Source of the DNA: Bacteroidia bacterium
GTDB taxonomy: Bacteria; Bacteroidota; Bacteroidia; UKL13-3
NCBI GenBank assembly: GCA_023151275.1
Contig: JAKLJI010000003.1
Coordinates: forward strand, 1-64,000
Direction: 5' to 3'
Length of the DNA: 64,000 nt
In this document: positions 1 through 64,000 of the stretch, piece by piece
Numbering within the stretch: position 1 is the stretch's first letter
Layout of the letters: each line of letters begins with the position of its first letter
The notes under the pieces: model-generated
What the model saw: the letters and a program-made list of their open reading frames with translations, nothing else
Database searches by the model: none
What the model was told of the DNA's origin: nothing
Made by a program: the position numbers and the translations under genes

Positions 1-10
1 AAGGTTGAGC

Positions 11-547
11 TTAGTTCATTTGCTTGATCTTGAACTTACCTTCTGTAATTTGAACACGGGTTTCGTTTTCTTCCAATTTCAGTTTTCCGCTAAAGGTACC
101 TTCAATTACACCTCCCGAGTTGATTGCCAATTTTGAAAAATTAATGGTTAGTCCGTCACCGGCAGGAGCAGCAGTAGATTTAAAGATAAACCCACCATCG
201 TCTTTGTATTCAACTTTGCTGATTAACTGGCTTTCGTCTAAAACAAAAATAGTTCCATCACCCCAGCCAGCAGCTGGTTTCATCAAGGTAATTCCAAAGA
301 AGTTCTTATCAGGAGACAATGCTTTAGCAGCTGAGATAAACAAAAATGAAGGATTAAGGGTATCGTCTTTGGCAGCAGAGAAGTTGGTGAACTCCATTAG
401 CTGACCATTTGCTTTAAATGAGAAGTAATAAGTGGGAGTTGTTGGATTGTTGTTTCCTCCACCGTTGTTAGAACTTGTGGTTTCGTCTTTTTTACAGCCG
501 GTAAGAGCAATTGAAATAACGAATAAAGAGAATAAGATTTTTTTCAT
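11..547 (-). CDS. putative lipoprotein, unknown function
   Basis: N-term MKKILFSLFVISIALTGCKK = signal peptide with lipobox (LTGC); no recognised domain. Confidence 0.75.
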   Translation of the reverse strand: MKKILFSLFVISIALTGCKKDETTSSNNGGGNNNPTTPTYYFSFKANGQLMEFTNFSAAKDDTLNPSFLFISAAKALSPDKNFFGITLMKPAAGWGDGTIFVLDESQLISKVEYKDDGGFIFKSTAAPAGDGLTINFSKLAINSGGVIEGTFSGKLKLEENETRVQITEGKFKIKQMN

Positions 548-622
548 GCAGATTGGTTTAAAAAATAACTGGGCCGAAACTATTGATTCCGGCCCAGTAA
601 AAAACTTAAAATTGCCTAAACA

Positions 623-1597
623 TTAATCAAATCGATGAGCAGTCTTTCTTAACTCCTCTGGTGGCAGATTTCTGAAGTAATCGTAAGTAATTTTTAATCC
701 TTCAGCTCTGTCGATTTTTGGTTCCCATCCCAGAATTTCCTTTGCACGGCTAATATCTGGCTTACGTTGCTTTGGATCATCCTTTGGTAAAGGTTTATGA
801 ACCAATTTTTGAGTGGTTCCTGTAAGCTTAATGATTTCCTCTGCAAACTGGTTGATGGTAATTTCACTTGGATTACCAATATTAACCGGATAAGGATAAT
901 CGCTCATCAACAAGCGGTAAATTCCTTCAATCAAATCACTCTGGTAACAAAAGCTTCTAGTTTGCGAGCCATCACCAAAAATGGTAAGGTCTTCCCCTCT
1001 TAAAGCTTGCCCAATAAATGCAGGTAATACCCTACCATCATTTAATCGCATTCTAGGGCCATAGGTATTGAAAATACGAACGATTCTGGTTTCTAATCCG
1101 TGGTAGGTATGATAAGCCATGGTAATGGCTTCTTGGAATCGCTTAGCTTCGTCATAAACGCCTCTTGGTCCAACCGGATTCACATTGCCCCAATAATCTT
1201 CGTTCTGAGGATGTACGGTTGGATCACCATAAACTTCTGAGGTAGAAGCTACCAGGATTCTTGCCTTCTTCGCCATAGCAAACCCCAACAGGTTATGGGT
1301 TCCTAAAGAACCTACTTTCAAGGTTTGAATTGGAATTTTGAGGTAATCAATTGGACTTGCAGGAGAGGCAAAATGAAGGATATAATCGATATGTCCTGAA
1401 ACGTGAACATACTTGCTCACATCATGATGGTAAAATTGAAACTCAGGTAAACCCATAAGGTGCTCGATGTTCTTCATATCTCCGGTAATCAGGTTATCCA
1501 TTCCAACTACATCGTAGCCTTCATGAATAAACCTGTCACAAAGATGAGAACCTAAAAAACCTGCCGCACCTGTGATTAATATTCTTTTGTTAGGCAT
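623..1597 (-). CDS. UDP-glucuronate decarboxylase (extended SDR family)
   Basis: [37 protein letters not shown]; adjacent to UDP-glucose dehydrogenase. Confidence 0.9.
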
Positions 1598-1602
1598 AAG
1601 GA

Positions 1603-2931
1603 TTAAGCATTATCAGTATTAACACCAATGCAATGGTATTCAAATCCATTTTCTTTCATCTCGGCAAGATCGTAAATATTACGTCCATCGAATACCAACT
1701 TGTTCTTCATCAATTTGCCCATTACCTTGAAATTAGGAGTTCTAAATTCTGGCCATTCGGTAATAATCAAAAGCGCATCGGCATCAATCAAAGCTTCATC
1801 TGAATCTTTTGCATATTCAATTTGCTCACCCAAATCCTTCTTGGCCTCGTGCATTGCAACCGGGTCATATGCCTTTACATTAGCACCAGCTGCAAGAAGT
1901 TTTTCAATGATTACCAATGATGGTGCTTCACGCATATCATCGGTATTAGGTTTGAACGACAATCCCCAAACTGCAAATGTCTTTCCTTTCAATTCGCCAT
2001 TAAAGTGCTTAACAATCTTACTGAACAATACACTTTTCTGATCGTTGTTAACATCCTCAACCGCATTGAGAATGCGCATGTGGTAACCATTGTCTTGCGC
2101 CGTTTTAATGAGAGCTTTTACGTCTTTAGGAAAACATGAGCCACCGTAACCAATACCCGGATAAATGAATCTATTTCCAATACGCGGATCACTACCAATA
2201 CCTCTGCGAACAAGATTAACGTCTGCGCCCATGATTTCACAAAGATTTGCAATATCATTCATGAAGCTGATTTTGGTAGCTAACATGGCATTGGCCGCAT
2301 ACTTGGTCATTTCTGCACTTGGAACATCCATGAAAATAATTGGGTGTCCGTTTAACAAAAATGGTTTATACAACCTACGCATTACTTCCTCAGCTTTACG
2401 TGATTCAACACCAACCACAATACGGTCCGGTTTTTTGAAATCCTCAATAGCAGCACCTTCTTTCAGGAACTCAGGATTTGAAGCCACATCAAATTCGAGG
2501 CTCATACCACGCTTGGTCAATTCTTCCTGAACAGCAGCACGAACCTTGCTTGCTGTACCTACAGGAACCGTGCTCTTAGTAACAACTACGATATAGTCAT
2601 TGATACTAGCACCAATTTCTCTGGCAACAGCCAATACATACTTCAAGTCGGCTGAACCATCTTCTCCTGGAGGGGTGCCAACAGCAATAAATGCCACATC
2701 TGCATCTGCAAGATTTTCTTTTAAACTGGTAGAGAAATGAAGTCTTCCTTTCTCATGATTACGAATAACCATTTCTTCCAGACCCGGTTCATAGATGGGC
2801 ATGATACCTTTCTTAAGATTATCAATCTTTTTGGTATCCACATCAATACAAACCACATCAATACCAACATCAGCAAAACAGGTTCCGGTTACCAAACCAA
2901 CATAGCCTGTTCCAATTACTACAATCTTCAT
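1603..2931 (-). CDS. UDP-glucose 6-dehydrogenase
   Basis: [57 protein letters not shown]. Confidence 0.95.
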
Positions 2932-3099
2932 TTTATGTCTTATAAATAAGTGTGTTAATTAAAAATCATCAAAAAAAGCAGCTCATTCGGAACGAAAATA
3001 AGAATTATACGCATTAATAAAACCCCTATTCCTATGAATTTTATTAGCTGATAGATGGCAAGTAAATAAAGAATCCTGAAAAAAAAGCATATTTGTGAT

Positions 3100-3870
3100 A
3101 TGCCCAAAATCAAACCTATCGGGATTTCGATTCTTTTCCTGCTTATCTCAGTTTATTCTTTTGGTCAGAATTACGACCGTTATGCATTCAGCAATAAGAA
3201 CTTGAACTTCAAGTTTGATTTAAACCTATCTACTCCGGGTGGAGATATGGCCAAGCGGTTTGGTAATTTTACTTCCATTGGTTTTGGTGTTTTATTGAAA
3301 GGTAAAACCAATTGGTTGGCAGGTATTGATGGGGCCTACTTGTTTGGTGGAAAAATCAAGGAGTTAACTTTGCTTGACAATATGGTGAATGGGGCTGGAT
3401 TCATTTCAAAGAACAATGGCTCTCCTGCCAATTATGCAGTTAATATGCGTGGTCTCACTTTTTTCGCAAAAGGCGGCCGTTTGTTCAGTTTTAGGGCGGC
3501 AAAACCAAATCAAGGATTAATCCTCCTTGGTGGCCTTGGATACTTGCAACATAAAATCAATTTCCAAACCACGCAAAATGACCTTCCGGCACTAAATCCT
3601 GATTATTCAAAAGGATATGATAGACTTACAGATGGAATAGCAGTGAATGAATTTGTCGGCTACTTTTATCAAAGTCCTAACAAAATGATAAACTTCTATA
3701 TTGGATTAGAATTTGTTCAAGCTTTCACACAGAACAGAAGAGGTTTCAATTACGATACCAGAACCTTTGACACCCGCTCCAATACTGATTTCATCCAATC
3801 TGTAAGGTTTGGGTGGATGTTCCCGCTTGCCCTAGGATCCAAGCATGAAGACGAATTCATTTTTAGGTAG
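3100..3870 (+). CDS. putative outer-membrane beta-barrel/secreted protein
   Basis: Signal peptide ending SVYSFGQ; alternating aromatic/glycine strands; no specific family recognised. Confidence 0.6.
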   Translation: MPKIKPIGISILFLLISVYSFGQNYDRYAFSNKNLNFKFDLNLSTPGGDMAKRFGNFTSIGFGVLLKGKTNWLAGIDGAYLFGGKIKELTLLDNMVNGAGFISKNNGSPANYAVNMRGLTFFAKGGRLFSFRAAKPNQGLILLGGLGYLQHKINFQTTQNDLPALNPDYSKGYDRLTDGIAVNEFVGYFYQSPNKMINFYIGLEFVQAFTQNRRGFNYDTRTFDTRSNTDFIQSVRFGWMFPLALGSKHEDEFIFR

Positions 3871-3872
3871 AA

Positions 3873-5096
3873 ATGGGCATGTTTCTCTATCGAATTGGCA
3901 GCCGGATTTTCCCAAATCTGGTTCGGCTTGCGGCCCCATTCAATCGAAGAGCTAAGAAACTGATTGAATCTAGAAAACAGTCGATTGAAATACCACCAAA
4001 GGGCTCAGGTGAAACTAGACTCTGGGTACATGCCGCAAGTTTAGGTGAGTTTGAGCAGGCTAGACCTGTGCTTGAGGAATTAAAAAAGTTTATTCCAGGA
4101 TTAACAATTGCATGCAGTTTCTTTTCCCCATCAGGCTATGAAATTCTAAAAAACGATTCCTTAATTGATTTCTCCTGTTATCTTCCTTTCGAGTCAAAAT
4201 CAAATGCCGATGTTTTAGTTCAAAAAATAAGTCCTGACTTTGTACTATGGGTAAAATACGAATTTTGGCTCGACTATCTCCAAGCTATTCACAGATTCAA
4301 AATACCGAGTTTTTTAATCGCAGCAAGTTTTCAAGCCAATCAACGCTATTTTGGGCTTATGGGCGGGCCGTACATTCAAGCGTTTAAAAACTTTAAACTA
4401 ATTTTCACACAAACTAAGGAGTCAACTCGTCTCCTTCAAAAATCAGGGATTCAAAATTCCATTCATACCGGAGACCCAAGATTTGATCGGGTAATCCGAG
4501 GAAGCAAATCTCCAAAAACATCAGATTTAATTCAAAAATTCAAAGGGAACAAGAAATTACTTATCCTAGGAAGTTCTTATGCTTGGGAAGAGGAAATGGT
4601 GGCAAAAGTACTAGCTAGTTTCCCGGAATTAAAGGTTCTAATCGTTCCACATTTTATTGACGAGGAAAACATTCTGCGAATCGAAAAACTCTTTCCAGGT
4701 TGTTCCCGATTTTCGGAATCAAATCCCCAAATGGAATTCAGCAATACAATGGTATTGAATAAAATTGGTTGGTTAAGCGGGGCATACCAATATGCCGATG
4801 CCGCCTTAATTGGAGGAGGAAGTAAAAAGAAAGGTTTACATAATGTTTTAGAGCCCGCTGTATTTGGCCTTCCGCTCGCATTTGGGAGAAAGGTTTCCTA
4901 TTTCCCAGAAACCAAAGAGTTACTTGAAAGTGGACAAGCTGACCTAATTTCTTCACCTGAAGAAGTAAAACATTGGTTAGATAGGTCTCTATCAGCTGCA
5001 AGTACTGAAATGAGAAAACAATGGAAGTTAGGCATCCAACAGAAAGAAGGTATTGCCCATGAAATTGCAAAAAGAATCTATGAAGCCCTAAAATAA
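3873..5096 (+). CDS. waaA: 3-deoxy-D-manno-octulosonic acid (Kdo) transferase
   Basis: WVHAASLGEFEQARPVLEEL, GGGSKKKGLHNVLEPAVFGLPLAFG motifs of the WaaA/KdtA family. Confidence 0.9.
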   Translation: MGMFLYRIGSRIFPNLVRLAAPFNRRAKKLIESRKQSIEIPPKGSGETRLWVHAASLGEFEQARPVLEELKKFIPGLTIACSFFSPSGYEILKNDSLIDFSCYLPFESKSNADVLVQKISPDFVLWVKYEFWLDYLQAIHRFKIPSFLIAASFQANQRYFGLMGGPYIQAFKNFKLIFTQTKESTRLLQKSGIQNSIHTGDPRFDRVIRGSKSPKTSDLIQKFKGNKKLLILGSSYAWEEEMVAKVLASFPELKVLIVPHFIDEENILRIEKLFPGCSRFSESNPQMEFSNTMVLNKIGWLSGAYQYADAALIGGGSKKKGLHNVLEPAVFGLPLAFGRKVSYFPETKELLESGQADLISSPEEVKHWLDRSLSAASTEMRKQWKLGIQQKEGIAHEIAKRIYEALK

Positions 5097-5122
5097 AAAA
5101 ACCTCCCAAAAGGAGGTTTTTT
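5096..5122. terminator. bidirectional intrinsic terminator between convergent waaA and rplQ
   Basis: AAAAAACCTCC-caaaa-GGAGGTTTTTT perfect 11-bp inverted repeat with A/T tracts on both sides. Confidence 0.85.
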
Positions 5123-5143
5123 CGTTCAAAATCGAACGATTAA

Positions 5144-5614
5144 TTATTCGTTCTCAGGAGTTGATGAAGTTGTCTCATCAGCTTTCTTAGTAGCTTTTCC
5201 ACGACGTGTGCGTTTTGCTCCGCTAGCTTTAGCAGATTTAGCACCTAAAAGGTTTTCGTTGAAATCAACCAATTCAATAATTGACATCTCAGCATTATCC
5301 CCTTTACGGTTTAACATTTTCAGAACGCGCGTATAACCACCCGGACGATCTGCAATTTTCTGAGCAACTGGTCCAAAAAGTTCAGCTACTGATTGTTTAT
5401 TCTTCAAGTAGCTAAAAACGATACGTCTGCTATGTGTGCTATCATCTTTCGCTTTGGTAATCAAAGGCTCAACATACTTGCGCAATTCTTTTGCTTTAGC
5501 AGTTGTGGTTGTGATTCTTTTGTGAAGAATCAAAGAAGTAGCCATATTGGCAAGCAATGCCTTCCTGTGAGATGAAGTTCTGCCTAAATGATTGAAAGTT
5601 TTTCCGTGTCTCAT
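5144..5614 (-). CDS. rplQ: 50S ribosomal protein L17 with C-terminal extension
   Basis: [24 protein letters not shown]; last gene of the alpha operon. Confidence 0.97.
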
Positions 5615-5642
5615 CTTATTATCTGTCTTCGACCAGTTTTAC

Positions 5643-6635
5643 CTAGTCTTCGTTCAACTTATATTTAGAAATATCAATACCAAATGTCAGACCTTTCTCA
5701 CGAACCAGCTCTTCCAATTCGCTTAGAGACTTCTTACCAAAATTCCTGAACTTAAGTAAGTCAGCAATATCGTAGGCAACAAGATCAGCCAAGGATTTGA
5801 TATCAGCAGCTTTCAAGCAATTGTACGCTCTAACAGAAAGATCAAGATCCGAAAGTGGAGTTTTTAGAATCTTACGAACGTGTAAGAAATTCTCGTCAAC
5901 TTCCTGAGTAGGTTCTTTAACCTGTGTATCAAGGGTAATCAACTCATCAGAGAACAACATAAAATGCTGAATAAGAATTTTAGCTGCTTCTTTAAGAGCT
6001 TCTTCAGGATGGATTGAACCATCGGTTGAAATTTCGATTAACAATTTCTCGTAATCTGTTTTTTGTTCAACACGATAATCTTCAACACTGTATTTCACGT
6101 TTTTGATTGGCGTGAAGATACTATCCATAGAGATGTAACCGATTGGAGCATCTTTTGGTTTGTTTTCCTCTGCAGGAACATAACCACGACCCTTTTCAAC
6201 TGACATTTCAATTTCAAGGTGTACAAAACTCTCCATGTTACAGATTACCAACTCAGGGTTAAGGATCCTGAATGAATTGGTATGTTTACCGATATCACCA
6301 GCCAGGAATTGATCCTGACCTTTGATATTGATAAAGATTTTCTCTGAATCAACACCATCGGCAATCCGTTTAAAACGTACCTGTTTTAGATTAAGAATAA
6401 TCTCGATAACATCTTCAATTACACCCTTGATAGTAGAAAATTCATGATCAACACCGGCAATTTTCACTCCTGTGATAGCATATCCTTCCAATGAAGAAAG
6501 AAGGATTCTGCGTAGCGAATTGCCTATGGTTACACCATATCCTTTTTCAAGAGGACGGAATTCAAACTGACCATAATTGTCAGTTTCTTTATGCATGATA
6601 ACTTTATCGGGCTTTTGAAAAGCAAGGATACCCAT
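5643..6635 (-). CDS. rpoA: DNA-directed RNA polymerase subunit alpha
   Basis: [27 protein letters not shown]; alpha-[20 protein letters not shown]; start trimmed to [10 protein letters not shown] because the longer ORF overlaps rpsD. Confidence 0.96.
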
Positions 6636-6654
6636 TGGTGAATTTGATTTAGGA

Positions 6655-7263
6655 TTATTTAGAATACAATTCAACGATTAATTGTTCTTTGATATTTTCA
6701 GGAATTTGATCCCTTTCAGGATAAGTCATGAAAGTACCTGAGAACTCCTTTGAATCCCAATTTAACCAATTAAACTTCTTTGAGTTAAAAGCGGCAAGAG
6801 ATTCAGTAATAATTTCGAGTGATTTAGATTTCTCTCTAACACCTACAACATCACCTGGCTTAAGGATGTATGAACTAATATCTACAACTTTACCATTCAC
6901 TGTAATGTGTCTGTGAGAAACCAACTGCCTAGCTTGGGCACGAGTAGCAGCAATTCCTAAACGGAAAACTGTATTGTCTAAACGAGCTTCAAGGAATTTT
7001 AATAAGTTCTCACCGGTAATTCCCTTTTTACGAGCAGCTAATTCAAAGGTTTTATAGAACTGACGCTCTAACACACCATAAGTGAATTTTGCTTTTTGTT
7101 TTTCGTAAAGCTGGATTGCATATTCTGTAAGCTTTGCACGCTTACGGGCCATCCCGTGCTGTCCGGGAGGCACATTACGTTTCTCGTAAGACTTGTCAGG
7201 ACCAAAGATTGGATCTTTGAACCTTCTGGCAATCTTAGTTTTTGGACCTATATATCTAGCCAT
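6655..7263 (-). CDS. rpsD: 30S ribosomal protein S4
   Basis: [16 protein letters not shown]4 domain [10 protein letters not shown]. Confidence 0.97.
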
Positions 7264-7277
7264 TTTAAATTAAATTA

Positions 7278-7670
7278 TTATACACGACGTGCTTTAGGAG
7301 GACGACAACCGTTGTGAGGAAGTGGTGTAATATCAGTTATTGAAAGCACTTCAATACCTGCTGTTTGCAAAGTACGGATTGCAGATTCTCTGCCTGAACC
7401 CGGACCTTTTACAAAAACATCAACCTTTTTCATACCGGCTTCAAAAGCAACTTTAGCACAATCGCTTGCTGCCATTTGAGCTGCATATGGAGTATTCTTT
7501 TTGGAACCACGGAAACCCATTTTTCCAGCGGATGCCCATGATACAACCTGACCAGTTTGATTGGTCAAAGAAATGATGATGTTATTGAAAGAAGCCTTAA
7601 TGTGGGCCTGCCCGTGAGCATCCACACTTACAACTCTTTTCTTGGTAACTTTTTTATTATTCGCTGCCAT
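7278..7670 (-). CDS. rpsK: 30S ribosomal protein S11
   Basis: [36 protein letters not shown]. Confidence 0.97.
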
Positions 7671-7682
7671 CTTACTTAATTA

Positions 7683-8060
7683 CTATTTAGTTACTTTTTT
7701 CTTACCAGCAACAGTTTTACGTTTACCCTTACGAGTACGAGAATTTGTACGAGTACGTTGTCCACGTACAGGCAATCCTTTACGGTGACGCAAACCTCTG
7801 TAGCAACCAATGTCAAGAAGGCGCTTAATATTCAGCTGACGCTCTGAACGAAGTTCACCTTCAATGGTTAAACCTTCAGTGATAAATTTACGAATAGCGT
7901 TAAGCTCTTCATCATTCCATTCACTAACCTTTTTATCCCAACTGATGTTGCAGGATGTAAGGATTTTTTGAGCAGTTGGACGTCCAATACCAAAAATATA
8001 GGTCAAACCAATCTCGCCCCTTTTATTTTTGGGCAAATCAATACCAGCAATACGAGCCAT
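7683..8060 (-). CDS. rpsM: 30S ribosomal protein S13
   Basis: [44 protein letters not shown]. Confidence 0.97.
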
Positions 8061-8068
8061 AATTTATA

Positions 8069-8185
8069 TTATCCTTGACGTTGTTTAAACTTTGGGTTCT
8101 TTTTATTGATTACGTAAACTCTCCCTTTACGCTTAACAATAATGCAGTCTTCACTGCGCTTTTTTACAGATGCTCTGATTTTCAT
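8069..8185 (-). CDS. rpmJ: 50S ribosomal protein L36 (38 aa, absent from the ORF track)
   Basis: Manual translation [38 protein letters not shown]; sits between infA and rpsM as expected. Confidence 0.95.
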
Positions 8186-8195
8186 TATCTTAGGT

Positions 8196-8414
8196 TTATT
8201 TATACCTGTAATTAATTCTTCCTTTTGTTAAATCATAGGGTGACATTTCTACTGACACCTTATCTCCGGGTAAGATTTTAATGTAGTGCATTCTCATCTT
8301 CCCTGAAATATGAGCAATGATTTCATGCCCATTCTCCAAACGAACCCTGAACATCGCATTACTTAGCGATTCTACAATGGTACCGTCTTGTTTTATTAAT
8401 GCCTGCTTTGTCAT
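8196..8414 (-). CDS. infA: translation initiation factor IF-1
   Basis: [53 protein letters not shown]; internal ATG is the likely start. Confidence 0.96.
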
Positions 8415-8433
8415 ATTATACCCAAAAGGGCTG

Positions 8434-8463
8434 CAAAAATACAATATTTCCTCTAATTGTCAA
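8434..8463 (-). promoter_or_regulatory. Bacteroidota-type promoter upstream of infA
   Basis: Minus strand: TTG (8463-8461), 19 nt, TATTTTTG (8441-8434), followed by CAGCCCTTTT. Confidence 0.75.
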
Positions 8464-8470
8464 GGGATTG

Positions 8471-9832
8471 TTACATGGCAGCACCGACAGCAGATCTTCC
8501 TTTAATTCTTCCACTCTTCATCAAACCGTCATAATGACGCATCATCAGATGGCTTTCAATTTGCTGCAGGGTATCTAAAACCACACCTACTAAAATTAAT
8601 AGGGATGTTCCTCCATAAAACTGAGCAAATTGGCTATTGATATTGAAAATACCTGCTAACGAAGGCATAATAGCAACAATAGCTAAGAAAACAGCACCTG
8701 GTAAAGTGATTCGAGACATTACATTATCAATAAAGTCGGCAGTAGTTTTTCCTGGTTTAACACCTGGAATAAAACCCCCGTTACGTTTCATATCATCAGC
8801 AATCTGAACTGCATTCACCGAAATAGCAGTATAGAAATAGGTGAACAGAATAATCAAAATTGCAAATGTGAAATTATAAGTAAAGCTCATCGGATTAATA
8901 AAGGCCCCCAAAACTCCCTGCAAACTTTCGTAATTAGGCAAGAATTGAGCAACTGTTGAAGGAATAAACATCAAAGCTTGCGCAAAGATGATAGGCATTA
9001 CACCTGCTGCATTCACTTTTAGAGGAATATACTGACGAACACCACCATATTGACGATTTCCGACAACTCGCTTCGCATACTGTACAGGAATTCTTCGAGT
9101 ACCCTGAACCAGCAAGATGGTCAACATGATTACTGCGAACAAAGCGGCTAACTCGATTAAGAAAATAACGAGACCTCCACCACTTTCACCCAGTTTAAAA
9201 TCAAACTCATCTTTTAAAGCAAATGGTAAGCGAGCAATGATACCAATCATAATAATGAGAGAAATACCATTTCCAATTCCTTTTTCAGTAATCCTTTCAC
9301 CCAACCACATAATAAACATGGTACTTGAAGTTAAAATAACCACGGATGAAAGCATAAAGAAGAAGTCAGACATTACAGCTGGATTGGTTAGAGAGATAAT
9401 AGCCTGAGGGTTTTCGGATTTCAAATTAATCAAGAATCCGATGGATTGAACAGCAGTAATAACAATTGTTAAATACCTGGTAATTTGATTAATACGTCTT
9501 CTACCCTCTTCTCCCTCTTTCTGCATTTTTTGGAAGGATGGAACTGCTAAACTCAGCAATTGAACAACAATTGAAGCCGAGATATAGGGCATGATTCCAA
9601 GAGCAAAAATTGAACCACGGGCAAAAGCACCACCGGCGAACATATTAATTAATCCAAAAATTCCACCGTCAGCTTGTTTCTCACTACCCTGAAGCATGTT
9701 TGGATCAACTCCAGGAAGGGTAACATAAGTACCTAAACGATAAGCCAAAAGCAACCAGAAGGTAAGAACCAACTTGTAGCGCAGCTCTTCGATGCGGTAA
9801 ATGTTTTGAAAGGTTTCGATTAATTTCTTCAC
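8471..9832 (-). CDS. secY: preprotein translocase subunit SecY
   Basis: GIMPYISASIVVQLL, GNGISLIIMIGI, multi-TM; spc operon position. Confidence 0.97.
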   Translation of the reverse strand: MKKLIETFQNIYRIEELRYKLVLTFWLLLAYRLGTYVTLPGVDPNMLQGSEKQADGGIFGLINMFAGGAFARGSIFALGIMPYISASIVVQLLSLAVPSFQKMQKEGEEGRRRINQITRYLTIVITAVQSIGFLINLKSENPQAIISLTNPAVMSDFFFMLSSVVILTSSTMFIMWLGERITEKGIGNGISLIIMIGIIARLPFALKDEFDFKLGESGGGLVIFLIELAALFAVIMLTILLVQGTRRIPVQYAKRVVGNRQYGGVRQYIPLKVNAAGVMPIIFAQALMFIPSTVAQFLPNYESLQGVLGAFINPMSFTYNFTFAILIILFTYFYTAISVNAVQIADDMKRNGGFIPGVKPGKTTADFIDNVMSRITLPGAVFLAIVAIMPSLAGIFNINSQFAQFYGGTSLLILVGVVLDTLQQIESHLMMRHYDGLMKSGRIKGRSAVGAAM

Positions 9833-9859
9833 TTGCTAGGAAGTTAAATAGGTTATGAA

Positions 9860-10300
9860 TTAAGCTATTGATCCTCCGGCAGCTTCAATTGCCTTTTGGG
9901 CTGCCGCAGAGATGGCATCTGCTTTAACTGTAATAGCAGTTTTGATTTCGCCACGTCCGAGGATTTTAACCAAATCTTTTTTACCAATCAAACCATTGGT
10001 AAGTAGAACTTCCCTGTCAACTGAAGTAATTCCTTTCTCAGCAAGCTCTTGAAGCTTATCTAAATTGATAGGAGCATATTCTACGCGATTAAGGCTTTTA
10101 AAACCAAATTTTGGAATGCGGCGATACAATGGCATCTGACCACCTTCAAAACCACGCTTAGTTGAAGTACCACTGCGAGAACCGGCACCTTTATGACCAC
10201 GTGCAGCAGTTCCACCTTTACCACTACCTTCACCACGACCTACACGTTTACCTTCTCTATGAGTAGAACCCGAAGCTGGCTTTAATGTATGTAATTTCAT
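9860..10300 (-). CDS. rplO: 50S ribosomal protein L15
   Basis: [24 protein letters not shown]. Confidence 0.96.
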
Positions 10301-10338
10301 TTCGTTATCTTGAATTTAAGAAGCGAATGCTTCGATGA

Positions 10339-10518
10339 TTAAATGTTTTCAACTTTTAAGAGGTGGCTTACTTTATTAATCATTCCTTGAATTTGAGGAG
10401 TTGCCTCAACTTCAATTGTTTGATTAAGTTTTGTAAAACCTAGAGCTCTAACTGTTCTCTTTTGATTTTCAGGGCGATCAATTGTACTCCTGATCTGAGT
10501 CATTCTAACTTTTGCCAT
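10339..10518 (-). CDS. rpmD: 50S ribosomal protein L30
   Basis: MAKVRMTQIRSTIDRPENQKRTVRALGFTKLNQ; start trimmed from the longer ORF. Confidence 0.95.
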   Translation of the reverse strand: MAKVRMTQIRSTIDRPENQKRTVRALGFTKLNQTIEVEATPQIQGMINKVSHLLKVENI

Positions 10519-10522
10519 CTGA

Positions 10523-11047
10523 TTACTCTCCTCCGTTAAAAACTTTCTTAAGACTAATACCACGAGTTTGGCTAATGGTGTAAGCATCACGCATGTTTAA
10601 TAATGCATTGATAGTAGCTTTTACCACGTTATGCGGATTTGAAGATCCTTTAGATTTAGCCAATACGTCGGTTACACCGGCACTTTCTAATACTGCGCGC
10701 ATTGCACCACCTGCAATTACACCTGTACCGTGAGCAGCTGGTTTAAGGAAAACGCGTCCGCCTGAATATTTACCAAACTGTTCGTGCGGAACAGTACCTT
10801 TTAATACAGGTACTTTAACAAGATTTTTCTTAGCATCGTCAATTCCTTTCGAAATTGCATCGGTTACTTCCATCGCTTTACCTAAGCCATAACCAACGAT
10901 ACCCTGACCGTCACCAACTACTACCAAAGCTGAAAAGCTAAAAGTACGACCACCTTTTGTAACTTTCGCTACCCTGTTGATAGAAACCACTTTTTCTTTA
11001 AGCTCGATATCGCTTGATTTTACCTTTTTTATGTTTGCTGTTGACAT
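10523..11047 (-). CDS. rpsE: 30S ribosomal protein S5
   Basis: [39 protein letters not shown]. Confidence 0.97.
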
Positions 11048-11064
11048 GTTTCTGTACTAAAAAA

Positions 11065-11409
11065 TTAGAAATTCAAACCTCCTTCACGGGCACCTTCTGC
11101 CAGAGCTTTAACTCTTCCATGGTAGAGGTAACCATTTCTATCAAATACACAAGTTGATAAACCAGCAGCAAGAGCCTTTTCAGCAAGTTGTTTACCAACC
11201 AATGATGCCAATTCTACTTTGTTTGCTTTATCAGCGAATGATCTTGAAGAAGCAGCAACTAAAGTTGCACCTGCCAAATCGTCTATCAACTGAGCATAAA
11301 TTTGTTTATTGCTTCTAAAAACCGAAAGGCGTGGTTTTTGAGCAGTACCCGTTACGCGGCTGCGAATACGAGCTTTGATTTTATTTCTTCTGAATTGTTT
11401 TGTAGCCAT
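11065..11409 (-). CDS. rplR: 50S ribosomal protein L18
   Basis: [42 protein letters not shown]. Confidence 0.97.
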
Positions 11410-11418
11410 GAGTAAAAA

Positions 11419-11973
11419 TTATTTAGAGGCTGTTTTTCCAGCTTTTCTGCGTAAAACTTCACCTTCAAATTTGATACCTTTTCCTTTGTAAGGCTCAGGA
11501 GCGCGGAGGGAGCGAATTTTTGCTGCAACCTGTCCGATTAGCTGTTTGTCTGATCCTTCAAGGGTAATAATTGGGTTTTTACCTTTATCCTGCTCAGTTT
11601 TTACTGAAAGTTCTTTAGGAACTTCAAAGTAAATATGGTGAGAATAACCAAGGGTCAGGTCAAGAATATTTCCATCGTTTGTGGCTTTGTAACCCACACC
11701 AACAAGTTCTTGACGTTTTTTGTATCCTTGAGAAACTCCAAATACCATATTGTTCAGGAGTGCACGGTAAAGACCATGCATGGCTTTGTGACGTTTCTGG
11801 TCAGTTGGGCGTGTAAGTGTGATTACATTGCCTTCAACAGAAACGGTAATATCAGCATCAACTTGCTGAGTTAAGGTTCCTTTTGGACCTTTAATGCTTA
11901 CTTCATTTGATGGAGAAACTGATACTTCTACTCCGGCTGGTAAGCTAATTGGGGCTTTTCCTATGCGTGACAT
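11419..11973 (-). CDS. rplF: 50S ribosomal protein L6
   Basis: MSRIGKAPISLPAGVEVSV; RAPEPYKGKGIKFEGE. Confidence 0.97.
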   Translation of the reverse strand: MSRIGKAPISLPAGVEVSVSPSNEVSIKGPKGTLTQQVDADITVSVEGNVITLTRPTDQKRHKAMHGLYRALLNNMVFGVSQGYKKRQELVGVGYKATNDGNILDLTLGYSHHIYFEVPKELSVKTEQDKGKNPIITLEGSDKQLIGQVAAKIRSLRAPEPYKGKGIKFEGEVLRRKAGKTASK

Positions 11974-11990
11974 GCTGTTAATCTCCTGTA

Positions 11991-12389
11991 TTAATAAATG
12001 TAACAAAGAACCTCACCACCAACATTCTGAGTTCTGGCTTCTTTATCGGTCATTACACCTTTAGAAGTGGTCAGAATAGCGATACCCATTCCATTAATAA
12101 CACGGGGCATATCATCAACACCGGTATAACGACGTAAACCTGGACGGCTAACGCGCTCCATTTTCTTAATAGCAGAAGTTTTGGTTACCGGATTGTACTT
12201 AAGGGCAATCTTAATAGTACCCTGACGATTTTCAACGTCCTCGAATTTGTAATTTAGAATGTACCCTTTTTCAAAGAGTACTTTTGTGATTTCCTTCTTA
12301 AGTTTTGAAGAAGGTACTTCCACGATACGATGGTTTGCCTTGATCGCATTGCGAAGCCTGGTCAAATAATCTGATATTGGATCTGTCAT
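11991..12389 (-). CDS. rpsH: 30S ribosomal protein S8
   Basis: MTDPISDYLTRLRNA; GMGIAILTTSKGVMTDKEA. Confidence 0.97.
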   Translation of the reverse strand: MTDPISDYLTRLRNAIKANHRIVEVPSSKLKKEITKVLFEKGYILNYKFEDVENRQGTIKIALKYNPVTKTSAIKKMERVSRPGLRRYTGVDDMPRVINGMGIAILTTSKGVMTDKEARTQNVGGEVLCYIY

Positions 12390-12470
12390 ATGTTTTAATT
12401 TGTTCCTTGCAGGCAGTTAGCCAAGGCTTTACTCTTTCCTGCTAAGTTGAATATGAAAACTAAAGGGCTG

Positions 12471-12501
12471 CGAATATAATAGTATTCACACCCCTTTTCA
12501 A
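12471..12501 (-). promoter_or_regulatory. possible internal promoter between rpsN and rpsH
   Basis: Minus strand: TTG, 20 nt, TATATTCG then CAGCCCTTT; near-consensus, in an unusually long (about 120 bp) gap. Confidence 0.45.
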
Positions 12502-12510
12502 AATTTTAAT

Positions 12511-12780
12511 TTAGAAACTCGATTTGGTAACTCCAGGAATCTTACCCATGTTGGCAAGTTCACGGAATTGGTTACGACAAATACCGAAGTCTCTCATATA
12601 TCCTTTCGGACGACCGGTCAACTTACAACGATTTTTTAAACGAACCGGAGAAGCGTTGCGAGGAAGCTTTTGCAATCCTTCGTAATCGCCGGCTTGTTTC
12701 AACGCTTCACGTTTAGCAGCAAATTGAGCTACCATTCTTTCTCTTTTGCGTTGACGTGCTTTTACAGACTCTTTAGCCAT
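12511..12780 (-). CDS. rpsN: 30S ribosomal protein S14 (long form lacking the CxxC zinc motif)
   Basis: [45 protein letters not shown]. Confidence 0.97.
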
Positions 12781-12792
12781 TTATCTAGTGGA

Positions 12793-13356
12793 TTAAGATT
12801 TTTTGAATGGAAGACCGAATTCTTTCAGGAGTGACATACATTCTTCGTCGTTCTTAGCAGAAGTAACGAAGGCGATATCCATACCGTTGATACGGTTAAC
12901 TTTGTCGATTACAATTTCAGGGAAAATGATTTGCTCAGTAATACCCATATTGTAGTTACCACGGCCATCAAAACCTTTCAAGTTCAATCCTTGAAAGTCG
13001 CGAACGCGTGGTAAAGAAACTGAAATCAAGCGATCCAAAAACTCATACATACGGTCACCACGCAGTGTTACACGTGTTCCAATAGGAAGGTTTTCTCTAA
13101 GTTTGAAATTAGAAATCGCCTTTTTGGATTTAGTAGGAACTGCACGCTGACCTGCAATCATGGAAAGTTCTTCAATGGCTTGGTCAACAAGCTTTTTATC
13201 AGAAACTGCTGCTCCAATACCTTGGTTGATACAAATCTTCTCAAGTTTAGGAACCTCCATATGGTTTTTGTATGCAAATTTTTCTTGCATAGCAGGAACC
13301 ACTTGTTTGAAATATTTTTCTTTTAATCTCGGTGTGTACATAGTCCTACTTATCAA
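12793..13356 (-). CDS. rplE: 50S ribosomal protein L5
   Basis: [30 protein letters not shown]. Confidence 0.97.
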
Positions 13357-13687
13357 TTATTTCACCTGATTTCTTTGAAACACGAACCAATTTACCCTTT
13401 TCGTTCAATTTACGACCGATACGGGTAGCATTTCCGGCACCATCAACAACTTTCAGGTTGGAAATATTCACAGGAGCTTCTTTCTTAATGATACCACCCT
13501 GTTGGTTCTGTGCGTTAGGTTTGGTGTGACGGCTAACAATATTTACTCCTTCAACGGTAGCACGATTATCCTCGCGGTGAACTTCAATCACGCGGCCTTT
13601 TTTTCCCTTATCATCACCTGCGATAACAAGGACCATATCTCCTTTTTTAAGGTGAAGTTTGGCTTTGTTCTTCATACTATTTCCCAT
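13346..13687 (-). CDS. rplX: 50S ribosomal protein L24
   Basis: [26 protein letters not shown] (KOW motif). Confidence 0.96.
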
Positions 13688-13688
13688 C

Positions 13689-14057
13689 TTACAATACCTC
13701 CGGTGCTAATGAAACAATCTTCATAAACTGTTTTTCGCGAAGTTCGCGGGCAACCGGACCGAAGATACGGGTTGCGCGGGGCTCATCTTGAGCATTCAAA
13801 AGAACACAAGAATTGTCATCGAAACGGATATAAGATCCATCAGCACGACGTACTTCTTTTTTTGTTCTTACTACTACTGCTTTTGAAACGGCACCTTTTT
13901 TAACAGCACCAGAAGGCAGAGCAGATTTCACGCTCACAACAATTTTATCTCCAACAGATGCATAGCGTCTGCCGGTTCCCCCAAGTACACGGATACATAA
14001 TACCTCACGTGCACCACTATTATCGGCTACTTTAAGCCTGGATTCCTGTTGTATCAT
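13689..14057 (-). CDS. rplN: 50S ribosomal protein L14
   Basis: [27 protein letters not shown]. Confidence 0.97.
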
Positions 14058-14060
14058 AGA

Positions 14061-14330
14061 TTACTTCGCTTTTTCAATGATTTCTACTAATCTCCAACGC
14101 TTATCTTTACTTAGCGGACGAGTTTCCATTACTTTCACGATATCATTGATACCGCATTCATTTTTTTCGTCATGCGCTTTAAAAGTGGAAGTCATCTTGA
14201 TGAATTTTCCGTACTTCGGGTGCATCATTTTACGTTCAACAGAAACTACGATGGTTTTTTCCATCTTGTTGCTGATTACTTTACCAACGATGACTTTTCT
14301 TGAATTTCTTTCTACTGTTGTATTTTCCAT
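14061..14330 (-). CDS. rpsQ: 30S ribosomal protein S17
   Basis: [28 protein letters not shown]. Confidence 0.97.
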
Positions 14331-14341
14331 CTTGACGTTTT

Positions 14342-14539
14342 TTAAGCAGTTTCTAACTGACGCTTTCTGAATTCAGTAAGCAGACGGGCAATCAGCTTTT
14401 TGCTTTCCTTGATCTTGTTAGGATTCTCAACAGGCGAAACAGCATGGTTCATTTTTAGCTTTACCAATGCAAGCCGTTCTTCACTGATTCTGGCTGTCAA
14501 TTCCTTGTTTGACAATTCCCTGATCTCGTTATAGTTCAT
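14342..14539 (-). CDS. rpmC: 50S ribosomal protein L29
   Basis: [35 protein letters not shown]. Confidence 0.96.
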
Positions 14540-14541
14540 AA

Positions 14542-14961
14542 TTATTCGGCGTATTCAGGTTTAACAACAAATTTAGTGATAACCGGCAATTTTTGTGAAG
14601 CAAGACGCATTGCTTCTTGTGCAGTTGCCATTGGAACTCCATCAGCTTCAAAGATAATGGTTCCTGGCTTACAACGTGCAACCCAAAATTCGGGAGCACC
14701 TTTACCTTTACCCATACGTACTTCTGCTGGTTTACGAGTCATTGGTTTATCAGGGAAAACACGGATCCAAACTTGTCCTTCCCTTTTCATATAACGATTC
14801 AGGGCTACCCTTGCAGCTTCAAGCTGTTTTGAGGTCAGGAAGCATGTATCCAGGGCTTTCAAACCGAAAGACCCAAAAGCTACGGTGTGGCCTCTACCGG
14901 CGTTACCTTTTACTCTGCCTTTCTGCTGTTTCCTGTATTTGGTTTTCTTTGGCTGTAACAT
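14542..14961 (-). CDS. rplP: 50S ribosomal protein L16
   Basis: [42 protein letters not shown]. Confidence 0.97.
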
Positions 14962-14988
14962 CTCTCCAGATAATTTTTTTCTTACAAA

Positions 14989-15789
14989 TTATTTTTTCCT
15001 TCTATCGGCACCAGGTCCAGAAGATCTTCTGTCACCAGAACCGCGACGGTCTCCGCCACGACGATCAGGACGATCTCCACCGCGACGGTCTCCACGACGA
15101 TCTCCACCACCACGGTTATCAGAGCCGGCGTTATTTTGACCGATATTTGGTGATAGGTCACGTTTTCCAAAGATTTCACCTTTGCAAATCCAAACTTTCA
15201 CACCAATTTTTCCGTAAACAGTCATTGCTTCTGACAAAGCATAATCAATATCAGCTCTCAGTGTATGTAACGGAGTACGACCTTCTTTGAATGATTCTGA
15301 ACGGGCAATCTCAGCACCAGCCAAACGACCAGATACCATTACCTTAATTCCTTCAGCACCCATTCTCATGGTTGATGCAATCGCAGTTTTTACAGCACGC
15401 TTAAACGAAACACGTGCTTCAATTTGACTAGCGATAGCTTCACCTACCAAAGCAGCATCCAGTTCAGGACGTTTGATTTCAAAAATGTTGATAGCAACAT
15501 CCTTTTTGGTAAGCTTCTTAACTTCTTCTTTAATTTTATCAACTTCAGCACCACCTTTTCCGATTACGATACCCGGACGGCTAGTATGAATTGTGATGAT
15601 AATGCGCTTAATAGTACGTTCGATGATAATTTTTGAAATACCACCTTTATTGATGCGGGCATGGAGATATTTTCTGATTTTCTCGTCTTCAATCAGTTTA
15701 TCTGCCAATTTATGGCCGCTATACCAGTTAGACTCCCAGCCCCTGATAATTCCTAAACGTAAACCTATTGGGTTAACCTTCTGTCCCAT
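14989..15789 (-). CDS. rpsC: 30S ribosomal protein S3 with an Arg/Gly/Asp-rich C-terminal tail
   Basis: [25 protein letters not shown] domain; tail [45 protein letters not shown]. Confidence 0.96.
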
Positions 15790-15806
15790 TCTAATTACTA
15801 TTATGC

Positions 15807-16187
15807 TTATTCTGCTGATTCGTTATTAACTACTGTTGCTCCGGCTTTGCTATCCACAACAAGTGTAACGTGGTTAGAGCGTTTACGGATTCTGTGTGCA
15901 CGACCTTGTGGAGCTGGAAGAATGCGTTTAAGCATTGGACCACCATCAACAAAAATCGTTTTCACAAACAGTTCGCTTTCCTCAACACGGCTGCCTTCGT
16001 TTTTCTGCTCCCAGTTGGCAATAGCCGAACGAAGAAGTTTTTCTAAACGGTGAGAACTTTCCTTTTTATTGTTGAAAATAAGAATGTTGAAAGCTTCTTC
16101 AACACGTTTACCACGAATCAGGTCGGCCAACAGCCTCATCTTACGAGGAGAGGTTGGACAATTATTCAATTTTGCTACTGCTTCCAT
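15807..16187 (-). CDS. rplV: 50S ribosomal protein L22
   Basis: [35 protein letters not shown]. Confidence 0.97.
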
Positions 16188-16192
16188 TCTGA

Positions 16193-16459
16193 TTAATCTT
16201 TCTTAACAGGATGCGACTTAAATGTACGGGTTGGAGCAAACTCACCCAGCTTATGCCCTACCATGTTTTCGGTAACATACACAGGGATAAATTTATTACC
16301 GTTGTGTACCGCAAAGGTATGACCTACGAAATCAGGAGTAATCATTGACCGGCGTGACCAGGTTTTAATTACAGATTTCTTTTTTGCTTCATTCATTGAC
16401 AATACTTTTTTCTCAAGTTTAATGTCAACAAAAGGACCTTTCTTTAATGAACGCGCCAT
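16193..16459 (-). CDS. rpsS: 30S ribosomal protein S19
   Basis: [41 protein letters not shown]. Confidence 0.97.
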
Positions 16460-16464
16460 ATTCC

Positions 16465-17295
16465 TTATTTCTTCTTACGACTTTCAATGATGAACTTATT
16501 CGAGTACTTTTTAGGCGTACGGGTTTTGTAACCTTTTGCCTTCAAGCCTTTACGTGAACGTGGGTGACCACCTGAAGCACGACCTTCACCTCCACCCATT
16601 GGGTGATCTACAGGGTTCATTGCAACAGCACGTGTACGAGGACGACGACCCAACCAGCGATTGGCACCTGCCTTACCCTTACGCTCATTCATGTGGTCAG
16701 GATTTGAAACCTGTCCAACTGTTGCATAGCAACTAGCCAGAACGATACGTGTTTCACCTGAAGCCAATTTAACAACTGCGTGTTTTCCGTCTCTGTTGAG
16801 CAACTGAGCAGAAGAACCTGCAGAGCGCACCATTTGACCACCTTTACCAGGGTGCAATTCAATGTTGTGAATCGTTGAACCCAGAGGAATTTCAGCCATT
16901 GGCAAAGCATTACCCAAATCTGGGCTAACACCTGAACCACTGATAATCTTCATTCCTGCTTCAAGGCCTTTAGGAGCTAGAATATAACGCTTTTCTCCAT
17001 CAGCATATTTCACCAAAGCGATGAAACATGTGCGGTTTGGATCATATTGGATTGATTCAACAGTAGCCTCAATACCATGTTTATTTCTTTTGAAATCGAT
17101 CAAACGATACATTTTGCGGTGTCCACCACCAATGTAACGCATGGTCATCTTACCGGTATTGTTACGACCACCTGAATTTTTTAAGCTGACAACAAGGGAT
17201 TTTTCAACCTCATATTTAGGTGTCAACTCTTCGTAGGTATTAGCAGCTTTAAAGCGCGTACCCGGAGTAACTGGTTTAAACTTCCTGATTCCCAT
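16465..17295 (-). CDS. rplB: 50S ribosomal protein L2
   Basis: [27 protein letters not shown]-type motif; [24 protein letters not shown]. Confidence 0.97.
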
Positions 17296-17302
17296 CTTTC
17301 AA

Positions 17303-17593
17303 TTAAATATTTTGGAAGAAGTCGATTTTTTGACCCTCCGCTAAGGTTACCACTGCTTTTTTGTAGGATGGTTTGCGACCAGAGAAGAAACCACGTTTTG
17401 TGAACCTGGACTTATTCTTTCCCTGATAAACCATAGTGTTTATGTTGGTAACATTTACACTATACATGCTTTCAACAGCCTTTTTGATTTCAACTTTAGA
17501 TGCAGTTTTTGCAACTACGAAACCATACTTGTTCAGCTTTTCGCTGATAGCTGTGAATTTTTCTGTGATTAAAGGCTTCTTAAGTATGCTCAT
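17303..17593 (-). CDS. rplW: 50S ribosomal protein L23
   Basis: ILKKPLITEKFTAISEKLNKYGFVVAKTASKVEIKKAVE. Confidence 0.96.
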   Translation of the reverse strand: MSILKKPLITEKFTAISEKLNKYGFVVAKTASKVEIKKAVESMYSVNVTNINTMVYQGKNKSRFTKRGFFSGRKPSYKKAVVTLAEGQKIDFFQNI

Positions 17594-18225
17594 TATGCCT
17601 TATTTAAAATGTTCTCAATTACACCAACTGAATTCTCAATCAGGATTAAGCGATCAGCGTGAAGAATATCATAGGTATTCAAGTCACCAGCCATCATAAT
17701 CCGAGTGTTAGGAAGGTTTCTTCCCGATCTGTAGATATTCTCATTGTAATCGGCAAGAACAAGAAGAGTTTTAGAATCAGCAACTTTCAAACTGTTAAGA
17801 ATATTTAGATAGTTCTTAGTTTTTGGAGCTTCAAAAGTGAAGTTTTCCAATACAGTGATGCTATTCTCTTTTGCTTTATAGGTAAGCGCGCTCTTACGAG
17901 CCAATTGCTTAAGCTTTTTGTTCAATTTGAAACTGTAATCACGGGGTTGTGGACCATGAATTCTAGCTCCACCAACGAATGTACCAGTTTTGATACTTCC
18001 TTTACGTGAGCCACCAGTTCCTTTTTGACGATGCAGTTTTTTAGTGGAACCGCTAACCATGCTACGTTCTTTTGAGCTATGGGTACCTTGACGCTGATTA
18101 GCGAGGTACTGCTTCACATCAAGATAGATTGCGTGATCATTAGGCTCGATACCGAAAACGGTATTGCTCAATGATACTTTTCTTCCTGTTTCAGATCCGC
18201 TTGTATTTACTACTGCTAATTCCAT
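17593..18225 (-). CDS. rplD: 50S ribosomal protein L4
   Basis: KKLHRQKGTGGSRKGSIKTGTFVGGARIHGPQPRDYSFKLNKK. Confidence 0.96.
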   Translation of the reverse strand: MELAVVNTSGSETGRKVSLSNTVFGIEPNDHAIYLDVKQYLANQRQGTHSSKERSMVSGSTKKLHRQKGTGGSRKGSIKTGTFVGGARIHGPQPRDYSFKLNKKLKQLARKSALTYKAKENSITVLENFTFEAPKTKNYLNILNSLKVADSKTLLVLADYNENIYRSGRNLPNTRIMMAGDLNTYDILHADRLILIENSVGVIENILNKA

Positions 18226-18226
18226 G

Positions 18227-18844
18227 TTACTTCTCTATCAATACGATTGAACCTTTGTGACCAGGAATTGAACCTTTTACTACTAAAAGATTTTGATCCT
18301 TGTGCACTTTTAAAATTTCGAGGTTGGTCTTTTTAACACGTGTTCCACCTGTTTGACCGGCCATGCGCATTCCTTTGAAAACCCTTGAAGGGTCTGAAGA
18401 AGCACCCACCGAACCAGGAGCACGTAAACGGTTATGTTGACCGTGTGTTTGCATACCTACACCGGAGAAGCCATGGCGTTTAACAACACCCTGAAAACCT
18501 TTTCCTTTGCTTGTACCAACAACATCAACGAACTCACCTACTTCAAACAAATCTACAGTTAAAGTTTGACCAATAGCTAAGTCTTGCTCAAAGCCTTTGA
18601 ATTCGGCAACTTTAGACTTAGGAGTAGTTTTTGCTTTAGCAAAGATTCCTTTCAATGGAGCAGGAGTATTCTTTTCTTTAGCTTCTCCATAAGCTAGTTG
18701 AACAGCTTTGTAACCATCTTTATCAGATGTCTTAACCTGTGTTACAACACAAGGTCCTACTTCGATAACCGTGCAAGCAATTTGCTTTCCACTCGCATCG
18801 AAGATGCTGGTCATTCCTAATTTTTTTCCTATTAAACCTGACAT
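18227..18844 (-). CDS. rplC: 50S ribosomal protein L3
   Basis: [51 protein letters not shown]. Confidence 0.96.
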
Positions 18845-18852
18845 AGCTTCTA

Positions 18853-19161
18853 TCAAACTTTAATTTCTACATCAACACCACTTGGTAATTCTAATTTCAT
18901 GAGAGCATCAACAGTTTTTGCAGTTGAGCTGTAGATGTCCAGTAATCTTTTGTATGAACACAATTGAAACTGTTCTCTAGCTTTTTTATTCACGTGAGGT
19001 GAACGCAAAACTGTATAGATTCTCTTTTGGGTTGGAAGCGGAATAGGTCCACTCACCACGGCACCTGTTGCCTTTACTGTTCTAACAATTTTCTCGGCAG
19101 ATTTATCTACCAAATTGTGATCGAACGATTTTAACTTAATCCTTATTCTTTGGCTTACCAT
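18853..19161 (-). CDS. rpsJ: 30S ribosomal protein S10
   Basis: [42 protein letters not shown]. Confidence 0.97.
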
Positions 19162-19165
19162 GATA

Positions 19166-21268
19166 TTAAGCTTTTTGCTTACCGTTTACTTTTGCTAATA
19201 CTTCTTCTTGAACGTTACGTGGAGCTTCGGCATAGTGACTGAATTCCATTGTTGATGTAGCGCGACCTGAAGTTAAGGTTCTCAACTGGGTTACGTAACC
19301 AAACATTTCTGCCAATGGAACTTTTGCCTTAACAACCTGCGATCCGGCGCGGCTATCCATACCTTCAAGTTGACCACGACGTTTGTTCAAGTCACCAATA
19401 ACGTCACCCATGTTTTCTTCAGGAGTCAAAACCTCAATTTTCATGATAGGCTCAAGAAGAACTGGAGCTGCGTTTCTTGCTGCTTCTCTGAAACCTATGC
19501 GAGCACAAATTTCAAATGACAATGAATCCGAGTCAACTGCGTGGAATGAACCATCAAACAGACGAACTTTCAAACTTTCAATTGCATAACCTGCAAGTAC
19601 ACCATTCTGCATAGCCTGGTCGAAACCTTTCTGAACAGATGGGATATATTCTTTCGGAATTGAACCACCAACGATTTCGTTAACGAATTCAAGACCTTTT
19701 TTCTCAGGGTCACCAGGAATCAATTCAAACTGAATATCAGCGAATTTACCACGACCACCAGTTTGTTTCTTGTAAACCTCGCGGTGAGAAACAGCTTTGG
19801 TGATGGTTTCTTTGTATGAAACCTGAGGAGCACCTTGGTTACATTCTACTTTAAACTCACGCTTCAAACGGTCAACAATGATTTCCAAGTGAAGCTCACC
19901 CATACCTGAAATAACTGTTTGTCCAGTCTCTTCATCGGTATGAACGCGGAAGGTAGGATCCTCTTCAGCAAGTTTAGCTAAAGCCATACCTAATTTATCA
20001 GAGTCAGCCTGAGTTTTAGGCTCAACGGCCAGACCGATAACCGGTTCAGGGAAATCCATCGCTTCTAAAACGATTGGTTTCTTTTCATCACAAAGTGTAT
20101 CACCTGTTTTGATGTCTTTGAAACCAACAGCTGCACCAATATCACCTGCACCCAAACGTTCAATTGGATTTTGTTTGTTAGCGTGCATTTGGAAGATACG
20201 TGAGATACGCTCTTTGTTTCCACTGCGGGTGTTTAGTACATAAGAACCTGCATCAAGCATACCGGAGTATACACGCATGAAGGCTAAACGTCCAACAAAT
20301 GGGTCGGTAGCAATTTTGAAAGCAAGAGCAGCAAACGGCTCGTTGTAATCAGGCTTGCGAACAACTTCTTCGTTTGTATCAGGATTTGTACCTACGATAT
20401 TTTCTTTGTCAAGCGGGCTAGGAAGAATTTCCATTACCAAATCGAGCATGGTTTGAACACCTTTGTTTTTGAAAGATGAACCACAAACCATTGGAACGAT
20501 TTTCATATCGATGGTAGCTTTACGCAATGCATCCAAGATTTCACGCTCAGAGATTGAAGAAGGATCGTCGAAGAATTTCTCCATCAATTTGTCGTCGTAT
20601 TCCGAAACTGCTTCAAGAAGCTTCTCGCGCCATTCAAGCGCTTCTTCCATCATATCGGCAGGAATATCAACAACTTCATAAGTCATTCCTTTGTCATGCT
20701 CATTCCAAACCATTCCACGGAAGTTGATCAAATCAACAACACCTTTGAAATTATCTTCAGCACCAATTGGCAATTGAAGAGGAACTGCATTAGAACCTAA
20801 CATTTCACGAACCTGTTTTACCACGTTCAAGAAATCGGCACCGGAACGGTCCATTTTATTTACGAAACCGATACGAGCTACATTGTAGTTATTCGCAAGA
20901 CGCCAGTTGGTTTCTGACTGAGGCTCTACACCATCAACAGCAGAGAACAAGAACACAAGACCATCAAGAACACGGAGTGAGCGATTTACCTCTACGGTAA
21001 AATCCACGTGACCCGGAGTGTCGATGATATTGATATGGTATTTTTCTCCTCTGTAGTTCCAGAATACGGTGGTTGCGGCAGAAGTAATTGTGATACCTCT
21101 CTCCTGCTCCTGAACCATCCAGTCCATAGTAGCAGCACCATCGTGAACCTCACCAAGTTTATGGTTAACACCTGAGTAATAAAGGATACGCTCGGTGGTA
21201 GTTGTTTTACCGGCATCGATGTGAGCAGCGATACCGATATTTCTAGTATATTTTAAGTCGCGTGACAT
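19166..21268 (-). CDS. fusA: elongation factor G
   Basis: [38 protein letters not shown]. Confidence 0.98.
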
Positions 21269-21288
21269 GATTTCGTCTTCCTATTTAA

Positions 21289-21759
21289 TTAGCTGATTTT
21301 GAAGTGTGAGAATGCTTTGTTCGCCTCAGCCATTTTGTGAGTATCTTCACGCTTTTTAACAGCGGCACCTTCATTTTTTGCAGCAGAAAGAATTTCACCT
21401 GCAAGTTTGTCTGCCATTGTTTTTTCACCACGATTGCGGGCATAACGGATTAACCATTTCATACCAACTGCAATTTTGCGGTCTGCTGGAACTTCCATAG
21501 GGATTTGGAAAGTAGCACCACCTACACGACGAGATTTAACCTCAACTGAAGGCATTACATTGTTCAATGCTTTTTTCCAAACATCCAATCCACGCTCTTG
21601 AGCTTTCGCTTCAACTTTATCTAGGGCACTGTAAAAAATGGTGAAGGCAGTATTTTTCTTGCCACCCCACATCATATTATTCACAAAGCGAGTTACCAGT
21701 ACGTCGTTAAACTTTGGATCTGGCAACAAAATATGCTTTTTAGCTCTTGCTTTTCTCAT
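21289..21759 (-). CDS. rpsG: 30S ribosomal protein S7
   Basis: MRKARAKKHILLPDPKFNDVLVTRFVNNMM. Confidence 0.97.
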   Translation of the reverse strand: MRKARAKKHILLPDPKFNDVLVTRFVNNMMWGGKKNTAFTIFYSALDKVEAKAQERGLDVWKKALNNVMPSVEVKSRRVGGATFQIPMEVPADRKIAVGMKWLIRYARNRGEKTMADKLAGEILSAAKNEGAAVKKREDTHKMAEANKAFSHFKIS

Positions 21760-21784
21760 GTGACTATTCGTTTCGCTGGATTAA

Positions 21785-22192
21785 TTACTTCTTTTTGGCT
21801 TTTGGATCAACGGCTTGACCTGGTTTAGGACGCTTAGTTCCGTATTTTGAACGTTGTTGTTTACGTCCATCCACACCAGCAGTATCTAAAGCACCACGAA
21901 CGATGTGGTAACGAACACCTGGAAGGTCTTTAACCCTTCCACCGCGCACCAACACGATTGAGTGCTCCTGAAGGTTGTGACCTTCACCAGGAATGTAGGC
22001 ATTCACCTCGTTTCCGTTTGTTAAACGAACACGGGCTACTTTCCTCATTGCTGAGTTAGGCTTCTTAGGAGTTGTTGTGTAAACACGGGTACACACACCA
22101 CGACGCTGAGGACAAGAATCCAAAGCTGGAGATTTACTCTTGGTAATTACATCATTGCGGCCCTTACGAACCAATTGTTGAATAGTAGGCAT
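21785..22192 (-). CDS. rpsL: 30S ribosomal protein S12
   Basis: [34 protein letters not shown]. Confidence 0.98.
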
Positions 22193-22234
22193 ATCTTACT
22201 CTATATACGCAATTTATTTCCAAAAACGGGAGCG

Positions 22235-22264
22235 CAAAGGTAAGCTGAAGAGTTAGCATTGCAA
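22235..22264 (-). promoter_or_regulatory. promoter P1 of the rpsL superoperon
   Basis: Minus strand: TTG (22264-22262), exactly 19 nt, TACCTTTG (22242-22235). Confidence 0.8.
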
Positions 22265-22360
22265 GGGCTTTACAAAAAATATTCTAAATATTTGATGCTG
22301 AGCGGGTTAATGCTAACTTTAACCATCAGTCTTAGTCTGTGCTTTTCCCTGAAAGGGCTG

Positions 22361-22390
22361 CAAACATACGCACTATTTTGAAATAAACAA
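22361..22390 (-). promoter_or_regulatory. promoter P2 of the rpsL superoperon
   Basis: Minus strand: TTG (22390-22388), exactly 19 nt, TATGTTTG (22368-22361), followed by CAGCCCTTTC. Confidence 0.75.
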
Positions 22391-22469
22391 ACTGATTGTG
22401 AAAGTTTTCCAAATAAATATTCAGATTTACAGCTACTTGAATAGAACATCACTGATTATCAAACCTATA

Positions 22470-22512
22470 ACACAAAAAAGGGCCGACTTAATGAGCCGGC
22501 CCTTTTTTGTGT
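22470..22512 (-). terminator. intrinsic terminator downstream of the giant beta-helix gene
   Basis: Perfect 16-bp inverted repeat ACACAAAAAAGGGCCG / CGGCCCTTTTTTGTGT with an 11-nt loop. Confidence 0.9.
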
Positions 22513-22523
22513 TTTCAATCAAC

Positions 22524-25500
22524 TTAATTCTTGATGAGTTTCAATTTAGCATGCTTAGCACCTTCGATGCTCAGAATGTAAATGCCACTCTTCAATCCTT
22601 CTGGAAGATTAATTTGTTGTGTAGTCATACCTGATTCAACTGAAGTAGAGAACAATGTTCTTCCACTCAAATCAGTTAATGTAATTGTGCGACCACCTGC
22701 AGGGATATTTTCCAGAATAAGCTCTGAACTGAATGGATTTGGATAAGCTTTCAATTCAGCTGTTGCTACTTCCTCATCTTCGGATACGGTGATTACTTTA
22801 GACAATTCAGAAGAACCATCACGATCCACCATATTCAAGCGGTAGTAAACCATTCCAACGCCTGAACCAAAGATATTGGCATCCAGACTGCGGTAAGTAT
22901 TCAAGCGGTTGCTGTTTCCAGCTGCTTCTACTTTAGCGATGGTTTTGAAGTTTTCACCGTCTAATGAACGTTGTACTTCAAAATGACTTGCATTTTTCTC
23001 CATTGCGGTAGACCAAGTCAATTGAACATCAGCACCCGCTTTTTCGCCTTGGAAACGAACTAAAGCAACAGGAAGTGGAGCATTGTTATCGGCACCGGTG
23101 AACAATGAGAAGTCTGTTAGACCAGTAGCAGAGATAATACCACGCACGGTATCAATAGTACTCAAGGTACTGCCATACACTACCCAACCTGTGGTTGAGT
23201 TGTATTTAGCCATTCTCAGGTCTGTCATTGAACCGCAAGTACCCAACCACTCAGGTTTAACATAAATATCAGCCTGGTAGTAGTAAGAACCTGCTGGAGC
23301 GCTAATATCAACGTAATGGTACATGTAGTTTGGAGCTGGAGAAATCAGTGGAGGAACAGTTCCAAAATAAGCACGGGCAGTTACCGATGTAGGAACAGTA
23401 GCAAATGCGTCCCAATAGATCTTAGCAACAGTATCTAAACCAAGGATAAAGGCCTGGCTAGTACCTGCAACAGGAGTTGCTGGAACGGCAGTACAGGTTG
23501 GAGGTGTAGAAGTTGGCGTGAACTGGTAAGCACCTAAGTCAGGAACACCCATTGTAACATTGGTAGGACGTGGATTTCCTAAGATATCAGTTTCAATGCG
23601 TGAATAGTGTTGTCCACGACCGTTGATACTCCATGAGTTTGCACTCGCTGCATTTGGAACCAAGTTCGTATTGCTTGTATAGCCAGGGTTGAACGAAATT
23701 GAATTCAAATCCTGCATGTAAGTTGACCTAAATGTGTTAAGGTTACGTGCAGAAACAGCATAAATTGGATTAGAACTTGCCGTAGAGAAGATATTGTTAA
23801 AATCAGAAGTAACAGCAGCTGTAGGAGCTGTTGAGAAATAATAGCTGTAAGAACCTGTTCCAAAGAAGATGTTGTTTTTGATACGCACATCATTCAAACC
23901 ACTTGCAGCTACATAGAAGTAACCACTGCCTGTGCTGAAAGAATTGTTGTACACATCCAGGTTTGCTGTTACACTGTTTCCGATGTAATAATAAAGAGCA
24001 GTATTGGTTGCGATGGTATTATTCGCAATCAAGCCACGGTTTCCAACTGTATTGTTTGAATAGTAGTTGTACCAGTAATTGGTAACACCAGTTCCTGTAA
24101 ATCTGTTGCCCGACAATACATAACCAGAATCGTTGTAGTAGAAATACATGTATTGGGTTGTTGTTCCACCAACAGCGGTTGTAGTGAAGATGTTGTTCAT
24201 CACTTTTGCCCAACGGGTATAGTACATATAGTAAATTGGCGAGTAACGGTATCCTGAAAAACTATTACCTCTGATCACCAAATTGTCCAAACGTGCTGTT
24301 GAACTTCCGTACATGTACATACCGTAGTAAGAACCGGTAATGCTATTGTTGATGAATGCATTTCCATTGCTCTGGGTTTGGTAAGCGTAAACTGTATATG
24401 TACTTGTAGTAGTGTTAGTTGAAGCATTGTAAGGCTGCATGATAACATTACAGTTTTCAATGGTATCAAACTGGGTCATACCTAGGTAATTGATTACATA
24501 CATAGTAGCAGAAGTTGACAAACCGGTATTTTCGATAGTCATGTTTCTGAACGAAATACGATCTGCAGCGCCGTTGTACTTAATAACCGCTTGGTTAGAA
24601 GAAGGAACGGTATTGAATTGCAATTTTACTGAATCTCTGTGGTTGGCAATTGATTTGAAATTAACACTTACACCGGCAGCTGTAGAACCCGGATATGAAG
24701 TCAAATCCAATTGCTCGTTGTAAATACCAGTTTTAACCATGAAATTCACTTCACCGGTAGCACCTCTAACCTTCAATGCATTAACGGCTTCATTGAAAGT
24801 TAAATAATCTGAAGGCACTGGACCTACGATGTAGTTACCATTCATTGGAGTTGATAATTGCATGTCCAAGGTATCATTTGTTGGAGATTGGTCAGCTGAC
24901 AAGTTTGGCAAAGCAGTATAAACACGAAGTGTATTGCTTGCATTTACCAAGTTCAATTGTTGTGAACCTGTGAAGTAAACAGAAACCGTATCGCAGCTAT
25001 TCAATGTACCAGTGAATGTAGTAGTAACGGCTGTTCCATTGTTGAGTTTGTAGCTCAAATCAAATGAGGTAACAGTAGTAGTTCCATTGTTTCTTACAAC
25101 AACTTGCAAATCCTGGGTACCTAAAGCAATTGGATAAGTTGGAGCCAAAACTGCAACCGGAGCAATGTCCAAACCTGTTCCTTGGAATTCATAAGCACCA
25201 ATGGTTGGATTTGCCTGACGAGCTGAATCCAAAATATCGGTGTAGAAATAGGAAGTAATATTTGTTCCACGCAAACAACCATTGGTCAAACGGAAATCAT
25301 TAACACCCATGTATGGTGGAGCCATGTTGTAAGAAGAGTCACCACCAGCGGCAGAAGTTCTGTAGTTGGTAGGATTGAAGAACATACCTCTGTAAAGCAA
25401 ATTACCAGTTGATGTGTTGGTTGCATTGTAATAAAGGTTGTACTCAACATTTCCAGTCATTGGTGAAGTTGCATAGTAGGCAGGAGTTATTGAACCTGCA

Positions 25501-28500
25501 TAGTTTGCGAAAATGTTGTTTTTCACTAATACTGCTGTAGAACCAGTATTGTAGAAACATGAGTAAGATGTGCTAGTTCCAGTACTGTACATGTTGATGG
25601 TGTTGTTAAACACCTCAGCAGGATAAGAGGTACTTGCCTGATACAAATAGAAACCGTAGTAACCAGGGTAAGAACCACCAGTTTTATTGCTATTGATTAA
25701 GTTATTGTAAACTTTAACAGGAGCACCTGTGGTATTCATTGGATAATAACAGTAGATACCATAGCCACCAAAACCATTCACTTCATTACCAATGATTTCG
25801 TGAGGAATTGACGTGCTGTTGGATTGGTTGTAGTAATAGTAAACTCCGTAGTAACCATAGTTCTGGCCTTGCATGTTTACTTTATTGCGAATGAACTTAA
25901 TAGGACTGTAATTGTAGGCAATGTACATACCCATATAGTTACTGTTGTTCACCACATTACCACGAATCAACAAGCCACGGTTATAAGCGGCATTTGAAGA
26001 ACCGTAATGAACAATGGTATAACCACCACCGGTTACAATATTGGAATCAATTACTGAAGAGTCTGCACCCGTAGCAGCAACACCGGTACCGTTTGCAGTA
26101 GAGGTAAAGTTGATACCATAACCTGTTGTTGATGTACCCGAGGTAATAACTGGAACGTTTACTCTACACTTGATGATCTGAACACCTACTGTTTCATAAG
26201 AACTTCCTGCACCCACGGCAGCAATACCCACAGGAGAACTTGTATTTGTATTCGTTACAGTTAGGTTTCTGATAGTAACATAATTACACTTGTTCATTAA
26301 AACAACTGCACCAGTAATATTGCCCGAAATTGTGCGGCTGGCAGCGTCATTACCTTCAAACGTAACACGATTCGTACTTGAAGCACCAGGAATTGGTCCT
26401 TGAATAACAAGCTGACCTGTATAAGTACCTGGACGGATATCAAAAGTTACCGGACCACCAACACCATTTACTAAAGCTGCGGCAGCTGCAGAAGGAGTAG
26501 CGAAATCCGGATTTACTCCACCCACTGTATAAACACCGTTCAATGGACCCAACAATGTTGTTTTCAAGGTATCATTGGTAGGATCTGAGTCTGCATTGGT
26601 ATTTGGTAAAGACGTGTAAATGGCAATTGCATTGCTGCTTCCCAAATTAATTTGGTCGGAACCTGTAAATACCACTGTATCCAGTTGACAAACAGCTAAG
26701 GTATTGCTTTTGATAACTGTTACAGCAGGATTGGTATTGTGTTTGTAGGAAGCATTGTAGGAAGTAACTGCATTGTTTCCAATGTTTTTCACTTCGAATA
26801 CCAAATCTTGCAAACCAGCAACAATTGGTGAAACCGGGGTAATTAGTTTGGTAACCATCAAATTGTCACCATTTCCACCTGTGAACTGGTCGGAACCAAC
26901 AGTAGGCATAATAGAGAAAGTGTCTCCGTCAATGTCATTTGGAACAAAAGCTCTTAAATCAGTTCCATAACCATTACAACCATCTGTAAGGTGGAAATTT
27001 CCAGGAAGTGGTTGACGAGAAACAAAGGAAGGAGCGTTGTTGTACGAGCTATCACCACCGGCAGTTGCAGAAAGGTAAGTTGAAGGGTTGTAGAACATAC
27101 CTCTATAAAGCAAGTTTGCAGTTGGACCATTGGAGTTGTAATACAAGTTGTAGTTTACGGAGTTTCCAATTGGATTGGTAGCCAAATACATCGGAGTTGT
27201 TGAACCACCATAAGAAGCGAAGATGTTATTCTTTACCTGAACATTGGATGAACCCGTATTGTAGAATGCAGTGTAAGAAGTAGATGTTCCACCACCTTGC
27301 ATTACTGAAGTATTTTGATAGACCTCTGCCGGGCAAGCGGTATTGTAATTGTACAGATAGATACCGTAATAACCAGGGTAAGAACCTCCAAGAGAGCTTA
27401 CTACGGTGTTAGCATAGATTTTTGTAGTTGCACCGTTGGTAATGTTCATTGGGTAATAGCAGTAGATACCATAACCACCAAAGCCAATGATTTTGTTTCG
27501 TGAAATGAGGTGTGAAGTTGTAGTAGTATTTTGCTGATTGTAATAGAAATACAAACCGTAGTAGCCATACTGAAAACCATTCATGTTGAAGGTATTGCCA
27601 GTTACTTCAATAGGGTTGTAGTTGTAAGCAATATAACCACCCATGTAGTTACAATCGTTAACAATATTGCCCCTAACTTTCATGCCTCTGTTAACGTTAT
27701 TTGAAGAACTACCGTAAATGGTAATTGCATATCCACCACCAGTTACAAAGTTTGAGTCAATTTCGATGGAGTCACCAGACATTCCCGAAACACCTGCACC
27801 ATTTGCAGAACCTGTTGCAATAATTCCATAACCAATTGCACTTGTACCGGATTGAGATGGCAGGATAACAATATTTTTGAAAATACTGATTTTGTTTACC
27901 GAACCTACCATTGCAATACCTGCCGGAGTTGATGTACCTACATTTGTAACTGTGAAGTTTTTGAAAGTTAGGTAACGGGTTCCGTTAATAACCACTGTAC
28001 CACCTGTTGCATTACTCGATAAAGTACGGTTTGCCGAACTTACCCCATCAAAAGTGATGGTATTAACCGGAGAAGTTCCAACAATATTTGGGATGATTAT
28101 TTGTCCGGTATAAGTTCCTGGTGCAACTGTAAAAGTAACAGGTCCACAAACACCAGCCACATTCAGAGCGGCGATTGCAGAAGCAAAACTGGTAAAGTTG
28201 TTAGGTCCAGTCCCATTTGGGTCAATTGTAAATGAACCCGAAATTGAAGGTTGCTTAGTTACCGTAGCCGAATCATTCATACGCATGGTATCGGTTTGGC
28301 TATTTGGAGAAGAAGTCCACGCTTTAATTACAGTTGGAGTTGAAGGGAAAGTGTAGCCACTTGCCAAAGTAATCTGGGTCATGTTAGAAGCTGCACCACC
28401 GGCAGTATCCAAAGAAGCAGTAGAAGTAATAGGAGTTTGAGCAACTCCATTTAGTGACCAGTTAACAGTGAAACCAGTTACCTGATTGGCACCAAAGTTC

Positions 28501-29222
28501 ATTACACGTGCTACGATATTTTGAGGACCGCCGCAGAACGTTGTAGGAGAATCGATAGCAGCAACACCGATATCATTTCCGGCACCTGCTGAAATATCAA
28601 AACCGAAACGCACCAATCCAGCACCACCTGAAGGAGTACCGTTATTTACAGCAGTTCCCCATAACCTTTGGTTACCTGTTCCTGAGTACTGGCGAACTTG
28701 GTTTCCAGTACCACCGGTAACGTACATTTCAAAAACCAGAGCTTTTGTTGGGTCGTAATTGAAAGGAACAGGAAGTGGAATTTCAATAAATGCACCAGCA
28801 GAAGCACCTGTAATAGTAAAGGTGGATTGTGAAAAAACAGTAGTTAGACCAGCAGTCCAAGTTGCACTTGGGAAAGTGGTTTGAGAAGCAAGTGCAGCTG
28901 GCTGTCCTAATTTAATGGTAAAATTGGAATAGGTTACAGAAGAGCTGGCTGTGGCACCCAATTGGAAATAAACTTTTGTGATTCTTCCAAATGAGGCTGG
29001 CATACCCGTTGAAACACCACCTTGGTAAAATGCACCCGGACCATAAATCCACTGTACATTGTTGGTGGCGGAATTCAATGGGAAGGCATTGTCTGCCTGA
29101 GAGCCCACAATGAGATTCGCGTAAGGCGGCGTTCCCGCAGCCTGCGAAAATGCTTGCTGGTAGGCCATTAGCAGGCCGAAGCAAAGCATCATACATCGGT
29201 AAAAGAGTAAATTTAATCGCAT
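22524..29222 (-). CDS. giant secreted parallel beta-helix repeat protein with T9SS type A sorting domain
   Basis: 2232 aa; signal peptide ending AYQQAFSQ; repeated NTITFDG/...RGNIVNN...YGIYCYYPM strands; C-term AYPNPFSSELILENIPAGGRTITLTDLSGRTLFS...GIYILSIEGAKHAKLKLIKN. Confidence 0.85.
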   Translation of the reverse strand: MRLNLLFYRCMMLCFGLLMAYQQAFSQAAGTPPYANLIVGSQADNAFPLNSATNNVQWIYGPGAFYQGGVSTGMPASFGRITKVYFQLGATASSSVTYSNFTIKLGQPAALASQTTFPSATWTAGLTTVFSQSTFTITGASAGAFIEIPLPVPFNYDPTKALVFEMYVTGGTGNQVRQYSGTGNQRLWGTAVNNGTPSGGAGLVRFGFDISAGAGNDIGVAAIDSPTTFCGGPQNIVARVMNFGANQVTGFTVNWSLNGVAQTPITSTASLDTAGGAASNMTQITLASGYTFPSTPTVIKAWTSSPNSQTDTMRMNDSATVTKQPSISGSFTIDPNGTGPNNFTSFASAIAALNVAGVCGPVTFTVAPGTYTGQIIIPNIVGTSPVNTITFDGVSSANRTLSSNATGGTVVINGTRYLTFKNFTVTNVGTSTPAGIAMVGSVNKISIFKNIVILPSQSGTSAIGYGIIATGSANGAGVSGMSGDSIEIDSNFVTGGGYAITIYGSSSNNVNRGMKVRGNIVNDCNYMGGYIAYNYNPIEVTGNTFNMNGFQYGYYGLYFYYNQQNTTTTSHLISRNKIIGFGGYGIYCYYPMNITNGATTKIYANTVVSSLGGSYPGYYGIYLYNYNTACPAEVYQNTSVMQGGGTSTSYTAFYNTGSSNVQVKNNIFASYGGSTTPMYLATNPIGNSVNYNLYYNSNGPTANLLYRGMFYNPSTYLSATAGGDSSYNNAPSFVSRQPLPGNFHLTDGCNGYGTDLRAFVPNDIDGDTFSIMPTVGSDQFTGGNGDNLMVTKLITPVSPIVAGLQDLVFEVKNIGNNAVTSYNASYKHNTNPAVTVIKSNTLAVCQLDTVVFTGSDQINLGSSNAIAIYTSLPNTNADSDPTNDTLKTTLLGPLNGVYTVGGVNPDFATPSAAAAALVNGVGGPVTFDIRPGTYTGQLVIQGPIPGASSTNRVTFEGNDAASRTISGNITGAVVLMNKCNYVTIRNLTVTNTNTSSPVGIAAVGAGSSYETVGVQIIKCRVNVPVITSGTSTTGYGINFTSTANGTGVAATGADSSVIDSNIVTGGGYTIVHYGSSNAAYNRGLLIRGNVVNNSNYMGMYIAYNYSPIKFIRNKVNMQGQNYGYYGVYYYYNQSNSTSIPHEIIGNEVNGFGGYGIYCYYPMNTTGAPVKVYNNLINSNKTGGSYPGYYGFYLYQASTSYPAEVFNNTINMYSTGTSTSYSCFYNTGSTAVLVKNNIFANYAGSITPAYYATSPMTGNVEYNLYYNATNTSTGNLLYRGMFFNPTNYRTSAAGGDSSYNMAPPYMGVNDFRLTNGCLRGTNITSYFYTDILDSARQANPTIGAYEFQGTGLDIAPVAVLAPTYPIALGTQDLQVVVRNNGTTTVTSFDLSYKLNNGTAVTTTFTGTLNSCDTVSVYFTGSQQLNLVNASNTLRVYTALPNLSADQSPTNDTLDMQLSTPMNGNYIVGPVPSDYLTFNEAVNALKVRGATGEVNFMVKTGIYNEQLDLTSYPGSTAAGVSVNFKSIANHRDSVKLQFNTVPSSNQAVIKYNGAADRISFRNMTIENTGLSTSATMYVINYLGMTQFDTIENCNVIMQPYNASTNTTTSTYTVYAYQTQSNGNAFINNSITGSYYGMYMYGSSTARLDNLVIRGNSFSGYRYSPIYYMYYTRWAKVMNNIFTTTAVGGTTTQYMYFYYNDSGYVLSGNRFTGTGVTNYWYNYYSNNTVGNRGLIANNTIATNTALYYYIGNSVTANLDVYNNSFSTGSGYFYVAASGLNDVRIKNNIFFGTGSYSYYFSTAPTAAVTSDFNNIFSTASSNPIYAVSARNLNTFRSTYMQDLNSISFNPGYTSNTNLVPNAASANSWSINGRGQHYSRIETDILGNPRPTNVTMGVPDLGAYQFTPTSTPPTCTAVPATPVAGTSQAFILGLDTVAKIYWDAFATVPTSVTARAYFGTVPPLISPAPNYMYHYVDISAPAGSYYYQADIYVKPEWLGTCGSMTDLRMAKYNSTTGWVVYGSTLSTIDTVRGIISATGLTDFSLFTGADNNAPLPVALVRFQGEKAGADVQLTWSTAMEKNASHFEVQRSLDGENFKTIAKVEAAGNSNRLNTYRSLDANIFGSGVGMVYYRLNMVDRDGSSELSKVITVSEDEEVATAELKAYPNPFSSELILENIPAGGRTITLTDLSGRTLFSTSVESGMTTQQINLPEGLKSGIYILSIEGAKHAKLKLIKN
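24839..28238 (-). repeat. large internal repeats: starts of three homologous beta-helix modules in the giant protein
   Basis: Module starts GSFTIDPNG (28238), GVYTVGGVNP (26537), GNYIVGPVPS (24839): spacing 1701 and 1698 bp. Interval spans start of module 1 to start of module 3. Confidence 0.85.
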
Positions 29223-29426
29223 AGTTTATTGTTTATTGGTGTGAGTTTTTCCTTAAATTTTTATTACTAAACCGAGTACCAATAACCGAAAAAAAAAAGA
29301 AAAACACAAAAAACCGACAATTTTTAACAAACTTAGACAAGACCCGTCTGTTATGCAGAATCTTACGCAGGGAACTATTAATAATTTACCTAAGGGATTT
29401 AACCAAGCTTAACCTAATTTTGAGCG

Positions 29427-31223
29427 ATGGCTCCCGAAAACCTTAAAAAAACATTAAACGCCTTGCCGAATTCCCCAGGTGTTTACAAGTACTTTGATTC
29501 GGAAGGTACACTTATATATATAGGTAAAGCCAAGAATTTGAAAAAACGGGTAAGCAGCTATTTCAGTAAGCAGCATTATGAAAATCGGAAAACCGCCGTT
29601 TTAGTGAGTCGGATAGCGGATATTCAATTCACCCTGGTTGAAACTGAAATGGATGCTTTATTGCTTGAGAATGCGTTGATTAAACAATTTCAGCCAAAAT
29701 TCAACATTAACCTAAAGGACGATAAAACCTATCCGTTCATTTGTTTGAAACATGAGCGCTTTCCGCGTTTGTTTCCAACCCGCAATGTGGTAAAAGATGG
29801 CTCGGAATATTTTGGACCCTATGCCTCCGTGGGGATGATGCATACCATTTTGGATTTGATTCGAGCCCTCTACCCTATTCGCAATTGCAATTTGGTGCTG
29901 AGCGAATCAAACATTCGTTCGTTGAAGTTTAAACCCTGCCTGGAATTGGATATTGGAAATTGCCTAGCCCCTTGTGTTGCCCGTCAAAGCGAAGAAGACT
30001 ATGTAGAAAATATTAGGCAGGTACGAAACATCTTAAAGGGAAATTTGAGTGAAGTAAAAACGCATCTCAAAAAGGCAATGGCGGAGGCTGCCGAATTGCT
30101 GCGCTTTGAGGAAGCTGCCCGTTACAAAAAGCGGATTGATATGCTGGAGAATTACCAAAGCAAATCTACCATTGTTAATGGTATACCCCAGGATTTGGAT
30201 GTTTTCTCGGTGGTGAGCGATGAAAAATTTGCCTTCATCAATTACCTAAAAGTTTCGAGTGGAATGATTATCCAGACCCAAACCTTTGAGTTGAAAAAGA
30301 AAATGGAGGAAAGCGATGAAGAATTGCTCACCCTAGCCATAGCCGAGGTTCGGGAAACCTATAAAAGTACAAGCCGCGAATTGATTGTCCCCATTCAACC
30401 CGATTTAGAAGATGATAAATTAACGATTACCATTCCTAAAGCCGGTGAAAAGAAAAAGCTGCTCGACCTGAGTTTGAAAAACGCACTGTATTATAAAAAG
30501 GAGAAATTGAGTCAGTACGAAAAACTGAACCCTGAGTTTAAAACTGAGCGCTTGTTGAACCAACTAAAATCGGATTTGCGGCTGAACGAGCTTCCGGTTC
30601 ATATGGAATGTTTTGACAACTCCAATTTTCAGGGGACCAATGCGGTTTCTGCCTGTGTGGTATTTAGGGATGGAAAGCCCAGCAAAAAAGACTACAGGAT
30701 TTTCAATGTAAAAACTGTGGTTGGTCCAAACGACTTTGCCACCATGGAAGAAGTTATTTTTCGCAGATACAAGCGCTTGAAAGAAGAAAATCAGCCTTTG
30801 CCACAACTGATTGTAATTGACGGAGGCAAGGGCCAATTGAGTAGCGCTATTGAAAGCTTGAAAAAACTTGATCTGTATGGCAAGGTTGCAGTAATTGGAA
30901 TTGCCAAGCGACTTGAAGAGCTTTACTATCCGGAGGATGAGCTGCCTTTGTATTTGGACAAAAAATCGGAAACGCTGCGTGTCATTCAACAAATGCGGGA
31001 TGAAGCTCATCGTTTTGGCATTACTCACCACAGGAAGAAAAGGAGCAGAAACACCTTTGTGAGTGAACTGGAACAAATTGATGGAATTGGCGAACAGAGT
31101 GTTCAGCTGCTATTGAAAAGTTTCCGTTCGGTGGGAGCAATAAAGCAAAAATCGCTTGAAGAGTTATCGGAGGTTTTGGGCAATTCGAGGGCGGAAAAGG
31201 TTTATGCGTATTTTAACCCCTGA
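29427..31223 (+). CDS. uvrC: excinuclease ABC subunit C
   Basis: LPNSPGVYKYFDSEGTLIYIGKAKNLKKRVSSYF (GIY-YIG); ECFDNSNFQGTNAVSACVVF; HhH C-term. Confidence 0.96.
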   Translation: MAPENLKKTLNALPNSPGVYKYFDSEGTLIYIGKAKNLKKRVSSYFSKQHYENRKTAVLVSRIADIQFTLVETEMDALLLENALIKQFQPKFNINLKDDKTYPFICLKHERFPRLFPTRNVVKDGSEYFGPYASVGMMHTILDLIRALYPIRNCNLVLSESNIRSLKFKPCLELDIGNCLAPCVARQSEEDYVENIRQVRNILKGNLSEVKTHLKKAMAEAAELLRFEEAARYKKRIDMLENYQSKSTIVNGIPQDLDVFSVVSDEKFAFINYLKVSSGMIIQTQTFELKKKMEESDEELLTLAIAEVRETYKSTSRELIVPIQPDLEDDKLTITIPKAGEKKKLLDLSLKNALYYKKEKLSQYEKLNPEFKTERLLNQLKSDLRLNELPVHMECFDNSNFQGTNAVSACVVFRDGKPSKKDYRIFNVKTVVGPNDFATMEEVIFRRYKRLKEENQPLPQLIVIDGGKGQLSSAIESLKKLDLYGKVAVIGIAKRLEELYYPEDELPLYLDKKSETLRVIQQMRDEAHRFGITHHRKKRSRNTFVSELEQIDGIGEQSVQLLLKSFRSVGAIKQKSLEELSEVLGNSRAEKVYAYFNP

Positions 31224-31243
31224 AAAATCTGATTTTTGGGGTT
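31215..31243 (+). terminator. possible terminator after uvrC
   Basis: AACCCCtgAAAAAtctgaTTTTTGGGGTT, bulged hairpin immediately after the stop. Confidence 0.45.
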
Positions 31244-31489
31244 GTTAAGGATGGGGTTGAATGAACAGGAAATTTGAATTTGAAAATTCACAAGCTGCCT
31301 GGCCTTTGAAAAAAAGGTAGAGGCTTGCTTTGAGGAGTATGAAGAAATTGGGCCTGTTAAGTTGATGCTTGGTTAGGACTTAATTGGGTTAGCAGCCTTT
31401 GAGTTCGGAAGTTCCCAACTGGTGGGAACCCGCCAATTCAAACGGCAAAAAGAATTGATGATTTGAAGAGGAATTTGAATCTGCACGGT

Positions 31490-31640
31490 TGCGCGAGGGG
31501 CCGAAGTGGATACCCCGCAAAGCAGAAGCGGCTTGCAGCCGGTAGCCTGCAAAAAGCGACCGGAGCGAGCTCTTTTGCAGGCACCGGATGCGCCGGTTTT
31601 GCTGCGGAGTAGGAACAAAGGACCCGGTTTTACGGCCTTG
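31490..31640 (+). ncRNA. structured GC-rich intergenic element, candidate structured RNA (possibly Flavo-1-like), copy 1
   Basis: Starts GCGCGAGGGGCCGAAGTGGATACCCCGC; hairpins CGGCT-tgc-AGCCG, CCTGCAAAAaAGC...GCTcTTTTGCAGG, ACCGG-atgcg-CCGGT. Confidence 0.45.
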
Positions 31641-31706
31641 ATTAGTTTATACCTTCGAGGAATTTTGAAGGCCGGAAAACGCGCCCTGTAAAACCAGAAA
31701 TTTGAA

Positions 31707-32444
31707 CTAGTTGTTGGTTTCGTACAAATCGCGGATGGCCACGGAGGCGACTGTACAACCGATTACCGCCGGCATGTAACTGATGGTACCTACAATGGAT
31801 TTTTTATTGCGGAGTTCTGAAACCACCACACCAGCACCTTCTAATTTTTGTTCGTCGGAAAAAACGGCTTTTACACCCTTGTAAACGCCCAAGCGATGCA
31901 GGTATTTGCGTGTATATCTGGCCAATTTGCAGTTGTAAGTTTCTGAGATATCTGCCACTTTAACCCGAGTTGGATCGACTTTAGAGCCTGCACCCATACT
32001 GCTTACAATTGGAATTTTTCTATCCACACAAGCCTTAATAAAAAACACCTTGGGCGAGAGGGTATCTATGCAATCGAGGGCATAGGAGAAGTTGCCATTG
32101 TCGAGCACATCGTTGGTGAGCTGGTCTTTAAAATATTCAGGAATAACGGTAAGGTCCAAATCGGGATTGATATCCAACAAGCGTTCTGCAAGCACATGGG
32201 CCTTCACTTTTTGTTCGGTGCTTTTGAGGGCAGGAATTTGTCGGTTACGGTTAGTTGGATCTACCGTATCGGCATCAACAATGGTCATTTTTCCGACACC
32301 ACTGCGGGCAATCATTTCGGCGGCAATGCCTCCAACTCCACCCAAACCTACCACCAACACGTTTGCATTTACCAAGCGTTGAAGGCGTTCTGATCCTAAC
32401 AAAATTTCGGTGCGGCCCATCCAGGGCATGATTTCTTTGCTCAT
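31707..32444 (-). CDS. tcdA: ThiF/E1-like family, probable tRNA threonylcarbamoyladenosine dehydratase
   Basis: RTEILLGSERLQRLVNANVLVVGLGGVGGIAAEMIARSGVGKMTIVDADTVDPTNRNRQ. Confidence 0.85.
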   Translation of the reverse strand: MSKEIMPWMGRTEILLGSERLQRLVNANVLVVGLGGVGGIAAEMIARSGVGKMTIVDADTVDPTNRNRQIPALKSTEQKVKAHVLAERLLDINPDLDLTVIPEYFKDQLTNDVLDNGNFSYALDCIDTLSPKVFFIKACVDRKIPIVSSMGAGSKVDPTRVKVADISETYNCKLARYTRKYLHRLGVYKGVKAVFSDEQKLEGAGVVVSELRNKKSIVGTISYMPAVIGCTVASVAIRDLYETNN

Positions 32445-32659
32445 GGCGCGAAAATAAGGTTTAAGGGTAATTTTACGAGAAATGAGAGAGATGCATTCGG
32501 GGTTGGGTTGATGGGTTCTGATGGGGATTTCAATTTACATGAGGTAATAATAATGTCTCCCCCTGACCCTTGATTTTTATGGAAATTGGAATTTTAATTG
32601 ACCAAGAAAATATCTGGATTCGTATTTGTTTTACACCAAACAGGGTTTGATTGGTGAAC

Positions 32660-32857
32660 TTATTTCAGGTACCTTCCACCACCCAAAGCGTAGAGCACCA
32701 TAAAGATAATTGCTGCATAAAGAAACATGGACAGGATTATGAAAAGAATCCAGAAGCGTTTCGCTTTTAAGGGATTTAATTCGGGCCGTCTCCATTTCTG
32801 CAGCAGGTAAAGCAGCAGGAAAAGAAAAATAAAGGGATAGACCAATTGATAGTTCAT
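32660..32857 (-). CDS. small predicted membrane protein
   Basis: 65 aa with two hydrophobic segments (YPFIFLFLLLYLL, FWILFIILSMFLYAAIIFMVLYAL). Confidence 0.55.
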   Translation of the reverse strand: MNYQLVYPFIFLFLLLYLLQKWRRPELNPLKAKRFWILFIILSMFLYAAIIFMVLYALGGGRYLK

Positions 32858-32883
32858 GGAAGGTGACCTAAAGCTTATTTCGT

Positions 32884-34011
32884 TTATTTAATTCTTGCTG
32901 GTAGCGAAAAATAATCACCAACCATTTCCAGACCAGCGATTTGGGTGCTATCTTTTGCAATGAGGTTGCCTTTTTTGTCCCATACCCTAAGTTTGATTTC
33001 AGCATCTATGCTTTCGGGAATGCGCCTGTCCATTGCCCCTTGAACGGGAGCGTTTAATAGTCCTTTGGTATTTGATTTCACCTCCAGTTGAATGCGGTGT
33101 TTTCTGTCTTTGATATGAATAGCCAAGCGCGTTGAATCAAGAAATTCCAATTTTAAGCGACTGGAGCGGTAGGTAGCAAAGTTGTAGTTTTTTTGTTGGT
33201 GGTGAAAGAAACCTAAGAATCCGGTGAAGGATTTGCCGAGCCAAGGAATATTAGCCACCGAAAGCATGAAAGAACTTGAGGTATCGGAAAAATTATTGCT
33301 TTGCATCCAAATCCAGGAAGAAGGCATACTTGAGCCCCAATCTTTTTCAATATAGCCCTTTCCGTTTGAGAATTCGTGAACCTGATTCTGAATGGTTAAT
33401 GCTCCCTCCAACTGATGGCTGAGGCTAACAACGCCATGGTAACATTCCATAAAAGGTACGAAGCGGTACCAGCCCATAATGCCCGGATTCCAAACTCCAC
33501 CATGCGTGTATTTCACCGTATTTTTCATTTTAACAACCCCGAAAATTGGATATACTGAATCGGGAATGGCCAATGAAATGCTATCGCTTGAAAAATAATT
33601 TGCTCCTATTCTTACTGCAAATTTTTGGGTTGAAAACGAGAATTGCTCGATGGGAAAGGAGTAATAAGTTGTTGTGGCATTCACCCCATTGATTACTTGA
33701 ATAAAAGCATGTTGGGTTTTTCCATCTTTTGCGAGCGAGATGCCTGGAATTACGCTGAAAATTGATGAACCATTTTTAGAAACCATTTTAAAATACCAGC
33801 CTTCAAAGTAGGTTGACTTCCTCCTATTTCCTTGAAACAAATTGGTATTGAAAAGCTTTTTGAACCCATAAGCTGGAAGGAATTTGTGGTCGGAAAAGCG
33901 CTGCTCATCAGGCAGATTTTGCGCGATTCCCAGGTGAGGATTAATCAGATAAATAAGGCCAAAGACCAAAAAAAACCGAATTGCATATTTCTGTATTTTT
34001 CTCCTAAGCAT
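32884..34011 (-). CDS. tocopherol cyclase-like (lipocalin-fold) secreted protein
   Basis: STYFEGWYFKMVSKNGSSIFSVIPGISLAKDGKTQHAFIQVI and GKGYIEKDWGSSMPSSWIWMQSNNF resemble tocopherol cyclase family motifs. Confidence 0.6.
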   Translation of the reverse strand: MLRRKIQKYAIRFFLVFGLIYLINPHLGIAQNLPDEQRFSDHKFLPAYGFKKLFNTNLFQGNRRKSTYFEGWYFKMVSKNGSSIFSVIPGISLAKDGKTQHAFIQVINGVNATTTYYSFPIEQFSFSTQKFAVRIGANYFSSDSISLAIPDSVYPIFGVVKMKNTVKYTHGGVWNPGIMGWYRFVPFMECYHGVVSLSHQLEGALTIQNQVHEFSNGKGYIEKDWGSSMPSSWIWMQSNNFSDTSSSFMLSVANIPWLGKSFTGFLGFFHHQQKNYNFATYRSSRLKLEFLDSTRLAIHIKDRKHRIQLEVKSNTKGLLNAPVQGAMDRRIPESIDAEIKLRVWDKKGNLIAKDSTQIAGLEMVGDYFSLPARIK

Positions 34012-34549
34012 GTTTCATTTCGTTTTCAATTTTGTACCAAAACAAAGGTTCATCTTCAAAGAATCCCTCCCCAATTTGGTGCATTCCAATTTTCTTCAGA
34101 ATGGAATTTGAGGCCAAATTGTTTTGATGCGCGCAAGCAAAAATCTGATTGGACTTTAATTGATTGAATGCATATTGTTTGCTTGCAAAGGCATTTTCTG
34201 TGGCATAACCATTTCCCCAAAACCGGCGTAACAAGCGGTAGCCTAAGTCGAAATATGGAGCTTCAACAAATCCGGACTCCATTACTTTTTTCAAACCTCC
34301 CCAACCCACAAATTCTCCCGTTTCTTTTTCTACAATTGCCCATCTGCCAATTCCCAATTCCCGGTATTGTTGTTGAACAAAGCGAATCACCTGGGCCGCT
34401 TCCTCGCGACTAACAATGGGCTTATTGCCAAGATAGCGATGAACTTCGGGGTCTGAATCCAATTCAAACATCGCTTCAAGGTCGTTTTCTTGAAGCGGAC
34501 GGTAGATTAATCGGTTTGATTCTGCGTATAGATTAAGTTTCATGGGCAT
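34004..34549 (-). CDS. GNAT family N-acetyltransferase (RimJ/RimL type)
   Basis: NRLIYRPLQENDLEAMFELDSDPEVHRYLG; LGYRLLRRFWGNGYATENAFASKQYAF. Confidence 0.88.
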   Translation of the reverse strand: MPMKLNLYAESNRLIYRPLQENDLEAMFELDSDPEVHRYLGNKPIVSREEAAQVIRFVQQQYRELGIGRWAIVEKETGEFVGWGGLKKVMESGFVEAPYFDLGYRLLRRFWGNGYATENAFASKQYAFNQLKSNQIFACAHQNNLASNSILKKIGMHQIGEGFFEDEPLFWYKIENEMKHA

Positions 34550-34612
34550 TCCTTGGGGATTAGCGAATGTATTGCAGGAACAGGCAAAAGGTAATCAAAA
34601 ATTGCATTCAAG

Positions 34613-35740
34613 TTATCTGACTCCTCTGGTTTCAACTTGCTTCTTTTTAAACTCGAGTTTGGCTATTCGTCCTGCCCCACCACTAAAGTAAACGGCTGTT
34701 CCTCTTTTGGCCTGCCTTACGGCATGAAAACCAATTGAACTAACCGAAAACCAGTTCTTTTCAACACCCTGATTCTGGCAAAAATCAACACCTGATGGTC
34801 CGGCGCAAATTAATTCCATGTTTTTAAGGCATTCAACGGCTGAGCGATATCCTGAAGGGTGTGAAACAAATTTTCCGCGAAACCAAAGAGGAGGATTTAG
34901 CCTATACCAAGCCGAACTTACCAATTCGGTTGCGGTATCTTGCAGGTAATCGCCGCCAACAAAACAAAACAGGTTCTCGTTCAAGGGGTCTTTTGGAACC
35001 GGAGCGAAGGAAAAACAGCCTTGGGATGCTTTCCCTTTTACAATGGATATGGGTTCAATAAGCCAACTATTTCTCCGTTTTGAGAAATAGAAAAAACGTG
35101 AATCGGAGCCGCCACTTACAAAGGCAAAATCGCCATTGGGAAGGCATCGAATGGCAGTACCGCTTGCAGCAAAACAAGCTTCACCCGGCAATGCATCCGG
35201 ACGCAACTCTTCCGGCATTTCTGTCCAGGTTTTGCCCCCGTCTTTGGTTCGATAAATGAGAAATTTTCCGTGGATTGGGTCGCCAAGCAGAACCCCATCA
35301 AAGGCATTCCAAAAATCCATGCCATCCAAAAAAACAGCTGAATCAGAGAAGCGCAGGCTTTCATTCCAGGTTTTACCGCCATTATTGCTGGTTAAAACCA
35401 GGGCAGGAAAGCCTGAACTCATCATTACCAATCTTCCGGGCCTTAACACCTCAATATCCCGAAAATCGGATTTAGGATAAGCAGGCAGCTGCTTTAATTT
35501 CCAGGTAATGCCATCTTCCATCAGTCCAAAAACACCCTGTGTACCAGAAACAGCGAGGTATTTATCGGAATACACGGAAAGGCCACGCAAAGATAGTTTG
35601 CGCAATTGAATGGGGCCATCCACCAGGTACTTGCTGCTATCGAACAAAACTATACTGGGTTCGATAACGGTTTTGGTTTGAGCCAGCAAAGCCCCTTGAA
35701 AAAGAAATACTAGAAAAAAGATTAAACTAACTCGCGGCAT
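34613..35740 (-). CDS. secreted BNR/YCF48-like beta-propeller protein
   Basis: ALVLTSNNGGKTWNESLRF, IYRTKDGGKTWTEMPE (Asp-box-like repeats). Confidence 0.75.
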   Translation of the reverse strand: MPRVSLIFFLVFLFQGALLAQTKTVIEPSIVLFDSSKYLVDGPIQLRKLSLRGLSVYSDKYLAVSGTQGVFGLMEDGITWKLKQLPAYPKSDFRDIEVLRPGRLVMMSSGFPALVLTSNNGGKTWNESLRFSDSAVFLDGMDFWNAFDGVLLGDPIHGKFLIYRTKDGGKTWTEMPEELRPDALPGEACFAASGTAIRCLPNGDFAFVSGGSDSRFFYFSKRRNSWLIEPISIVKGKASQGCFSFAPVPKDPLNENLFCFVGGDYLQDTATELVSSAWYRLNPPLWFRGKFVSHPSGYRSAVECLKNMELICAGPSGVDFCQNQGVEKNWFSVSSIGFHAVRQAKRGTAVYFSGGAGRIAKLEFKKKQVETRGVR

Positions 35741-35772
35741 AAATCAAAAATAAGATTCTTTACCTTGAGCCC

Positions 35773-36576
35773 ATGAAATCAAATTGGATACTTTTTGCCG
35801 TCCTATTCTTTTTGGCCTGTAGCAATGAACAGAGTACCATGCACGATCCTTACTCCTACAAGGAGTTCGGGGGGTCAGAGCCCGTAACTGAACAAGCAAA
35901 TTCAAGCAATGGATTTTCTGGCAACTGGTATAGGAATAAGCCATTTGAGAATGCAAGCCTGGAAATTTTTGATGAGAATCCAGACGGGTTTCGCTTCAAA
36001 CTGGTATCAGAATATGGAGCCAATACTACGCAGCTTGAAGGGAAAGCCATGATTGATGAACAAGGAAATGGCTTCTACTCGGGCAGTGAATTTGGATTAT
36101 GTGAGCTACGCTTTATTCGCAAACCCGAATTTATTGAAGTTGCTTACATACACCGGGATTGTGGAACTGCAATGGGCGTTGTTTTCAATGGAAAATTCAA
36201 AGCTCAAGCCCCTAGTCAGGATACCCGAAGCCTGAAACAATTGGGCTTGGTTCAAACCAAAGAACAAGAAGAGCAAATGAAAACACTATTAGGAAACTCA
36301 ATCAAGCTACTTCGGGAAACGGCCCACCAGGTTGCAGAAATTGGCACCGATTCTGAAACCGGAGCCAGAATTTTGAAAGTAGGCGTGGCTGGCATGTACG
36401 ACCAAATGCAGGCAAGAGTGCTGCTAAAAAACGAGGAGATTTGGGTAGCTTGTATGGATGCCGAAAGCAACCAAATCCTCTATTTTACCAATGTTGAGGA
36501 ATGGAAACAGCGTGCACCTGAATCTATTCGTACCTTTGCCGCTGAGTATCCCGAATTAACACATACCGGTTTCTAA
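35773..36576 (+). CDS. putative lipoprotein, unknown function
   Basis: MKSNWILFAVLFFLACSNEQS lipobox; overlaps the following gene start. Confidence 0.7.
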   Translation: MKSNWILFAVLFFLACSNEQSTMHDPYSYKEFGGSEPVTEQANSSNGFSGNWYRNKPFENASLEIFDENPDGFRFKLVSEYGANTTQLEGKAMIDEQGNGFYSGSEFGLCELRFIRKPEFIEVAYIHRDCGTAMGVVFNGKFKAQAPSQDTRSLKQLGLVQTKEQEEQMKTLLGNSIKLLRETAHQVAEIGTDSETGARILKVGVAGMYDQMQARVLLKNEEIWVACMDAESNQILYFTNVEEWKQRAPESIRTFAAEYPELTHTGF

Positions 36577-37007
36577 TGGCCCGCATCAAATTACAAGCAC
36601 CCGAGCAGTTTGACTTCAGCACAACTCTTGAAGTTCGTATTTCCGACATCAACTACGGCAACCACCTGAGTAACGATGCCTACCTCAGTTTGATGCATGA
36701 AGCCCGCATGCGATTCTTTGCCAGTTTGGGCTGGTCTGAAAAGAATCTAGCAGGTGCATCGGTTATCATGGGAGATGTTGCCATTGTGTACAAAAAAGAA
36801 TGCTTTTACGGCGATACTTTGCGCGTTGACCTGGCAGTTACCGAGCTAGGAGGACGCAGTTTTGATTTATTTTACCGCTTAAGCAAGCAAGATGGAACCT
36901 TGGCTTGCGAAGCAAAAACCGGAATGGTTTGTTTTGATTATCAAGCAGGGAAAACGGTTGCTGTTCCTGCCGATTTTAAAAACACCTTTCCCCATTTACT
37001 GATATGA
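36576..37007 (+). CDS. acyl-CoA thioesterase-like (hotdog/4HBT) protein
   Basis: TLEVRISDINYGNHLSNDAYLSLMHEARMRFFASLGW. Confidence 0.85.
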   Translation: MARIKLQAPEQFDFSTTLEVRISDINYGNHLSNDAYLSLMHEARMRFFASLGWSEKNLAGASVIMGDVAIVYKKECFYGDTLRVDLAVTELGGRSFDLFYRLSKQDGTLACEAKTGMVCFDYQAGKTVAVPADFKNTFPHLLI

Positions 37008-39247
37008 GAAGACAAGCAAATCCAGGTATTTTAAAAAATAAGATTCAGAAAATTTTTCTGGCTGTTGGCCGAAAAGCACTGAACTACAAACAGGTGGCAG
37101 CCCGCCTGGAAAAAGAAAGCAGCGAAGACCGCAACAAGATTATTGCGGCCATGAAGCAGCTTGAAAAAGAAGGGGTAATTGAAGAAATTGATACCGGCAG
37201 ATTCACCATCACTTTTGTGCATCAATTCCTTGAAGGCAAAATGGAAATGACTCAAAACAGGGCCGGATTTATGATTCCTGACGATGGCTCGGAAGACATT
37301 TACATTGCTCCTGATTTTATGAATACGGCCTTGAATGGGGACCGGGTAAAAGTGAGTTTGCTGGCTCAAAGAAGCGGTGCACGCAGAGCAGGAGAAGTGG
37401 TTGAAGTGTTGAAACGGGACCGCGAACAGTTTGTTGGCGTATTGCAAGTGCATGCCTATTATGGATTTGTAGTTACCGACGATAAGAAAATGAATATCGA
37501 CATTTTCGTTCCTAAAGAATTGTTTAACGGAGCGAAGAATGGCGATAAGGTGATTGCTCGCATTCTCAACTGGTCGGAAGATGGCAACCATCCCGAAGGT
37601 GAAATACTAGCCGTGCTTGGCAAGCCCGGAGAACATGAAACCGAAATGAATGCCATTGTCGCGGAGTTTGGGTTTGCATCTAAGTTTCCACCCGAAGTGG
37701 AAGCCGAAGCCAATGCCATTCCTACGGGCATAAGCAAAGAAGAAATTGCATCGCGTCGCGACTTCAGAAAAACACTCACCTTCACCATTGACCCGGAAGA
37801 TGCTAAAGATTTTGACGATGCCATTTCATTCAAAGCACTCAAAGATGGTTGGTACGAAGTAGGTGTTCATATTGCAGACGTTTCACATTATGTGAGAAAA
37901 GGTTCTCAACTCGACCAGGAAGCCATACGCAGAGGAACATCGGTTTATTTGGTTGACAGAACCATTCCCATGTTGCCCGAAAAACTATCGAACAATTTAT
38001 GCTCGCTTAGGCCTAACGAAGATAAATTAACCTTTTCGGCAGTATTTGAAATGAATGATAAAGCCGAAATCAGAAATTCCTGGTTTGGCAAAACCATTAT
38101 CCATTCGGCACGTAGGTTTACCTACGAAGAAGCACAAACCCGCCTGGAAACAGGAGATGGAGATTTAGCCAATGAACTCGGCATTTTGAATGGTATGGCT
38201 AAAATTCTCAAGGAACAACGCTTCTCCAAAGGCGCCATAAGCTTTGAAACGCAGGAAGTAAAATTCAGGCTGGATGCCAATTTTAAACCGGTAGATGTTT
38301 ACCTGAAAGTGCGCAAAGATGCCCATAAACTCATCGAAGAATTTATGCTATTGGCCAACCGAAAAGTGGCAGAATATGTAAGCAAAATGGGCAACAAAGA
38401 GCATCCCAAAACTTTTGTTTACCGTGTACATGAAGAACCCGGAGAAGATAAGTTAACACAATTTAACTTGTTTGCATCTCGCTTTGGCTACCGCATTCAA
38501 ACCAGCGGCATAAAAGCCATTGCCCAAAGCTTTAACAGGTTATTGGAAGAAGTTGAAGGCAAGCCCGAACAAAACCTAGTGCAATCGCAGGCCATTCGGA
38601 CCATGAGCAAGGCGTATTATACCACCAAGAAAACCATACACTACGGCCTCGCTTTCGACCATTATACCCATTTCACTTCGCCCATTCGGCGTTATCCGGA
38701 TTTGATTGCACACCGACTTTTGTTTGATTACCTCAACAAAGGGCAATCGGCATCCGAAAAGGAAATTGAAGACCTGTGCAAACAATCGTCGGCCATGGAA
38801 GTAAAAGCCGCAGATGCAGAACGAGCCAGCGTTAGGTACAAGCAGGTTGAATACATTTCTGATTTTATTGGTGAAGAATTTGAGGGCATTATTTCAGGCG
38901 TTACCGATTGGGGACTCTATGTTGAAATAAGTCAATTCAGAGCCGAAGGCTTGGTACGCATTCAGAACCTAGGCTCTGATTACTACGAATACGACGAAAT
39001 AAACAAGTGTATTTTGGGAAAGAGCAGCCGTAAAAAATGGCAATTGGGCGATCCGCTCAAGGTGCTGGTGGTTGCAGCTGATGTATTCAAACGACAGATT
39101 GATTTAGCATTGGTTGATGAAGACATTCGCAAAGCCTTCAAAAGCAGCTTTGATCAACGCATGAAATCGGGCGCCAAACGCAAGAAAGAATCAGCTCGCT
39201 CCGGCAAAGCCGGAGCGCGCAAATCCTCCGGAAAACGTAAACGCTAA
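37004..39247 (+). CDS. rnr: ribonuclease R
   Basis: RNB: TFTIDPEDAKDFDDAISFKAL, HYTHFTSPIRRYPDLIAHRLL; C-term S1 domain and basic tail. Confidence 0.95.
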   Translation: MRRQANPGILKNKIQKIFLAVGRKALNYKQVAARLEKESSEDRNKIIAAMKQLEKEGVIEEIDTGRFTITFVHQFLEGKMEMTQNRAGFMIPDDGSEDIYIAPDFMNTALNGDRVKVSLLAQRSGARRAGEVVEVLKRDREQFVGVLQVHAYYGFVVTDDKKMNIDIFVPKELFNGAKNGDKVIARILNWSEDGNHPEGEILAVLGKPGEHETEMNAIVAEFGFASKFPPEVEAEANAIPTGISKEEIASRRDFRKTLTFTIDPEDAKDFDDAISFKALKDGWYEVGVHIADVSHYVRKGSQLDQEAIRRGTSVYLVDRTIPMLPEKLSNNLCSLRPNEDKLTFSAVFEMNDKAEIRNSWFGKTIIHSARRFTYEEAQTRLETGDGDLANELGILNGMAKILKEQRFSKGAISFETQEVKFRLDANFKPVDVYLKVRKDAHKLIEEFMLLANRKVAEYVSKMGNKEHPKTFVYRVHEEPGEDKLTQFNLFASRFGYRIQTSGIKAIAQSFNRLLEEVEGKPEQNLVQSQAIRTMSKAYYTTKKTIHYGLAFDHYTHFTSPIRRYPDLIAHRLLFDYLNKGQSASEKEIEDLCKQSSAMEVKAADAERASVRYKQVEYISDFIGEEFEGIISGVTDWGLYVEISQFRAEGLVRIQNLGSDYYEYDEINKCILGKSSRKKWQLGDPLKVLVVAADVFKRQIDLALVDEDIRKAFKSSFDQRMKSGAKRKKESARSGKAGARKSSGKRKR

Positions 39248-40224
39248 TGCCGCTGATTGAATCCAATTTCAGAGGAAATAAATTTATCCGAAACGGGCAT
39301 TTGGAAACCATGCTTCCCGCCCTGTTCCGCAAGGTAAAAAGCACCTATTCCCGTTTTCGACTCGAACTTGAAGATGGAGACTTTATGGATTTGGATTGCA
39401 TTCATCAACCCAAACCTGATGCACCCATTTTGGTATTATTTCACGGACTTGAAGGAAGCTCCCAATCGCAATACATGCTGGGATTTTCTAGGATGTTTAG
39501 TCAACTCAACTACCGAATTGTTGCCGTCAATTTCCGCTCGTGCAGCGGTGAAATGAATCGGCTTATTCGTTCCTACAATGCCGGTGTTACCGAGGATATT
39601 CACCGCGTGATGCAGTGGATCAGGAGCCATTATGAAGATGCTTCTGTTTACGCGCTGGGATTTAGTTTAGGCGGAAATGCCCTGTTGAAATATGCCTGCG
39701 ATGGCAACTATGTTTTGCCTGAAAATCTTGTTAAAGTAGCGGCAGTTTCATCTCCGGTTGATTTGGCAGCAGGAGCCAAAAAACTTGAACAAGTTCAAAA
39801 CCGGATATACCTGCAACGCTTTCTGAACAGCCTGAATAAAAAGATTCTTTACAAAGCCAATCAGTTTCCAGGTGAAATCAATACCAAAGGCATTAATCAA
39901 TTAAAAACCTTTACCGAATGGGATAGCCGATTTACGGCACCATTGCACGGGTACCGCGATGCTAATGATTATTATTTGCAATGCAGTGCCCTGCAATTTC
40001 TTGGCCAAGCATTCATTCCAACCTTGTTACTCAATGCCCAAAACGACCCTTTTTTAGCTCCGGAATGTTTTCCGTATGAAATTGCCAAAGGCTCATCCCG
40101 GTTTTACTTTGAAGCTCCACAGGCTGGCGGTCATGTAGGATTTGCCATGCAAGGCATACAAGGAGCATATTATTCCGAGCAACGTATCCTCGAATTTTTT
40201 AAAAGTTCAGGACCTTTCGCTTAG
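39247..40224 (+). CDS. YheT-family alpha/beta hydrolase
   Basis: NGHLETMLPALFRK, PILVLFHGLEGSSQSQYMLGF, ALGFSLGGNALLKY. Confidence 0.88.
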   Translation: MPLIESNFRGNKFIRNGHLETMLPALFRKVKSTYSRFRLELEDGDFMDLDCIHQPKPDAPILVLFHGLEGSSQSQYMLGFSRMFSQLNYRIVAVNFRSCSGEMNRLIRSYNAGVTEDIHRVMQWIRSHYEDASVYALGFSLGGNALLKYACDGNYVLPENLVKVAAVSSPVDLAAGAKKLEQVQNRIYLQRFLNSLNKKILYKANQFPGEINTKGINQLKTFTEWDSRFTAPLHGYRDANDYYLQCSALQFLGQAFIPTLLLNAQNDPFLAPECFPYEIAKGSSRFYFEAPQAGGHVGFAMQGIQGAYYSEQRILEFFKSSGPFA

Positions 40225-40245
40225 TTTTGAAACTTATCTCATTTC

Positions 40246-41214
40246 ATGAAACCTTATTCCGAATACCTCCAGCGCATCAATACAGCCATTGAACAAGCCA
40301 ATTATGGACAATACCCCGACGAACTGTATGCCCCAATACGGTATATGATGTCACTCGGCGGAAAACGTTTGAGGCCCATATTGACTCTTATGGCCTGCGA
40401 TTTGTTTGGCAGCGATTCGGAAAAGGCTGTCCCAGCGGCATTGGCGGTTGAGGTCTTTCATAATTTCACCCTGGTTCATGATGATATTATGGACAATGCA
40501 CCCTTGCGTCGCGGCAAGGAAACTGTTTACAAAAAATGGAATATGCCAGTGGCCATTCTGGCTGGTGATTTGATGATGATTAAGGCAACCGATTTTCTCT
40601 GCGAAACCGACACCCCGCGCTTAAAAGAGCTCATCACCTTATTCAATACAACCGCGCGTGAAGTTTGCGAAGGGCAGCAAATCGACATGAACTTTGAGAC
40701 CCAAAATCAGGTTAAACACGAGGAGTACATCCACATGATTACCCTGAAAACTGCTGTTCTTTTAGGAGCTGCACTTAAGTTGGGGGCCCTTGTTGCAGGG
40801 GCTTCAGACAGCGATGCGGAGCATATTTACGAATTTGGCAAGAACACAGGCATTGCGTTTCAAATTCAGGATGATATACTTGATAGCTTTGGAGATGGCA
40901 GCTTAACCGGTAAAAAAGTAGGCGGCGATATTGCAGCCAACAAAAAAACCTTGTTGCTTATTGAGTTGCTGGAAAGTGTACACAAAGACGATAAAAAGGT
41001 ACTCGACGAGCTGTTAAAAATGCCCGATAGCGATGAGAAAATTCAGGGCGTATTGGCCTTGTACACCAAGTACCAAATTCGCGAATTTGCCGAGCTAAAA
41101 AAACAGACCTATTTCAACCTGGCACTGAAAAACTTATCCAAAATTCAGGCCAAGCCCGAAAGCAAGCAAGTACTCGAAAGCATGGCCATCAACCTGATGG
41201 AACGCTTATCCTAA
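40246..41214 (+). CDS. polyprenyl synthetase (trans-isoprenyl diphosphate synthase)
   Basis: GGKRLRPILTLMACDL; FTLVHDDIMDNAPLRRGKETVY; FQIQDDILDSFGD. Confidence 0.93.
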   Translation: MKPYSEYLQRINTAIEQANYGQYPDELYAPIRYMMSLGGKRLRPILTLMACDLFGSDSEKAVPAALAVEVFHNFTLVHDDIMDNAPLRRGKETVYKKWNMPVAILAGDLMMIKATDFLCETDTPRLKELITLFNTTAREVCEGQQIDMNFETQNQVKHEEYIHMITLKTAVLLGAALKLGALVAGASDSDAEHIYEFGKNTGIAFQIQDDILDSFGDGSLTGKKVGGDIAANKKTLLLIELLESVHKDDKKVLDELLKMPDSDEKIQGVLALYTKYQIREFAELKKQTYFNLALKNLSKIQAKPESKQVLESMAINLMERLS

Positions 41215-41239
41215 AATCGTTTCCAACTCGTTTATTTGG

Positions 41240-41440
41240 GCCTGGCCCGCTATTCCACGTTCATTCCCCTTCACATAACCGTGCAGCGTGCCGGGCTTTT
41301 TGCTTGTACTCCGTGGTCGCCTGCTTTGTCCTGTAATGCGCTGTCAGGGCTTCCGCTGGTCGCCTGCCATCCCAAACAGGCCATGCGCATTCGTCCTACG
41401 GGGTACCGCTTCAATCCCTCAGGCGTGGCGGTTAAAAAAA
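41240..41440 (-). ncRNA. structured GC-rich intergenic element, candidate structured RNA, copy 2
   Basis: Minus strand TGAGGGATTGAAGCGGTACCCCGTA shares its core with copy 1; internal pairings AATGCGC...GCGCATT and GCCTG...CAGGC. Confidence 0.45.
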
Positions 41441-41517
41441 GCAAATCTTCATCCTGAATTTGAAGGCCTGTTTACAATTAAGCATGCAATCAGCTTAATC
41501 TAACTACATTTGGAATT

Positions 41518-42315
41518 ATGGAAAACCAAGAAGCCTTTCAAATCAATCAAAATAGCTGGAACAAACGTGCAGAAGCACATTTACATAGTTCCTTTTACGA
41601 TACGCAAGGTTTCTTGGCTGGAAAGAATATGCTAAACCCCATTGAATTGGAATTGCTTGGACCAATTCAAGGACAAAAACTTGCCCATTTGCAATGCCAT
41701 TTCGGACTTGATACCTTAAGCCTTGAGCGCCTTGGAGCAAGCTGCACAGGTATTGATTTCTCAGAGCAGGCGATAACTCAGGCCCGGGACCTTGCCTTAC
41801 AAGCAGGCTTGAAAACTGAGTTCCGATTGCACAATGTAGTTGAACTGCCCACTGACCTAAACGGCGAATTTGATATCGTCTTCACATCTTATGGAACCAT
41901 TGGCTGGTTACCCGATTTGAAGCCCTGGGCAGAAGGCATTGCCAGAATTTTAAAACCGGGCGGTCGCTTTGTTTTGGTGGAGTTCCATCCTGTAGTTTGG
42001 ATGTTTGATAACGATTTTACACATATTGCTTATAGCTACTTCAACAAAGAAACCATTGTTGAAAATGAATCGGGCTCGTATGCAGATTCAAACAAGGACC
42101 ATGCCTACCAAAGCATCAGTTGGAATCATGCGCTGGAAGAGGTGTTTACGGCCTTGCAAAATGCCGGTTTGCGTATGAACGCTTTTCAGGAATTTGATTA
42201 TTCACCCTACCCTTGCTTCAATAAAGTAAAGGAAACAAAGCACGGGCAATATCAACTGGAAGGCCTGGAAGGAAAAATTCCGATGGTTTATGGATGCAGT
42301 TGGGAAAATAAATAG
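41518..42315 (+). CDS. class I SAM-dependent methyltransferase
   Basis: GQKLAHLQCHFGLDTLSLERLGASCTGIDFSEQAI; ILKPGGRFVLVEFHP. Confidence 0.9.
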   Translation: MENQEAFQINQNSWNKRAEAHLHSSFYDTQGFLAGKNMLNPIELELLGPIQGQKLAHLQCHFGLDTLSLERLGASCTGIDFSEQAITQARDLALQAGLKTEFRLHNVVELPTDLNGEFDIVFTSYGTIGWLPDLKPWAEGIARILKPGGRFVLVEFHPVVWMFDNDFTHIAYSYFNKETIVENESGSYADSNKDHAYQSISWNHALEEVFTALQNAGLRMNAFQEFDYSPYPCFNKVKETKHGQYQLEGLEGKIPMVYGCSWENK

Positions 42316-42385
42316 GCTTTAATTTCCTTCAAATTCTCAACAAGAATTCTGGTTCATAGGACCCTGTAGGAAATGGAGAAATTAA

Positions 42386-42466
42386 TGCCAAGGGCAAAGA
42401 GCCAATAGCAAAAGGCCCTCCATTCAAAATCGTTCACGCAATCAAAGCCATCGCCAATAGCCATCG
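42386..42466 (+). repeat. left arm of imperfect inverted repeat flanking gmd-fcl
   Basis: gccaagggcaaagag...aaaatcgttcacgcaatc...catcgccaatagccat; see matching right arm on opposite strand. Confidence 0.6.
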
Positions 42467-42479
42467 CCATAGCTGCTTG

Positions 42480-43622
42480 CTAATAATCGATGCTCAGTGG
42501 TTTATTGAAGCCTGCTTGCTTCAAAAACTCTTCCTTTTTCATGAGTTGCAGGTCTGAATGCACCATGTCTTTTACCAAGGCAGGCAAATCGTATTTGGGC
42601 TTCCAATTCAACTTGGTTTGCGCTTTGGTTGGGTCGCCTATTAGCAAATCAACTTCGGTTGGACGGTAATAACGAGGATCAACACAAACGATTTCTTTTC
42701 CAATAGGAACATGTTCCTCCTGAATACCCATGGCTGCCAATCTTTCTGAATCAACACTACTAATCCAGCCAATTTCATCTTCAGCTGAGCCCTTGAATTC
42801 AACAACAATACCCAATTCAGCAAAAGCCATTTTTACAAAGTCACGAATACGTGTGGTAATTCCTGTTGCAATTACAAAGTCTTCTGGCTTTTCTTGTTGA
42901 AGAATCAACCACATGGCCTCCACGTAATCTTTGGCATGGCCCCAATCGCGCTGGGCATCAAGATTTCCCAGGTAAAGCTTGTCTTGCAAACCGAGAGCAA
43001 TTTTTGCGGCAGCACGTGTAATTTTGCGCGTAACAAAGGTTTCTCCCCGGGTTGGACTTTCGTGATTGAAGAGAATTCCATTGCAGGCAAACATGTTATA
43101 GGCCTCCCGGTAGTTTACCGTAATCCAGTATCCATACAATTTTGCAACGGCATAAGGCGAGCGAGGATAGAAAGGTGTGGTTTCAGATTGAGGAACTGCC
43201 TGCACCAAGCCATAAAGCTCAGAGGTGGAAGCCTGATACACTTTTGTTTTTTGGGTAAGTCCCAGTAAACGTACCGCTTCCAATATGCGAAGGGTCCCAA
43301 TTCCATCGGCATTGGCTGTGTATTCCGGCGTTTCAAAACTCACATGCACATGACTCATGGCTGCAAGGTTATAAATTTCGTCGGGTTGCGTTTCCTGGAT
43401 AATGCGAATCAAATTGGTGCTATCAGTGAGGTCACCGTAATGCAACTTCATTCGTAGGTGCTTTTCGTGAGGATCTTGATAGAGATGATCAATTCGGTCT
43501 GTATTCAACAAACTACTTCTACGCTTTATTCCGTGAACGAAATAGCCTTTATTCAACAACAATTCGGCGAGGTAGGCGCCATCTTGACCCGTAATTCCGG
43601 TTATTAATGCAACTTTTGTCAT
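42480..43622 (-). CDS. gmd: GDP-mannose 4,6-dehydratase
   Basis: [50 protein letters not shown]. Confidence 0.96.
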
Positions 43623-44575
43623 ACTGAAATTTTTACTTGTTTGTAAACCTGTTGGTGCTCCAAAAACCAGGCATAGGTTTCTTGAATACCTTGTTCTAAA
43701 GGAATTGATGCTTTCCAGCCCAATTCAGCCAATTTGGAAACGTCCAATAACTTGCGCGGTGTTCCATCGGGTTTCGATTCATCCCATTCTATAGGTCCTT
43801 CATGCCCGGTGATTTTCTGAACCAACAAAGCCAGCTCTTTTATCGGTAAATCTGTACCTGTTCCAACATTGAGCAAATGGGTATCCATATTCTTATTCAA
43901 ACAAAAAAGAACCGCATCTGCCAAATCATCCACATGCAGAAACTCCCGCATTGGACTTCCGGTTCCCCAAAGTTGAACAGGCTTATTGCCATTCAACTTG
44001 GCTTCATGGAATTTCCGAATCATGGCAGGAAGCACATGGGAGGTTGTTAAATCAAAATTATCGTTTGGTCCATACAGGTTGGTAGGCATTAAACTGATGA
44101 AGTTTTTTGCATATTGTTTACGAACCGCTTCGCAGGCTTTAACTCCAGCTATTTTTGCTATGGCGTACCACTCATTGGTAGGTTCGAGGGCTCCGGTCAA
44201 TAAAGAATCTTCGGAAATGGGCTGAGCTGCGAATTTGGGATAGATACATGAACTTCCAAGGAATACAAATTGGCTCACATTCATTTCCAAGGCGGCATGA
44301 ATGAGGTTGTTTTGAATCTGCAGGTTTTCCATAAGGAAAGTGTAGGGATAGCTTGAATTGGCTAAAATCCCTCCCACCCGAGCAGCAGCATCAATTACAA
44401 CTTCCGGTTGGTATTTCTGAAATGCAGCTAGCACCTCAGCTTGGTTTCTTAGGTCGAGCTCCTTGCTTGAAAACCCAATCAACTGTGAATAGCCAAGCTG
44501 TTCCAATTTTCTCCAGATTGCTGAACCAACCATTCCTTTATGGCCGGCAATGTAAATAGGACTATTTTTATTCAC
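43619..44575 (-). CDS. fcl: GDP-L-fucose synthase (start likely GTG at 44575 rather than the ORF-track ATG at 44716)
   Basis: [52 protein letters not shown]. Confidence 0.92.
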
Positions 44576-44625
44576 CCGGCGAATGTAATTATTTTTTAGA
44601 ACGTAAGCGATTTGAATTGGTGAAG

Positions 44626-44706
44626 CAATGGCTATTGGCGATAACGATAGCTGGCGATTTCGTGAACGATTCTTAATTCTAGGCTTTTTGCACTTTGCCC
44701 TTCGCC
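44626..44706 (-). repeat. right arm of imperfect inverted repeat flanking gmd-fcl
   Basis: Reverse complement reads ggcgaagggcaaag...gaatcgttcacgaaatc...tcgccaatagccat, matching the left arm. Confidence 0.6.
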
Positions 44707-44784
44707 TGATTTTCACCTCGAGGAAGAAATGGCATTTTGGGTGATTAATGACCTGCCAAGTGCTCTAGCCTATTCAAAAAAAAA

Positions 44785-44813
44785 CAGCACCCGAACCCAA
44801 TGTCCGAGTGCTG
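44785..44813 (-). terminator. probable terminator downstream of the OmpA-family gene
   Basis: CAGCACcCGA...TCcGAGTGCTG hairpin followed (minus strand) by a T-tract. Confidence 0.7.
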
Positions 44814-44836
44814 CTTTAACCCTAAATCCATTTTAT

Positions 44837-46180
44837 TTAGTTGGCTCTGAACTCAACCCTTCGGTTTAATTCATTCAAATAAATTTGTCTTGGCTGACTT
44901 CCTTCTGCTCGTGAAGAGAGGCGATTTGATTCAATTCCTTTGCTAATGAGGTAATTCATAACAACCTTAGCCCGGGCTTGAGATAGGCGCATGTTGTGCT
45001 CCATTCCACCTACATCATCCGCCATACCTACAACTTCTACATTTAAAGAACTGTTGTTTTTCAAAATCTTCACTACCCTATCCAAAGTTTGTTTGCTTTT
45101 CGTAGTTAGTGCACTGGAATTGTTCTCAAAATAAACAGGATTCATCTCTAAACGAATGATATCCAAAGAAGCTGCGTTACCCGAACCACTTGAAACAACA
45201 GGTGTTTGAGTTGGCTGCACTGCACCCTTATCCCCTGGCTTCTCCGGACATCCGGAAGGTGTATTGGCAGCTACATCAGGGCAATGGTCTTTAATATCAG
45301 GAACTCCATCCTTGTCGCTGTCTTTGGTGAACTTTTCCTGGATAAGTGCAATTTCCTGTTGGGTAGTGTTTAATCTTCCACGCTCGTAACCCAAACTATC
45401 TTGCAAAGCCTTAAGGACAGCATCATAATCTTTGGCTTCAGTACCAGCCTGCCAGGCCAGACCCCTGTCTTGGTGGCTGTTTTTTCCAAATGTATAGCGC
45501 AAAGCAAAGGTAGATTTAAGCAGGTTTTCCCTTCCCGAGCCATAATTGTACCCATCCACTGCATCGGAATGAATAACTGTGTATTCCGATTGCAGCATCA
45601 AATGCCAATTGTGGTTTAGGTGATAACGCATTCCAAGGCCCAAGCCGGTTACCATAGAAGCACCGCTTTCTGTATGGAACAAGCCATCATCAACCACAAA
45701 ATAACGCTTTGAATCATACCCGGCTCTACCAAATGAGGCACGCACATAAGGGACCCAATTGTAAGGTTTTGTGCGGTAACGGGTTTTCAAATCCAAATTT
45801 ACACCGGCCTGCAAAAAGTTTATATCGGCTTTGTAATAGTCGATTTTGTTTGCCCCCGTTATGTTTCCGCGATCATAGTTCAAATCAACTGAAATAACCG
45901 ATGACCAAAAATAGGTAAGGTCCAATCCATAAGCCAGATCAAACTTGGTTTTGCTTCCGTTGAAACCATAAAGGTCTTCTCCGGCAAATCCATTGTTGAG
46001 CAAATCGTAGGAGGTTACTTTTAAATCGTATAAATTGGTTAGCCTTAGGCCAACAGCCCAGCGATTCATCGCCGGTCTGTTGGTTTGAGCCATTGTTGCT
46101 GTATTGAACAGCAGTATTCCCGCAGCCATCGCTACTAATGTGCGACAATGGGATTGAATTGCTGAATGTATTCGTTTCAT
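44837..46180 (-). CDS. OmpA-family outer-membrane protein (N-terminal beta-barrel, TSP3-type linker, C-terminal OmpA domain)
   Basis: DKDGVPDIKDHCPDVAANTPSGCP; VEVVGMADDVGGMEHNMRLSQARAKVVMNYLISKGIESNRLSSRAEGSQP. Confidence 0.88.
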   Translation of the reverse strand: MKRIHSAIQSHCRTLVAMAAGILLFNTATMAQTNRPAMNRWAVGLRLTNLYDLKVTSYDLLNNGFAGEDLYGFNGSKTKFDLAYGLDLTYFWSSVISVDLNYDRGNITGANKIDYYKADINFLQAGVNLDLKTRYRTKPYNWVPYVRASFGRAGYDSKRYFVVDDGLFHTESGASMVTGLGLGMRYHLNHNWHLMLQSEYTVIHSDAVDGYNYGSGRENLLKSTFALRYTFGKNSHQDRGLAWQAGTEAKDYDAVLKALQDSLGYERGRLNTTQQEIALIQEKFTKDSDKDGVPDIKDHCPDVAANTPSGCPEKPGDKGAVQPTQTPVVSSGSGNAASLDIIRLEMNPVYFENNSSALTTKSKQTLDRVVKILKNNSSLNVEVVGMADDVGGMEHNMRLSQARAKVVMNYLISKGIESNRLSSRAEGSQPRQIYLNELNRRVEFRAN

Positions 46181-46192
46181 GATTCTTAGCTT

Positions 46193-49100
46193 TTACTTGG
46201 CAATAATTACTGGCTTAATTGCTTTCTCATCACCTGATTTGATATGCACAAAGTAGGTTCCAGGGCTCCAGTCGCCAGTTTCAACACTGTGACTGAACGC
46301 GCTTTCTTGAGCAGAATAAACCAATCGGCCAACTCCGTCAAATACCTGAACCTCAAAACCTTCATTGCCTCGCAGGTTGTTTACATCTACACGGAAACGT
46401 TCCTGAGTTGGGTTCGGGAATAGATTGAAGCTTAATCCGTCTTCCAAACTTCCAATACCCAAGGCTACACCTACTCCAACCGGATCACTTTCAGTTGTGC
46501 ATCCTTGAACAGTTCCAACACGAACACTGTAAATACCGGTTTTGGTCATGGTGTATGCGCGTTGATTAGCTCCAGGAATGTCTTCGTAATTGCGTCTCCA
46601 CTGGTAGAAGTCAAACGACTGTGTTACCTGCAATACATCTGAATTCATACGTTCAATCATTGGCTTATCCGGCGAGCGGTGAACAGTTACAAAGAAATTC
46701 GCCTTTGTTTCACAACCCATTGAATCGGTAAAGGTGCATACCACGGCATGGTTGCCAGGTCCCGATAATCCCGGATCAAATTGCTTACCATCCAGACTAA
46801 CTCCACTTCCGCTAAATACCACATTTGCATTTCCACGGGTTAAATCAAATGGAGGATTGCTGCTACAAACGGTAATGTTCGGGAATGTATCTGGCAAATA
46901 AGGAGGCAAAATGGTTACAGTAAAGCTGCGGGTAACCAAATTACCTGAACGATCTGTAAAGGTGAAGGTATTGGTGGTTACGCCTACCGGATACTTCTTG
47001 CCATTGCCAATGCCCGTTGTTTGTTTTATGGTTACTTGCGAGCAGTTATCGGTGGCAGTTGGAATACTAAACTGGAAGTCGGTATTGCAATGACCTAAAA
47101 TCACACTCTCAGGGAAACTAGTTACAACAGGCATCATGGTATCAAGAACAGTTACAGTTACCCAGGATGAACTGCGATTTCCGCTGATATCCTGAATGAA
47201 GTATTCAACCAAATTGGTTCCTGTTTCGTTGCAATTGAAAATGGTTTTACTCAATGCACTAAAGCTAACTCCAACATTATCAGTTGAACCATTGTCAACC
47301 TCAGCAGGACTTAAGAACACAAATCCACCGTTTCCTAAATGCAAGGTCAGATTCTTAGCTCTAATACGCGGACGAACGGTATCAATTACATTCACTGAGA
47401 TATTAGCTGTACGAACATTGTTGCTACCATCTGTTGCTGTAAAAATTACCTGATTCATTCCTAAGTTCAGTCCATTGAAGCTGGTCTTACTCAGGCTAAA
47501 GCTTAGAGCTGAGCAATTGTCAAAGCTGCTTAAGTTTACCTGGTCGGTGCTCAGCGATGCCTGACCATTGCTATCGAGGTACAACATCACCATTGGATTT
47601 ACCAATAAGCTTGGACGAATGGTATCAAGTACTGTCACGGTGAAACTTGCTGTTGAAGCATTGTTGCTACCATCGTTTACAGTAAGTACCACTGCATTTG
47701 GACCTAAATCAGCACAACCAAACTCCGATTTGCTCAAGGCAAGGCTTGCGGTTGAACAATTGTCGCTAGAGCCGTTGTTGGCTTGGGCAGGAGTGATACT
47801 TGCCGTTCCAGCCGAGTTAAGGTATACGGTCAGATTACGTGCAGAAGCAGTTGGTTTGATGGTATCCAATACGGTAATCGTAACCAATGCACTCATTTGA
47901 TTCGCACTAGCATCTTCCAAGGTGTACAATACCTGGTTTGCACCCAGGTTATTGCAATTGAAGCTGGTTTTGCTCAACTGCTGAAGGGTAATTCCCACAT
48001 TATCACTTGAGCCGTTATTTACCATCGCAGGTGTTAAGGTTGCAGTTCCTGACCCATCTAAGTAAATGGTTCTGTTTTGCACACTAACCACAGGACGTAT
48101 TGTATCAACCACCGTGATATTGAGGATTACTGAATTTGTATTTCCACTCGCATCTGCAATGGTATAGTTCACCAGATTCAAACCTAAGTTAGTGCCATTA
48201 AAGCTAGTTTTGCTTAGCGTTTGCGAGGTGATACCACAATTGTCGGTAGAACCGTTTCCAACCATTGCATTGGTAAGCGTAGCTATACCTGCATTGTTTA
48301 AGTACAGGGTCAAGTTATTGTTAACAACCACATTCGGACGAATGGTATCGAGAACGGTTACCTGCAAACTTCCGCTAGAGCTGTTGTTGCTCGCATCAGT
48401 CACCTGTAACTGAATCGTGTTATTTCCTCTATCGGCACAGGTAAACAAGGTCTTACTCAGGTTTAGGTTTGAAACACCACAATTATCGCTTGAACCGTTA
48501 TTGGCTTGAGCAGGAGTTAATGTAGCCTGACCAATTCCATTCAGGTATAAAGTAATGTTTTGAGTATTTACAATTGGCTTGATCGTATCTACAACTGTTA
48601 CAGTTGCAGTTCCGGTTTGGCTGTTGTTACTACCATCTATTACGGTCAACACCACCTGATTATTACCTAAATCACTACATGTAAATAAGGTCTTCGACAA
48701 TTGAACTGCAGAAATGCTCACATTATCGGTAGAGCCATTGTTGATTTGAGAGGCAGCAATGGTTGCAACACCCGAAGCATTTAGATAAATGGTTCTGTTT
48801 TGGGTAGTAACGATCGGTTTAATGGTATCCAAAACGGTAATCAACACCTGTGTTTGAGCGCTGTTGCTGCTTTGGTCGGTTACAGTTAATGTAACAAGGT
48901 TAGCACCCAAATCAGCGGCAGTAAAGTTGGTTTTACTGATGCTAAGGCTTTGAACCGAACAGTTGTCTGTTGAGCCATTGTTTACCTGAGCTGCAGTAAT
49001 AGATGCCGTTCCTGATGCATTTAGGTAAATGGTTCTGTTTTGACCAATGGCAGTTGGCTTAATGGTATCCAGAACAGTAACACTTGCGCTAGCCGTTCTG

Positions 49101-52100
49101 AAATTACCACTGGCATCGGTCAAAGTTACACTTACGGTATTGCCTCCCAAGTTGCTGCAATTGAAGTTGTTCTTGCTTAATCCTGCAAGAGGAGCAGCAC
49201 TGCAATTGTCGGTTCCACTCAGAATAACATCCGAAGGATTCAATACTGCATTACCACTTCCGTCAACATAAAGGGTAGCAGAACGGGTGTTTAACACTGG
49301 ACGTATGGTATCCAAAACCGTTAAACTAAACTGAGCTGAACCAATATTTCCGGTGCTATCTGTTCCGGTAAGGGTTAAAGTATTCACACCTAAATCAGCA
49401 CATCCAAACTGAGTTTTGCTCAAGGTTCTGGTAGCCAGATTGCAATTATCGCTGCTCGCACTATCCACGGCACTTAAACTCAAATTAGCAGTACCCAAAG
49501 CATTGAGGTAAACGAGTACATTTTTCTTCGGACGCATTACCGGGCGAATGGTATCAAACACATTGATTACAACAGGTGCGGTTTTGAAATTTCCATTCAC
49601 ATCGGTAACTGTAAAGTTGATGGTGCTTGTACCCAAATCGCTGCATGTAAATGTTGATTTGGAAATGCTTACCGATTGAATACCACAGTTGTCGGTACTG
49701 TTGTTGTTTACCATTGCCGCTGTAATGGTAGCAGTACCGGCATTATTCAAGTAAACCAATTGGTTTGAAACAGTAGCAACCGGAGCAATCGTATCAATTA
49801 CAGTTACCTGAACGATAGCAGCATGCGAATTTCCGCTCTGATCCTGAACGGTGAAGGTTACGTTATTTGTTCCAATGTTTGAGCAGTTAAATACAGATTG
49901 ACTCAATACCCGACTGGTTAAAGTACAATTGTCTGAACTGGCTGAATCCAGCAATGCCGGGTTGATAACAGCCTGTCCATTACCTGATAAGTACAGGTTC
50001 AAACGCGCCTTAGGACGAGCAACAGGAGCAACAGGGTCTAAAACAACCACATTACTTACACCACTTGCACTATTTCCATTCACATCGGTTACGGTTAAAG
50101 TAACAGGTGTAATGCCTAGGTGCGCGCAGTTGATTGTAGTTGGCGATATGGTAACACTTGCAATTCCGCAATTATCTGTAGAACCATTATTTATCATGGA
50201 GCTGGCAACAGAAGCAGTGCCATTTGCATTCAAATAAAGAACAAGGCCACTTTGTACATTAACGGTTGGTTTTATGGTATCAAGTACGGTAACTGTTGCA
50301 GTTCCGGTCTGAACATTTCCATTCACATCCGTAACGGTTAGTGTAACTGTATTTGGACCCACATTAGAGCAGGTAAAGCTTGTGGTATTTAAACTTACAG
50401 AAGCAATTCCACAGGCATCAGAAGACCCATTGTTGATTTGTGAAGCAGTAAGGCTTGCATTTCCTGAGGCATTGAGATACACCGTCCTATTCTGAGTAAT
50501 TACGACAGGCTTTACAGTATCCATAACCAGGACTGTAAAGTTAGCAGAATCTTTATTGCCAGCCAGGTCGGTAACTAGTAAGCGAACTGTGTTTGATCCC
50601 AAATTTGCACAGGTAAAGCTGCTTGTTGAAAGCGCTCTGCTCTGAATACCACAATTATCAGCACTTGCACTATCGGCTTGAGCAGCCGTGATACTCGCAT
50701 TGCCGGAGGCATTGAGGTAAACAGTAAGATTACGAGCCACCACCACAGGACGAATGGTATCGCCAACGGTTATTTTTATTGCCGCACTGGTATCAGAATG
50801 TGCACCAGATACCACATAGCGTCTGAACCAAGTAGTTTGGGTTAATGCAGGTGAAGTATAATTCACTGTATTGCTAGAAGGAATTGCAGTAAATCCATTT
50901 ACAGCATTGGTAGTTGACTTCAACCAAGTATATGTAAAGGTTTCGTTTCCTCCCGTTGGCGTGCTACCTGTTAATTGGGCAGGAGCAGTACCTGAACAAA
51001 TGGTTTGTGCACTACCGATGGTATTGTTTCCAATTGGCAATGAGCCCGGTGTAACTGTTAAGGCAATAGGAACCACAGCACTTACACAACCAGTAGAAGT
51101 ATTGCGTACAGTAAAATTAAAGTTATAGGTATTGGCTGCACTGGCAGGAATACTAACACTAATTGGACTAGTACCTAAACTAGCATTGCTAACCAGGGTA
51201 AAGCCAGGCATAGCTGTTGGAGAACCTGTTGCAATGCTATACTGAGTTGGAGTTCCAGTTGTGGCAGAATAAGGAATGCTGAAACTGGTAGCTAAGGTAT
51301 TTACGCTGCTAATGGTGCCCAGTGTTATTGTTGGTATTGGATTCACTGTAATTCCTTTTGCAGCAGAGGTGTCCGCCGCACATTGGCCTGAACTCACAAT
51401 CCTTCTAAACCAGGTTGTTTGGCTTAACACAGGTGGAAAGTAACTCTTGGCATTAGCACCTGAAATAGCTGTAAATCCCGCACTTGCCGAGGTAGTAGAT
51501 TTCAACCACTGGTAAGAATAGGTAGTTCCATCTCCCCCACTTGGAGTAGAGCCGTCCATATCCGGAGTAAAATCACCTAAACAAACGGCATTGGCAATTG
51601 GATTGGCAATGGTATTGTTTGAAATAGGATTGGTTACCGTAATTAAAACAGCTGCACTTGTATCGCTAACACTACCGCTTACTACAAACCTTCTAAACCA
51701 GGTGTTCTGAGTTAAAGCAGGAGGATTGTAATTAATGTTGGAATTGGTGCCGGTGGCAGAAGTAAATCCAGTTGTTGCGCTGGTTGTAGAGCGCAACCAA
51801 GTATAGGTAAAGTTGCCTGTGCCGCCTGTTGGTGTGCTACCTGATAATGCTGCCGGAGTTGAACCTGAACAAATGGTTTGTGCAGTAGAAATGGTATTGT
51901 TTAAAATTCCACCTGGTGCATTTACTGTTAATGTAAATGGCACATTTGCACTTACACAACCTGTTGTGCTATTTCGAACAGTAAGGTTGAAATTGTAGGT
52001 ATTTGCAGCACTAGCAGGTATAGTAATGCCGATTGGACTTGACCCTAAACTTGCATTGCTCACCGCTGTAAATCCAGACATGGCTGTTGGAGATCCTGCG

Positions 52101-55100
52101 GTAACACTGTACTGATTTGGTGTTCCAGTTGTTGCAGAATAAGGCAGGCTAAAGGATGTGGCATTGGTTAGTACACTGCTCACCGAACCTAGCGTAATTG
52201 TAGGCAATGCATTTACGGTACCAGATACAGGCACATTTTGAGTGGTAGCTCCTGTTGAACCTAAAGCAATATTACCAGAAGGAGTTCCGGTGGCAACTGA
52301 GCTCATACGGATATAAACTGTTGCAGCTGCCACTGTACCAGATGTAGGTGTAATGTTAAGCGTTGATGAAAATCCAGAGCCGGAAGTTAATGATACCTCA
52401 TAACCAGCAGGAGGGGTAACAGAAATATTCGAAGTTAAACTAGAGCCGCTAACAGTAAAACTCTGCTGACCTGATGCAGTACCAGAACAAGCAGTAAAGC
52501 TTGTCAAGGAAGCACTTGCAGAAATATTTGGACTACCAGTGATACTTACTGTTATTGCAGAAGAAGTATCAACACCACAACTACTTCCGCTCACCACTCT
52601 TCTAAAGTAAGTTGTTTGAGTCAAAGCAGGAGACGAATAGTTTGCGGTATTATTTACCCCGGAAGCAGCTACAAAACCAGAACTTGCAGAAGTAGTTGAA
52701 GAAATCCATTTATAACTCAACGTACCTCCACCACCAGTTGCTGCAGTTCCTGTAAACTGTGTAGGAACACTGCCAGAAGAAATAGACTGGTTACCTGTAA
52801 TTTGGTTATTCGCAATTACTGGGTAATAATTTGCTACCAATGGAGTTGAGGTAGCAGTAGGTGAAGAAACACAAGAACCGCTTGAAGTTAAAACACAAAC
52901 AATAGTATCTAAATTGGATGAGTTCGATTTTACATAGGTTGCACTATTGGAACCAACATTCACTCCATTCAATTTCCATTGGTAAGCGGGAGTGGATCCT
53001 CCATTTGTGGAAGTTGCTGTATAAGTAATTGATGAACCTGGACAAGCAGTACTTGGACTTGCAGTAACTGTAATTGCTGGTGTTAATCCTGAAGTAACAA
53101 CCACCGTTCCAGTATCACTAGAACAACCATAAGTTCCATTATTAAAATCCGTAACCCGAATCAAGTATGTTCCTGGATTTAATATTGGAATTGTTGGTGA
53201 AAAATTACTTCCATTCACACTGTAATGCGGCGTATTTGGCACATTGCTGTAATTAACAGTAATAGCAGTGGAGCCGCAGGCGTTTGCCTTAGTTATTGAA
53301 TTCAGGACAGCTCTAACAGGAATATTAATTACAATATCACCAGATATGGTTTGGTTTCCGCATTTATCCTTTACAGCTATGCGGTATGTACCACTATTGG
53401 TTACAGTAAATATACTATTGGTAGAAAAGCTCGAAAAAGTTGAACAATTTGCTCCGGAACACAGTGCATAGGTATAAGGTCCCCCATTTCCACCAGCACC
53501 AAAACCAGCAATTTTTGCAAAGCCACCGCAATCTATGGCAGAGGTAGTGGTTATGGTTGGGTTTTGAGTTGTTACCGAAACAACTACATTGCTTGAGTTG
53601 GCAATTGTGCCGCAAGAATCAAGAGCTCTTACCGTGTACGTTCCAGCTGCTAATCCAGAAAACACATTGTTTAACTGAGGGCCAGCAACTACGGCAGAGG
53701 TTGCATTATTAATTAATGAATATCGAATTGGCGCAATTCCTCCTTGAGAAGAGGCAGTAACCGTTCCAGATCCACCAGATCCACAAGTAACGCTTGCCAC
53801 GCCTGCTGCAGTGAGTGCTGGAGGTATTGAACTTACTACCACTGCTGGCGAATTTGAGGTAGCATTGCAATTATCGGTTATACGAATTAAATAAGAACCT
53901 GCAGGTAAATTACCAAAATAAGGATGCGATTGATTCGGTCTAACAACAGCACTATTTGAGGAATTTAAAAGTGCATATTGAAAAGTTCCTCCAGCTTGAG
54001 TAGTACCAGTGGTAATTGTTGTTAAAATCGAACCTGTGGCACTGCCAGAACAAGAAGGAGTGGGAGTTCCTGTTACAGATGGAACTACAGATGCAGGAAA
54101 AGCCAGGGGTGTTGCTGTTGTCGAGGTTTTTCCACAAGCATCTGTAATACGCAATAAATACCCACTTGCGTTTACGGGAACACTATCAAATAAGGTTGAA
54201 TATTGAGGCCCAATAACAACCGATGAATTGGTGCTGTTAATTAAACTATACTGATAGGGCAGTCTACCTCCGGGAGGGACAGTAGCAACCCGAATGGATC
54301 CATTAGCTTTACTAGCACATGAAGAGGAAACAATGGCTAGTGATCCAACATCAGGACCAGTTGAATTCAACGAAATATTAACAGTTGCCGTGTTGTTGCA
54401 AACATCAGTAACTCTAACCACATGTGTTGGCGAACCAGTTAAATGAGGAACAGCTGGAAAAACATTAGTACTTTGCGCAGGAAATATTACTGTGGTATTG
54501 GTTGAGTTATAAATAGCATACGTGTAAGGACCACCACCGCTTCCTGATGGAATTGGACCATAACCATTAAAACTTTGCGGCACAACTGTTACTTGTGATA
54601 AATAAGTACTGGCGCTACATCCTACTATCGCGGTACTAGCAGATGCTGAAAATGGCAGTGCAGCTGCGATGGTTGTCTGCGCATCTACAGTTAATCCGCA
54701 CTGATCTTTGGTCTGAACCGTATAAGTTCCAACTGGCAAACCAGTAAATACAGGATTATTTTGAAAAGCCCTTGTAACAGGAGATGGCGAAACCAAAGCA
54801 AACTGATAAGGAGCACCTCCTCCTGAATTGGCTGTCAAGCTAATAACAATAGATCCGGTTGAACTTGTAGAACAACTTGAACTATTGGTTATTGTTGGAG
54901 CAGTTGGAGCAGTTGCAGCAGCCAACGTGAAAGGACTTGAATTTGTTACGGTATTACCACAAGCATCTGTAATTCGAATGGTATAATCACCAACTGGTAA
55001 GTTACTGAAAATTCTGCTCGTTTGAGCAGGCCTAATTTCTGGAGAAGGTGCAATTAACTCAAAAGTATAAGGAGCAATACCTGTAGTTGGTGCTTGAACT

Positions 55101-57364
55101 GCTAACCAACCGGTTGCAGAAGTGCTGCACGATGGAAGTGTTGTAACACCTGATGGAAATGAAAAATTAGTTGAGCCAGGAACCGAAATGGTATCGGTAA
55201 CATCTACTCCACAAGCATCCGTCATTTTAACAGTGTACTTGCCAATGTTTAAATCTGCAAACCTGGCATTTACGGAGTTTGCAATATTGCTATACTGGGT
55301 TGGTCGTATTGCGGCTCCCGGGCTAATTAACTCAAACTGAAATGGAGAAAGTGCAGAAGAATTGGGTTGTATCAAAATCGACCCATTTCCTTGCGATACG
55401 CATGAAGCTGAACTAGAAGCAGTAAATGTTGGTGCATTTGCTGCACGCACCGAAACGGTATCCACTTTGCTAATTCCGCATCCGTCCGTTAATCGAATAG
55501 TGTAATTCCCGGGAACCAAGCTGTCGAAAAAGTTGCTTGCTTGAGCTGGTCTTACTAATGGTGAAGGTGGCAATAACTCAAACAAATATGGACCTCCACC
55601 GCCTGTTGAAGTTACCTGAGTTTTTAGTGAACCTGTTCCTGAGTTTGGGCAGGAAGCAATAGCGAAAGTTGAACCAAAACTTGGTGCACTTGCAGCACTA
55701 ACAGTTGCCGTTGCAGTGCTTATGCTACCACAAGTATCCCTTATTGCATAGGTATATGTACCTGGATAAAGATTTTCAAAAACATTGCTACTTTGAAAAC
55801 CTCTAATCTCAGGGGATGGTGAAATTAAAGCTACCTGTAAAGAACCGAATGCAGCGCCATTATTAATGCCATTCAAAGAAAGTCTTACCGCAATTTTACC
55901 AGTAGGTTTATCCGAACAAGAAGCGGTAGTTGTTGCGCCTATTGAAGGTGAACTTGAAACAGGAACCGTAAATACACCTTGTGTAGTCCTATTACAAGCA
56001 TCTGTGACTAAGAAAGAATACTGCCCAGGAGGTAGGTTTGAAAATTTTGCATAGTAAGAAGTAGATACCACATTGTATAACTCCGCATTGACATTCGAAA
56101 CCAAAATAGGTGATGGACTAACGAGGCTGCATGAAAAAGGTGGCACACCATTCGAAACGGTAAGCAATGCTTCTCCTGTTGAACCACCAGCACATGATGG
56201 AATAATAGTTGTTCCTGAAACAGAAACGGATGGTGTTGTTGATATGGCCTCACTAGGAACTGTTGCTGAAATAACAACACTAATACCACAATTATCCCAA
56301 ACCTTTACTGAATAAACACCGGCAGGTAAATTTGAAAAAATATTACTGGTTTGAATAGTTCGGGTAACTGGAGAAGGACTAATCAACTCATATCGATAAG
56401 GAGGAACCCCGCCACTTACCGCTGCTGTAGAATGTCCGGTAGGATTAATTCTAATGCTTCCATTTGCACTTCCCAAACAACTAGGCATGATTTGAAATCC
56501 AGCTATATTTAAAGCCAGTGCACTCGGATTATAAACCACCCGTTTTACTATACTTGTTTTACATCCATTGTTATCAGTAACCGTGAGCTTTACAAAATAA
56601 GTGCCATTTGAAACAAATTCTTTTCTTGGATCTTTTTGTGTAGATGTTGTACCATCACCAAAGTCCCATAAGTAACTACTAATACCAGCGGCTGCAAAAG
56701 AAGAATCATAGAAGCGAAAAACACCCGAACAGCTTGAATCTGCATCAACTCCAAAATTTGGCCTATTATCAAAAATTGCGGGTGTTGAATTTATTGAATT
56801 GCTCTCAGGATTATTTGTAAACTGAACTGAAAATTTAAGTGGTGTGGAATTACTAAACTGGTCAACCAAAAGAATATACCATTGTCCCATTACTACATCG
56901 ATTCCAGGATTAAATGCACCAATACCTGTGTTTGGAGTAGATAGCCCAGTTGCACCTGGAATACCATAAGATGTAGAAGAACCGGCATAACTACAAGACA
57001 TATCAATTTTTTGATTACAGCTGTTTGTTCCCGGAGGACCATTTAATTTGAATATACTCCAGTCAAAATCTGAGTTAGTGGGCAAGCCACTTGGATTGTA
57101 TAATCGAATTACAAAATTGAGCTTTCCGCTTGCCTTTGCCTGAAAAGCAAGCCAAACGGAATTGTGTTCAACATTTCCGCAGGCAAGCTGCTCCAAATTA
57201 GAACCCAATCCATTCGGGAAATAAGAATCCGTGTTACCGCAAATAATAATAGGATTTGAACAATCAGATTGAGCATTCACTTGAAGTCCTATTCCAATGA
57301 ATGCAAAAATCAAGACCCAAGGTAGCATCAACCTTTTCCTGACTTTTTGTATAAATGTTTCCAT
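46193..57364 (-). CDS. giant multi-repeat secreted surface protein (PKD, SprB-like, Ig-like, HYR-like repeats; T9SS type A sorting domain)
   Basis: Start METFIQKVRKRLMLPWVLIFAFIGIGLQVNAQ; PKD YLWDFGDGTTSTQKDP; many tandem repeats; C-term FNLFPNPTQERFRVDVNNLRGNEGFEVQVFDGVGRLVYS...GTYFVHIKSGDEKAIKPVIIAK. Confidence 0.85.
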   Translation of the reverse strand: METFIQKVRKRLMLPWVLIFAFIGIGLQVNAQSDCSNPIIICGNTDSYFPNGLGSNLEQLACGNVEHNSVWLAFQAKASGKLNFVIRLYNPSGLPTNSDFDWSIFKLNGPPGTNSCNQKIDMSCSYAGSSTSYGIPGATGLSTPNTGIGAFNPGIDVVMGQWYILLVDQFSNSTPLKFSVQFTNNPESNSINSTPAIFDNRPNFGVDADSSCSGVFRFYDSSFAAAGISSYLWDFGDGTTSTQKDPRKEFVSNGTYFVKLTVTDNNGCKTSIVKRVVYNPSALALNIAGFQIMPSCLGSANGSIRINPTGHSTAAVSGGVPPYRYELISPSPVTRTIQTSNIFSNLPAGVYSVKVWDNCGISVVISATVPSEAISTTPSVSVSGTTIIPSCAGGSTGEALLTVSNGVPPFSCSLVSPSPILVSNVNAELYNVVSTSYYAKFSNLPPGQYSFLVTDACNRTTQGVFTVPVSSSPSIGATTTASCSDKPTGKIAVRLSLNGINNGAAFGSLQVALISPSPEIRGFQSSNVFENLYPGTYTYAIRDTCGSISTATATVSAASAPSFGSTFAIASCPNSGTGSLKTQVTSTGGGGPYLFELLPPSPLVRPAQASNFFDSLVPGNYTIRLTDGCGISKVDTVSVRAANAPTFTASSSASCVSQGNGSILIQPNSSALSPFQFELISPGAAIRPTQYSNIANSVNARFADLNIGKYTVKMTDACGVDVTDTISVPGSTNFSFPSGVTTLPSCSTSATGWLAVQAPTTGIAPYTFELIAPSPEIRPAQTSRIFSNLPVGDYTIRITDACGNTVTNSSPFTLAAATAPTAPTITNSSSCSTSSTGSIVISLTANSGGGAPYQFALVSPSPVTRAFQNNPVFTGLPVGTYTVQTKDQCGLTVDAQTTIAAALPFSASASTAIVGCSASTYLSQVTVVPQSFNGYGPIPSGSGGGPYTYAIYNSTNTTVIFPAQSTNVFPAVPHLTGSPTHVVRVTDVCNNTATVNISLNSTGPDVGSLAIVSSSCASKANGSIRVATVPPGGRLPYQYSLINSTNSSVVIGPQYSTLFDSVPVNASGYLLRITDACGKTSTTATPLAFPASVVPSVTGTPTPSCSGSATGSILTTITTGTTQAGGTFQYALLNSSNSAVVRPNQSHPYFGNLPAGSYLIRITDNCNATSNSPAVVVSSIPPALTAAGVASVTCGSGGSGTVTASSQGGIAPIRYSLINNATSAVVAGPQLNNVFSGLAAGTYTVRALDSCGTIANSSNVVVSVTTQNPTITTTSAIDCGGFAKIAGFGAGGNGGPYTYALCSGANCSTFSSFSTNSIFTVTNSGTYRIAVKDKCGNQTISGDIVINIPVRAVLNSITKANACGSTAITVNYSNVPNTPHYSVNGSNFSPTIPILNPGTYLIRVTDFNNGTYGCSSDTGTVVVTSGLTPAITVTASPSTACPGSSITYTATSTNGGSTPAYQWKLNGVNVGSNSATYVKSNSSNLDTIVCVLTSSGSCVSSPTATSTPLVANYYPVIANNQITGNQSISSGSVPTQFTGTAATGGGGTLSYKWISSTTSASSGFVAASGVNNTANYSSPALTQTTYFRRVVSGSSCGVDTSSAITVSITGSPNISASASLTSFTACSGTASGQQSFTVSGSSLTSNISVTPPAGYEVSLTSGSGFSSTLNITPTSGTVAAATVYIRMSSVATGTPSGNIALGSTGATTQNVPVSGTVNALPTITLGSVSSVLTNATSFSLPYSATTGTPNQYSVTAGSPTAMSGFTAVSNASLGSSPIGITIPASAANTYNFNLTVRNSTTGCVSANVPFTLTVNAPGGILNNTISTAQTICSGSTPAALSGSTPTGGTGNFTYTWLRSTTSATTGFTSATGTNSNINYNPPALTQNTWFRRFVVSGSVSDTSAAVLITVTNPISNNTIANPIANAVCLGDFTPDMDGSTPSGGDGTTYSYQWLKSTTSASAGFTAISGANAKSYFPPVLSQTTWFRRIVSSGQCAADTSAAKGITVNPIPTITLGTISSVNTLATSFSIPYSATTGTPTQYSIATGSPTAMPGFTLVSNASLGTSPISVSIPASAANTYNFNFTVRNTSTGCVSAVVPIALTVTPGSLPIGNNTIGSAQTICSGTAPAQLTGSTPTGGNETFTYTWLKSTTNAVNGFTAIPSSNTVNYTSPALTQTTWFRRYVVSGAHSDTSAAIKITVGDTIRPVVVARNLTVYLNASGNASITAAQADSASADNCGIQSRALSTSSFTCANLGSNTVRLLVTDLAGNKDSANFTVLVMDTVKPVVITQNRTVYLNASGNASLTASQINNGSSDACGIASVSLNTTSFTCSNVGPNTVTLTVTDVNGNVQTGTATVTVLDTIKPTVNVQSGLVLYLNANGTASVASSMINNGSTDNCGIASVTISPTTINCAHLGITPVTLTVTDVNGNSASGVSNVVVLDPVAPVARPKARLNLYLSGNGQAVINPALLDSASSDNCTLTSRVLSQSVFNCSNIGTNNVTFTVQDQSGNSHAAIVQVTVIDTIAPVATVSNQLVYLNNAGTATITAAMVNNNSTDNCGIQSVSISKSTFTCSDLGTSTINFTVTDVNGNFKTAPVVINVFDTIRPVMRPKKNVLVYLNALGTANLSLSAVDSASSDNCNLATRTLSKTQFGCADLGVNTLTLTGTDSTGNIGSAQFSLTVLDTIRPVLNTRSATLYVDGSGNAVLNPSDVILSGTDNCSAAPLAGLSKNNFNCSNLGGNTVSVTLTDASGNFRTASASVTVLDTIKPTAIGQNRTIYLNASGTASITAAQVNNGSTDNCSVQSLSISKTNFTAADLGANLVTLTVTDQSSNSAQTQVLITVLDTIKPIVTTQNRTIYLNASGVATIAASQINNGSTDNVSISAVQLSKTLFTCSDLGNNQVVLTVIDGSNNSQTGTATVTVVDTIKPIVNTQNITLYLNGIGQATLTPAQANNGSSDNCGVSNLNLSKTLFTCADRGNNTIQLQVTDASNNSSSGSLQVTVLDTIRPNVVVNNNLTLYLNNAGIATLTNAMVGNGSTDNCGITSQTLSKTSFNGTNLGLNLVNYTIADASGNTNSVILNITVVDTIRPVVSVQNRTIYLDGSGTATLTPAMVNNGSSDNVGITLQQLSKTSFNCNNLGANQVLYTLEDASANQMSALVTITVLDTIKPTASARNLTVYLNSAGTASITPAQANNGSSDNCSTASLALSKSEFGCADLGPNAVVLTVNDGSNNASTASFTVTVLDTIRPSLLVNPMVMLYLDSNGQASLSTDQVNLSSFDNCSALSFSLSKTSFNGLNLGMNQVIFTATDGSNNVRTANISVNVIDTVRPRIRAKNLTLHLGNGGFVFLSPAEVDNGSTDNVGVSFSALSKTIFNCNETGTNLVEYFIQDISGNRSSSWVTVTVLDTMMPVVTSFPESVILGHCNTDFQFSIPTATDNCSQVTIKQTTGIGNGKKYPVGVTTNTFTFTDRSGNLVTRSFTVTILPPYLPDTFPNITVCSSNPPFDLTRGNANVVFSGSGVSLDGKQFDPGLSGPGNHAVVCTFTDSMGCETKANFFVTVHRSPDKPMIERMNSDVLQVTQSFDFYQWRRNYEDIPGANQRAYTMTKTGIYSVRVGTVQGCTTESDPVGVGVALGIGSLEDGLSFNLFPNPTQERFRVDVNNLRGNEGFEVQVFDGVGRLVYSAQESAFSHSVETGDWSPGTYFVHIKSGDEKAIKPVIIAK
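47144..50761 (-). repeat. 15 tandem ~80-aa HYR/cadherin-like repeats (consensus DTIxPxxxxxNxTxYLNxxGxAxxxxxxxNNGSxDNCxxxxxxLSKTxFxCxxLGxNxVxLTVTDxxxNxxxxxxxVTVL)
   Basis: DTI(R/K)P starts at about 240-bp spacing; followed by a divergent canonical HYR domain (DTMMPVV...). Confidence 0.9.
53090..56510 (-). repeat. about 12-13 tandem SprB-like repeats, each bracketed by SC... and ...TDxCG
   Basis: Recurring SxSC(x)nGS ... ISPSPxxRPxQxSNxFxxLPxGxYTxRxTDxCG. Confidence 0.85.
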
Positions 57365-57395
57365 AGATAAAAAGATTTCTTTCTTAAAATGCACC

Positions 57396-57812
57396 CTAAA
57401 TAATGGCATAAATGCCAACAAGACGTGTAAATCCTTCGCTACAATTAAAGCCATCTTTCGTTACACGGTCGGTTCCCTTGACCACAAAAGGTGTGTCTTG
57501 TGCTGTAATGGTAATGGTTCTTTCGGATGCACTGTTTGGTCGAATAGTTAACCGATGCGGAGATGCAAACTGATTGAGGTTATTTGCACCTGTTTCGGTA
57601 ATGTTACCAATTACCGTAGCTGTAACGCTCTGGTTCATACCCGAACTGTTAATGGCTGCAAACAAACCACCGGTATTGGTAAAGGAGGTGTAGGTTCCGC
57701 CCGGCCCAACGGTGACATTAGCTGCCACCTGGCCATACAGGCGCCCGCTCATTCCCGCCAAAAGCAGGAGTAGAAAGACGAGATAACTGGATTTTTGAAG
57801 TAAAGGTTTCAT
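57396..57812 (-). pseudogene. truncated N-terminal fragment of a large beta-helix surface protein, or short secreted protein
   Basis: MKPLLQKSSYLVFLLLLLAGMSGRLYGQVAANVTVGPGGTYTSFTNTGGLFAAINSSGMNQSVTATVIGNITETGANNLNQF...DRVTKDGFN then abrupt stop; looks like only the first strands of a pectate-lyase-like helix. Confidence 0.5.
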
Positions 57813-58429
57813 ATTATTTTGATGTTTGTAGTGAGCTAGTTTGAACTGCGTTCTGAATAGAAAGCAGTGAGGCAACAGAATACCGATTCTTTAAATTATA
57901 AGCAGAGCATGAAGCAATTTCGCTTGAATAAAAACAACCAGTGAATGCTAAATATTTTGTTTTGGGAGTTGAAAAAAAATCAACCCAAAAGAGGCCAGAA
58001 AAAGCTGGAACTATACTTTTAAGGAAATCAAATTGAATTAATTTCTGCGCCCAAAAGCGAATTGCACAAGCCTGATGAAGGAGGTAGCAAGCCTGCTGTT
58101 TTACCTTAAAAAAAGTGTTTAAAATTGGCATAGGCTATCAAATATTACAGCTTAATTTCAACGAATTGGCTATAAAATTAAATCCCTTTTATAGTGTTGC
58201 CAAGCCCTAACCCATAAATCAGGGATAACCCTTAGAGCCTAATAAACAAGAAAATACCACTTCTTTCAGTCCCCAAAAATGCTGCCCTTAACCTGCAAAT
58301 TGGCGCAAAATGTCAATCTATAAATTGACTTGAAGGTTATAATAAAAAATTATCTAGTAGCAAAAAAAGCATTTAGCGAATCAGGCTTTTGGGGGAATGA
58401 ACAATGGTATAGCTCTGAAATATTTTACC

Positions 58430-58910
58430 TTGAAGAAATGAAGGGAATGAAGGTTAGTGAAGGTTAAATTTTAAAAGGTCGAAATCAGATTTGGGGAAAT
58501 TTACCATGAAGGCATTAAGAGTATGAAGGTTAGTGAAGGCCATAATTTAATTGGTCTGTTATCGGAGTTGGGGAAATTTACCATGAAGGCATGAAGAGTA
58601 TGAAGGTTAATGAAGGCCATAATTTAATTGGTCTGTTATCGGAGTTGGGGAATTTTACCATGAAGGAATGAAGAGTATGAAGGTTAGTGAAGCCATATTT
58701 CAATTGATCTGAGATTGGGGATGTGGAAATTTACCATGAAGGAATGAAGGGTATGAAGGTTAATGAAGGCCATAATTTTATTGGTCTGTTATCGGAGTTG
58801 GGGAATTTTACCATGAAGGAATGAAGAGTATGAAGGTTAATGAAGGCCATATTTCAATTGATCTGAGATTGGGGATGTGGAAATTTACCATGAAGGCATG
58901 AAGGGTTTTT
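58430..58910. repeat. 77-bp tandem repeat array, about 6 units in two subtypes
   Basis: Unit starts (ATGAAGG) at 58506, 58583, 58660, 58736, 58813, 58890; degenerate first unit about 58430. Confidence 0.95.
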
Positions 58911-58926
58911 AAGCCTGGTGCCACAA

Positions 58927-58964
58927 AAAAAGGAGCTAAGCTTTTAATGGCTTAACTCCTTTTT
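58927..58964 (-). terminator. terminator downstream of second OmpA-family gene
   Basis: AAAAAGGAGcTAAGC-ttttaatg-GCTTAaCTCCTTTTT, 15-bp stem with one mismatch. Confidence 0.85.
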
Positions 58965-58999
58965 GGTTTGCTACTATTACTTAGCTGGAAATCGAATGC

Positions 59000-60715
59000 T
59001 TAAAATTCCACTACGGTAAACATTACCCTTCGGTTGGCCAATCTGCCTTCCTCCGTGTTGTTATCGGCAATGGGTTGGGTTTCTCCATAACCTACCGCTT
59101 TCATTTGCTTGGCATTTACTCCTTTTTGAAGCAGGTAATTCATCACCGTTTTGGCTCTGTTCTCCGACAATACCAGGTTCTTTTGGTCATCGCCTACATT
59201 GTCTGTATGACCTGCAACTTCTATCACCATGCTTGGATTTTCTTTCAAAATGTCGGCCATCTTATCCAAGATATTGTATGAAGATTCCTTCATCCTATCT
59301 GAACCTGTTTCAAAGTTGATAGCCTTGAGTTTGAACACCAAGCCTTTTTCAATTTTGGGTTGCTTCAACTCAATGATTTTGGAGGTGCCTTTTTCAGCGT
59401 TTTTCAGCTCAAGTGTCTCCTCAGCCGGGATATACCCTTTTGCACTTACGTTAACGGTGTAATTGCCGGGTTCCAAATAGAAATTGCTCATGCCCGATGC
59501 ATCTGCATTGCCATTGAACACTTCCTTGTTTTTCTGTTTAATAACAATTGTTCCCGGAACAGGTCTTCCGTATTTCTCGTCCTGAAGCTTGATGCTAACC
59601 TTTACCATTTCTTTGTAAGGGTCGGCTTTCTGCACTTCTTCTTTTACTACGGGTTGTGGTTTGGGTTCCTCTTTTGGCTTTTCTGCACGTTCTTTTCCAA
59701 AGTAGTAGCGAATGCCCAATCCCACTTGTATCAAGCCCTGGTTATTGCTTTTCATGCCATTGCTCATGGAGTTGTACTGACCGCGTTTATCGGTGATGCG
59801 GTAAGTGGATGCTGCATCAAAATTGCTTTTGAGTTGCTGGTACATCAGGTTTACATGCAAGGCCAAATTGGGCTTAATGCGGTAGCTCACACTCGGACGA
59901 ACAAACCACGATGTGCTGATGCTTGTATTGTTTAATTCGCCACTGTTGCTTGCTGGTTTTACACCTAAGCCTACATTGTACCCTTTGCCATACAAATCCT
60001 CAAAATAGGCATTCACATTGCCATCCGAATTTACTTTCTCGTAATGTGCTTTGGTAATCAGCCAATCATTTGGATTGGGAGTTGGTGAGTTATCGTACAC
60101 CGGATTCCCATTCGCATCGAAGCTGTAAATGGCTTCGTAATCAAACTTGGCATCCTCGGCACTGTAAGTGGATCTCTGATTCAAGTTTATTACCACACCT
60201 GCATCTAAGTTCAATCCCCAACGCTGGTTGATTTGCTTTTTGTACATGAGCATGATTGGCAAGCCAATTACACCTTGTTTAATTTGCTCCTCAACAGCTT
60301 GATTGGCCCGCAATCCTTGACGGAAAGTAGAACCAAAATTATCGGTTGATTGGTATTCCAGGGCAAACTTATCCAAGCCATACGTGGTGCGTAATCCCAG
60401 GTATTGAATGCCGGTACCAAGTCCGAAATTTCTGTTTTTACCGAAGAAATAGCCAAGACTAAAATTCAGCCCAAGGTGAGAAGCATTTTTCTGACTGAGC
60501 GAAGAAACATTTGCATTGAGGGCATTGGAATAGGCTTGAACCCAGTTTGTTTGTTCAATACTTCCCAATTGGGTACCGGCGGCAATTCCACCGCCAATAA
60601 ACCAGCGAGGCATTTGCGCATCGGTTCCGAAGGAAGTTGTATTTTGAGCAGTTGCCGCAGATAAAGCACTAGCAGCAATGCCAAAACCAATGGATATCTT
60701 TTTTAACAAGTTCAT
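59000..60715 (-). CDS. OmpA-family outer-membrane protein (beta-barrel, PEGA/carboxypeptidase-regulatory-like domain, OmpA domain)
   Basis: VPGTIVIKQKNKEVFNGNADASGMSNFYLEPGNYTVNVSAKGYIPAEETL; VIEVAGHTDNVGDDQKNLVLSENRAKTVMNYLLQKGVNAKQMKAVGYGETQPIADN. Confidence 0.88.
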   Translation of the reverse strand: MNLLKKISIGFGIAASALSAATAQNTTSFGTDAQMPRWFIGGGIAAGTQLGSIEQTNWVQAYSNALNANVSSLSQKNASHLGLNFSLGYFFGKNRNFGLGTGIQYLGLRTTYGLDKFALEYQSTDNFGSTFRQGLRANQAVEEQIKQGVIGLPIMLMYKKQINQRWGLNLDAGVVINLNQRSTYSAEDAKFDYEAIYSFDANGNPVYDNSPTPNPNDWLITKAHYEKVNSDGNVNAYFEDLYGKGYNVGLGVKPASNSGELNNTSISTSWFVRPSVSYRIKPNLALHVNLMYQQLKSNFDAASTYRITDKRGQYNSMSNGMKSNNQGLIQVGLGIRYYFGKERAEKPKEEPKPQPVVKEEVQKADPYKEMVKVSIKLQDEKYGRPVPGTIVIKQKNKEVFNGNADASGMSNFYLEPGNYTVNVSAKGYIPAEETLELKNAEKGTSKIIELKQPKIEKGLVFKLKAINFETGSDRMKESSYNILDKMADILKENPSMVIEVAGHTDNVGDDQKNLVLSENRAKTVMNYLLQKGVNAKQMKAVGYGETQPIADNNTEEGRLANRRVMFTVVEF

Positions 60716-60726
60716 GTGTTGAGCGA

Positions 60727-63700
60727 TTAGTGTTTGATAATTTTGGTAGTAGAAACAAGACCTGATTCATCTTCAACATGGAGCAGGTAAACACCCGCTG
60801 AAAGCGCATCCAGATTCAAAAGTAATTCTGAGCCATTCATGGATTCGCTGCTGAGTTTGCGGCCATTCAAATCATAAACCATAACAGATGCTTGTTTCAA
60901 ATTTTTGCTACTGCGGATTTGAAGTTGAGCGCTAAATGGATTTGGAAACACTACGAGTCCCAACTCGTTGGCAAGAACTTCAGCAGCACTTAATGGTACA
61001 GCATGGTAGGTTTTTTGGTAACAATTGCCGCTAGTAGAAATTACCCAATACGCTTTGGTTGTAGTTTCAGGAGAAGCATTGTAATAGTTTTGGTTGATTT
61101 CATTCTGAATGGTATTTCCTTTCAGGGTAGGTAACTCGTCAAAACCCCATTGGTATTTTTGAACATTGTTGGCTTCGCAAACAAAGTTTTTGTTGAAGTA
61201 ACGCACAGTTGCTGTATGAACAGACTCTGCATTTACTTGCAGGTTAACACTTGTGGAAGAAGAGCACCCGTTTTGAGTGGCTGTTAAGTTAACCACAGCA
61301 GCACCTGAATTCGGGAAGCTAATCAAGCTGTATTGCTTGGTGCTTCCTTGCGCATACAGGCTGGCATTGCTGGCCGACCATTGGTAGCTAACACCTGAGG
61401 CAGGAGCTGTTGCCGCGCCGAAGTTTAAGTATTGTGCACCTTTGCAAATTGGGCTTGCAGGCTGAATGCTGATTACAGGTTGGGCTGGGGCTGGATTGCT
61501 TGTTCCATTTACGGAAACACTACGCAAAGTTGCATCCTGTGAGTTAATTTCCAGATTGGTTCCTAAAGTTCCTGTTGCGGTGGCGCTGATACGGATAAAC
61601 AAAGTTGTTTCGTTAACAGAACCAGCAGTAGGATTAAGCACCAGGCTAGCAGCAAATCCAGCACCGGAAGTGGTTGACACTTCAAATCCTAAAGGAGCAG
61701 TAACGGTGATACCTCCAACCAGATTAGCTCCGCTCACCTTAAACGATTGTTCCTCTGAGGTTGAACCGGCGCAGGTGGTAAATGGAGTGAATGAAGAGGA
61801 TACTGTAAGAATTGGCCCTACAATTTCAAGTGTAGTAAAGGAACTATCTCCGCCATAACTGGTATCAATGCTGCTAATGGCATAAGCCTTATAGTGGTAG
61901 GTAGTTGCAGGGATTAAACCGGAAATAGTTTTATTATATCCACCTTTACCCGAGCCAACGGCCACCTTTGTAGCAGTAGCAAGTGTTGGATTGCTGGCAG
62001 TACCGTAAACAAATCCACGATCAGTTACATTAGCAGAACCAGTATCCAGCACATTTCCAGCCAATAAAACTGAGGTGGCTGTAATTAAGCTTGGCGGATT
62101 GGTTCTAACAACTGGAGGCAAGTTAGTAGGAAGATCAAGCGTTCTAAAGGTTGAATCGCCACCATAACCAACACCGGAATTGTTGTAGGCATAATACCGA
62201 ACATGGTATAAAGTTGATGGGGTAAGACCAGTAACATTCATTGCAACTACCGAGCTATTCATAAACACAACTTTCCGGTCGCTAACGGTTGGGTTAGGAC
62301 TCGTGCTCAAAACCACACCACGTTCTGTAACTGCTGAGGAGCCGGTATCTATAATCGCACCACCTAATGTAGCACGATAATAACCAATATCAAATGGAGA
62401 AGAAGTTCTCACCAATGGAACAGTTAGAGAAGGACTTGCCGTTACAAATGTGCTATCGGAGCCATAACTTGTGCCCACGCTGTTGATAGCATAGGCGCGC
62501 ACATGGTAGGTAGTAGAATGCGTAAAGCCTGAAACGGGTAGTGAAAAGCTACCAATACCTGAACCCATAGAAACTTTGGTATTGGCTATGGTTGGATTTG
62601 CAGTTGTGGCATAAACTATGCCTCTTTCGGTTACTGCAGAAGAGCCACTATCACTTACGATGCCTCCTAAGGTTGCATATGTAAGTCCAATCAGCTTTAC
62701 TTGAGCAGTACTTACCGTTGGAGCAGAACTTGGAGGAAGGGAACCGGTGGTAAATGTGCTATCGGCGCCATAGCTAGTGCCAACGCTATTGGTGGCAAAG
62801 GCTCTGAAATGGTATGTAGTGGCTGGCGTAAAATTGCTAACCACTTGCGAAAAGCTGCCTTTACCAGAACCCATAGCCACTTTTGTACCATTACTAATAG
62901 TTGGATTTGCAGAAGTGCCATAAACCACACCACGTTCTGTAACGCTAGCTCCACCATCGGAGCTTACATTTCCGCCCAAATTTGCTGTTGTAATGGTGAT
63001 TGATGTTGCACTTGAAGTACTTACAGTTGATAAACTTGGACCACCAATTAGGGTAGTTAAATTCTTGGGATTTTGAACTGCGGGAGCGCGGTTGTAGCCA
63101 ATATCAGCACCGGTACCGCCATACTCACATACCATTAAACGGTAATTGGTTCCCTGAGTTAGACCAGTAATACTCACTGTCATTCCTGTTCCATTGTACA
63201 CACAATACCAACCGCTGTTTCCAATTTGTGAACCTGAACCAAAATTGGGGTTTGCGGTATACGTGGTTCCATTTACAGGCATTGCCCAGGATCCAGTATC
63301 CGCCTTTAGGAATGCGGCACGCGCAGTTCCATTTCCTTTGGTCCAAGAAGCGGTAACTGAATTAGCAGTTAGGCCCAAAAAACTGATGTTTTTAGACTGA
63401 AGGGTTGAAGTAGAACCAAATGTAATATCAAAAATATTGCTGATGTTTTTCAGTGTATCGCTTATTGAAAATGGTGACAATGTACCCATAAAAACACCCA
63501 TTCTACCCGGACTACTGCTACTGTTTGAATAGGCTACTTTATTATTAACCGGGTCAATATCAAACGCAATAAAACTGCCCTGGGAGCTTGGAAGTTTAAA
63601 TAAGGTATCCCGCTGTGAACCATCAAAATTACTACGGTAAATTCCCAAGTTATCCGAGAAATAAAGCTTGTTATTTATTAAATCCGCCCGAACACCCCAA

Positions 63701-64000
63701 GTTGAGGTTGCACCTTTCATAATGGTATCCCTATTACCTGTTCCATCAGCATTCATCCCAAATACAAATTGATTTTGTGTGGTATAAAACACTTTTCCCA
63801 AAGCGGGGTTAATTGCGATTTGACGGCCGGCAATTTTTCCTAAAATAACGACCATATTAGAGCCGTCCAAATTGCAGGATGCATAACCACCAGTACCAAT
63901 AATATAAAGTTTTCCTGCATATTCATCAATGGCAATTCCGCGGGGATTAATTGCCTTGGAAGGCGTATTGAAGGTATCTATAATTTGAACATTGGTTCCA
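60727..64000 (-). CDS. giant secreted surface protein, 5' end beyond window (YWTD/LDLR-B-like propeller, FN3-like repeats, T9SS type A sorting domain)
   Basis: Frame stays open upstream of the ORF-track start to 64000 (GTNVQIIDTFNTPSKAINPRGIAIDEYAGKLYIIGTGGYASCNLDGSNMVV...); repeated ATLGGxVxDxGSSAVTERGxVYxTxxNPT; C-term VVFPNPFSAQLQIRSSKNLKQASVMVYDLNGRKL. Confidence 0.85.
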   Translation of the reverse strand, partial: GTNVQIIDTFNTPSKAINPRGIAIDEYAGKLYIIGTGGYASCNLDGSNMVVILGKIAGRQIAINPALGKVFYTTQNQFVFGMNADGTGNRDTIMKGATSTWGVRADLINNKLYFSDNLGIYRSNFDGSQRDTLFKLPSSQGSFIAFDIDPVNNKVAYSNSSSSPGRMGVFMGTLSPFSISDTLKNISNIFDITFGSTSTLQSKNISFLGLTANSVTASWTKGNGTARAAFLKADTGSWAMPVNGTTYTANPNFGSGSQIGNSGWYCVYNGTGMTVSITGLTQGTNYRLMVCEYGGTGADIGYNRAPAVQNPKNLTTLIGGPSLSTVSTSSATSITITTANLGGNVSSDGGASVTERGVVYGTSANPTISNGTKVAMGSGKGSFSQVVSNFTPATTYHFRAFATNSVGTSYGADSTFTTGSLPPSSAPTVSTAQVKLIGLTYATLGGIVSDSGSSAVTERGIVYATTANPTIANTKVSMGSGIGSFSLPVSGFTHSTTYHVRAYAINSVGTSYGSDSTFVTASPSLTVPLVRTSSPFDIGYYRATLGGAIIDTGSSAVTERGVVLSTSPNPTVSDRKVVFMNSSVVAMNVTGLTPSTLYHVRYYAYNNSGVGYGGDSTFRTLDLPTNLPPVVRTNPPSLITATSVLLAGNVLDTGSANVTDRGFVYGTASNPTLATATKVAVGSGKGGYNKTISGLIPATTYHYKAYAISSIDTSYGGDSSFTTLEIVGPILTVSSSFTPFTTCAGSTSEEQSFKVSGANLVGGITVTAPLGFEVSTTSGAGFAASLVLNPTAGSVNETTLFIRISATATGTLGTNLEINSQDATLRSVSVNGTSNPAPAQPVISIQPASPICKGAQYLNFGAATAPASGVSYQWSASNASLYAQGSTKQYSLISFPNSGAAVVNLTATQNGCSSSTSVNLQVNAESVHTATVRYFNKNFVCEANNVQKYQWGFDELPTLKGNTIQNEINQNYYNASPETTTKAYWVISTSGNCYQKTYHAVPLSAAEVLANELGLVVFPNPFSAQLQIRSSKNLKQASVMVYDLNGRKLSSESMNGSELLLNLDALSAGVYLLHVEDESGLVSTTKIIKH
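61830..63045 (-). repeat. four tandem FN3-like repeats (about 95-100 aa)
   Basis: VTERG(V/I)VYGTxANPT...GxGSFxxxVSxxxPxTTYHxRAYAxNSVGTSYGxDSTFxT repeated four times. Confidence 0.85.

Follow-up and report, generated by a model that had tools for sequence, protein, structure and literature searches.

The window analyzed in this study is a 64,000-nucleotide stretch of Bacteroidia bacterium contig JAKLJI010000003.1. An ORF on its minus strand (46193..57454) encodes a giant surface protein of 3753 aa. Besides PKD, SprB-like, and Ig-like domains, the protein has an array of 15 HYR-like repeats and a single HYR domain, and a T9SS sorting domain (aa 3678–3751) lies at its C terminus. The protein bears the marks of a T9SS substrate, namely, a type A sorting domain (Por_Secre_tail, 56.8 bits) and a genome that also encodes SprA (SprA_N, 546 bits). 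A gene for an OmpA/outer-membrane β-barrel protein (44837..46180, minus strand) lies 12 bp downstream; such a gene adjoins the array in 19 related loci, with 34 to 46% identity, and is probably the partner gene of the giant surface protein.

The cysteine period of the repeat array

Setting the repeat borders at the DT.xP motif gave 15 repeats of 80 or 81 aa (aa 2232–3437), followed by a true HYR domain (aa 3438–3522; 46889..47143, minus strand, as are all repeats below). The repeats resemble HYR (PF02494) and HYR_4C (PF23237) domains in length and in the DNC motif, but when tested singly, six of the 15 gave 13.7 to 20.1 bits or no match to PF02494 (gathering cutoff, 21.7 bits); the HYR domain, used as a control (repeat 16), gave 39.4 bits. 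In canonical four-cysteine HYR domains, which lack the FxC motif, the partner of the DNC cysteine lies in the same domain near column 22. By contrast, repeats 1 to 15 hold only the DNC cysteine (C1) and, 14 to 15 residues after it, the FxC cysteine (C2), and no HYR_4C-type partner; C1 of the HYR-like repeats appears to have been rewired to the preceding domain.

Both cysteines are present (CC) in repeats 1 to 6 (49313..50761) and repeat 7 (49070..49312). Repeat 8 (48830..49069) retains C1 and has Ala for C2 at aa 2846 (C-), and repeat 9 (48590..48829) has Val for C1 at aa 2912 and retains C2 (-C). The same order follows in repeats 10 (48350..48589; CC), 11 (48107..48349; C-, Gly at aa 3087), and 12 (47867..48106; -C, Val at aa 3153) and again in repeats 13 (47627..47866; CC), 14 (47384..47626; C-, Gly at aa 3328), and 15 (47144..47383; -C, Val at aa 3394). 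The three Val codons are GTG, GTG, and GTT. The strict three-repeat period that an earlier note had described from repeat 7 onward is therefore exact in the ORF translation ([CC][C-][-C] × 3, 47144–49312), and, as it had also stated, there are exactly two cysteines in every C-/-C pair. With three losses of each cysteine distributed randomly over the 15 repeats, the probability that all C1 losses come immediately after a C2 loss was 0.0018, and it was 3.9e-5 when a period of three was also required. Lag-3 sequence identity in repeats 7 to 15 was 50.3%, hardly above that at other lags.

Probable pairing of the cysteines across repeat junctions

The pairing of the cysteines was approached through their joint loss in related arrays (the scan of genome contigs gave two loci, one of which, on a contig equal in length to that of the G018 array, was taken as identical to that array and left out). 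C2(n) and C1(n+1) were both present in 533 junctions and both absent in 70; C2 alone was absent in two, and C1 alone in none, that is, C1(n+1) was also lost in 70 of the 72 junctions without C2. The two exceptions are real (L044, repeats 2/3; L078, repeats 5/6). Within single repeats, both cysteines were present in 499 cases, C1 only in 72, C2 only in 75, and neither in none. In other genomes of the phylum, the junctions were split into 111 with both cysteines and one with neither, after arrays of true HYR domains (Cs Cs Cs, Cv Cl), which had blurred the statistics, were set aside by motif. Phylogenetically independent co-loss events are few, four on well-supported branches and up to eight in all; every one has the same direction, and a sign test on them is not significant by itself.

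At array ends outside the family, C1 was absent in 9/34 first repeats versus 1/112 later ones (p = 7e-6), and C2 was absent in 8/32 last repeats versus 1/112 earlier ones (p = 2e-5); these arrays include some of two repeats (vC Cf, gC Cf, and sC Ca), in which exactly one staple is possible. Within the family, C1 is mostly retained in first repeats and C2 in all last repeats (36/36), where it has no clear partner, which counts against the stapled pairing. Another partner of C1 was seen only in true HYR domains, where Cys 22 is anticorrelated with C2 (r = −0.43).

Direct coupling analysis (DCA) placed C2(n)–C1(n+1), columns C51(n) and C37(n+1), at rank 3 of 12,246 column pairs (z = 16); the positive control T9–A73, an intradomain pair of four-cysteine variants, reached z = 18. 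There was no signal for C1–C2 inside one repeat (z = −0.5), and C1(n)–C2(n+1) reached z = 2.1 (rank 352). In a subset of CC/CC junctions, which lack cysteine variation, the top specific junction couplings were L54–S67′, Y15–I3′, and L54–D35′, and these cysteine-free couplings recur outside the family. An AF2 model of two repeats (pLDDT 98.2, pTM 0.84) has a strand order consistent with an end-to-end placing of the cysteines; together with DCA and the SraP crystal paper, it places C1 at the N-terminal end of each domain and C2 at the opposite one. C1(n) and C2(n+1) would therefore be the farthest pair, about two domain lengths apart, so a C-/-C pair represents a missing bond rather than an extra one.

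These results bear on the wiring proposed in the earlier note, in which C1 and C2 are bonded inside CC repeats and C1(n) is bonded to C2(n+1) in each C-/-C pair. The two cysteines per pair suit that scheme, but double losses within a repeat are absent from the related arrays, DCA speaks against the C1(n)–C2(n+1) bond and, with the missing co-loss, against the bond inside a repeat, and the opposite positions of C1 and C2 would keep them far apart. We therefore consider this wiring highly improbable. Its more general idea, an inter-repeat disulfide, holds in all likelihood, as indicated by co-loss and DCA. An intradomain C1–C2 bond should accordingly not be annotated in these HYR-like repeats of Bacteroidota.

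Taken together, the co-loss, DCA, cysteine-free couplings, and array ends lead to the conclusion that ordinary repeats are stapled from C2(n) to C1(n+1), probably by a disulfide, and that C-/-C is probably a junction without a staple. Six consecutive junctions in repeats 1 to 7 would be closed by C2282–C2348, C2362–C2429, C2443–C2510, C2524–C2590, C2604–C2671, and C2685–C2751, and repeat 7 would be joined to repeat 8 by C2766–C2832. Staples would then link repeats 9 and 10 (C2926–C2992), 10 and 11 (C3006–C3073), 12 and 13 (C3167–C3233), and 13 and 14 (C3247–C3314). Junctions 8/9, 11/12, and 14/15 would be unstapled, leaving 94 residues unbridged from C2832 to C2926 and again from C3073 to C3167. 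C3408, the C2 of repeat 15, has no partner within the array; it forms a three-cysteine cluster with C3456 and C3471 of the HYR domain that recurs in related arrays.

The conserved C2 without a partner in last repeats is also compatible with a different role of the C2(n)/C1(n+1) pair, as a metal or cofactor site or as a cross-link between neighboring molecules, which covariation alone does not distinguish from an intrachain disulfide. Moreover, known disulfide-forming enzymes were not found: a search of the organism's own genome for DsbA, Thioredoxin_4, DsbB, and VKOR gave no match. However, the cysteine-free couplings put both positions at one intrachain junction, no further conserved metal ligand is seen besides the Ca2+ set, and disulfides have been reported in exported proteins of Bacteroidota (PMC12635249); we regard this alternative as improbable. 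The stapled reading raises the question of how a family without recognizable DsbB or VKOR oxidizes dozens of staples per molecule.

Origin and retention of the three-repeat unit

The same cysteine pattern was found in approximately 20 related arrays, which is much stronger support than the chance tests on one protein; in the related genomes, the array is often interrupted by a contig end. Successive C-/-C pairs were three repeats apart in 43/47 cases within one bacterial family, so the period is kept in phase in homologs, one of the checks suggested in the earlier note. The C-/-C block occurs only toward the C terminus of the array and usually lies at its end. Across genera, Val occupies 90% of the lost C1 positions and Gly, Ala, or Ser 96% of the lost C2 positions, and the staple is not regained. 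In a comparison across genomes, repeats of the 8/11/14 and 9/12/15 types each group with their own type (9 and 7 changes versus about 60 when shuffled), and units are duplicated in relatives, with near-identical successive units in L053 and L058, for example. The growth in three-repeat units suggested by the earlier note is thus borne out: duplication of a three-repeat unit gave rise to the period, and the unit was then conserved. A recent amplification in this genome alone was ruled out because repeats of each type occupy matching positions in different genera and lag-3 identity hardly exceeds that at other lags.

The duplicated units and the clustering by descent would also suit a period that is a mere relic of duplication, with a neutral missing staple and no mechanical role. 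We give this reading a substantial chance, somewhat short of even; the phase, terminal position, and substitute residues have been kept across genera without a regained staple, and such long retention of phase is not expected from neutral drift alone.

Fold, putative calcium ligands, and a proposed stapled stalk

In a Foldseek search, the closest solved folds to the two-repeat model were Rib2R and the cadherin-like pair of SraP (TMq 0.51–0.64), and a sequence-level search for a solved structure of the repeats gave weak matches only. The tandem cadherin-like modules CDHL-1/2 of Staphylococcus aureus SraP (4m03/4m00; TMq 0.60–0.64, model pLDDT 98) identify the repeats as cadherin-like β-sandwiches and show weak profile similarity to them (E = 1.6e-4). 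The Ca2+ ligands of SraP, D573/K575/D601/N602/D645, match positions D1/3/D35/N36/D65 of the repeats, and N691, which touches the preceding domain, corresponds to N36′ (PMC4047093). SraP thus shares with the repeats the Ca2+ ligand pattern, the junction contact, and a rod-like stem, but it is a Gram-positive serine-rich repeat protein with two modules only, and its paper mentions no disulfide (PMC4047093). The extender domains of the RTX adhesins MpIBP, SiiE, MhLap, and AhLap also form long, junction-stiffened tandem β-sandwich stalks, and one (6xi1) is among the structural matches of the repeats. They are described as stiffened by Ca2+ alone, with no mention of a disulfide or cysteine (PMC7493085), and RTX adhesins use type I secretion, whereas the present protein has a T9SS tail and no RTX family in a Pfam scan. 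The top Foldseek match of a seven-repeat model was the grappling hook protein GhpA of Aureispira (9fly, 9flp), likewise a giant Bacteroidota surface protein, but with a TMq of only 0.30, 13 to 15% identity, and no detection by sequence profile.

In the animal receptor Siglec, an interdomain disulfide joins D1 to D2, at one junction only. Neighboring repeats are tethered by disulfides in the Sel1-like repeats of HcpC (PMC3851747), which are helical. The literature searched contained no inter-repeat disulfides in bacterial β-sandwich stalks.

The putative junction Ca2+ ligands (D, D-N, D) are coupled and highly conserved (D1 92–99%, D35 97%, D65 98%), which points to a probable Ca2+ site beside the staple. 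That unstapled junctions occur only in the C-terminal portion of the array would fit true flexible hinges at which the stalk bends near the cell. We consider such hinges unlikely: the putative ligands are retained at unstapled junctions, and the seven-repeat model is equally confident across both kinds of junction, so that no floppy hinge is predicted.

We therefore return to the stapled stalk, and we hold this explanation, including the lost staples and the three-repeat unit, to be quite likely as a whole. The HYR-like β-sandwich domains would form a T9SS-exported surface stalk in which the C-terminal C2 of domain n bonds the N-terminal C1 of domain n+1, next to the putative Ca2+ site that D1, D35/N36, and D65 would form in domain n+1. 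In [C-][-C], the staple would have been lost as a unit, with Gly/Ala/Ser and Val replacing the cysteines and the Ca2+ ligands staying. Multiplication of an ancestral unit of three repeats, one of its junctions being unstapled, would then have produced a block that has stayed in phase in at least four genera and that lies at the C-terminal end of the array, which is cell-proximal by T9SS logic.

A mechanical role is proposed tentatively: the array would act as a stiff rod in which every third junction is an extensible joint. Along the stapled stretch, the covalent load path would comprise only 14 residues per repeat, from C1 to C2, and pulling would therefore hardly lengthen the stapled domains; every unstapled junction, with its 94 unbridged residues, would be a regularly spaced extensible element. 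Extensibility might even be written in the cysteines, as a locked rod plus a cell-proximal block with every third junction unlocked, the number of units setting the reach and the number of steps of the anchor's stretching under load; we hold this suggestion to be less likely than not. The staple model predicts that oxidized arrays are nearly inextensible except for one 94-residue element per unit. Ca2+ or intradomain isopeptide bonds are usually considered to be what stiffens the stalks of giant adhesins, and we know of no periodic omission of inter-repeat disulfides; if the model is true, covalent staples across almost all junctions, interrupted by a conserved periodic gap, would provide a second means of tuning stalk mechanics, readable from the sequence alone. 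As a separate observation, 'YSLVG' pairs in some relatives have lost the Ca2+ ligands as well and are better hinge candidates.

The giant surface protein and its cysteine pattern

The repeats lie in a 3753-amino-acid protein encoded on the reverse strand (46193-57454), in which residues 2232-3437 form 15 repeats of 80 or 81 residues each, followed by one true HYR domain as the 16th. The repeats are HYR-like, yet those tested score under the Pfam cut-off, and a genome search showed this to be the single array of its kind in the genome. A domain search detected a Por_Secre_tail type IX sorting domain, a PKD domain, and SprB-like stretches; because of this sorting domain, and because SprA is encoded in the genome, the protein is predicted to be a giant surface protein exported by the type IX secretion system (T9SS). 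A gene for an OmpA/beta-barrel outer-membrane protein (44837-46180, reverse strand) lies 12 bp downstream; it adjoins the array in 19 related loci, and its product is a possible anchor or partner of the giant protein. Upstream of the giant gene is a 77-bp tandem DNA repeat in six copies (153 bp in another reading; 58424-58906). The window also encodes a giant or T9SS-type protein of 2232 residues with beta-helix and weak F5/8 matches (22524-29222) and another of at least 1090 residues with FN3 and Por_Secre_tail matches (60727-63999).

Each repeat may carry two conserved cysteines, C1 in a DNC motif and C2 in F(T/N)C. Re-reading of the array reproduced exactly the pattern described in the earlier note, [CC][C-][-C] three times over: both cysteines are present in repeats 1-7, 10, and 13, C2 is absent from repeats 8, 11, and 14, and C1 is absent from repeats 9, 12, and 15. 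When three losses of each kind were placed at random, the one-step offset arose in 0.18% of placements and the offset together with period three in 0.004%.

Probable wiring between neighbouring repeats

Searches turned up related arrays in 63 of 147 relatives and, phylum-wide, in 40 of 396 genomes; approximately 77 loci were fetched, and every repeat was scored at both cysteine columns. Four lines of evidence, namely co-loss, array ends, direct coupling analysis (DCA), and cysteine-free geometry, indicate that the bond very probably joins C2 of one repeat to C1 of the next (a C2(n)-C1(n+1) staple). In the related arrays, tabulating C2(n) against C1(n+1) gave [[533,0],[2,70]], with two rule-breaking junctions in relatives, and tabulating C1 against C2 within a repeat gave [[499,72],[75,0]], double loss never occurring; the co-loss counts are inflated by relatedness: independent losses number 4 with good support and at most 8 overall, and virtually all of them were co-losses. 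At the array ends in other families, C1 was missing from 9/34 first repeats versus 1/112 later repeats and C2 from 8/32 last repeats versus 1/112 earlier repeats, and some two-repeat arrays retained just the two cysteines of their sole junction.

In the DCA of 773 neighbouring repeat pairs, C2(n)-C1(n+1) ranked third of 12,246 column pairs (z 16), and C1-C2 inside one repeat had a z of -0.5. The C1(n)-C2(n+1) bond proposed in the earlier note was not borne out, reaching a z of only 2.1. The positive control, an intradomain cysteine pair at columns 9 and 73, was at the top of the ranking; this pair links the first and last strands, occurs in approximately 30% of repeats of many relatives (r 0.96), and is absent from the window array. 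The C2(n)-C1(n+1) coupling came mostly from the window's family and was weaker elsewhere (z 3.5), where cysteine loss is rare.

With all four cysteines present, the top junction couplings were L54-S67', Y15-I3', and L54-D35' (primes denote the following repeat; different columns only, couplings of the 9/73 pair set aside), and these were seen again outside the family. L54 is three residues past C2, and S67' and D35' are beside C1'. Besides Rib, the closest solved fold is the cadherin-like pair of SraP, in which the counterpart of N36', the neighbour of C1', touches the counterparts of Y15/L16 in the module before it (PMC4047093; these correspondences, by position, are ours); Y15-N36' was coupled in these repeats too (z 3.4). 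The strand order in the models assigns the two cysteines to opposite ends of the domain, C1 N-terminal and C2 C-terminal; within one repeat they would be separated by a strand of approximately 11 residues, some 30 Å, and C1(n) would be about two domains from C2(n+1).

Under the C2(n)-C1(n+1) scheme, the window array would have 11 stapled and three unstapled junctions (8/9, 11/12, and 14/15). C2268, the C1 of repeat 1, has no partner, and one of C3408, C3456, and C3471 is left over; this three-cysteine cluster ends the array, recurs in relatives, and could form an intermolecular link. A weak point of the predicted disulfides is that DsbA, Thioredoxin_4, DsbB, and VKOR had no match in the window's genome, and DsbB and VKOR were found in 0/45 good genomes of the family. 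Exported proteins nevertheless carry paired cysteines, and disulfides have been reported in exported Bacteroidota proteins (PMC12635249).

Origin of the three-repeat period

Approximately 20 arrays from four genera of the window's family share a terminal block, ...CC C- -C CC C- -C, and a HYR domain usually comes next; the very end of the array is usually the last C-/-C pair. Consecutive C-/-C pairs were three repeats apart in 43/47 cases, with approximately two to six units per array, several arrays being cut by contig ends. No period was seen in arrays outside the family; the same phase in homologues, as sought in the earlier note, was found within the family and not beyond it. The repeat clustering that it had also named as a check, performed with the cysteine columns removed, grouped the C- repeats of different genomes together, and likewise the -C repeats (9 and 7 changes, versus approximately 60 in shuffles), and the nearest relatives of window repeats 8, 9, 10, and 11 were the same types from other genera. 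Because of this clustering and these shared types, the period is evidently an old three-repeat unit that was duplicated and then kept, in agreement with the note's second suggestion of array growth in three-repeat units.

Probable calcium sites and proposed mechanics

D1, D35, and D65 are almost invariant and coupled in the repeat alignment and match Ca2+ ligands of SraP; for these reasons Ca2+ binding at each junction is likely. The ligands are retained at unstapled junctions, where Gly (66%), Ala (19%), or Ser (11%) stands in for C2 and Val (90%) for C1. A floppy hinge at these junctions is less likely, because the ligands and the model confidence are unaltered there. In a stapled run, load would be carried by just the 14 residues from C1 to C2 of each repeat and the disulfides; the remaining 66 would be bypassed, and therefore little length would be gained on unfolding. 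At an unstapled junction, 94 residues would extend from the last staple to the next (C2832-C2926 and C3073-C3167, with C3314-C3408 as a third stretch, the partner of C3408 being uncertain), which at 0.36 nm per residue gives approximately 34 nm at full extension. The C-/-C block could provide, close to the cell surface, a series of elements that extend or absorb shocks; alternatively, the staple gap may be neutral baggage.

Ca2+-stiffened stalks, as in SraP and RTX adhesins, and disulfide-tethered repeats, as in HcpC (PMC3851747), are each already known on their own. The part of the literature that was searched describes no beta-sandwich stalk that is stapled at almost all of its junctions and omits staples with a conserved period.

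'YSLVG' pairs (L051 repeats 3-4, L059 repeats 5-6, and loci L062, L068, L077, and L078 among the related arrays) have lost both the staple and the Ca2+ ligands D35 and D65, and in several of their arrays they are at or near the N-terminal end. They are better candidates for real hinges.
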